From Bacteroidales bacterium (GTDB taxonomy: Bacteria; Bacteroidota; Bacteroidia; Bacteroidales; UBA12077), in contig JAHOYT010000038.1 of NCBI GenBank assembly GCA_019038645.1, forward strand, positions 1-32,173: DNA of 32,173 nucleotides. Reading direction: 5' to 3'. A program made the translations under genes and the position numbers. Every line of letters begins with the position of its first letter. The first letter of the stretch is position 1. Of this stretch, positions 1 through 32,173 are shown in pieces. The notes under the pieces were generated by a model. That model was given only the letters and a program-made list of their open reading frames with translations. It did no database searches and was not told where the DNA came from.

Positions 1-31
1 AGTTGGAAAGGGAAAACCTGTAACCTTCGTT

Positions 32-77
32 GTCATTCTGAACCTGTCTGCCCACAGGCATGCGTAATGAAGAATCT
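32..77 (+). repeat. Left copy of GTCATTCTGA...GAAGAATCT repeat
   Basis: The sequence begins GTCATTCTGAAC and ends GAAGAATCT, matching the other three copies nearby. Its middle (43-60) is replaced by a GC-rich hairpin (CCTGT/ACAGG, TGCC/GGCA). It abuts the stop codon of the GIY-YIG gene (78-80) and is inverted relative to the copy at 389-414. Confidence 0.75.
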
Positions 78-374
78 CTAATCAACATCATTATTTAAAA
101 CTCTCCATTTAGGATTAAATTCATTAATAAGTTTTTCCTTTTTTCTTCTAATCCAACCTTTTATTTCTTTTTCCCTTTTTATTGCATGTTCGATATACTG
201 AAATCGCTCATAATAAACTAAATAAATGCAATTATACTTTCCTGCAAATGTTATTTTCTGACCTAATGCATCTTCTTTGTGTTCAAACAATCTTCTTTTT
301 AAGTTATTTGAAACACCCGTATAAAGTACTTTTTTAGTTCTGTTTGTAATTATGTAAGTAAAATAATTTTGCAT
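78..374 (-). CDS. GIY-YIG family endonuclease-like protein
   Basis: This 98-residue protein is a stand-alone GIY-YIG nuclease domain of the short UPF0213/YhbQ-like type. The N-terminal YIITN and YTG segments (near residues 8 and 18-20) form the GIY-YIG pair. LKRRLFEHK (25-33) supplies the conserved arginine and histidine, and the REKEIKGW stretch (about 67-74) supplies the metal-binding glutamate. No DNA-recognition domain is attached. Family members cut DNA or branched DNA, and stand-alone Bacteroidota versions are poorly characterised. The gene lies almost exactly between inverted copies of a 26-base repeat: the stop codon touches one, and the start is 14 bases from the other. This suggests that it belongs to a small repeat-bounded element. 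The family call is secure; the role is inferred. Confidence 0.85.
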   Translation of the reverse strand: MQNYFTYIITNRTKKVLYTGVSNNLKRRLFEHKEDALGQKITFAGKYNCIYLVYYERFQYIEHAIKREKEIKGWIRRKKEKLINEFNPKWRVLNNDVD

Positions 375-388
375 TGATTCCTGGATAA

Positions 389-414
389 AGATTCTTCGCT
401 TTGCTCAGAATGAC
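389..414 (-). repeat. Right copy of the repeat, inverted
   Basis: AGATTCTTCGCTTTGCTCAG followed by AATGAC is the reverse complement of the GTCATTCTGA...GAAGAATCT unit. Together with 32-77 it forms terminal inverted repeats around the GIY-YIG gene. Confidence 0.8.
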
Positions 415-475
415 AAATAAATTTACATTTATTTCAAATGAATACAATATTCTTCCTCGTTACTGAAATAACGAA

Positions 476-501
476 GTCATTCTGAACGTAGTGAAGAATC
501 T
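476..501 (+). repeat. Third copy of the repeat (forward)
   Basis: GTCATTCTGAACGTAGTGAA then GAATCT is the cleanest copy of the unit. It pairs with the inverted copy at 531-556 to form an 81-base MITE-like palindrome with no gene inside. Confidence 0.8.
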
Positions 502-530
502 GGTCAATTTTGTGAGCATTATTAAGTAAT

Positions 531-556
531 AGACTCTTCACTCTGTTCAGAATGAC
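531..556 (-). repeat. Fourth copy of the repeat (inverted)
   Basis: AGACTCTTCACTCTGTTCAG then AATGAC is an inverted, slightly diverged copy. It can fold with 476-501 around a 29-base spacer. Confidence 0.75.
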
Positions 557-593
557 ATACAAATACGAATATAGTAAAACAAAAAAGAGTAGC

Positions 594-1781
594 TTAAAAA
601 CCCACCCTTTTTTTATCTCTTTTTAAGATTTTATTTAATACTTCGGACGGATTCTTAAATTTATTGGTAAACATCATTGCAGCGATAATATATGGTTTAA
701 AGCCTGCTTCCAAATATGTTCTGATTCTGTATTCTTCGAAAACTTCTCCGTTAACTTCGCCTTCTTTGCACGAAATTCCACTAATATCGGCAGGTAAACA
801 ATGCATATACAAAGCATCCTGATTTTTCGTTAATTTCTTTTTCGTTTCGTTGTATTCCCAATCCTTAAAATTGGCATTATTCGCTAAACACGTTTGTTCA
901 AGTGCTTTTAATCCTTCAGTATCAGAGTTTTTAAGCAATTCTGTTCTTTCCTGCATAATATGGAAAGGAGCCCAACTTTTTGGATAAACAATATCAGCAT
1001 CTTTCATTGATTCTTCCATATTGTGACTAATTTTGAATGATCCACCACTTTCTTCAGAATTCTTTTTAGCAATATCAACAATCTCAGGAATTAAGTCGTA
1101 ACCTTCGGGATAAGCTAATTCAATATCCATTCCGTAACGAGACATTAATCCAATAATACCTTGTGGTACTGATAATGGTTTTCCATAACTTGGCGAATAG
1201 GCCCAACTCATTACAATCTTTTTACCTTTTAAATTCTCCAACGAACCAAACTCTTTTTGCAAATGCATTAAATCTGCCATCGATTGAGTTGGATGATCCA
1301 TATCACACTGTAGATTCACTATTCCGGGACGTTCGGGTAAAACACCTTTTTCAAATCCTTCATTTAAAGCTTCTCCAACTTCGCGCATGTATTTATTTCC
1401 TTCACCCAAATACATATCATCACGAATTCCAATATAATCAGAAAGGAAAGAAATCATGTTTGCGGTTTCACGAACTGTTTCACCATGAGCAATTTGTGAT
1501 TTTTGCTCATCTAAATCCTGAACAGCACAACCTAATAAATTACTTGCCGACGCAAATGAAAAACGTGTGCGTGTTGAGTTATCGCGGAAATTTGAAATTG
1601 ATAAACCAGAATCAAATACTGATGGAGAAATATTATTATCTCTCATCTCCTTTAGAATCTCAGCAACTTCTAATATTCCTTTTAAATCTTCCTTACTTTT
1701 TTCCCATGTAAGTAAAAAGTCCTTTTTGTAAAGATCCGTTTTTAACTGACCTAGTTTATTAATTTTATCTTGTAAACTCAT
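594..1781 (-). CDS. ygeW: Knotted carbamoyltransferase YgeW
   Basis: YgeW belongs to the aspartate/ornithine transcarbamoylase superfamily. The carbamoyl-phosphate loop STRTR lies at residues 69-73, followed by the HPTQ motif in DMDHPTQSMADL (about 160-171) and HCLPAD near residue 333. At 395 residues it matches YgeW length and is much longer than the 303-residue PyrB in this window. The in vivo substrate is unsettled. Anaerobic purine and uric-acid clusters carry it next to ygeY and molybdenum hydroxylases, where it is proposed to act on ureido intermediates, forming or using carbamoyl phosphate. Here it lies 146 bases downstream of ygeY on the same strand, with a degenerate inverted repeat in the gap. 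The pair probably shares the promoter near 3150. No carbamate kinase is present in the window. Confidence 0.9.
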   Translation of the reverse strand: MSLQDKINKLGQLKTDLYKKDFLLTWEKSKEDLKGILEVAEILKEMRDNNISPSVFDSGLSISNFRDNSTRTRFSFASASNLLGCAVQDLDEQKSQIAHGETVRETANMISFLSDYIGIRDDMYLGEGNKYMREVGEALNEGFEKGVLPERPGIVNLQCDMDHPTQSMADLMHLQKEFGSLENLKGKKIVMSWAYSPSYGKPLSVPQGIIGLMSRYGMDIELAYPEGYDLIPEIVDIAKKNSEESGGSFKISHNMEESMKDADIVYPKSWAPFHIMQERTELLKNSDTEGLKALEQTCLANNANFKDWEYNETKKKLTKNQDALYMHCLPADISGISCKEGEVNGEVFEEYRIRTYLEAGFKPYIIAAMMFTNKFKNPSEVLNKILKRDKKRVGF

Positions 1782-1831
1782 ATCTTAAAATTTTCTATTA
1801 CTTCTATAAATAGTTTCTAATTTATGTGGTT

Positions 1832-1911
1832 CTTAGTGCTTTTGTGACTTTGTGGCTATAATTTCAGATATTTTCGCCATAAAGACTCTAAGACACAAAA
1901 TTAACACTAAG
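1832..1911. repeat. Degenerate inverted repeat between ygeY and ygeW
   Basis: The left arm (1832-1855) reads CTTAGTGCTTTTGTGACTTT and on to GTGGC. The right arm (1876-1911) carries the imperfect reverse complement, starting GCCATAAAGACTCTAAGACA and ending CACTAAG. It resembles a decayed copy of the CACAAAGACACTAAG-type intergenic repeats seen in many Bacteroidota genomes. It could fold in the ygeY-ygeW transcript. Confidence 0.55.
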
Positions 1912-1927
1912 ATATTGTCTCAAACAG

Positions 1928-3115
1928 CTATATCTCGTATGCAAAAGCAGCATAAAATGCCGATGCTACTACTAAATCATCGATAGCAACTTTCTCGTTT
2001 GGAGCATGTGCCAAAACTTCATTACCAGGACCAAAACCAATAGTTGGAATTCCATAAACTCCATTGGTCATAATGCCATTGGTTGAAAATGTCCACTTAT
2101 CAATTTTAGGTTCCTTATTAAATAAATTTTTAAATGTACTAACACCTGTTTGAACTATTTCATGATCCACGGGGATTTTCCATGTAGGATAATATTTTTC
2201 CATTCCATATTCCAATCCTGTATAAGCTGTCTCTAAATATTCAAGAACTTCAACTTTAGCATTCATTCCTTTGATTAATTCTTCGATTTCAGCAACAGCA
2301 GATTCTTTTGTTTCTCCCCATGTTAAACGACGATCTAAGTGAATTCGTGCGTAATCAGATACAGCACAAAGTGAAGGGCTACCAGAAGTAATCTCTGAAA
2401 TTGTAATACTTCCCTTACCTAAAAACTCATCGAACTTCAATCTTTCGTGCAATTGTTCAATTTCTAACGCCGTTTTAGATGCCATATAAATAGCATTCTT
2501 TCCACGTTCAGGAGCTGAGCCATGTGAAGAAACACCATAAAAGTGAACATACATCTCCATACGTCCACGATGTCCCCGATAAATATTTAAATTGGTTGGC
2601 TCAGTACTAATTACAAAATCAGGTTTAATCTTATCTTCTTCAACAATATATTTCCAACATAAACCATCACAATCTTCCTCTATTACACTTCCCACAAAAT
2701 ATATAGTAAGATCTTTATCGAAACCTAATTCCTTCAATATTCTACCTGTAGTAACAAACGCAGCAGGTCCACCTTCCTGATCAACAGTTCCACGACCATG
2801 AACAAAACCATCTTTTATTTCGCCGCCAAGCGGATTAAAATCCCAGTTATCCATATTTCCCATATCGACAGTATCCATATGTCCATCGATAGCAAGAATT
2901 TTTTTCCCGTTTCCTATTCTACCGATCACATTCCCTAAGCCATCAATTTTCACTTCATCAAAACCGGCCTCTTCCATTTGTCTTTTAAGTTCCAGTTGAA
3001 CTTCTTTTTCACCCAGACTAAGCGATTTGATTTGTACTAATTTTGATAAATTCTCTGCAGTATAATCACGATACTTCTCCGATAATTCATTAATTTTTTG
3101 AAAGATATTTTCCAT
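1928..3115 (-). CDS. ygeY: YgeY-type M20 metallohydrolase
   Basis: This 395-residue M20-family dinuclear zinc hydrolase is of the YgeY type (annotated elsewhere as selenium metabolism hydrolase). Metal and catalytic residues are visible: H79 and D81 in GHMDTVD, D112 in GRGTVDQEGG, the E146-E147 pair in VIEEDCDG, and a C-terminal histidine in the HAPNEK stretch. The dimerisation-domain signature VSSHGSAPERGKNA is also present. M20 enzymes cleave amide or ureido bonds of small molecules. In purine-catabolic clusters YgeY partners with YgeW, but its substrate is not firmly known. It is the first gene of the leftward operon, with a good TAACTTTG promoter box about 30 bases upstream of its start. 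The family call is strong; the pathway is inferred from the company of YgeW and XdhC. Confidence 0.9.
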   Translation of the reverse strand: MENIFQKINELSEKYRDYTAENLSKLVQIKSLSLGEKEVQLELKRQMEEAGFDEVKIDGLGNVIGRIGNGKKILAIDGHMDTVDMGNMDNWDFNPLGGEIKDGFVHGRGTVDQEGGPAAFVTTGRILKELGFDKDLTIYFVGSVIEEDCDGLCWKYIVEEDKIKPDFVISTEPTNLNIYRGHRGRMEMYVHFYGVSSHGSAPERGKNAIYMASKTALEIEQLHERLKFDEFLGKGSITISEITSGSPSLCAVSDYARIHLDRRLTWGETKESAVAEIEELIKGMNAKVEVLEYLETAYTGLEYGMEKYYPTWKIPVDHEIVQTGVSTFKNLFNKEPKIDKWTFSTNGIMTNGVYGIPTIGFGPGNEVLAHAPNEKVAIDDLVVASAFYAAFAYEI

Positions 3116-3143
3116 ACAATTTTCGTTCTAATAATTCTATTGA

Positions 3144-3172
3144 CAAAGTTACGTTTTTTATCGTATACAATA
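3144..3172 (-). promoter_or_regulatory. Promoter for ygeY-ygeW
   Basis: On the minus strand a perfect Bacteroidota -7 box TAACTTTG (3144-3151) is preceded, 16 bases upstream, by TTG (3168-3170) as a -33 element. The predicted start lies near 3137, about 20 bases before the ygeY ATG. Confidence 0.6.
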
Positions 3173-3235
3173 CATTTACAGAATAGTTTTATACTATCAA
3201 CTTATTCATTAGGAATATTTTTACAACTAACATAA

Positions 3236-3262
3236 TTATTGTAGCAAATTTTTCTACAATAA
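3236..3262. promoter_or_regulatory. Perfect inverted repeat, candidate operator
   Basis: TTATTGTAG (3236-3244) and CTACAATAA (3254-3262) are perfect 9-base inverted arms around a 9-base spacer, centred in the divergent ygeY/xdhC interval. No U-tract follows, so a dimeric regulator site is more likely than a terminator. Confidence 0.45.
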
Positions 3263-3320
3263 GAATCCATGCATTTTAAAAAATACAATTATTAAAGAAT
3301 ACAAAGCATTTCAACCTGAT

Positions 3321-3350
3321 TTTGCAGATAAATAAATATCTTTACATTGC
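3321..3350 (+). promoter_or_regulatory. Weak promoter candidate for the xdhC-family gene
   Basis: TTTG (3321-3324) is followed after 18 bases by TACATTGC (3343-3350), an imperfect TAnnTTTG box. The start codon is 20 bases downstream. TATCTTTA at 3337-3344 is an alternative box with poorer spacing. Confidence 0.35.
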
Positions 3351-3370
3351 TAAAAATCTAAAATTAAAGT

Positions 3371-4327
3371 ATGAAAATCTGGAGTTTTATTAGAGAAGAA
3401 CTATCTGAAAATAATAATGTAATGCTTATTGTGGTTGTTGAGCGAAACGGAAGTAGTCCGGGAGTTGTTGGTTTTAAAATGGCTGTTTCGGAAACTGGTT
3501 CAATGTCGGGGTCCATTGGTGGCGGTGTTATGGAATACAACATGGTTGAATTAGCTAAAAAAGCAGCTAAAGACGGAAATCAAAAGGCGTTTATTAAAAG
3601 ACAAAACCATAATCCTGATGCAGAAAAAGATAAATCAGGTTTAATATGTTCAGGGGAACAAACTCATGCATTTATTCTTTTAGATAAATCTAAAATGGAT
3701 ATCATAAATAATATCGTAATAAAATTGGACATACGTGAAAATGGGGCACTTTATTTAAATCAGGATGGAATTACTTTTGACGAAGCAAAAACCTTATCTT
3801 CAAGAATTAACTACAATTTTAAGGATGAAAATGACTGGGAATACACAGAACAGATCGGTTTAAAACCTACGCTCTATATTTTTGGAGCAGGTCATGTAAG
3901 CTTACCAATGAGTCAGATATTTAGAGTATTGGATTTTACTGTAGTAGTTTATGATAACCGCGATGAGCTTTCTACATTCGAAAATAACCAATTCGCACAT
4001 CGTAAAGAGATTGTAGATTTTAAAGATATTTCAAGTTTAGTTCCTGAAGGAGAAAACAGTTACGCTGTAATAATGACAGTCGGCCATAAAAGCGACGAAT
4101 TGGTACTTAAACAACTAGCTACTAAAAATCTAAAGTATCTGGGAATGATTGGAAGTAAAAACAAAGTAAAAACCATACATGACTCTCTAATTAACAAAGG
4201 AATTTCTGAAGCTGATCTTGCAAAAGTAGATTCACCAATAGGTTTATCCATAAACAGTAAATCAACTGCAGAAATTGCCATAAGTATTGCTGCAAAAATT
4301 ATTCAAGTGAAGAACTCGAACAGCTAA
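3371..4327 (+). CDS. XdhC/CoxI family molybdenum hydroxylase maturation protein
   Basis: This 318-residue protein has the two-part XdhC layout. The N-terminal XdhC/CoxI domain carries GSSPG (28-32) and SIGGGVME (about 48-55). The C-terminal Rossmann-like domain starts with IFGAGHVSLP (about 172-181) and includes MIGSKNKVKTI and SPIGLSINS. XdhC proteins bind molybdenum cofactor, handle its sulfuration, and pass it to xanthine-dehydrogenase-type hydroxylases; the longer forms also occur in selenium-dependent hydroxylase clusters. The hydroxylase subunits are not in this window. The gene is divergent from ygeY-ygeW and is ended by a hairpin overlapping its stop codon. The pairing supports a purine-type role, though a hydroxylase encoded elsewhere would be required. 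Confidence 0.88.
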   Translation: MKIWSFIREELSENNNVMLIVVVERNGSSPGVVGFKMAVSETGSMSGSIGGGVMEYNMVELAKKAAKDGNQKAFIKRQNHNPDAEKDKSGLICSGEQTHAFILLDKSKMDIINNIVIKLDIRENGALYLNQDGITFDEAKTLSSRINYNFKDENDWEYTEQIGLKPTLYIFGAGHVSLPMSQIFRVLDFTVVVYDNRDELSTFENNQFAHRKEIVDFKDISSLVPEGENSYAVIMTVGHKSDELVLKQLATKNLKYLGMIGSKNKVKTIHDSLINKGISEADLAKVDSPIGLSINSKSTAEIAISIAAKIIQVKNSNS

Positions 4328-4350
4328 TCATCTTATTATTAGCTGTTTAT
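4319..4350 (+). terminator. Intrinsic terminator of the xdhC-family gene
   Basis: AACAGCTAAT (4319-4328) pairs perfectly with ATTAGCTGTT (4338-4347) around a 9-base loop, followed by TATTTAT. The stem includes the stop codon. Confidence 0.65.
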
Positions 4351-4467
4351 TTATCTGCTAACACTTATTCTTACAATACAGTATCAGGAAATCCTGCTTA
4401 TACATTCGATGAATTTCTAAAATAAATTCTCTTCGAAATTCAATAATAAAGAGCTAATCCTTAAAAT

Positions 4468-4475
4468 TATATTTG
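4468..4475 (+). promoter_or_regulatory. -7 promoter box for the nine-gene operon
   Basis: TATATTTG is a perfect TAnnTTTG box, placing the start near 4482 and leaving an 80-base 5' leader before the first ATG. No clear TTTG -33 element is seen. An 8-base inverted repeat TGAATTTC/GAAATTCA (4410-4417, 4435-4442) lies just upstream. Confidence 0.4.
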
Positions 4476-4560
4476 CTTTTACATTGCAAATACTCTAATT
4501 GACTTTGATGAATATTTAGGTTATATTGCATATAATAGTATTTCTCTAAAATCTTATCTT

Positions 4561-5574
4561 ATGAATAAAGAAATAGAGATAATAGAAAAGATTCTTAATA
4601 TACTTCCCAAAAGCAAATTTTTGCAGAATGAATTTTTTGAATCCGATGCTGAAATTGTAAACTACAATAACAAAAAACTATTATTCTCTGTTGATGAATT
4701 TTCGCAGGAAGATTTTTTTAATGATAATAACCCTTATGAATTAGGTAAAAATGTAACAATTGCAACAATAAGTGATATACTAGCAAGTGGAGGAATGCCA
4801 TTATTTTATGCACATAGCCTATCAATAGACAACGAAAAATGGGATAGTAAATTTATTGAAGAATTTACTAAAGGTATTGCAACTGTTCTTAAAGAAACCA
4901 AGACCGGATTTATTGGTGGAGATACCGGAATATCAAAATTATGGAAATACACAGGTATTGTTATAGGGGAAGCTGAAAACCCTATTACAAGAATTGGAGC
5001 AGCAGAATGTGATCTGATTTATATGACTGGTGAAGTTGGTACTGGAAATATTGAAGCTGCAAAAAAGCTTTATTTGAACAATAATGTTAATGGAAACAAT
5101 TTAAACTTACCAAGACTAAAACTAAATTTAAGACATAAAGAGTCTGAGTTTATAAATAAATATGCTACATCTTGTATAGATTCAAGCGATGGCGTACTGA
5201 GTGCCATTAATACGATCTCAGATTTAAATAATGTAGGTTACAAAATTACTAATCTACCCTATTCAAAGGAAGTCATCCAATTTTGTGAATTAATTTCGAA
5301 ACCCAAATGTTTGTTTTTTATGGGAGAATGCGGAGAATATGAACTTGTATTTACGATTAAAGAAGAATCTAAAGATACTTTTATCCGGAAAGCAAACAGC
5401 AACCAACTTTCTTTTACACAAATCGGAGTAATTCAAAGCAAACATCAAAAGTTATTACAAACCGAAGATGATCATATTGATTTAGCGAAATACAAAATAA
5501 GTGCAAGAGACTATAATAATATTAGTAAGTATTTAACTGAACTAATAAATTATGTCGAACATAACAGAAAATAA
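4561..5574 (+). CDS. ThiL/PurM-superfamily (AIR synthase-related) kinase-like protein
   Basis: The 337 residues follow the ThiL fold order: an N-terminal acidic SDAEIV (28-33), SVDEF (43-47, the usual S/TTD element), SDILASGG (71-78), GGDT (119-122), MTGEVGTG (155-162), IDSSDG (206-211), and a variant GECGEYELVF where ThiL has GEDYELLF. ThiL phosphorylates thiamine phosphate with ATP. Most metal- and ATP-binding acidic positions appear kept, so ATP-dependent phosphoryl transfer is plausible. The context argues against a thiamine role: it heads an operon of acyl, prenyl and lipid enzymes and overlaps the ketosynthase gene by 23 bases. I read it as a pathway-specific kinase or ATP-dependent ligase of unknown substrate. 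Whether another thiL exists in the genome cannot be seen here. Confidence 0.75.
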   Translation: MNKEIEIIEKILNILPKSKFLQNEFFESDAEIVNYNNKKLLFSVDEFSQEDFFNDNNPYELGKNVTIATISDILASGGMPLFYAHSLSIDNEKWDSKFIEEFTKGIATVLKETKTGFIGGDTGISKLWKYTGIVIGEAENPITRIGAAECDLIYMTGEVGTGNIEAAKKLYLNNNVNGNNLNLPRLKLNLRHKESEFINKYATSCIDSSDGVLSAINTISDLNNVGYKITNLPYSKEVIQFCELISKPKCLFFMGECGEYELVFTIKEESKDTFIRKANSNQLSFTQIGVIQSKHQKLLQTEDDHIDLAKYKISARDYNNISKYLTELINYVEHNRK

Positions 5575-6841
5575 CAGAAGGGTCGTAATTACAGGTATCG
5601 GACCTGTTTGTTCCAATGGAATTGGCAAAGATGAATTTTGGAATAATATATTATCCCAAAAGTTTATAGTTGAAAGAATTCCTGAAAAATATCAATCTTT
5701 TCATAATTACAAAACCAGCTTTTACATTCCTTTTCCTAAGATTAATTTAGATGATTTTAGTTTTTTTAAAAAATATTCCGGTATAATGGAAGCTACATCA
5801 GTCCTGGCTATAGTTAGCACAGAGCTGGCGTTAATTGATTCAGGACTTAAAGAAGACACAAACTCTAACATTGCATCTGAAATATTAGAAAACTCAGGTA
5901 TTATTCTGGGAAATGGAATCGGCAGCTTAAATACAGGATTTAGTTTTTATGTATTTCATACATATAACAAGCTATTAAAAAATACACCTGGGGATTTCAT
6001 AAAACCAAAATTTAATAGAATGGTAATCCCCGCCACAATGCCTGATTCTGCTACAGCCTGGATTTCCATTTTATATAAAATAAATTCATTCAATTATACT
6101 ATTAATGCTAGCTGTGCATCCGGAACTTATGCTATTGGTGAAGCATTTCGCAAAATTAAAGATAGTTATTCAGATATAATGATAACAGGTGGTGTTGAAT
6201 GCTTGAAAGACGAAAGCGGTGCTATATTAAGAGGCTTTGATTCGCTTGGAACTTTAACAAAATCAACAGATGGAAGGCCTATGCCTTTCTCATATGATAG
6301 AAGTGGATTTTTATTTGCCGAAGGTGGTGGATGTATTTTAATACTTGAAGAATTAGAAATGGCTAAAAGTCGCGGAGCCAAAATATATGCTGAAATTGTA
6401 GATTATCAATCCAATAGTGATGCTCATAATATTGTTCAGGTTCAGGAATCAGGAGAGCAAATCGCTAAATTATTGAAAAGTGTTATTGGTAGCCATAAGA
6501 TTGATTATCTTAATACTCATGGAACAGGTACAGAGTTAAACGACAAAGTTGAGCAAAAAGTCATTAAAGAAATCTTTGGTAACAAGGAAAATCAACCTAT
6601 TGTTAATTCAACAAAAAGTATTCTGGGACATACTATTGGAGCAAGTGGAGCACTCGAAATAGCAGTAACTGCGCTTTCAATTAAAAACTCGAAAATTCAT
6701 GCTAATTTATCTGATAATAACTTTGATGATTTGAATCTTGCTACTAAAACAGTTGACATGGAAATAAATTATGCTTTGAAAACTTCTTACGGTTTTGGTG
6801 GTCACAATGCAGCTATTTTGTTGAAAAAATATAGAGAATAA
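5552..6841 (+). CDS. FabF-like beta-ketoacyl-ACP synthase
   Basis: This 429-residue type II ketosynthase of the KAS I/II (thiolase) fold has the complete triad: C188 in NASCASGT, H323 in NTHGTGTELND and H360 in KSILGHTIGASG. It opens with the usual VVITGIGPVCSNG (11-23). Because the cysteine is present it is an active-type KS rather than a chain-length factor. It is expected to condense an acyl primer with malonyl-ACP; the operon encodes no acyltransferase, ketoreductase, dehydratase or thioesterase of its own, so it probably borrows from housekeeping fatty-acid synthesis. Its start overlaps the upstream kinase-like gene, which indicates translational coupling. It is not simply the housekeeping fabF: the central region is divergent and the operon is non-canonical. 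The family call is secure; the chain length is unknown. Confidence 0.88.
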   Translation: MSNITENNRRVVITGIGPVCSNGIGKDEFWNNILSQKFIVERIPEKYQSFHNYKTSFYIPFPKINLDDFSFFKKYSGIMEATSVLAIVSTELALIDSGLKEDTNSNIASEILENSGIILGNGIGSLNTGFSFYVFHTYNKLLKNTPGDFIKPKFNRMVIPATMPDSATAWISILYKINSFNYTINASCASGTYAIGEAFRKIKDSYSDIMITGGVECLKDESGAILRGFDSLGTLTKSTDGRPMPFSYDRSGFLFAEGGGCILILEELEMAKSRGAKIYAEIVDYQSNSDAHNIVQVQESGEQIAKLLKSVIGSHKIDYLNTHGTGTELNDKVEQKVIKEIFGNKENQPIVNSTKSILGHTIGASGALEIAVTALSIKNSKIHANLSDNNFDDLNLATKTVDMEINYALKTSYGFGGHNAAILLKKYRE

Positions 6842-6850
6842 TATAAAAAG

Positions 6851-7903
6851 ATGATAAATCAAGATCAAAATAAACAGAAGGTTATGATAACAGGAGCGGC
6901 TGGTTTTATTGGTGGTCATGTTACCGAATATTTCTGTGAAAATGATGTTGATGTTTCATGCTTTATCAGAAATAGCAGCGATTTATCATACATAAAGGGA
7001 CTTCCAATTAAAACTATAAATGGAAGTATTACAGATATAGACAAACTTGAGAAATCTTTAAAAGGCATTGACACTGTAATTCATATTGCAGCACTTGCAA
7101 GGGATTGGGGGAATTATAAAAACTTTTACGAAGCAAATGTTATTGGAACTATAAATGTTTTGAGAGCTTGTACAATCAATAATATCCAGAATGTGATAAT
7201 TACAGGTTCTATTTCAAGTTATGGTGAAGAAGATTCAAAAGAAATAAAAACTGAAGAACATCCATTCAATTCACACTATAAGTATTTTTTAGATTCTATT
7301 TTTCCATGTAAAATGAATTATTATCGCGATACTAAATCATTAGCAACTAAGGAAGCTATAAAGTTTGCCAAAGAAAATGATCTAAATCTTACAATAATTG
7401 AGCCTGTATGGGTTTATGGTGAGAATGAATTCAATACAGGGTTTTATGAATACATCAGTTTAGTAAAAGGTCAAACATCATTTGTTTTAGGAAGCAAGAA
7501 GAATAAGTTTCATGTAGTTTATGTTAGGGATTTAGCAAGAGCCTACTTTCTCGCATTTAAAAAGAAATTAACCGGAGTAAATAGAATTATAATCGGCAAT
7601 AAGAAAATTAATTATGCTAATAAAATATACTCTACTTTTTGTGATGAGATTGGCGTTAAAAAACCAAAGAATATTGCCAAACAAATTATTTATCCGATTG
7701 GATTTTTATTAGAACTTTTTTATACAATTTTTTCAATAAAAAAAGCACCATTATTGACAAGAGGAAGAGTAAATATGTTTTATGATAACATAGAATACTC
7801 AACACTAAAGGCTGAAGAATTACTTGGTTTTACAAACAATTTTAGTATTGAAGAAGGAATAAAAAAAACAGTTAAGTGGTATAAAGAAAACAGTTTAATT
7901 TAA
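6851..7903 (+). CDS. Extended SDR, NAD-dependent epimerase/3-beta-HSD-like reductase
   Basis: A 350-residue Rossmann protein: nucleotide-binding GAAGFIGG (15-22), TGSISSYG (118-125) with the catalytic serine, and Y158xxxK162 in YYRDTK. The segment HIAALARDW (78-86) is typical of extended SDRs. Such enzymes oxidise or reduce sugar, sterol or acyl-ketone groups. Bacterial ceramide synthesis uses a related epimerase-like reductase (CerR) to reduce the ketone made by serine palmitoyltransferase. With an alpha-oxoamine synthase in this operon, ketone reduction of an acyl-aminoketone is my preferred guess. A hydrophobic stretch (about 273-291) could contact membrane. It starts 9 bases after the ketosynthase. 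The family is certain; the substrate is inferred. Confidence 0.82.
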   Translation: MINQDQNKQKVMITGAAGFIGGHVTEYFCENDVDVSCFIRNSSDLSYIKGLPIKTINGSITDIDKLEKSLKGIDTVIHIAALARDWGNYKNFYEANVIGTINVLRACTINNIQNVIITGSISSYGEEDSKEIKTEEHPFNSHYKYFLDSIFPCKMNYYRDTKSLATKEAIKFAKENDLNLTIIEPVWVYGENEFNTGFYEYISLVKGQTSFVLGSKKNKFHVVYVRDLARAYFLAFKKKLTGVNRIIIGNKKINYANKIYSTFCDEIGVKKPKNIAKQIIYPIGFLLELFYTIFSIKKAPLLTRGRVNMFYDNIEYSTLKAEELLGFTNNFSIEEGIKKTVKWYKENSLI

Positions 7904-7909
7904 GATATT

Positions 7910-9202
7910 ATGCTTACAGTTAAAAATTATACAGGCTTTACAAAAAAACTAATCAGCTTCAGGATTAAGTTGTACACTTTCATACACTTTACCGGACAAC
8001 TCCTTCGGGGTCGAATTAAACTGAGATATTTTTTTAGAGTATTGAGGCGATTATTATTTTTTCTTTCGTATATGCGAGATAATAAGTATTCTAAAATTGG
8101 AAAACGTTTCAAAATCCACCTGTATCTTCCGGGGTTTCCATCTAAGGCATTTTTCCATGCATGTGGCAAAGTACTTGAGTTTGATAAAAAAATGCCTGGT
8201 ATTTCAGTGTTAATATCGGTAACATCAGCTTGCAGATATAAATGTCCGCATTGTTATCAGAAGCATGATAAAGGAAAAGACATGGACATTAATGTTCTGA
8301 TAGAAACTGTTAAAAAGCTTCAGGATAAAGGAGTTGCATTTATTAATATTGAAGGTGGAGAGCCCTTTTTGGTTTTTGACCGTTTGAAAAAAGTTTGCGA
8401 TGCTATTGACGAAAGATCAGAAATATTGATAAATTCCACTGGTGATGGAATGACTTTTGAAAACTTGTCAGAATTAAAAAAGAATAAAAATATCATTGGT
8501 ATAATGTTTTCATTGCATAATGATAAACCCGAAGATATGAACAGATTTACGGGGGTTGAAAATGCATGGGAAAATTTTGAAAAAGGAATTGAATTATGTC
8601 ATAAGGTTGGATTAGCTGTTACTTTTAATACATGTTTATTAAAGGAGTCATTTTACAATGGAACTTTTGAAAATATCATGGAGGTTGCCAAAGATTTCAA
8701 TGGTTCAATGTTACAACTTATTAAACCAAAACCTGCAGGCGGTTGGCTTGAATCGGGAATAGAAGATTTTTCAAAAAAAGATATTGTACATATCACTAAC
8801 AAAGTTCATAAATATAATCTTGATAAAAGCCATAGGGATTACACGTTTATTTCGCCTATGATTATTGAAGAATCTGCTGAAGTATTTGGTTGCACGGCTG
8901 GTGGAACAGACCGTTTTTATATTAATGCAAAAGGTGACTTACAGGCTTGCGAATTCCTTAATATTTCATTCGGCAATGTTCAAGCTGATGATTTCGAAGT
9001 TATTTATGAAAAAATGCGAAAAGTATTTGAAAGTCCTTGCCAGACATGGTTGTGTGAAAAGCATTCCAGCCAAATACTTAAACTGAAAGAAACCAATAAT
9101 CTTTCAAGTCTTCCATTAACACCTGAAATATCAAAGCAAGTATATGAAAACTGGGATAGAACAGACTTAACTGATTTTTATAAAAAATTAAAAGAATTAT
9201 AA
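7910..9202 (+). CDS. Radical SAM protein with SPASM-like C-terminus
   Basis: A 430-residue radical SAM enzyme with CxxxCxxC at C108, C112 and C115 (CRYKCPHC) and EGGEP (148-152), the SAM-binding glycine-rich motif. C328, C347, C377 and C382 in the last third (FGCTAGG, LQACEF, CQTWLC) resemble a SPASM/twitch auxiliary cluster domain. About 100 residues precede the core and are rich in basic and hydrophobic residues (for example FFRVLRRLLFFLSYM, 41-55), consistent with a membrane-bound amphipathic segment. No precursor peptide gene is evident nearby, so a lipid or small-molecule substrate is as likely as a peptide. The stop codon overlaps the next start by one base. The chemistry cannot be assigned from sequence. 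Confidence 0.85.
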   Translation: MLTVKNYTGFTKKLISFRIKLYTFIHFTGQLLRGRIKLRYFFRVLRRLLFFLSYMRDNKYSKIGKRFKIHLYLPGFPSKAFFHACGKVLEFDKKMPGISVLISVTSACRYKCPHCYQKHDKGKDMDINVLIETVKKLQDKGVAFINIEGGEPFLVFDRLKKVCDAIDERSEILINSTGDGMTFENLSELKKNKNIIGIMFSLHNDKPEDMNRFTGVENAWENFEKGIELCHKVGLAVTFNTCLLKESFYNGTFENIMEVAKDFNGSMLQLIKPKPAGGWLESGIEDFSKKDIVHITNKVHKYNLDKSHRDYTFISPMIIEESAEVFGCTAGGTDRFYINAKGDLQACEFLNISFGNVQADDFEVIYEKMRKVFESPCQTWLCEKHSSQILKLKETNNLSSLPLTPEISKQVYENWDRTDLTDFYKKLKEL

Positions 9203-10245
9203 TGGAAAAACAGACAACAATATCTTTAGGCAAAAACCCTACAATCAACTTTCTTAAGGCTTATGTAAAATCTATGCGGCTGTATTATTCATTTGTCACC
9301 GGAATAGCAGGCTGGATTGGTGTTTCTTATTACGAATGGGTAGCTACTACTGAAGGAACAAGAGGAACATCTGATTTAGTTAAAAACATTGAAGTACTTC
9401 CTTCCCCTGAGAAAAAACTAGTAATTCTTATTCTTCTTTTTTTAAGTTGGGGGATAAATCAGATTTTTAATGATTATCTGGGGCTAAAAGAAGATCGCAT
9501 AAACGCACCAGATCGACCAATGGTTACAGGCAAACTACATCCTCAAAGAGCTGTATTATTATCCATAATATTATTAATTGGAACCATATTTATAACATAT
9601 TTTTATCTTGAACCTATAGCTATTTATCCACTTGCCATTGGAGTTTCGCTAAATATTATATACGAATATGCCAAAGGGCGTGGTATTTTAGGTAATATAG
9701 TTTTTGGTGTAATGATAAGTATGTGTGGCTTGTTCGGTTTCTTCGCTGCTGGTCCTATGGAAGTGTATTTTACGAAAAGCCGTATAAGTGCATTAGCTCT
9801 TATTGCAATATTAAATGGGCTGATGACCTATTATACATATTTCAAAGACTATTTTGGCGATAAAGCCACTGGCAAAAAGACCATTGTGGTGAAATTTGGG
9901 CTTGAAAAAAATAAGAGTATTGCCATTTTTTCATCCTTCCTTCCTTCAATATTATTTATTGGATCATATTATGGTTTTCAATCATTCGAGATTGAGTTAA
10001 ACAACACTTTTATAATTCTAGGAATACTAACCATCTTCCTTCAATTATGGACAGGTATGCTGTTTTACAGGAATCCGAAAGGTGAAATGACCTATTATTC
10101 TCTGGTTACAAACTTTAGGGCATGTACATGTGGTCAAGCAACTATTATAGCAATATTCAATCCGGAATTAGGCATAATACTGTTCTTATGTTCTTATGTA
10201 TTTGTAGGTTTCCTTTTTAATATTCACACAAATATAAAAGCATAA
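9202..10245 (+). CDS. UbiA-family prenyltransferase with variant first Asp motif
   Basis: An integral membrane protein of 347 residues with about eight or nine hydrophobic segments. The first active-site motif is N90-D91 in NDYLGLKEDRINAPDRP, and the second is D216/D220 in KDYFGDKATGKKT. UbiA enzymes transfer prenyl groups from prenyl diphosphate to aromatic, glycerol-phosphate or other acceptors. The IN.PDRP tail of motif one resembles digeranylgeranylglyceryl-phosphate and chlorophyll/heme-type members. Oddly, the usual NDxxDxxxD reads NDxxGxxxD, because G94 replaces an aspartate. A loop of about 30 residues between the first two membrane segments (47-72) is longer than usual. Translation is coupled to the radical SAM gene (1-base overlap). 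The family call is strong; donor and acceptor are unknown. Confidence 0.87.
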   Translation: MEKQTTISLGKNPTINFLKAYVKSMRLYYSFVTGIAGWIGVSYYEWVATTEGTRGTSDLVKNIEVLPSPEKKLVILILLFLSWGINQIFNDYLGLKEDRINAPDRPMVTGKLHPQRAVLLSIILLIGTIFITYFYLEPIAIYPLAIGVSLNIIYEYAKGRGILGNIVFGVMISMCGLFGFFAAGPMEVYFTKSRISALALIAILNGLMTYYTYFKDYFGDKATGKKTIVVKFGLEKNKSIAIFSSFLPSILFIGSYYGFQSFEIELNNTFIILGILTIFLQLWTGMLFYRNPKGEMTYYSLVTNFRACTCGQATIIAIFNPELGIILFLCSYVFVGFLFNIHTNIKA

Positions 10246-10258
10246 ATAATCAAAACTG

Positions 10259-11458
10259 ATGGAGATATTTGAGAAAGCATATATAGGCAAATGTGAATTG
10301 CAAAATCGAATTTTTCGATCTGCAACTTTCGAAGGAATGTGTGATGAAAATGGTATTCCCGGTAAAAATTATTTGTCTTTATATGAAGAACTTTCCAAAA
10401 ATAATATTGGAGGAATTATTACAGGTTTTGCATTTATTTCAGAAGAAGGAAAAGCAATTCAGCCAGGTCAGGCCGGCATTTTAAGTGAAAAATATATTGA
10501 ACATTTTAAGAAAGTAACATCGGTAGTTCATACAAATGGAAGTAAAATATTTTTGCAAATAGCACATACAGGGCGACAGACAAGAGAAACAGACATAAAA
10601 CAAAAAGTTGTTGGAGCTTCTGCAAAAAAATCAATGTATTTTAGAGAAAAGCTGTGGAACCTAAATACAGAAGAAGTATTTGAAATTATTGAGAAATTTG
10701 GCAACTCGGCTCTTTATGCAAAAAAAGCTGGTTTTGATGGTATTCAGATTCATGCAGCGCATGGTTATTTGATCCATCAGTTTATTTTGCCAACAATAAA
10801 CAACCGAAAAGACCTGTTTGGAATTGATCCTGAAAAAGGATTAGGGCTTAAATTTCTTGATTTAATAATTGATAATGTAAGAAACAAATGTAGTGATGAA
10901 TTTCCTGTTCTGATAAAAATTAGTGGCGACGATGACTATAAAAAGGAATTCTCTAAAAAGCAATTTTCAAATCTTATCGAATTTCTTGATTTAAAAAAAA
11001 TAGATGGAATTGAAATTAGCTATGGAACAATGGATCTTGCATTAAATATTTTCAGAGGAGATATTCCGATTGATTTAATTTTAAAACATAATAAAATTTA
11101 CAAAGTAGAAAGCAAATTTGCAAAAAAGATATTGAAAACTTTTATATTTCCTTTTGCTATAAAAAAACTAAAACCTTTCAGCCCGATGTATAATCTGAAA
11201 TATGCTGAAATAGCTAAAGAGTTAACTAAGATTCCAATTATTTCTGTTGGAGGCTACAGAGAGAAAAAGGAAATAGAATATGTCATAAAAAATAAGAATA
11301 TCGACTTTGTAAGTTTGTGCAGGCCATTCATTTGCGAGCCTGATTTTATGATAAAAATCGAAGAAAATAATAACTATAAATCAAAGTGTATAAATTGCAA
11401 TTACTGTGCAATTATGTGTGACTCTAAATTCTTAACCAAATGTTATAAAAAAGAATAA
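10259..11458 (+). CDS. Old Yellow Enzyme-family NADH:flavin oxidoreductase with Cys cluster
   Basis: An FMN-binding TIM-barrel ene-reductase homologue of 399 residues. It shows HTGRQ (103-107), the catalytic pair H165/H168 with Y170 in IHAAHGY, and the SVGGYR phosphate-binding element near residue 324. At the extreme C-terminus, C377, C380, C383 and C387 (CINCNYCAIMC), with C395, look like an iron-sulfur ligand set. In 2,4-dienoyl-CoA reductase such a cluster links FMN to a C-terminal FAD/NAD domain, but this protein ends right after it, so electrons must come from a partner. It would reduce an activated C=C bond, for example in an enone or a prenyl/acyl chain. The acyl carrier protein gene starts 3 bases downstream. 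Confidence 0.85.
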   Translation: MEIFEKAYIGKCELQNRIFRSATFEGMCDENGIPGKNYLSLYEELSKNNIGGIITGFAFISEEGKAIQPGQAGILSEKYIEHFKKVTSVVHTNGSKIFLQIAHTGRQTRETDIKQKVVGASAKKSMYFREKLWNLNTEEVFEIIEKFGNSALYAKKAGFDGIQIHAAHGYLIHQFILPTINNRKDLFGIDPEKGLGLKFLDLIIDNVRNKCSDEFPVLIKISGDDDYKKEFSKKQFSNLIEFLDLKKIDGIEISYGTMDLALNIFRGDIPIDLILKHNKIYKVESKFAKKILKTFIFPFAIKKLKPFSPMYNLKYAEIAKELTKIPIISVGGYREKKEIEYVIKNKNIDFVSLCRPFICEPDFMIKIEENNNYKSKCINCNYCAIMCDSKFLTKCYKKE

Positions 11459-11461
11459 ATC

Positions 11462-11692
11462 ATGGAATTATCAGATAAGTTAATATCCATAATAATGGAA
11501 AATACAGATCATAAATATAAGATTAACCCCGATACAAACCTTTTTACTGAACTAAACATTGACTCTTTTGGTAAGTTAATGATTGTTAATGCCATAGAAG
11601 ATGAATTCTCAATTGAAGTTGATGAAGAAGATATTGAGAAGTTTGCAACTGTAAATGAAATAATCGATGTATTAAAGTCAAAATACATTTAA
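11462..11692 (+). CDS. Acyl carrier protein
   Basis: A 76-residue acidic helical protein with a phosphopantetheine attachment serine at S35 in the motif IDSFGKL, where housekeeping ACPs usually read DSL. The flanking TNLFTELNI and the downstream EDEFSIEVDEEDIEKFATV are typical ACP helix II/III sequence. It is a stand-alone carrier placed between the ene-reductase and the PLP synthase, so it most likely delivers the acyl chain made by the ketosynthase to the alpha-oxoamine synthase, as dedicated ACPs do in bacterial sphingolipid and prodiginine pathways. No phosphopantetheinyl transferase is encoded in the window. Gaps are 3 bases upstream and 11 downstream. Confidence 0.92.
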   Translation: MELSDKLISIIMENTDHKYKINPDTNLFTELNIDSFGKLMIVNAIEDEFSIEVDEEDIEKFATVNEIIDVLKSKYI

Positions 11693-11703
11693 AAAAATAT
11701 TAA

Positions 11704-12885
11704 ATGAGCACTAAAGAATTTTATGAATTGCACCAGCTCAATATTGAGCTAAAGCGAAAAACAGGATTTAATCCATACTATGTCAATGTGCAGTCCGGGC
11801 TTAACGACTCGATTATTATTGATGGCAAAGAATTTATAAACTTAGCTGCAAACAACTATTTGGGCATTGCAAATGATATAAGAATCAAAGAGGCTACAAT
11901 TAATGCAATAAACAAATACGGTCTTTCGCTTTGTGCAACTCCAATTGCATTGGGCGGTACAGATCTTTATAAAAGTCTATCTCAAAAATTATCTGATTTT
12001 GTTGGGCTGGAATCAAGTATAATTTATCCTTCATGTTACCAGGCAAATAACGGATTATTCCCAGCAATAGCTGATAAAAATGATGTAATTATCATTGACC
12101 AGTTTTCACATTCATCTTTAATAGAAGGTGCAAGAACAGTTGGATGTAAGATAAGGCCCTTTTTACATAATAATTTAGATAGCCTTGAAAAAAATCTAAA
12201 AAATAGCCTGAAGCACAAGCAAGTTTTTGTTGTTACAGAATCAGTATTCTCAACCGAAGGTAGCATTGCTCCTTTTGCCGAAATTGTTGAATTATGTAAA
12301 ATATTTGATGCTATACCTGTAATTGATGATTCTCATGGAATAGGAGTTATCGGGAAAAATGGAAAAGGAATATTAGAGCATTCAGGTATTAAAGATTATC
12401 AGGGTATATACACAGCTTCTTTAGGCAAATCAATTGCTAATTCAGGTGGAATGATTAGCGGTAAAAAGACTTTAATTGATTACCTAAAATACTATTCCCC
12501 TCATCTTGTTTATTCCACATCCATTGCACCATCAATACTTGCAGGAATTGAAAAAGCAATTTGCATTATTGAAGAAGAGTTCGAGGTTTTAGGAAATAAA
12601 ATGTGGAAATATCGTAATAAACTAAGAGATGCTTTGATAGAATTTGGTTATGGTGTAAGATCTTCATCTGCCCCAATTACTTCAATAGTAACTGGCCCTT
12701 CCGTGGATACATTGCTTTTTGCAAAAGAACTTTATAACAGAAATGTATTAGCAACACCATTTATTTATCCTTCAGTTCCTGAAAATCAGGGAGTGATCAG
12801 ACTGATTGCCGGAGCAAACCTTGAAGAAAAAACTATAGACCGCGCTCTTCATATTTTTAAAGAAATTAAGGAAAGCCAGGGATAA
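11704..12885 (+). CDS. PLP-dependent alpha-oxoamine synthase (KBL/SPT/BioF family)
   Basis: A fold-type I aminotransferase-like enzyme of 393 residues. The Schiff-base lysine is K242 in TASLGKSIANSGG; D208 and H211 lie in IDDSHGIGVIGKNGKG, and H136 in DQFSHSSLIEG stacks on the cofactor. These synthases condense an amino acid with an acyl-CoA or acyl-ACP and release CO2. The DDSHxxG wording resembles 2-amino-3-ketobutyrate CoA ligase (glycine-using) more than the DEAHS form of serine palmitoyltransferase, so glycine or serine are both possible substrates. The adjacent ACP suggests acyl-ACP as donor. No biotin genes are nearby, which argues against BioF. Its stop codon overlaps the lipid kinase start by one base. 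The product is probably a long-chain alpha-aminoketone (inference). Confidence 0.85.
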   Translation: MSTKEFYELHQLNIELKRKTGFNPYYVNVQSGLNDSIIIDGKEFINLAANNYLGIANDIRIKEATINAINKYGLSLCATPIALGGTDLYKSLSQKLSDFVGLESSIIYPSCYQANNGLFPAIADKNDVIIIDQFSHSSLIEGARTVGCKIRPFLHNNLDSLEKNLKNSLKHKQVFVVTESVFSTEGSIAPFAEIVELCKIFDAIPVIDDSHGIGVIGKNGKGILEHSGIKDYQGIYTASLGKSIANSGGMISGKKTLIDYLKYYSPHLVYSTSIAPSILAGIEKAICIIEEEFEVLGNKMWKYRNKLRDALIEFGYGVRSSSAPITSIVTGPSVDTLLFAKELYNRNVLATPFIYPSVPENQGVIRLIAGANLEEKTIDRALHIFKEIKESQG

Positions 12886-13865
12886 TGAAGTATTTATTAA
12901 TCATGAATCCAGGCTCAAAAGGAGGAAAAAGTAAAAAATATTTTAATAAGATATTTGATGCTTTTAATAAAGCAAAAATTGATTATGATTATAAATATAC
13001 AACTGAACTTGACAATGCATACACATACTCTGCTGAAGCCAATAAAGCAGCTTATAATGTCATAGTTGCAGTTGGAGGTGACGGTACTATAAACAGTGTT
13101 TTAAACGGTTTCTTTGGTTTAAAAGGGAAATTAATTTCTAATTCCAAAATGGGTGTAATTTATACAGGAACAAGCCCCGATTTTTGTAAAAGTTATAATA
13201 TTCCAATAAACACTGATGAAGCTATAAAAACAATTATAGATAATTATTCAAGACAGATATATATTGGCAAATTGTTATGTTCATCTGAAAACGAGAAAAG
13301 CCTTAATGCTTCCGATTCCTCAGTGATTAAATCACCAAAACTCAAATATTTTGGCTGCTGTGCAAACATTGGCCTTGGAGCTACTTTGGCAAAAAAAGCA
13401 AATAATGGAATCCGAAAATATTTAGGAGATGCAATAGGCACTTTTCTTTCTCTTTTAAGCACATTAGTTGTTTATAAAGCCAATGATTTTATAGTAAAAA
13501 AAGATGATAATAAGCAAAAATTAAGCAATCTATATAATTTATCAGTTGGAAGAACAAAATTTATAGCTTCAGGAATTAAAGTTCATAACAATATCAAATA
13601 TTCGGAAAAAGGATTCTATTGTTTAACTGCCAAACAAACAAATCTGTTCAATTTACTAAATTCAGTAAAGAAAATATATAGCGGAAATGAATTCAATAAT
13701 TCAAAAGCTTTGTCATTAGATTATTGTAATAAGATTGAAATATATGGTAATAATAAAAATCCGGAAGTTGAATTAGATGGCGATCCTATTGGTTATTTAC
13801 CTTGTAAAATAGAAACAAGCATTGATAAATTAGATTTAATTGTAAAGAAAGAACTGCTCAGGTAA
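12885..13865 (+). CDS. YegS/DagK-type lipid kinase
   Basis: This 326-residue diacylglycerol/sphingosine kinase family protein has NPGSKGGKS (8-16), the nucleotide-binding GGDGT (64-68) and a C-terminal PEVELDGDPIG stretch typical of the family. The catalytic domain phosphorylates a lipid hydroxyl with ATP at the membrane surface. The family includes diacylglycerol, sphingoid-base and undecaprenol-type kinases and cannot be narrowed by sequence. Being translationally coupled to the alpha-oxoamine synthase, it probably phosphorylates the hydroxyl formed when the aminoketone is reduced, or the final lipid product. It is the last gene of the operon. Confidence 0.85.
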   Translation: MKYLLIMNPGSKGGKSKKYFNKIFDAFNKAKIDYDYKYTTELDNAYTYSAEANKAAYNVIVAVGGDGTINSVLNGFFGLKGKLISNSKMGVIYTGTSPDFCKSYNIPINTDEAIKTIIDNYSRQIYIGKLLCSSENEKSLNASDSSVIKSPKLKYFGCCANIGLGATLAKKANNGIRKYLGDAIGTFLSLLSTLVVYKANDFIVKKDDNKQKLSNLYNLSVGRTKFIASGIKVHNNIKYSEKGFYCLTAKQTNLFNLLNSVKKIYSGNEFNNSKALSLDYCNKIEIYGNNKNPEVELDGDPIGYLPCKIETSIDKLDLIVKKELLR

Positions 13866-13909
13866 CAATTGTTAATAAATCTGTTAATAGAATATTCAAA
13901 TATCTATTT

Positions 13910-13936
13910 TTTGTAATCAGGAATTATTTATCTTTG
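13910..13936 (+). promoter_or_regulatory. Promoter of the leader / EamA-yigZ-pyrBI operon
   Basis: TATCTTTG (13929-13936) is a perfect TAnnTTTG box, with TTTG (13910-13913) 15 bases upstream, slightly closer than usual. The predicted start is near 13943, giving a leader of about 127 bases up to the terminator at 14033-14069. Confidence 0.5.
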
Positions 13937-13964
13937 CACAGAATATGATTTTTGATATTTAAAA

Positions 13965-14027
13965 ATGACATTAAAAATATTTAAAGACAAAATACAGTCA
14001 ACAATTGAAAATATAAGGGTCCATTGA
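13965..14027 (+). CDS. Possible 20-residue leader peptide
   Basis: An ATG opens 20 codons (MTLKIFKDKIQSTIENIRVH) closed by TGA, placed after a promoter box and ending 5 bases before an intrinsic terminator. The last codons and the stop lie in a small GGGTC/GACCC hairpin (14017-14030). No amino-acid run points to a particular effector. It could be a real attenuator peptide or a chance ORF in a small RNA. Confidence 0.35.
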   Translation: MTLKIFKDKIQSTIENIRVH

Positions 14028-14032
14028 CCCCG

Positions 14033-14069
14033 AAAAACAGGTTTCTAAAAATAGAAACCTGTTTTTTTT
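14033..14069 (+). terminator. Intrinsic terminator/attenuator upstream of EamA
   Basis: AAAAACAGGTTTCT (14033-14046) pairs with AGAAACCTG plus following T residues (14053-14066) around a 6-base loop, with an eight-T tract at 14062-14069. It lies between the leader promoter and the EamA start at 14088, so it terminates the leader RNA and may also stop read-through from the upstream operon. Confidence 0.8.
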
Positions 14070-14087
14070 GTGCAATAGCGAACGATT

Positions 14088-14969
14088 ATGATATTTTTAG
14101 TATTTAGCATTCTTTCTTCAGCAGCGATTTATGTAATCTTCAAATTCCTTGACAGATTTAACATCAATACTTTCAATGTTATCATTATTAATTACATTAC
14201 CGCAGCTATTTTAGGATTACTACTTACTAATACTCAAGTCGATATATTCTCAATCTATAAAAACGCATGGTTCCCCTACTCCATTATTATCGGAGTTTTA
14301 TTTATAATGACATTTGTGCTTATTGCCAAATCATCGCAAATTGTTGGAATTGCCATTACTTCGGTCTCAAATAAAATGTCGGTTATTATTCCAATTGCTG
14401 TGTCAATAATAATTGACCCTTTGGATGTTTTAACCAATTTCAAAGCCATTGGAATTATCTTAGCAATATTAGCCGTATTTCTATCTGTGTATCGAAAACG
14501 AAAAGTTGAGTTCGACCCGCGAAATATATATATACCTATTATCTTGTTTTTAAGTATGGGACTTGTTGACTCCATTGTAAAATATGCACAACATAATTTT
14601 GTTGCCGATGAGATATTGCCATTGTTTACGGTTATTCTATTTGCAATGTCAGCAATATCAGGATTAGTTATAAAGTTTGTACGAAGAAGATCATTTAAGG
14701 AATTACTTGATATGAGAATCTTACTGTGGGGAATTGGGCTGGGAATAAGCAATTACGGATCATTATATTTCTTAATTAAAGCACTGAATTATAAAAACAG
14801 TACAGGAAATACAATAGATGGTTCTATTGTTTTTGGAATTAACAACCTTGGAGTAATTGCATTATCTGTTATTATAGGATTAATCATTTTTAAAGAGAAA
14901 TTTTTGAAAATTAACTGGATAGGAATTATTATATCATTGTTTGCAATCTATATTTTATCAAAAACGTAA
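14088..14969 (+). CDS. EamA/DMT-superfamily transporter
   Basis: A very hydrophobic 293-residue protein with about ten membrane-spanning segments arranged as two five-helix halves, separated by the charged YRKRKVEFDPRN stretch (about 138-149). This is the layout of EamA-type drug/metabolite transporters, which export or import amino acids, nucleobases, sugars phosphates or other small molecules. No substrate signature is readable. Its stop codon is directly followed by the start of the yigZ-type gene, and pyrB-pyrI follow, so the four genes probably form one transcript controlled by the leader/terminator just upstream. A nucleotide- or amino-acid-related substrate would fit the operon but is only a guess. 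Confidence 0.8.
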   Translation: MIFLVFSILSSAAIYVIFKFLDRFNINTFNVIIINYITAAILGLLLTNTQVDIFSIYKNAWFPYSIIIGVLFIMTFVLIAKSSQIVGIAITSVSNKMSVIIPIAVSIIIDPLDVLTNFKAIGIILAILAVFLSVYRKRKVEFDPRNIYIPIILFLSMGLVDSIVKYAQHNFVADEILPLFTVILFAMSAISGLVIKFVRRRSFKELLDMRILLWGIGLGISNYGSLYFLIKALNYKNSTGNTIDGSIVFGINNLGVIALSVIIGLIIFKEKFLKINWIGIIISLFAIYILSKT

Positions 14970-15587
14970 ATGGCTGAATTTGTCGACGAATATTTAACGA
15001 TTAGTAAACCATCCGAAGGTTTATTTAAAGACCGTGGAAGTAAATTTCTTGCCTTTGCTTATCCTGTATCAACAGAAGGAGAAATAAAAGAAATACAGGA
15101 AAAATTACGTAATGATTATCACGATGCCCGTCATCATTGTTATGCATATATGCTCGGGCCTGAAAAAGAAATTTTTCGTGCAAACGACGACGGTGAACCT
15201 TCAAGCACAGCAGGAAAACCCATATTGGGACAAATAAGATCATTTGATTTAACTAACATTTTAATTGTTGTTATACGTTATTTTGGCGGTACAAAATTAG
15301 GTGTTGGAGGATTAATTAATGCATATAAAACAGCATCTGAAGAAGCACTTAAAAATGCAAGAATCATAAATAAAACATTGCATGATATATATGAGCTTAA
15401 GTTTGAATATCCTGAGATGAATAATATTATGAAAATCCTAAAAGAAGAAAAAATTGAACAGGTAGATCAGAACTTTGAACTGTCTTGTTCGGTTACATTA
15501 AGTTTACGAAAAGCAGATACTGACAAGGTGTTAAGTAAGTTTGACCGTATAAAGAATTTGAAAATTGAATTTTTAGAAACAAGATAA
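14970..15587 (+). CDS. yigZ: YigZ/IMPACT family protein
   Basis: The 205 residues match the YigZ/IMPACT family, with [12 protein letters not shown] (about 51-62), the signature [15 protein letters not shown] (about 71-85) and [20 protein letters not shown] (about 96-115), followed by a C-terminal DUF1949-like ferredoxin-fold half. Eukaryotic IMPACT modulates the translational stress kinase GCN2; the bacterial role is unknown, with ribosome- or nucleotide-related functions suggested. It begins on the base after the EamA stop codon and is 34 bases from pyrB. The length is normal for the family and no key motif is lost. Confidence 0.9.
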
Positions 15588-15621
15588 TTTAAAATTAAGA
15601 ACCACTAATAAACCTGTATTA

Positions 15622-16533
15622 ATGGAAAACAAACATTTAATTTCAATCACGGATTATTCGAAAGAAGAGATCTTTAAGATCCTTGATCTTGCAGCTGAAT
15701 TCGAAAAAAATCCAAATCAAAACCTTTTAAATAACAAGGTTATTGCTACTTTATTTTTCGAACCTTCAACCCGAACAAGGCTGAGTTTCGAAAGTGCAAT
15801 TAGCCGTCTTGGTGGAAAATTTATTGGCTTTACTGAAGCCGGGTCATCAAGTGTTTCAAAAGGAGAATCTGTTAAAGATACTATCATGACAGTTGCTAAT
15901 TACAGCGACATGATTATTATGCGACATCCAATTGAAGGTAGCGCCCGTTGGGCAAGTGAAGTGTCTGGTGTGCCAGTTGTTAATGCAGGCGATGGGGCTA
16001 ATCAACATCCAACCCAAACATTACTGGATCTATATTCAATCAGAAAAACACAGGGAACTCTTGATAACCTGAACGTATATTTTGTTGGTGATCTGAAATA
16101 TGGACGTACAGTGCATTCATTGCTCCAGGCAATGTCGATGTTTAATACAACCTTCAATTTTATTTCTCCTGAAGAACTAAAAATTCCGGATGAATACAAA
16201 CTTTTCCTTGATAAAAAAGGACTTAAGTATTACGAACACAGAGACTTTTCAGACATTATTTCTCATGCCGATATTATTTATATGACACGTATCCAAAGAG
16301 AAAGGTTCTCTGATCCTATGGAATATGAGAAAACTAAAAACTCTTATGTCCTGAAAAATAACATGCTTGAAAATACAAAACCAAACATGAAGGTTTTACA
16401 TCCGCTTCCAAGAGTAAATGAGATTCACACTAGTGTTGATGAAAACGAGAAAGCTTATTACTTTACTCAGGCATTAAATGGTGTTTATACTCGTCAGGCT
16501 ATTATCACTCATATTTTAGGACTTAAAAAATAA
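15622..16533 (+). CDS. pyrB: Aspartate carbamoyltransferase catalytic subunit
   Basis: PyrB of normal length (303 residues) makes carbamoyl-aspartate from carbamoyl phosphate and aspartate, the first committed step of pyrimidine synthesis. Carbamoyl-phosphate loop STRTR lies in [12 protein letters not shown] (about 47-58), the mobile-loop lysine in [21 protein letters not shown] binds carbamoyl phosphate, and HPLPRVNEI near the C-terminus matches the aspartate-side loop. It is followed 4 bases later by the regulatory chain, so the holoenzyme is of the allosteric class B type. The upstream leader and terminator may link expression to pyrimidine status, as in enterobacterial pyrBI, though by unrelated sequence. 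Confidence 0.97.
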
Positions 16534-16537
16534 TAAA

Positions 16538-16999
16538 ATGGAAATGCAAGATAAAAAACTTCAGGTAAGCGCAATAAAAAACGGTACCGTAATAGACCAC
16601 ATCCCGGCCAGCAGTCTTTTTAAAGTGATTAACATACTTGGATTAGGAAAGATTAAAACTCAAATGACTTTTGGTTCTAACTTTGAAAGTAAAAAATTGG
16701 GTTTAAAAGCCATTATTAAATTAGCTGATGTTTTCTTTGTGGATGATGATATTAATAAAATTGCTTTAGTGGCTCCCGAAGCAAAACTAAATATTATTAA
16801 AGATTACAAAGTAGTTGAAAAGAAAGTAGTTGAAGTTCCTGATAATATTAAAGGAATTGCAAAATGTGGTAATCCGAAATGTATTACAAATCACGAAAGT
16901 ATTGTACCGAAATTTACAGTAGTAAATAAAAAGAAGGTTGCCATAAAATGTCATTATTGCGAAAAGATTACTGACTCAGAACATATGGAGATTTTTTAA
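16538..16999 (+). CDS. pyrI: Aspartate carbamoyltransferase regulatory subunit
   Basis: The 153-residue PyrI chain has an N-terminal nucleotide-binding domain (LQVSAIKNGTVIDHIPA, about 8-24) and a C-terminal zinc domain with cysteine pairs in KCGNPKC and KCHYCE. PyrI joins catalytic trimers into the allosteric dodecamer and binds CTP/ATP as effectors. The zinc cysteines are all present and the length is normal. The start ATGGAAATGCAAG could also initiate at the second ATG two codons on. It ends 21 bases before a perfect palindrome that may serve as terminator. Confidence 0.96.
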   Translation: MEMQDKKLQVSAIKNGTVIDHIPASSLFKVINILGLGKIKTQMTFGSNFESKKLGLKAIIKLADVFFVDDDINKIALVAPEAKLNIIKDYKVVEKKVVEVPDNIKGIAKCGNPKCITNHESIVPKFTVVNKKKVAIKCHYCEKITDSEHMEIF

Positions 17000-17020
17000 G
17001 TATTTTTTCTTCTTCTTCCG

Positions 17021-17051
17021 GACCAGTCTGGTTTTAAAAACCAGACTGGTC
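17021..17051. repeat. Perfect palindrome with 15-base arms
   Basis: GACCAGTCTGGTTTT and its exact complement flank a single A. It has no U-tract on the plus side. It resembles REP-like palindromes accompanying Bacteroidota RAYT transposases and lies 67 bases before one; it may also end the pyrBI transcript. Confidence 0.7.
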
Positions 17052-17118
17052 TAAATACTAAATTTTGACTTCACAATTTTTTAATTATTGTTTACCTTCA
17101 TATTTTAAATAATTCACT

Positions 17119-17771
17119 ATGCAAACCATTGAATTTGGTAGATATTATCATATTTATAATCGTGGAATAAATTCAGGTAACCTGTTCGAAGAAAATACTA
17201 ACTACGAACATTTCTTAAAATTATATGAAAAATATATTAATCCTATTGCAGATACATATGCCTGGTGTTTAATGAAAAATCACTTTCATTTTTTGGTAAG
17301 AATAAAAGATGCTGTGGAAATAGGTTTTTACAAGAAACTAAACTTGACAGGTCTAACGACTCTGTCAAGTTTCAAACAACCACTGACCTGTCAGAGTGCG
17401 CAGCACCTGACAGTGTCAAAACACCAACTCCTACCAAACATTTATCACATCTTTTCAATTCTTACACAAGATATTTCAATAAAAAATATAATCGAACCGG
17501 AGCTCTATATGAAAGACCTTTTCATAGAATGATTATCGAAAATGAATCCTATTTAAAATATTTGGTTTATTACATTCATCACAATCCTGTTAAACATGGT
17601 TTTGTTGATGATATGATTGAATATCCATGGAGTTCATTCTTGTCTGTTATTTCACACAAGCTTACTCATTTAAAAAAGCAGGAAGTAATAAATTGGTTTG
17701 ATGATTTAGAAAATTTTAAATACTTTCATCAGAAGGAACACAATTTAGATAAAATTAAGAATTTGATATGA
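17119..17771 (+). pseudogene. Frameshifted REP-associated tyrosine transposase (RAYT, Y1/HUH)
   Basis: The first frame (17119 to about 17340) encodes the N-terminal Y1 transposase half with the HUH motif HFHF in WCLMKNHFHFLVRI. The C-terminal half continues in another frame, from about 17415 to 17771: LSHLFNSYTRYFNKKYNRTG, RPFHR, YYIHHNPVKHGF and YPWSSF are standard RAYT sequence. Each frame alone is incomplete (the first closes at 17532). The switch coincides with two GACAGG-type hairpins at 17342-17413, which suggests that palindromic repeat sequence entered or expanded inside the gene and broke it. RAYT proteins excise and move REP hairpins. Unless decoded by frameshifting or caused by a sequencing error, it is inactive. 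Confidence 0.8.
17342..17413. repeat. Two palindromic REP-like hairpins inside the RAYT gene
   Basis: Hairpin 1 is ACTTGACAG (17342-17350) with CTGTCAAGT (17362-17370). Hairpin 2 is CTGTCAG-A-GTGC (17388-17399), loop GCA, then GCACCTGACAG (17403-17413): 11 pairs with one bulged A. TGACAGGTC (17345-17353) can also pair with GACCTGTCA (17385-17393). Confidence 0.75.
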
Positions 17772-17892
17772 TTTTTCCAGTACAAATTTTGGTACTATGA
17801 ACGGATTATGTGCAAATAAAAAATTAATACTATTTTGCGATTTTTGTTTACAGTTTTAATTACACTTTTAACTACGAACTGTGAACTTTAAA

Positions 17893-18351
17893 CTATCTTA
17901 TCCGGTCCATGCTTCTGATTAAAGCTTCATCTTTTCCTATTGCTCTTATGGCAAGATAAGTCAATACTGCTGCTACAAAAGGGAAAATCGCTGTTATTTC
18001 ATAGCTAACAACTCCATCCAGTTGTTTCGAAAAGTTGTAAATATAATAATAATTCAACCCTAAGTATCCAATCATTATAATGATATTAAACGAGTTAAGG
18101 CGCATTTGAATTATACGCTTTTTATAAAGAAAAATACTTGTAAATGATATTAAAACTGTAATTACCAATAAAATAATCGGAGGAACAGTTAATAAGTACA
18201 ACACTTCTTCATTTTCAATAACGAGCCCGTTAAACTTAAAAATAAAAAGCTGACCATCTGCTCCCAAAAGTTCTGCAAAAGGATAGGCAAAAATTGATCC
18301 TAATAAGATTGTAGCTACTAATAAATATATCGATTGAATTCTCTGAATCAT
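17893..18351 (-). CDS. DUF4293 family membrane protein
   Basis: The 152-residue protein begins MIQRIQSIYLLVAT, the signature opening of DUF4293, a family largely confined to Bacteroidota. Four hydrophobic segments are visible (about 8-24, 52-72, 86-106 and 121-137), ending in a short charged tail. No catalytic motif is present and the function is unknown; in many genomes it is a single-copy chromosomal gene. It follows the nitroreductase gene on the same strand after a 102-base gap, so co-transcription is possible but not certain. Confidence 0.85.
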   Translation of the reverse strand: MIQRIQSIYLLVATILLGSIFAYPFAELLGADGQLFIFKFNGLVIENEEVLYLLTVPPIILLVITVLISFTSIFLYKKRIIQMRLNSFNIIIMIGYLGLNYYYIYNFSKQLDGVVSYEITAIFPFVAAVLTYLAIRAIGKDEALIRSMDRIR

Positions 18352-18453
18352 AACGTTTTAATCAATAAAAATTCTAAACTCTGGTTAATTTCCCACAAAA
18401 TTATATCTTTTTAATTACTATACAACTGAAAACATAGATTTTATCAGGCTATA

Positions 18454-18999
18454 TCATAATAAAATCCTGTCCAGTGGTTTTCTAAATCGTTTTTTTAATT
18501 CACGCTCCTGAATATATTCAGGAAATAATTTAATATCTCCTTTATAGCCTATTGCCATAACAGCCATTATATCTTTATCGTCTCCTATTTCGAAAAATTC
18601 CTTAGCATTTTTCACACTAAAACCACCCATTTGATGAGCAAATAGCCCCAGTGAAGTTGCCTGAGCCAACAAATTTCCAACAGCCATTCCTGTATCATAT
18701 TGAGCAAAACGATTTGGTTTACCTGCTACTGAGGAGTTTTTTGAGGCAATAGTTAAAACAAGTACAGGGGCATATTTTGCCCATACCTGATTTGCTTCCA
18801 TTAAACAATCATAAATTTTTTGATAGTTTTCATCCTTACCATTTACTCCAACAATAAATCTCCATGGCTGCTCATTAAAAGCCGAAGGAGCCCATCGTGC
18901 TGCTTCAAATAATGAAACTAATTTCTCATCTTCTATTGTTTTTGAAGAGAAAATTACTGTGCTATATCTTGCCCTTATTACTTCATGTATAATGTTCAT
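18454..18999 (-). CDS. Nitroreductase family flavoprotein
   Basis: An FMN-dependent nitroreductase-fold protein of 181 residues. FMN-binding elements include the N-terminal IRARYS segment, RWAPSAFNEQPWRFIVG (about 35-51), and the later GMAVGNLLAQATSLGL (about 103-118) and MAIGYKG. These enzymes reduce nitro compounds, quinones or enones with NAD(P)H; the physiological substrate cannot be told. I chose the ATG at 18999 (MNIIHEVIRARYS) rather than the upstream TTG at 19008 because family members start at this point and no Shine-Dalgarno-like sequence favours the longer form. Confidence 0.87.
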   Translation of the reverse strand: MNIIHEVIRARYSTVIFSSKTIEDEKLVSLFEAARWAPSAFNEQPWRFIVGVNGKDENYQKIYDCLMEANQVWAKYAPVLVLTIASKNSSVAGKPNRFAQYDTGMAVGNLLAQATSLGLFAHQMGGFSVKNAKEFFEIGDDKDIMAVMAIGYKGDIKLFPEYIQERELKKRFRKPLDRILL

Positions 19000-19127
19000 A
19001 CTAATCAAATTTTCATTTAAAAAATAACAGCAAGTTAGTAAAAAGTGTTCAAGAGTGAAAGTGCTATTTACCCTTAAATATCAAAATATGTTTTATAATA
19101 TTCAGTTTATGAATAAAATCTTCATTT

Positions 19128-19135
19128 TAAGTTTG
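19128..19135 (+). promoter_or_regulatory. -7 promoter box upstream of rocD
   Basis: TAAGTTTG is a perfect TAnnTTTG box 81 bases before the rocD start. TTTATG at 19107-19112 may serve as a weak -33 element. Confidence 0.4.
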
Positions 19136-19216
19136 ATAATCAGGAAATGATTTCTTAGAATTGTAAGCGGAATAAAATAGAAATAATTATTATATAACAC
19201 TTTAAACATCAAGATT

Positions 19217-20437
19217 ATGACAAAAATGACTAGTCAGGATTACATTAACAGAGAAGATAAATACGGAGCACATAATTATCATCCGCTTCCTGTTGTATTA
19301 GATAAAGCAGAAGGAGTTCATGTATGGGACACAGACGGAAAGCAATATTATGATTTTTTATCTGCTTATTCTGCAGTTAACCAGGGACATTGCCATCCAA
19401 AGATTGTAAACGCAATGTATGAACAGGCTAAAAAGCTTACCTTAACATCAAGAGCTTTTTACAATAGTGTTTTAGGTGAATATGAAGAATATATTACTAA
19501 ATATTTTGGTTTTGATAAGGTATTACCAATGAACACGGGTGCTGAAGCTGACGAAACAGCTATTAAATTAGCTCGTAAATGGGGTTACAAAGTAAAAGGG
19601 ATTCCTCAGGATCAGGCAAAAATAATTGTTTGTAATGAAAACTTTCATGGTAGAACCATAACAATTATTTCAATGTCAACTGATCCTGATGCATATAACG
19701 ATTATGGACCATACACTCCTGGTTTTGTAAAAATTCCTTATAATGATCTTGAAACATTAGAAAAAGAATTGCAGGATCCAAATGTAGCAGCATTTCTTGT
19801 TGAGCCTATTCAAGGAGAAGCTGGTGTTTATGTACCGGAAGATGGTTACTTGAAGAAATCCTCAGAACTTTGTAAAAAATATAATGTTCTTTTTATTGCT
19901 GATGAAGTACAAACTGGTATTGCACGTACAGGAAAAATGTTAGCCTGCGATCACGAAGGGGTTAAACCAGATGTTTTAATTTTAGGAAAAGCTATTTCAG
20001 GTGGAGTATTCCCGGTATCTGCAGTTTTAGCAAATGACGATATTATGCTTACTATTAAACCTGGAGAGCATGGTTCTACATTCGGTGGCAATCCAATTGC
20101 CAGTAAAGTTGCAATGGCAGCGTTAGATGTTATTAAAGATGAAAATTTAGAAGAAAATGCTGATCGTTTAGGACAAATCTTTCGTAATGAATTCAATAGT
20201 ATTAAATCTGATATGATTGAATTAGTTCGTGGTAAAGGTTTATTAAATGCTGTGGTAATTAAAAACAAAGAAGGAAAAACTGCATGGGACGTTTGTGTTG
20301 CTATGGCTGAAAATGGTGTTTTAGCAAAACCAACCCACGGTAATATTATTCGTTTTGCTCCACCTTTAGTAATTACTGAAGAGCAATTACGTGATGCAAT
20401 GAATAAAATTAAAGAGGTTTTTAAGAAATTCGAATAA
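19217..20437 (+). CDS. rocD: Ornithine--oxo-acid aminotransferase
   Basis: A class III PLP-dependent aminotransferase of 406 residues that converts ornithine and 2-oxoglutarate to glutamate semialdehyde and glutamate. Diagnostic stretches are [18 protein letters not shown] (about 11-28), [19 protein letters not shown] (about 105-123), [14 protein letters not shown] (about 194-202), the cofactor-aspartate region [14 protein letters not shown] and the Schiff-base lysine in [14 protein letters not shown] (about residue 257). The ornithine-specific N-terminal YGAHNYHP motif makes OAT much more likely than acetylornithine or 4-aminobutyrate aminotransferase. An internal ATG three codons in (MTSQDY) is an alternative start. 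It is a single-gene unit, ended by a terminator at 20490-20527. Confidence 0.95.
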
Positions 20438-20449
20438 TTTATCGATAAA

Positions 20450-20472
20450 CCTGCCCGTCCGGCAGGCGGGCA
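20450..20472. repeat. GC-rich palindromic repeat
   Basis: CCTGCC/GGCAGG (20450-20455, 20461-20466) or alternatively TGCCCG/CGGGCA (20452-20457, 20467-20472) can form hairpins. The 23-base block is strikingly GC-rich for this genome and resembles the nested hairpin at 43-60. Confidence 0.55.
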
Positions 20473-20489
20473 TTAAACTATTTATAATT

Positions 20490-20527
20490 AAAGCTGTCTC
20501 ATTCAATAGATTTGAGCAGCTTTTTTT
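20490..20527 (+). terminator. Intrinsic terminator of rocD
   Basis: AAAGCTG-T-CTCA (20490-20501) pairs with TGAGCAGCTTT (20513-20523), with one bulged T, followed by a T tract. Confidence 0.8.
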
Positions 20528-20573
20528 ATATTCACAGCTTAAATTTTTGAAATATTAATTAAAACACACGATA

Positions 20574-22616
20574 ATGAAAATTAAATTAACTTTAAAACTC
20601 ACTGCAATAGCGATAATTAGTATGATCTTAACTACTTCGTGTCAACAAAAGGTTGATGAAAAAATTACTCTTAATGTTAGTCAAATTGATACTTCATTTA
20701 ATCCTACAGATGATTTTTATCATTTTGCGAATAATGGTTGGATGAAAGAATATCCTTTACCAGATGATGAAAGTCGATATGGATCTATGGATCAGTTAGG
20801 AAAAGAAACTAGTGTAAAAGTTCAGTCATTATTAGAAGAACTTGCAAACGGTAAATTTGAACAAGGAACAATAGAACAAAAAATTGGTGATTTTTATGCA
20901 ATGGGCATGGATACTGCCACCATTGAAGAACAAGGTATTGAGCCATTAAAACCTGAATTCGAAAAAATAGCTTCTATTGCTACAATGGAAGATGTTCAAG
21001 CTCAAATAGAACATTTTCATATTTATGGTATTAATTCATTATTTGTTTTGTTTGGGTCAATGGATCCTAATAATAGTAACATGAACATCGCTCATTTAAA
21101 TCAGAGCGGATTAGGAATGTCAGACAGAGATTATTATTTAAACGAGGATGATCGAACAATTGAAATACGTGAAGCATATAAGAAACATTTGGTTAAAATG
21201 ATTGTTTTAACTGGTATTTCTGAAGTAGAGGCAATTGAAATGTCTAATACAATTTTGAAAATTGAAACTCGATTAGCTCAGGCTTCATTCTCTCGTTTAG
21301 AGAATAGAAATCCACATGCAACATTAAATAAAAAATCTCAGGAAGAAGTTAGTCAATTATATCCAAACTTTGACTGGAAAAATTATATGACTGCAATAGG
21401 AATTGAATATGATGGAGAAATAAATATTCGTCAGCCAAAATTCTTTGATGAGGTAAATAAAATGATGGTTGAAATACCAGTTGAAGAATGGAAAGACTAT
21501 TTTCATTGGAATTTAATTAATACTGCAGCTATATATTTAACTCAGGAAATTCAGGAGCAAAGCTTCGATTTTTATGGTCGTACAATGCAAGGCAGCCAGG
21601 AAATGCGTCCACGCTGGAGAAGAGTTCTCGGAACAACTAACGGTGCGTTAGGTGATGCAATCGGACAAAAATTTTCGGAAAAATACTTTCCAGCGGAGGC
21701 TAAGGACAGAATGGTAACTTTAGTAGAAAACCTAAAAGTTGCTTATGCACAACGTATCGGGAAATTAGAGTGGATGAGTGATGAAACAAAAACTAAAGCG
21801 AACGATAAATTAGCTTCAATGAGAGTTAAGATTGGTTATCCGGACGAATGGAGAGATTTTACAGAATTAGAAGTTGGCCGCGAAGCATTTGTTTTAAATG
21901 TATTAGCTTCAAATAAGTTTGGTAGAAATTATAATAACAGTAAAATTGGTCAGCCTGTAAATAAGGAAGAATGGTTTATGCCTGCTCATACTGTTAATGC
22001 ATATTACCACCCTCTATTAAATGAAATTTGTTTCCCTGCAGGTATTTTACAACCTCCATTCTTTTATCTTGATGGAGACGATGCAATTAACTATGCAGCA
22101 ATTGGTGCTGTAATTGGTCACGAAATGTCGCATGGATTTGACGATAAAGGTAGGTTATATGACAAAGAAGGTAACCTAACTACCTGGTGGACTGATGAAG
22201 ATTCAGAACGTTTTAATGCAAGAACCAAAGTATTAGTTGATCAATTTAACAAAATTGTAATTCTTGATGATTTATACGCAAATGGTGAACTTTCACTTGG
22301 CGAAAATATTGCTGACTTAGGTGGATTAACTATCTCATACACAGCATTTAAAAATGCACAGGCGGTAAATCCACAGGAAGAAATGATTGATGGATATACT
22401 CCTGATCAAAGATTCTATTTAAGCTGGGCAAGAGTATGGGCTCAAAATGTTCGTGAAAAAGAAATGATTCGAAGAACAAAAGAAGATGTTCACTCATTAG
22501 GAATTAACAGGGTACATGGACCTTTAGCAAATATTCCTGAGTTTCATGCTGCATTTGGTGTTGAAGAAGGTGATGCACTTTATTTACCTGAAGAAGAAAG
22601 AGCTTCAATTTGGTAA
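20574..22616 (+). CDS. M13 family zinc metallopeptidase, lipoprotein
   Basis: A 680-residue neprilysin/PepO-type endopeptidase. The N-terminus is a lipoprotein signal peptide with lipobox LTTSC (Cys23), so it is probably anchored in a membrane facing the periplasm. The catalytic HExxH lies in IGHEMSHGFDD (about 514-524), with the third zinc ligand in GENIADLGG (about 573-581), and the substrate-binding NAYYHP motif before LNEICFPAG (about 476-490). Length and motif order are normal; the C-terminal end is ASIW, where the family often has CxVW. Family members degrade peptides below roughly 40 residues. It is transcribed alone: a terminator separates it from the downstream permease. Confidence 0.94.
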   Translation: MKIKLTLKLTAIAIISMILTTSCQQKVDEKITLNVSQIDTSFNPTDDFYHFANNGWMKEYPLPDDESRYGSMDQLGKETSVKVQSLLEELANGKFEQGTIEQKIGDFYAMGMDTATIEEQGIEPLKPEFEKIASIATMEDVQAQIEHFHIYGINSLFVLFGSMDPNNSNMNIAHLNQSGLGMSDRDYYLNEDDRTIEIREAYKKHLVKMIVLTGISEVEAIEMSNTILKIETRLAQASFSRLENRNPHATLNKKSQEEVSQLYPNFDWKNYMTAIGIEYDGEINIRQPKFFDEVNKMMVEIPVEEWKDYFHWNLINTAAIYLTQEIQEQSFDFYGRTMQGSQEMRPRWRRVLGTTNGALGDAIGQKFSEKYFPAEAKDRMVTLVENLKVAYAQRIGKLEWMSDETKTKANDKLASMRVKIGYPDEWRDFTELEVGREAFVLNVLASNKFGRNYNNSKIGQPVNKEEWFMPAHTVNAYYHPLLNEICFPAGILQPPFFYLDGDDAINYAAIGAVIGHEMSHGFDDKGRLYDKEGNLTTWWTDEDSERFNARTKVLVDQFNKIVILDDLYANGELSLGENIADLGGLTISYTAFKNAQAVNPQEEMIDGYTPDQRFYLSWARVWAQNVREKEMIRRTKEDVHSLGINRVHGPLANIPEFHAAFGVEEGDALYLPEEERASIW

Positions 22617-22636
22617 TATTAAATTGTATATATTCT

Positions 22637-22667
22637 AAAGCCGCACTTAATAAGTGCGGCTTTTTTT
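22637..22667 (+). terminator. Intrinsic terminator of the M13 peptidase gene
   Basis: AAAGCCGCACTTA (22637-22649) pairs perfectly with TAAGTGCGGCTTT (22651-22663), followed by T residues to 22667. The T tract overlaps the -33 box of the next promoter. Confidence 0.9.
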
Positions 22668-22694
22668 GTAACTTAATATTAATATATAATTTTG
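22665..22694 (+). promoter_or_regulatory. Promoter of the first ABC permease
   Basis: TTTG (22665-22668), 18-base spacer, then the perfect -7 box TAATTTTG (22687-22694) is the best-spaced Bacteroidota promoter in the window. The predicted start is near 22701, giving a 126-base leader with a strong hairpin. Confidence 0.65.
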
Positions 22695-22737
22695 TGTTGT
22701 TAATTCCAACACAAGTGTTGCTTTTTGCAACACTTGT
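22693..22737. promoter_or_regulatory. Overlapping inverted repeats at the permease start site
   Basis: TGTGTTG (22693-22699) and CAACACA (22707-22713) flank a 7-base spacer over the predicted transcription start. Next, ACAAGTGTTGC (22711-22721) pairs perfectly with GCAACACTTGT (22727-22737) around TTTTT. No U-tract follows. It may be an operator pair or a 5'-leader hairpin. Confidence 0.5.
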
Positions 22738-22826
22738 TAAAAGACAAAAACAACCTATTTTCCTGTTATTATGCAATTTACACATTAGGCATATTGTTTG
22801 GCATAAGGAATAATAAATCACATATT

Positions 22827-25235
22827 ATGTTAAAAAATTATATAATTATAGCTATAAGAAATGCAATTCGGAATAAGGCATTTTCTTTAATTAATATATT
22901 AGGACTTTCTATTGGAATCGCATGTAGCCTTTATATTACATACTGGGTGAGAGATGAATTAAGTTTTGATAAATTTCATGATAAATCTGAACAAATTTAT
23001 CGCGTTTATTGGAAATCTGATAATCCACAAACTCGTACACCGCATCCAATGGCTCAAGCCTTAGTTTCTGATTACCCGGAAATTGAAAATGCGGTTAGTT
23101 TATCTCCTCTTTGGGGACCAGGATTAACTATTCCAACAATTTCAGTAAAATATGAAGACAAACGATTTGATGAAACAGGCTTTTACTCAGCTGATTCTAC
23201 ATTTTTTAAAGTATTTTCATTTAAACTACTTAAGGGAAATCCTAACACGGCAATGAAAGAGCCGGGTGGTGTCATAATCTCTGAGAAAATGGCTCATAAA
23301 TATTTTGGTTCCGCAGATCCATTAGATAAAATGATAACAATTACATTTGGAGAAGATCATAATCTTAAGATTGTAGGTGTAATAGAAAATATTCCTGCTA
23401 ACTCTCATTTTAAATTTGATTTTCTAATTTCTTATGTATCATTAAAATATGGAAATACAGGTGAATATTATACCTGGGCTGATTTTGGTCATTTTAATTA
23501 CATCTTACTTAAGAATATAAATGATGCTATAAAAATTGAAAAATCGTTAAACAAATGGTCCAAAAAATATATTGATTGGCCTGAAGAATATCGAATTGCA
23601 GTAGAATCTGGTATTATAGGATTTAGATTACAGGCAATTACAGACATACATTTACACTCAAATCTGAAATGGGAATTAGAACAAAATGGTAATTACAGTT
23701 ATATTTGGATCTTCTCCACTCTTGCAGTATTAATTATTGTTATTGCATGTATTAATTTCATGAATTTATCTACAGCCAAATCAACAAAAAGAGCTAAAGA
23801 AATTGGAATTAGAAAAGTAAGTGGAGCAAATAAACTTCAGATTCTGGGTCAATTTATGGGAGAATCTTTTTTCACAGTTGTTATCTCACTTTTTATTGCA
23901 ATTATACTTTTTGAAATATTCAGACCAGCTTTTAATAATCTAACTCTTAAGCAAATAACTATTAACTATTCTAATATTAGATTTATAATAGATATAGTTA
24001 TATTACTTGTTATTATCACAATTTTAGCCGGAATTTATCCCGCATTTTTTATGGCAAGATTCAAACCTAATGATGTTTTGAAAGGAAACACAAAATCCGG
24101 AGTATCTGGAATTGCTTTTCGACAATTAATGGTTATAATGCAATTTAGTATTTCAACTGCACTTATAATTGGAACACTTATCGTTTCACAACAAATAAAC
24201 TTTTTAAATAATGAAAAATTAGGAGTTGATTCTAATCAAATTATTGTTGTTCCTATAAAAGACAGAGGCATCTTACCACATATTGAATCACTTGAAGAAG
24301 AATTACTGAAGAATCAAAATATATTCGGAGTTTCAGCCATTTCTAATATTCCAGGTCGTCAGTTTAATCAAAATCCGATTCGCTGGTCACAAGTTGAAAA
24401 CGATGAGTATGCTTCCGAATTACACATAGATTATAACTTCCTCAAACTATTAAATCTAAATATGGTTGAAGGTCGTGAGTTTTCAAAAGATTTCAGAACC
24501 GACTCCCTGGATGCATTTATATTAAACGAAACTGCAGCTAAACTGTTTAACTGGGAAAGTGCAGTTAATGAAATTGTTATTTGGGATGATGATGAAATAA
24601 CACGCAAAGGGAAAGTAATTGGTGTTGTTGAAGACTTTCATTTTCAATCACTCCATAAAAATATTGAACCATTAATTATAAAAATTTCACCTACTGAATA
24701 TAATTATTTACTTGTAAGAATTGATGCTGATAAATTTGATAAAATAAATCTATATATCCAGTCAAAACTTGAAGAAATGAACTATAATGCAGATTATAGC
24801 AGTTTTTTCCTAAACGATGATATATCAAATCTATACAGTGCTGAAAATCAAATGAAAAAAATGTTTTTCTATTTTACTCTTTTTGCAATTTTAATATCAT
24901 GCTTAGGTTTGTTTGGTTTAGCATTATTTATGACAGAACAACGAACAAAGGAAATTGGAGTTAGACGCGTTCACGGAGCATCTATTTTGAATATAATGTT
25001 AATTCTTTCAAAACAATTTCTAAAATGGGTATTAGTAGCTGTTGTAATTGCCATTCCTGTCGCTTTTATTGTAATGCAAAACTGGTTGCAAAATTTTGCT
25101 TACAAAATCACTTTACAATGGTGGGTATTTATTATCGCTGGGATACTTTCCTTATTAATTGCCTTAATTACCGTAAGCTACCAAACGTATAAAACTGCCA
25201 TAAAGAATCCTATTGATAGTCTTCGTTATGAGTAA
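22827..25235 (+). CDS. ABC transporter permease, duplicated FtsX/MacB type
   Basis: An 802-residue membrane protein with the Bacteroidota-type duplicated permease layout: an N-terminal helix (INILGLSIGIACSLYITYWV, about 21-40), a large periplasmic MacB-like core domain, three helices (about 290-420) holding the coupling motif EIGIRKVSGANK, then a second helix/core/three-helix half with EIGVRRVHGAS. It ends in the usual NPIDSLRYE. Such proteins work in mechanotransmission or export of peptides, lipids or antibiotics with a separate ATPase, which is not encoded here. I chose the ATG at 22827 (MLKNYIIIAIRNAIRN) because family members begin here; the 34 residues upstream in the same frame are not family-like and include the leader hairpin. 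Confidence 0.9.
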   Translation: MLKNYIIIAIRNAIRNKAFSLINILGLSIGIACSLYITYWVRDELSFDKFHDKSEQIYRVYWKSDNPQTRTPHPMAQALVSDYPEIENAVSLSPLWGPGLTIPTISVKYEDKRFDETGFYSADSTFFKVFSFKLLKGNPNTAMKEPGGVIISEKMAHKYFGSADPLDKMITITFGEDHNLKIVGVIENIPANSHFKFDFLISYVSLKYGNTGEYYTWADFGHFNYILLKNINDAIKIEKSLNKWSKKYIDWPEEYRIAVESGIIGFRLQAITDIHLHSNLKWELEQNGNYSYIWIFSTLAVLIIVIACINFMNLSTAKSTKRAKEIGIRKVSGANKLQILGQFMGESFFTVVISLFIAIILFEIFRPAFNNLTLKQITINYSNIRFIIDIVILLVIITILAGIYPAFFMARFKPNDVLKGNTKSGVSGIAFRQLMVIMQFSISTALIIGTLIVSQQINFLNNEKLGVDSNQIIVVPIKDRGILPHIESLEEELLKNQNIFGVSAISNIPGRQFNQNPIRWSQVENDEYASELHIDYNFLKLLNLNMVEGREFSKDFRTDSLDAFILNETAAKLFNWESAVNEIVIWDDDEITRKGKVIGVVEDFHFQSLHKNIEPLIIKISPTEYNYLLVRIDADKFDKINLYIQSKLEEMNYNADYSSFFLNDDISNLYSAENQMKKMFFYFTLFAILISCLGLFGLALFMTEQRTKEIGVRRVHGASILNIMLILSKQFLKWVLVAVVIAIPVAFIVMQNWLQNFAYKITLQWWVFIIAGILSLLIALITVSYQTYKTAIKNPIDSLRYE

Positions 25236-25261
25236 TAAGTAATGAATTTTAATAGATATAT

Positions 25262-25293
25262 GCAGCATAACAATAGTTATGCTGCTTTTTTTT
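25262..25293 (+). terminator. Intrinsic terminator of the first permease gene
   Basis: GCAGCATAAC (25262-25271) pairs perfectly with GTTATGCTGC (25276-25285) around AATA, followed by eight T residues. Confidence 0.92.
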
Positions 25294-25418
25294 ATTTGAA
25301 TACATCAGATAAATACATAAAACGTGTTTACATAAATTTTGCAATTATTAACATAATTTAATTTTTGATATGTAATAATCTTAGTTTATTCGCTACTTAC
25401 CTACTTAAATTAAACTTT

Positions 25419-26696
25419 ATGAAATATTTATTATCACTACTTCTATTAGTTTCATTAACTGCAGGAGCTCAAGAAAATATTCAATTTCCGAGTATTAGTT
25501 TAGCAAATAGCATCGAATACAAAGACACATCTTTTACAGACAATCATCCCGGATGTGGATTTCTTATTGATATAGGTAATGAAATACTTGCTGTAACCTG
25601 TAAACATGCATTATGGGAAAATAAACCTTTAAATGTTACTACAGTTGAAATAAATGAACATATAACAAGTTGGAAGATGTTTGTCAGAAATGATCCATCC
25701 CAATATGTAGTTTTAGATAAATTAATAAATAATAATCCATCAGAGAAAATTGGTGAATGGAATACAGATAAGGACTTTTTGGTTTTTACTGTAAAAGAAA
25801 ATCATTCTAACGTTAAAGCTTTAAAATTAGCATCGGAAAGAGCACACTCTAACGATACCATTTATAAAATTGGTTGGAGTTTTAAAGATAAAGAAGTACC
25901 ACAGCAAACATACATCTCCAAAATACATAAATACTTAGGACCAAGTATATTAATTCAGGATTTAATCAGATCCTTTCAAGCAGGCACAAGTGGTTCTCCT
26001 GTAATAAATAAAAACCAAGAACTTTTAGGAATTGTTTCGACTTGGAAATACGATAATGAAACTCAAGCGTGGTACGGAGCTCCTTGTTCAACCGATTATC
26101 TTATTGAAGTTATATACCAGCATTGGTTGCAAAAGAACAATCAACAAATAAATTATGATTCTTTTAATTCTTTTGTTGATAATTATGAGAAAACTAATAA
26201 TTGCAATTTAGTTATCTCAACAAATTTGCTAACTAATTTATTCTTTGACAACTGGTTAAGAAATAACAACAAAGAAATAGGAATAATTGCTGATTTTGAA
26301 TTATTTAAAAATACCGTAGCAAATACATTAAATATTAAACTTGAAGACAATCCATATATTATAAACACTCTACGTTTTAACGAATGGAAAGTCAACTATT
26401 TAAAAGACATATCTTCAATTGAGTACCTAAAGCGAGAAGACATAAATTTTACATATGATTTTATGATGTTGAGTATGTTTGCAATAGAATTAATAGATTC
26501 AAATAAGTTGGATGAAGCAATTGAAATAATGACTTTTACTACAAATAAGTTTCCGGATAACGGTCAGGTTTATGCTTTTTTGGCTGATGTTTATTCTGCA
26601 AAAGGTGATTCTGAAAATGCACGAATCAATTATGAAAAATGCTTGAAATATTATCCCGGATATCCTTATGCAAAGGATAAATTGAGAAACTTATAA
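25419..26696 (+). CDS. Secreted trypsin-like serine protease with C-terminal TPRs
   Basis: A 425-residue protein with a Sec signal peptide (MKYLLSLLLLVSLTAGAQ, cleavage near 18). The chymotrypsin-fold triad is readable: H63 in TCKHAL, D119 in DKDFLVF and S191 in GTSGSP (189-194). The last 60 residues form two tetratricopeptide-like helices (AIEIMTFTTNKFPDNGQVYA and the following YEKCLKYYPGYPYAKDKL). The 170-residue middle has no motif I recognise. Role and substrate are unknown; periplasmic quality control or signalling are possible. I start at 25419 because the signal peptide begins there; an ATG at 25365 would add 18 residues ahead of it. It is convergent with the histidine kinase gene, leaving 22 bases between stops. 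Confidence 0.8.
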   Translation: MKYLLSLLLLVSLTAGAQENIQFPSISLANSIEYKDTSFTDNHPGCGFLIDIGNEILAVTCKHALWENKPLNVTTVEINEHITSWKMFVRNDPSQYVVLDKLINNNPSEKIGEWNTDKDFLVFTVKENHSNVKALKLASERAHSNDTIYKIGWSFKDKEVPQQTYISKIHKYLGPSILIQDLIRSFQAGTSGSPVINKNQELLGIVSTWKYDNETQAWYGAPCSTDYLIEVIYQHWLQKNNQQINYDSFNSFVDNYEKTNNCNLVISTNLLTNLFFDNWLRNNNKEIGIIADFELFKNTVANTLNIKLEDNPYIINTLRFNEWKVNYLKDISSIEYLKREDINFTYDFMMLSMFAIELIDSNKLDEAIEIMTFTTNKFPDNGQVYAFLADVYSAKGDSENARINYEKCLKYYPGYPYAKDKLRNL

Positions 26697-26707
26697 TTAT
26701 GATTTGC

Positions 26708-26746
26708 AGGAGCTACTTTTACAATTTAATTTTGAAAGTAGTTCCT
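26708..26746. terminator. Possible bidirectional terminator between convergent genes
   Basis: AGGAGCTACTTT (26708-26719) pairs with AAAGTAGTTCCT (26735-26746), 12 pairs including one G-U, around a 15-base AT-rich loop. The arm overlaps the last codons of the kinase gene and no clear T tract follows on either strand. Confidence 0.35.
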
Positions 26747-28053
26747 TCATTAATTTTCGAGATAACAGAAATAGTTCCTTTGTGTAAATTTATAATTTGT
26801 TTAACGAGGCTTAATCCAATTCCAGTACCTTTTTCTTTTGTTGTATAGAAAGGAATAAAAATATCGTCCAGCTTTTCTGCTTCAATGCCTTTACCGTTAT
26901 CAGTAATACTAATAATTACATCTTCATTTAGGCTTTTTAATGATATTTCAATTTCTGGAGTCTTTATCTCTTTAACAGCTTCAAATGCATTTTTTAGTAG
27001 ATTTATTATTGCCTGTTCCAATAGCTTATCATCTATCTCATGTTTAATTCCATCATCTAAATTCAAAATACATTTTACTTCTAAGCTCTTAAAATCATTC
27101 TTAAAAATATTAACAGAATTCAGAATAACTTCAGAAATATTTGATTTAACAATATTCAATATACCAACCTGAGTTAGCTTTCTGTAATTCTTAACAAATT
27201 GCATCAGACTTTCACTACGTTTTTCAATAATCTCAACATCTTCAATAGCTTCTTTAATAGTTTCGCTTTGGTCTTCTACAGTGCTTATATTTTCATTAAG
27301 TGAGCGACGAATTGAATATGTTAAATTGGTTATTGGTGCAATTGAATTCATTATTTCATGCGTTAATACCCGGATCAATTTTTGCCATGAATCCAACTCT
27401 TTTTTATCAAGTTCAGCAGTAATATTTTGCAATGAAACCAAATTAATATATTCGTTATTAATTTTTATTTGCTCCTTCTGCACAAATATTTGTACAGGCT
27501 CATTATCAATTATCAATCTTAACTGAAAGGCTAATACAGGCTGATCTACAGTTAATTTATTTACTAATTCTATATTTACATCTCTTAGCTCATTAATAGA
27601 TTTTATCCTTTCTATTTTAAGTAATTTCTCGAATGCTGAATTAATATATTGAATATCTCCATTATTGTTAAAAGCCACAAGTCCTATGTTTATTTGTTCA
27701 ATTACAAATTGCAGAAACTGATATTGCTTTTCTCTTTCAATTCTACCATCAATTATTAAATCAGCTGTATTGTTTAAGATCTTTGCCAGCTCAGAAAAGT
27801 TACCCTTTAAATTAGATGAAAATCGATAAGCAGAATCATTAATATTTAAAAGCTGAAGAAATCTCACTATTTCACTATTCATTTTATATAAATAGTGAAT
27901 TAATGCCACGGATTGAAGTCCTAATAATAAAATACACAAGAACTTTGTATATGCTTTTTGCTCATTCTGTAGCTCAATACCAAACCATATTGCAGTAATT
28001 ACAATTAAGATAATTCTTATTACAATATTTAAATTAAAACGTTTATATCCCAT
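26719..28053 (-). CDS. Membrane sensor histidine kinase (NtrB-like)
   Basis: A 444-residue kinase with two N-terminal membrane helices (about 9-25 and 37-56) and almost no external loop, a PAS-like region (about 115-215), phospho-acceptor H232 in LTHEIMNS, and an ATPase domain with N-box NLLKNAFEAV (351-360), G1 DNGKGI (385-390), F-box FIPFYTTK and G2 GTGIGL (409-414). It lacks a large extracellular sensor, so it probably senses a membrane or cytoplasmic cue. The gene overlaps the upstream NtrC-type regulator by 11 bases, making the pair a cognate two-component system. Its neighbours are FtsX-type permeases, as commonly found with this class in Bacteroidota. Confidence 0.93.
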   Translation of the reverse strand: MGYKRFNLNIVIRIILIVITAIWFGIELQNEQKAYTKFLCILLLGLQSVALIHYLYKMNSEIVRFLQLLNINDSAYRFSSNLKGNFSELAKILNNTADLIIDGRIEREKQYQFLQFVIEQINIGLVAFNNNGDIQYINSAFEKLLKIERIKSINELRDVNIELVNKLTVDQPVLAFQLRLIIDNEPVQIFVQKEQIKINNEYINLVSLQNITAELDKKELDSWQKLIRVLTHEIMNSIAPITNLTYSIRRSLNENISTVEDQSETIKEAIEDVEIIEKRSESLMQFVKNYRKLTQVGILNIVKSNISEVILNSVNIFKNDFKSLEVKCILNLDDGIKHEIDDKLLEQAIINLLKNAFEAVKEIKTPEIEISLKSLNEDVIISITDNGKGIEAEKLDDIFIPFYTTKEKGTGIGLSLVKQIINLHKGTISVISKINEGTTFKIKL

Positions 28054-29413
28054 GTTTACTCATTTTTGAATATAGTGATGTCCTTGAAATACCTAATACT
28101 TTTGATGCTTTGGAGATATTTCCTTTTGCATCATTTATTGCCTTTTCAATAGCTGATTTTTCCAACTGATCCAAATTTAAAGTAAACAAATCATCATTGC
28201 GCGAAACAGACATATTTCCGCCAAATAAATCATCAGACTTAATTATACCATCATCATTTAAAATTACAGCTTTTTCGATAGTATGCTTTAATTCTCTGAT
28301 ATTACCTGGCCACATATATTTTAACAAACTATCGTACGCTGCTGTGTTAATTCTTATGTTAGCTTTATTATACCGTAAGGAATATCTTTTTAAAAAGTAA
28401 TCAGCAATTAGAACAATATCTTCATTTCGATCTTTTAATGCAGGGTTAGTAATTTCAATGGTATTAATTCTAAAATAAAGGTCATCGCGAAAAATCTGAT
28501 TTTCAATCATTTCTCTAATATTCTTATTGGTTGCACAAATTAATCGCACATCAAATTGAATTGATTTAGAAGAACCTACTGGAGTAAATTCTCGATTTTG
28601 AATAACAGTTAGCAGCTTTGATTGCAAATTAACAGAAAGGTTCCCAATTTCATCCAAGAATAGTGTTCCTCCTGTTGCAGCTTCGATTCTTCCAATTTTA
28701 TCTTCTTTTGCATCAGTAAACGCTCCTTTTACATGACCAAACAGCTCACTTTCAAAAATATTCTCGTTTAAGGTATTCAAATCCACACTTAAAAAAATTT
28801 TATCGCTTCTCTCCGATCTATTATGAATTTCACGAGCAATAAGTTCTTTTCCGGTTCCATTTTCACCGAGTATTAAAATATTAGCATCCGTTTTAGCAAC
28901 TTTATTAACTGTATTTAACACCTGTTTTATTGATTCAGAATCTCCAATTATTGGATCTACTTTACTCTGAATCTCATCAACTACGGACTTATTACTTTTC
29001 TTTAATTGATTAATTTCCAGCTTAGATTTTCTAAGATCAATAGCATTTTGTAAGGTAGCTATTAGCTTCTGTGGTTCCCACGGTTTTGTTACAAAATTAG
29101 TGGCTCCTTCCTGCATGGCGTTGACAGCCATATCAACATCGCCATATGCGGTAATTAAAATAACTACGATAGATTCATCTATTTGCTTTATGCGTTTCAG
29201 CCAATGTAATCCATCTCTTCCAGACTGATCTCCTTCAGTAAAATTCATATCTAAAAGAACTACATCAATATCTTTTGATTTTAAATATGATGGTATTTGT
29301 TTAGGATCAGAAATCGTGCTTATATCTTCAAAATCAAATTTTAGCATTCGATTCAAGGATTTTAAAAGATCCTGATTATCGTCTACTGCCAGTATATTTC
29401 CTTCTTTTTTCAT
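28043..29413 (-). CDS. NtrC-family sigma-54-dependent response regulator
   Basis: A 456-residue three-domain regulator. The receiver domain has D10/D11, phospho-acceptor D55 in VVLLDMNF and K110 in FVTKPWEP. The AAA+ domain has Walker A GENGTGKE (183-190), the sigma-54 contact loop GAFTDA (230-235, a variant of GAFTGA), Walker B GGTLFLDEIGN (248-258) and a conserved FRDDLYFRIN stretch (308-317). A Fis-type HTH closes the protein (about 417-456, ISKASKVLGISRTSLYSKM). It is transcribed ahead of its kinase gene and divergently from the second permease, whose promoter region carries a sigma-54-like sequence. GAFTDA occurs in functional family members, so loss of activity is not implied. Confidence 0.94.
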   Translation of the reverse strand: MKKEGNILAVDDNQDLLKSLNRMLKFDFEDISTISDPKQIPSYLKSKDIDVVLLDMNFTEGDQSGRDGLHWLKRIKQIDESIVVILITAYGDVDMAVNAMQEGATNFVTKPWEPQKLIATLQNAIDLRKSKLEINQLKKSNKSVVDEIQSKVDPIIGDSESIKQVLNTVNKVAKTDANILILGENGTGKELIAREIHNRSERSDKIFLSVDLNTLNENIFESELFGHVKGAFTDAKEDKIGRIEAATGGTLFLDEIGNLSVNLQSKLLTVIQNREFTPVGSSKSIQFDVRLICATNKNIREMIENQIFRDDLYFRINTIEITNPALKDRNEDIVLIADYFLKRYSLRYNKANIRINTAAYDSLLKYMWPGNIRELKHTIEKAVILNDDGIIKSDDLFGGNMSVSRNDDLFTLNLDQLEKSAIEKAINDAKGNISKASKVLGISRTSLYSKMSKHGI

Positions 29414-29435
29414 AAATTACATTAAATTTATAATT

Positions 29436-29443
29436 CAAATTTA
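29436..29443 (-). promoter_or_regulatory. -7 promoter box for the regulator-kinase operon
   Basis: On the minus strand TAAATTTG is a perfect TAnnTTTG box 22 bases before the regulator start. A -33 TTG candidate (29466-29468) lies 22 bases upstream, somewhat far. Confidence 0.4.
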
Positions 29444-29448
29444 TAAAA

Positions 29449-29492
29449 AAGTGTTAACATACCGACAATGAACTGACGGATTCTTAACACTT
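29449..29492. promoter_or_regulatory. Inverted repeat AAGTGTTAA/TTAACACTT, candidate operator
   Basis: AAGTGTTAA (29449-29457) and TTAACACTT (29484-29492) are perfect 9-base inverted arms 26 bases apart in the regulator/permease divergent interval. The same AAGTGTT/AACACTT half-sites occur at the other permease promoter (22713-22719, 22729-22735). Confidence 0.45.
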
Positions 29493-29553
29493 TCAAACAC
29501 CTAAATAGTAAATTGAAAATTTATATCCCTGATTATATGATACTTATCAAACA

Positions 29554-29569
29554 TGGCATAATATTCGGA
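29554..29569 (+). promoter_or_regulatory. Sigma-54-like promoter of the second permease
   Basis: TGGCATAATATTCGGA matches the -24 element TGGCA with exact -24/-12 spacing, but the -12 dinucleotide is GG rather than GC. The predicted start near 29580 lies 21 bases before the ATG at 29601. Confidence 0.35.
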
Positions 29570-29600
29570 ATTGAAAATTAAAATCATTAAAAATTATACT

Positions 29601-31934
29601 ATGTTTTTTAATTATATCAAAACCGCTTATCGCAATATGATGCGAAATTTTAGCCAGACACTTATCAATGTTTTAGGTTTGGCTGTTGGAATGACCTGTG
29701 CCCTTCTTATATTTTTATGGGTACATAATCAACTAAGTTATGATCAATCTCAAGAAAAGAAAGATCGAATTTATAGACTAGAAGCTGAGTGGGTTATATT
29801 ACCACCATATCTTGGGGATCTAATTGATAAATTACCTGAAGTTGAAGATTTAACACGATTATATTTTTGGTCTGTACCTACAGTAACATACAATGAAAAT
29901 TCGTTTAGCATTAACAATTTTGCTTATGTCGATAGCACTACATTTAATATATTCAATTTTGATTTTTTAAATGGGAGTCCAGAAAATGCCTTAGTTAATC
30001 CGTTTTCGCTTGTGCTTACCAAAAGTGTTTCGGATAATCTTTTTAAAGATGAAAACCCCATAGGAAAAGTTGTTTACATAAATAACAAAAGGCCATATAC
30101 TGTAACAGCTGTAGTTGATGATATTAAAAATCTACACATGGAAATAAATGCCTTTGCTGCTGTTCAGGATATTGCTAAATTAAGAGGTAACAATCGATTT
30201 TTGGAATCTCGAAATAATAATTTTCTAATATATTTATTGTTAAAAAAAGGTGTAAATAAAGAGGCATTTGAAGACAAGCTTAGATCATCTGATTTTAATA
30301 ATACTGATGATGAATTTGAATCTCATTTTTTACTTCGTCCATTTAATGAAATTTACTTTGCCACAGGTTTTAACGACGAAAGATTTGTAAAACATGGAAA
30401 TTATAACCTAGTTCTTGTTTTTAGTGCAATATCTGTTTTAATTCTACTAATTGCATGCATCAACTTTATTAATATTACAACTGCCAAAGCTCAGCAACGC
30501 GAAAAAGAAATTGGAATGAGGAAGATTGCTGGAGCTGGAAGAAAAAGATTGATTGTTCAATTTCTTGGTGAAACTCTTATATTAGTTCTTTTAGCACATA
30601 TCATAAGTATTGTATTATTAGAATATTTATTACCGCAATTTTGCTTAATAACTGGTGAAACAATTCATTTTAATTATTTATCTCCTGCTTTTCTGATTAT
30701 AGTAATTACTATTATTATTACAACAACATTCATTTCAGGGTTTTATCCTTCTTTATACTTATCATCAGTTAAACCTGTATTAATATTGAAAGGGAAATCG
30801 GGTGGTAGCACAAAAGGTAGTTTAAGAAAAATATTAATGACCATTCAATTCTCTATCTCAATATTCTTAATCATATCAACATTAGTTATAGTAAAACAGT
30901 TAAACTTCGTATTAAATAAGGATTTAGGTTGGAATCAAAAAAATATTATAACTTTTAAACTTAGAGGAGATAAGTTTAACGGCGAACAAGAGTTTGTTGA
31001 AAACTCAAAAGATGCTTTCATAAATGAAATGTTATCGAATAAGGATATTGAACATGTAACATTTCTTAATCAATTACCAGGAAGCATATCTAATACATGG
31101 ACATGGAGTTTGAATGGAGAAGAATATCCACTGAAAATTATAAATTCAGATCCTGAATTTATAAAAGCATTAGATATTCCAATTATTGACGGTAGGAATT
31201 TCTCATGGGAAAATGAAAGCGATAAAGACCGAAAAGCTATAATAAACGAAGCAGCTGTTAAATATCTTAGACTGGAAAATCCTATTGGATCTATAGTAAA
31301 CGATGGCTCCTTTGAAATAATTGGCGTAGTTAAAGATTTCAATTTTAACTCTTTACATAATACGGTTGAGCCAATGGGTATAATCTATAACTACTGGACA
31401 TCTGTTGCTTGTATTAAGTTTAATTCAACTAATATTACTCAAACAGTTAAATACATTGAAAATGTATTTCATGAGTTTTGTCCAAATGTTCCATTCGATT
31501 ATTCCTTTATGGACGATACTTTAACTAAACAATACAAACAAGAAATACGATTATCCAAATTGCTTATTTCATTTGCATTTGTAGCCATATTTATCGCCAG
31601 TTTAGGACTTTTTGGAATGTCAGCATTTATGGGAACTACTAGAAGAAAAGAAATTGGCATAAGAAAAGCTTTAGGATCTTCAACATCCGAAATTATGTAT
31701 TTGTTTTCATCAAGCTTTGTTAAATGGATACTTATTTCCTTTTTAATTGCGAGTCCATTTGCATATTATGTATTAAAAGATTGGCTTACTCAATATCCAT
31801 ATCAAACCAATATAAGCTGGTGGGTATTTGTTGTTGCTTTATTTATTACATTATTTATTGCACTTGTAACAATCGGATATCAAGTTTTAAAATCTGCAAG
31901 AACAAACCCCGTTGATTGTTTAAGATATGAATAA
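29601..31934 (+). CDS. ABC transporter permease, duplicated FtsX/MacB type
   Basis: A 777-residue paralogue of the permease at 22827, with the same plan: LINVLGLAVGMTCALLIFLW helix near the N-terminus, MacB-like periplasmic core, three helices with the coupling motif EIGMRKIAGAGR, second core domain, and C-terminal helices with EIGIRKALGSS, ending NPVDCLRYE. No ATPase partner is in the window. The ATG at 29601 (MFFNYIKTAYRNMMRN) is preferred over the in-frame TTG at 29571, since the latter would lie upstream of the predicted sigma-54 start. It is divergent from the NtrC-type regulator and probably one of its targets. Substrate unknown. Confidence 0.9.
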   Translation: MFFNYIKTAYRNMMRNFSQTLINVLGLAVGMTCALLIFLWVHNQLSYDQSQEKKDRIYRLEAEWVILPPYLGDLIDKLPEVEDLTRLYFWSVPTVTYNENSFSINNFAYVDSTTFNIFNFDFLNGSPENALVNPFSLVLTKSVSDNLFKDENPIGKVVYINNKRPYTVTAVVDDIKNLHMEINAFAAVQDIAKLRGNNRFLESRNNNFLIYLLLKKGVNKEAFEDKLRSSDFNNTDDEFESHFLLRPFNEIYFATGFNDERFVKHGNYNLVLVFSAISVLILLIACINFINITTAKAQQREKEIGMRKIAGAGRKRLIVQFLGETLILVLLAHIISIVLLEYLLPQFCLITGETIHFNYLSPAFLIIVITIIITTTFISGFYPSLYLSSVKPVLILKGKSGGSTKGSLRKILMTIQFSISIFLIISTLVIVKQLNFVLNKDLGWNQKNIITFKLRGDKFNGEQEFVENSKDAFINEMLSNKDIEHVTFLNQLPGSISNTWTWSLNGEEYPLKIINSDPEFIKALDIPIIDGRNFSWENESDKDRKAIINEAAVKYLRLENPIGSIVNDGSFEIIGVVKDFNFNSLHNTVEPMGIIYNYWTSVACIKFNSTNITQTVKYIENVFHEFCPNVPFDYSFMDDTLTKQYKQEIRLSKLLISFAFVAIFIASLGLFGMSAFMGTTRRKEIGIRKALGSSTSEIMYLFSSSFVKWILISFLIASPFAYYVLKDWLTQYPYQTNISWWVFVVALFITLFIALVTIGYQVLKSARTNPVDCLRYE

Positions 31935-31935
31935 G

Positions 31936-31961
31936 AAAAAGGAGCTTAGGCTCCTTTTTTT
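31936..31961. terminator. Bidirectional intrinsic terminator
   Basis: AAAAAGGAGC (31936-31945) pairs with GCTCCTTTTT (31950-31959) around TTAG. A-rich and T-rich flanks allow termination of both the permease transcript and the convergent minus-strand gene, whose stop codon (31960-31962) touches it. Confidence 0.8.
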
Positions 31962-32173
31962 ATAGATTGTTATATTTGAATTCGTAGGTTTGTGTTTTCC
32001 CGAAACTAAAATCCCAGTGTATTTTAATAAGATTTTCATTTTTATCTACTTCAAAACTTAAATCAGCATCAAAATTATTTTCTCCTTTAAAAAAACCTGA
32101 TTTAAGCTTATTATCTGAATCATATTCAAAAGTTATTGTTCCGGTAAGCCAGGTATCAAATTGATCCCATTTT
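31960..32173 (-). CDS. C-terminal part of an unrecognised protein
   Basis: The minus strand is open from the window edge to a TAA at 31960-31962, encoding 70 residues of the C-terminus. Alternating polar and aromatic residues (WDQFDTWLTGTITFEYDSD, FEVDKNENLIKIHWDFSFG) suggest beta-strand hairpins. The start is outside the window. I do not recognise the family. Codon use and lack of stops over the whole segment, plus a terminator directly after it, support a real gene. Confidence 0.6.
   Translation of the reverse strand, partial: KWDQFDTWLTGTITFEYDSDNKLKSGFFKGENNFDADLSFEVDKNENLIKIHWDFSFGKTQTYEFKYNNL

Follow-up and report, generated by a model that had tools for sequence, protein, structure and literature searches.

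A nine-gene cassette from six bacterial phyla that appears to make an undescribed membrane lipid

A block of nine genes in a Bacteroidales genome appears, judging from the enzymes it encodes, to make an undescribed membrane lipid, perhaps one in which a fatty acid is linked to an amino acid and a second chain is attached afterwards. Comparison across genomes establishes the genes as a unit, apparently a self-contained biosynthetic cassette that is shared horizontally, and we infer its product and the order of the steps from the enzymes. The best explanation, which we hold tentatively and with well under even confidence, is a horizontally shared cassette for a phosphorylated sphingoid–isoprenoid hybrid membrane lipid.

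Organization of the nine-gene block

The window is the whole stretch of DNA that was analysed, 32,173 nucleotides of contig JAHOYT010000038.1. Nine open reading frames lie co-directionally on its + strand at 4561..13865, at the same coordinates as in a preliminary description of this DNA, and the intergenic gaps from g1 to g9 are -23, 9, 6, -1, 13, 3, 11 and -1 bases, bearing out the nine same-strand genes with gaps of -23 to +13 given there. The features are as follows.

4325..4560, +, cassette leader past the xdhC stop, part of the segment gained or lost (no counterpart in four empty sites compared)
4561..5574, +, g1, ThiL-like kinase of the AIRS superfamily (Pfam AIRS; NCBIfam nearest thiL)
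5552..6841, +, g2, FabF-type ketosynthase (KS), C188-H323-H360 (Pfam, NCBIfam; triad invariant)
6851..7903, +, g3, extended SDR, Y158-x3-K162 (Pfam, NCBIfam; Y158 and K162 invariant)
7910..9202, +, g4, radical SAM enzyme of the SPASM/twitch type (Pfam, NCBIfam, conserved cysteines, fold search)
9202..10245, +, g5, UbiA-superfamily membrane transferase (Pfam, NCBIfam, AlphaFold2 model, fold search)
10259..11458, +, g6, old-yellow-enzyme-type ene reductase (OYE) (Pfam, NCBIfam, residue conservation)
11462..11692, +, g7, acyl carrier protein (ACP), D34-S35 (Pfam; both residues invariant)
11704..12885, +, g8, alpha-oxoamine synthase (AOS), PLP lysine K242 (Pfam, NCBIfam, alignments)
12885..13865, +, g9, DAGK/YegS-type lipid kinase, motifs GGDGT and GTSPDF (Pfam, NCBIfam, alignments)
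13872..14087, unstranded, downstream spacer, the native eamA leader (full-length alignment with four empty xdhC-eamA spacers)

The families named previously agree with the Pfam assignments, the exception being g1, which has only the general AIRS domain; its ThiL-like call is upheld by thiL as the nearest NCBIfam model, though under the cut-off. A promoter-like match at 4499-4527 in the leader is by consensus only, the region holding 60 such matches against a shuffle mean of 55.4. The window contains no tRNA genes and nothing above the Rfam gathering score.

Residues were compared in alignments from 28 loci, with rows of <75% length or with a stop removed for each gene and 16-25 rows kept. The family catalytic residues, whose roles we mostly take from general knowledge of these families, are invariant in the aligned rows of each enzyme, and by sequence each of the nine looks active. 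The UbiA protein, the AOS, the lipid kinase and the ThiL-like protein also carry invariant signatures that differ from those of known relatives. These signatures read ND[YF]LGxxED in UbiA, C[AG]TP in the AOS, GTSPDF in the lipid kinase and ECGEYEL in the ThiL-like protein.

Distribution and conservation of the cassette

In the window's genus, the whole block is either present or absent at the xdhC-eamA site. Its edges lie within ~12 bp of the stop codons of xdhC and the lipid kinase gene, no direct repeats at the block ends were found within either flank stretch, and a search of a plasmid collection gave a single weak archaeal match. By record title, carriers occur in Bacteroidota, Bacillota, Ignavibacteriota, Auribacterota, Fibrobacterota and Neomarinimicrobiota; these phylum names come from the titles of mostly metagenome-assembled genomes (MAGs) and assume correct binning. 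The block had been approached as a feature of Bacteroidota, which it is not: the cassette UbiA is present in only 4 of the 247 genomes sampled from the order and, in a phylum-wide sample, in 1 of 395, the window's own, and the cassette is shared with the five other phyla. The carriers are unrelated bacteria, probably mostly anaerobes, as these groups mostly are. One of them, Herbivorax sp. ANBcel31 (Acetivibrionaceae), is recorded under a strain name, not as a MAG, and so may be in culture.

Among the 18 cassette loci that do not run into a contig end, 11 have all nine genes together, which substantiates the proposal that they form a co-conserved unit. Two more carry the full set, though UbiA or UbiA-OYE is not linked to the rest, and five are without OYE, KS, or KS and ACP. 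The KS is missing in four of the 18 and the ACP also in two of these four, and no cassette-type KS was found elsewhere in five searched genomes without the cassette KS; OYE is missing from one carrier genome. In L077, UbiA-OYE sit on a different contig, and in another genome UbiA lies 5.6 kb from the rest of the cassette. A search of seven genomes for UbiA gave no match in two, those of L027 and L034, which are MAGs with partial cassettes. L034, a nineteenth uncut locus, is a broken remnant, with an SDR piece and a broken radical SAM gene inside the contig, and stands outside the count of 18, from which loci cut by a contig end (L011, L012, L015, L016, L018, L020, L027, L029 and L032) are also excluded. 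The count of cassettes also leaves out L036 and L037, which match weakly or in part. There is no double counting of L008, L009 and L010, which duplicate L014, L017 and L035, or of G1201, G1209, G1211 and G1199, which by their coordinates are apparently the genomes of L013, L011, L012 and L015. Because KS, ACP and OYE are missing in some carriers, the core consists of the ThiL-like protein, SDR, radical SAM, UbiA, AOS and DAGK-like kinase.

Between seven and nine of these families adjoin one another in loci assigned by record title to six phyla; this recurrence and the presence or absence of the whole block place the co-location beyond chance, which is ruled out as an explanation. The proteins are about half identical between phyla, and a purely biosynthetic multi-enzyme pathway so conserved and present or absent as a block very likely makes one useful compound. 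Divergence is correlated among the cassette families (distance correlation with permutations, leaving out the near-duplicates L011, L012, L013, L015, L021 and L057 and the KS and ACP families). UbiA distances correlate least with those of other families (r 0.30-0.66), with 155 of 2000 permutations reaching the value observed for UbiA against DAGK, and this weakest correlation suggests that UbiA may have been exchanged.

Non-cassette families common to at least three loci are either native neighbors in the window's near relatives, including eamA, a possible transporter, or belong to C9, a mixed cluster with regulator-like proteins found in 8 loci. The families shared among loci thus include no export, resistance or PKS gene conserved beside the cassettes, as would be expected if the product is a lipid and not a secreted antibiotic.

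The enzymes and a proposed route

The acyl–amino acid–prenyl chemistry of the preliminary description is a plausible fit to these enzyme families. At the start of the route that we propose, the dedicated KS and ACP would supply an acyl-ACP or beta-ketoacyl-ACP. The KS triad is invariant in 16 rows, in accord with its designation as active-type, and D34 and S35 of the ACP are invariant in 20; in carriers without KS or ACP, host fatty-acid synthesis would supply the acyl chain. The AOS would condense acyl-ACP with an amino acid, with loss of CO2, to give a long-chain alpha-aminoketone. The SDR, whose Y158 and K162 do not vary in 25 rows, would reduce the ketone and so yield a sphingoid-like amino alcohol.

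The joint occurrence of KS, ACP, AOS and SDR would also suit an alkylpyrrole-type product, in which a beta-ketoacyl thioester formed by KS and ACP is condensed with glycine or serine by the AOS, ring closure gives a pyrrole, SDR and OYE adjust it, and the kinases and UbiA decorate it. The RedL/RedK and PigH steps of the prodiginine alkylpyrrole branch follow this KS, ACP, AOS and SDR logic. The AOS has an invariant Thr79 where SPT has Ser (aligned by eye), a position that in ALA synthase is linked to the selection of glycine, and this also favors a pyrrole. However, the cassette is without the multidomain proteins of the prodiginine branch and adds kinases, UbiA and a radical SAM enzyme, and we know of no part for kinases of these two kinds in pyrrole routes. 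The loci lacking KS, or KS and ACP, with no substitute KS in the five genomes searched, are a further difficulty, and we consider this alternative improbable.

The AOS residues N50, H136, D208, H211, K242 and R366 are invariant in 20 rows and, matched by motif and spacing, correspond to the set numbered Asn53, His140, Asp217, His220, Lys251 and Arg376 in SulA. SulA of Alistipes, an ACP-dependent enzyme, thus has the same N-H-D-H-K-R active-site set, and the roles of these alpha-oxoamine synthase residues are described in the SulA study (PMC9304779). The cassette AOS falls far below the NCBIfam SPT cut-offs, at 275/640 (CFB), 218.7/500 (beta) and 163.1/670 (alpha) bits. Thirty residues past the PLP lysine it has Thr272, invariant in 20 rows, where SPT has Ala, KBL has Asn and SulA has its specific Lys281 (PMC9304779).

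These features bear on whether the cassette encodes an unusually tailored variant of the bacterial sphingolipid or sulfonolipid synthesis already known. Such a variant would explain the ACP-AOS-SDR core, since the Rhodobacteria sphingolipid genes aasR-acpR-spt-epi-aca (PMC9386255) likewise place a dedicated ACP beside an AOS and an epimerase/dehydrogenase-type SDR (acpR-spt-epi), and it would explain a lipid kinase reminiscent of sphingoid kinases. In contrast to that set, the nine genes include no acyl-ACP synthetase and add KS, two kinases, UbiA, OYE and radical SAM, and the shared-family comparison found no N-acyltransferase family (bCerS/aca) conserved across loci. A separate SPT above cut-off is present in 2 of 21 carrier genomes. 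The SPT scores and the residue at position 272 lower the standing of a simple sphingolipid or sulfonolipid operon, and we judge the tailored variant quite improbable.

In the proposed route to a sphingoid–isoprenoid hybrid, the DAGK-like kinase would phosphorylate the amino alcohol, and the ThiL-like kinase would add a second phosphoryl group or work on another intermediate. The lipid kinase is above the cut-off for Pfam DAGK_cat and keeps GGDGT, with GTSPDF in 21/21 rows where DgkB has GTVNDF (family motif GTxND). The ThiL-like protein scores 144 bits to NCBIfam thiL, for which the cut-off is 184, and its D29, D45, D72, D121, D207 and D210 are invariant in 20 rows. True ThiL converts a monophosphate to a diphosphate. 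Because 9 of the 19 genomes searched have a separate ThiL above cut-off at another location, a housekeeping ThiL function is unlikely as the general role of g1; the window's own genome has no other ThiL, and there g1 may have a double role.

The UbiA protein would then attach a prenyl chain. It scores 89 bits in Pfam (cut-off 34.2), its AlphaFold2 model has a pLDDT of 87, and the top 16 solved folds in the fold search are all of the UbiA superfamily. Its nearest relatives by profile and fold are DGGGP synthase, the nearest fold, and chlorophyll synthase, both of which prenylate oxygen. With UbiA, nearest an ether-forming archaeal enzyme, in this role, the second chain, where ceramides carry an N-acyl chain, would be an isoprenoid. 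Its second motif, DxxxD, is kept (D216 and D220 invariant in 21 rows). The first is ND[YF]LGxxED in 21/21 rows, replacing NDxxDxxxD (NDIFDIEID in DGGGP synthase); Gly (G94) takes the place of the middle Asp of NDxxD, with E97 nearby in the motif, and a standard prenyl diphosphate donor is therefore not assured.

This changed metal motif would accord with a bespoke diphosphate, in which the DAGK-like enzyme makes the monophosphate of a fatty-acid-derived alcohol, the ThiL-like enzyme converts it to the diphosphate, and UbiA uses that, not a normal prenyl diphosphate, as alkyl donor. Phytol kinase and phytyl-phosphate kinase feed plant UbiA enzymes by the same logic, and two fitting kinases and a UbiA protein share one unit here, all three being present in the locus or its genome for 18/18 uncut loci. 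However, the diphosphates that UbiA enzymes accept are allylic or have some other means of stabilising the cation, and a plain amino alcohol would provide neither feature; nor does the score of g1, below the thiL cut-off, establish phosphate as its acceptor. We regard the bespoke diphosphate as rather unlikely.

To complete the hybrid lipid, the OYE would reduce an activated C=C, and a C-H or C-C modification would come from the radical SAM enzyme, which probably works at the membrane. H165, H168 and Y170 of the OYE are invariant in 21 rows, and its C-terminal cysteine cluster, with all five cysteines in 20/21 rows, is a probable 4Fe-4S site. In the radical SAM enzyme, the CX3CX2C cysteines C108, C112 and C115 and the auxiliary-cluster cysteines C328, C347 and C382 are invariant in 25 rows. 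Pfam SPASM is above cut-off in the L057 relative and is not among the domains listed for the window's protein. The AlphaFold2 model (pLDDT 90) has two long N-terminal helices, 9-32 and 38-57, and its fold matches (SkfB, SuiB and MoaA) indicate the general SPASM/twitch and viperin-like classes with no substrate hint. A sister radical SAM family in L053 and L054 (Herbivorax class) adjoins two methyltransferases, with no known pathway found; L055, a third and distant radical SAM relative, has none of the other eight cassette families beside it.

A probable Fe-S flavoenzyme and a radical SAM enzyme in presumed anaerobes would also fit a quinone-like membrane-soluble redox carrier, with UbiA anchoring a redox-active head made by AOS, OYE and radical SAM. 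This seems very improbable, given that Pfam identifies no aromatic-ring enzyme among the nine, that the cassette's own KS and ACP suggest a fatty chain and that two kinases are left unexplained.

Several observations count for the sphingoid–isoprenoid hybrid: linkage in 11/18 loci, presence or absence of the whole block, correlated divergence, invariant active sites, retention of UbiA-OYE when unlinked, the parallel between the ACP-AOS-SDR core and acpR-spt-epi, the nearness of UbiA to oxygen-prenylating enzymes, the lack of export, resistance or PKS genes among the families that the loci share and, from the predicted model, the long N-terminal helices of the radical SAM enzyme. Others count against it. 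A route to a simple lipid monophosphate offers no obvious role for the ThiL-like enzyme, the middle Asp of UbiA is missing and its correlation is weak, the AOS is below the SPT cut-off and has Thr272, OYE is missing in one carrier, UbiA is unmatched in the L027 and L034 genomes, and L034 is a remnant.

Relation to known pathways and significance

Targeted searches of open-licence PubMed Central literature found no characterised match to the gene set among the matches listed, in line with the earlier view that the product is apparently undescribed. The Herbivorax carrier, a relative of the host of the celluxanthene (cex) cluster of cellulolytic clostridia, suggested the latter as a candidate, but cex has an iterative type I PKS as its basis, there is no PKS among the cassette's nine genes, and the main text of the cex study mentions no oxoamine synthase, prenyl, kinase or radical SAM component, so this identity is ruled out (PMC12144888). 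Archaeal ether-lipid synthesis offers an analogy in the O-prenylation of a phosphorylated lipid, with DGGGP synthase nearest the cassette UbiA; it differs in that the nine include no GGGP synthase or G1P dehydrogenase and the UbiA has Gly for the middle Asp of NDxxD. Archaeal-lipid genes are reported in the FCB group (PMC7852524).

The fuller claim, of a new lipid class in which a phosphorylated sphingoid base receives an isoprenoid second chain from a non-canonical UbiA and is altered by a membrane-bound radical SAM enzyme, all encoded by a portable cassette in anaerobes of six phyla, is possible but doubtful. Herbivorax sp. ANBcel31, if cultured, makes the cassette testable. If the hybrid is real, it would bring with it a UbiA subfamily whose metal motif is changed, a new ThiL-kind phosphotransferase and a lipid-directed SPASM radical SAM enzyme, and in one molecule it would combine the fatty acids of bacterial membranes with the isoprenoids of archaeal ones.

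Gene content and site of the cassette

Nine forward-strand ORFs fill positions 4561-13865 of the window in the ORF listing, with intergenic gaps of -23, 9, 6, -1, 13, 3, 11 and -1 bases. In order, their Pfam domains are AIRS (the ThiL-like kinase), ketoacyl synthase N and C (the ketosynthase, KS), epimerase/3beta-HSD (an extended SDR), radical SAM, UbiA, FMN oxidoreductase (the ene reductase, OYE), PP-binding (ACP), aminotransferase I/II, here of the alpha-oxoamine synthase (AOS) fold, and DAGK_cat (the lipid kinase, DAGK-like). Positions, gaps and families bear out the nine tightly spaced, same-strand genes of the preliminary description. The G+C content is 31% in the cassette and in the rest of the window, and composition is alike. 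None of the nine proteins has an NCBIfam match above its curated cut-off (for KS, SDR and radical SAM, among the best 25 of 29, 26 and 40 matches); bit scores against cut-offs are 144/184 for the ThiL-like protein, 286/494 for the FabF-like match, 100/119 for the lipid kinase and 304/460 for the best AOS family. Each protein is thus related to a known family without belonging to any curated function.

The radical SAM gene occurs in five of 25 genomes of the window's family, all five within its genus (5/20). The next gene downstream of the cassette, eamA, was found in 19 of the 20 genomes of the genus. It has xdhC directly 5' (gap 0.2-0.4 kb) at eight of the 19 loci, all eight radical-SAM-negative, and the cassette lipid kinase directly 5' at three, all radical-SAM-positive; one further negative locus has xdhC ∼1 kb off. 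Seven have neither gene in the flank examined, including two carriers (L087, L088) and two loci with short flanks. At four empty sites the xdhC–eamA spacer aligns with the window from ∼13872-13875 to 14087, and nothing in them corresponds to the leader at 4325-4560 of the window. The variable segment is therefore ∼4325-13872, its own leader included. No tRNA that could account for it was found, nor any direct repeats within the flanks. Upstream (594-4327), to judge by their translations, lie xdhC and genes resembling those of a carbamoyltransferase and a YgeY-like peptidase, which may together form a cluster for degrading purines or ureides. At 17119-17771, two ORFs that overlap in different frames resemble a REP-associated tyrosine transposase split by a frame change.

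Distribution, order and divergence

A four-row radical SAM alignment, run once against the genome collection, gave 27 loci, 25 of them cassette relatives (L011-L035), and the genes alongside were identified by tblastn of the window proteins; two further full loci (L056, L057) come from genomes of the Herbivorax class. Eighteen loci are uncut by a contig end: the window, L013, L014, L017, L019, L021-L026, L028, L030, L031, L033, L035, L056 and L057. The neighbourhood check for co-conservation proposed in the preliminary description found the same nine families together in 11 of these 18, in several phyla. L035, one of the 11, has an extra ORF between KS and SDR; in L057, UbiA lies 5.6 kb off the rest; in L026, UbiA–OYE sits on a separate contig (L077) of its own genome. 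OYE has no match anywhere in the whole genome of L017, KS is missing from L019 and L021, and KS and ACP are missing from L031 and L033. The ThiL-like, SDR, radical SAM, UbiA, AOS and DAGK-like genes are present in all 18 loci or their genomes. In five genomes that lack the cassette KS, nothing closer was found than FabF-like genes (31-36% identity), and in one of the five not even these at the threshold applied. A further uncut locus, the nineteenth (L034, a Cloacimonadota MAG), is a cassette remnant that retains just an SDR fragment and a broken radical SAM gene. UbiA is present in five of seven genomes searched for it and was not found in those of L034 and L027, a Heliobacteriaceae MAG whose radical SAM gene is at a contig end. 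The broken radical SAM genes of L015, L016 and L034 may reflect either decay or sequencing error.

By record title, the uncut carriers, mostly MAGs, are Bacteroidota, Bacillota (Herbivorax sp. ANBcel31, a Clostridiales MAG, HGW-Firmicutes-12 and Anaerovorax), Auribacterota, Neomarinimicrobiota, Fibrobacterota (Chitinispirillaceae) and Ignavibacteriota. That the nine genes form one pathway is almost certain.

The genes fall into three blocks, A (ThiL–KS–SDR–radical SAM), B (UbiA–OYE) and C (ACP–AOS–DAGK). Bacteroidota and Ignavibacteriota carry them as A-B-C and the other carriers as B-C-A, with B detached in L026 and UbiA detached in L057. On a quick five-gene tree (23 rows, L028 a long branch), block order is explained by one change, and KS presence needs two. 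Averaged over the carriers that are neither Bacteroidota nor Ignavibacteriota (up to nine), identity to the window is 38% for ACP, 43% for ThiL-like, 49-56% for DAGK, KS, AOS, radical SAM, OYE and SDR, and 59% for UbiA. Pairwise distances of the nine genes are correlated (r 0.57-0.94 over 36 pairs, near-duplicates included), which partly reflects shared host ancestry. With near-duplicates removed, r is 0.47-0.87 for 20 of the 21 pairs among seven genes, a level that no more than 11 of 2000 permutations reached for any of them; for UbiA–DAGK it is 0.30 (155 of 2000), and UbiA is the least concordant gene.

The cassette is rare in wider samples: UbiA occurs in 4/247 genomes of the window's order and 1/395 of its phylum, and a cassette-strength radical SAM in 3/341 of the Herbivorax class and 4/197 of the Ignavibacteria class (centre genomes counted), the latter four apparently all among the scan loci. 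Because occurrence is patchy, we infer horizontal spread. Beside three distant radical SAM relatives in these classes (two and one, respectively) there is no other cassette gene except a FabF-like KS near one.

Several neighbours were also seen. A sister radical SAM/SPASM family (L053:3101-5824, L054:9326-12051; Herbivorax class) adjoins two methyltransferases; FabF-like and other genes apparently for fatty-acid synthesis also lie near the L053 copy. A short gene directly 5' of UbiA in three Bacillota-type carriers (L056:2589-3032, L025:1305-1763, L030:1546-2001) is perhaps a cassette regulator; the L056 protein is helix-turn-helix by Pfam, and the other two cluster together and resemble it by eye. 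Directly 3' of the cassette in three Ignavibacteriota-like loci (L031:13082-14101, L032:6020-7267, L033:15686-16714) is a protein of similarity cluster C9, without a Pfam match in the two scanned (L031, L033).

Active sites and signatures

Alignments of 16-25 rows per gene show invariant KS C188-H323-H360; SDR Y158 and K162; radical SAM C108-C112-C115, C328, C347 and C382; UbiA N90, D91, D98, D216 and D220; OYE H165, H168 and Y170; ACP S35; AOS N50, H136, D208, H211, K242 and R366; DAGK GGDGT and D298; and ThiL-like D29, D45, D72, D121, D207 and D210. These are residues with catalytic roles in their families. All five C-terminal OYE cysteines are kept in 20 of 21 rows.

The UbiA signature is ND[YF]LGxxED, whereas DGGGP synthase has NDIFDIEID at this first motif and a paralogue in the same genome NDYFD. 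The DAGK-like protein has GTSPDF where DgkB has GTVNDF; AOS carries C[AG]TP, and its Thr272 is Ala in serine palmitoyltransferase (SPT) and Asn in KBL; the ThiL-like protein carries E50-D51 and ECGEYEL. By sequence the enzymes look active yet set apart from known relatives, as measured against those named here.

The window's genome (96.9% complete) has no thiL above cut-off, the cassette gene being the best of three ThiL-profile matches:

C43:4570-5487, ThiL-profile match
C62:18346-19008, ThiL-profile match
C1:141763-142647, ThiL-profile match

It also has three more AOS genes (C13:14518-15684 and C13:26551-27696, ∼11 kb apart, and C6:25589-26752), closer than the cassette copy to the SPT model and below its cut-off.

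Candidate product

The radical SAM model (pLDDT 90) has a barrel preceded by two long N-terminal helices. Among solved structures it is closest to enzymes of the SPASM/twitch and viperin-like types (SkfB, SuiB, BlsE, viperin, MoaA), none of which is known to be lipid-directed. The UbiA model (pLDDT 87) is nearest archaeal DGGGP synthase, then other UbiA enzymes, in agreement with profile matches.

The cassette's ACP–AOS pair and SDR resemble the sphingoid-base synthesis core of Rhodobacteria, an ACP adjoining AOS with an epimerase-type SDR, as given in passages of PMC9386255. That the cassette has a KS of its own points to a special chain. The cassette loci share no conserved N-acyltransferase family, and the nearest relatives of the cassette UbiA join oxygen to a prenyl chain. 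With UbiA present instead, these points lead to our best, still tentative reading: the cassette would make a phosphorylated sphingoid-like base, UbiA would add an isoprenoid second chain in place of an N-acyltransferase, and ene reduction and a radical step would follow its attachment. The product is very probably a lipid or lipid-anchored.

Against this sphingoid-like reading, the ThiL-like step has no explanation in it, OYE is missing from one carrier and UbiA from two partial-cassette MAGs, and the history of UbiA is less concordant; its motif change could also mean another donor or acceptor. The main alternative, which takes both kinases at face value, has the DAGK-like enzyme convert an alcohol to a phosphate and the ThiL-like enzyme the phosphate to a diphosphate, a private donor for the UbiA with its changed metal site; we consider it less likely.

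Searches of open-licence PubMed Central papers aimed at this gene set showed no match, and within their scope the operon remains, as first described, apparently new: a probable lipid pathway centred on an AOS, with a combination of genes that these searches did not find in print. Passages of a Black Sea study (PMC11334938) name no such cassette and report diverse sphingolipids, some correlated with Desulfobacterota, Bacteroidota and Marinisomatota; these lipids are a place to look for its product.
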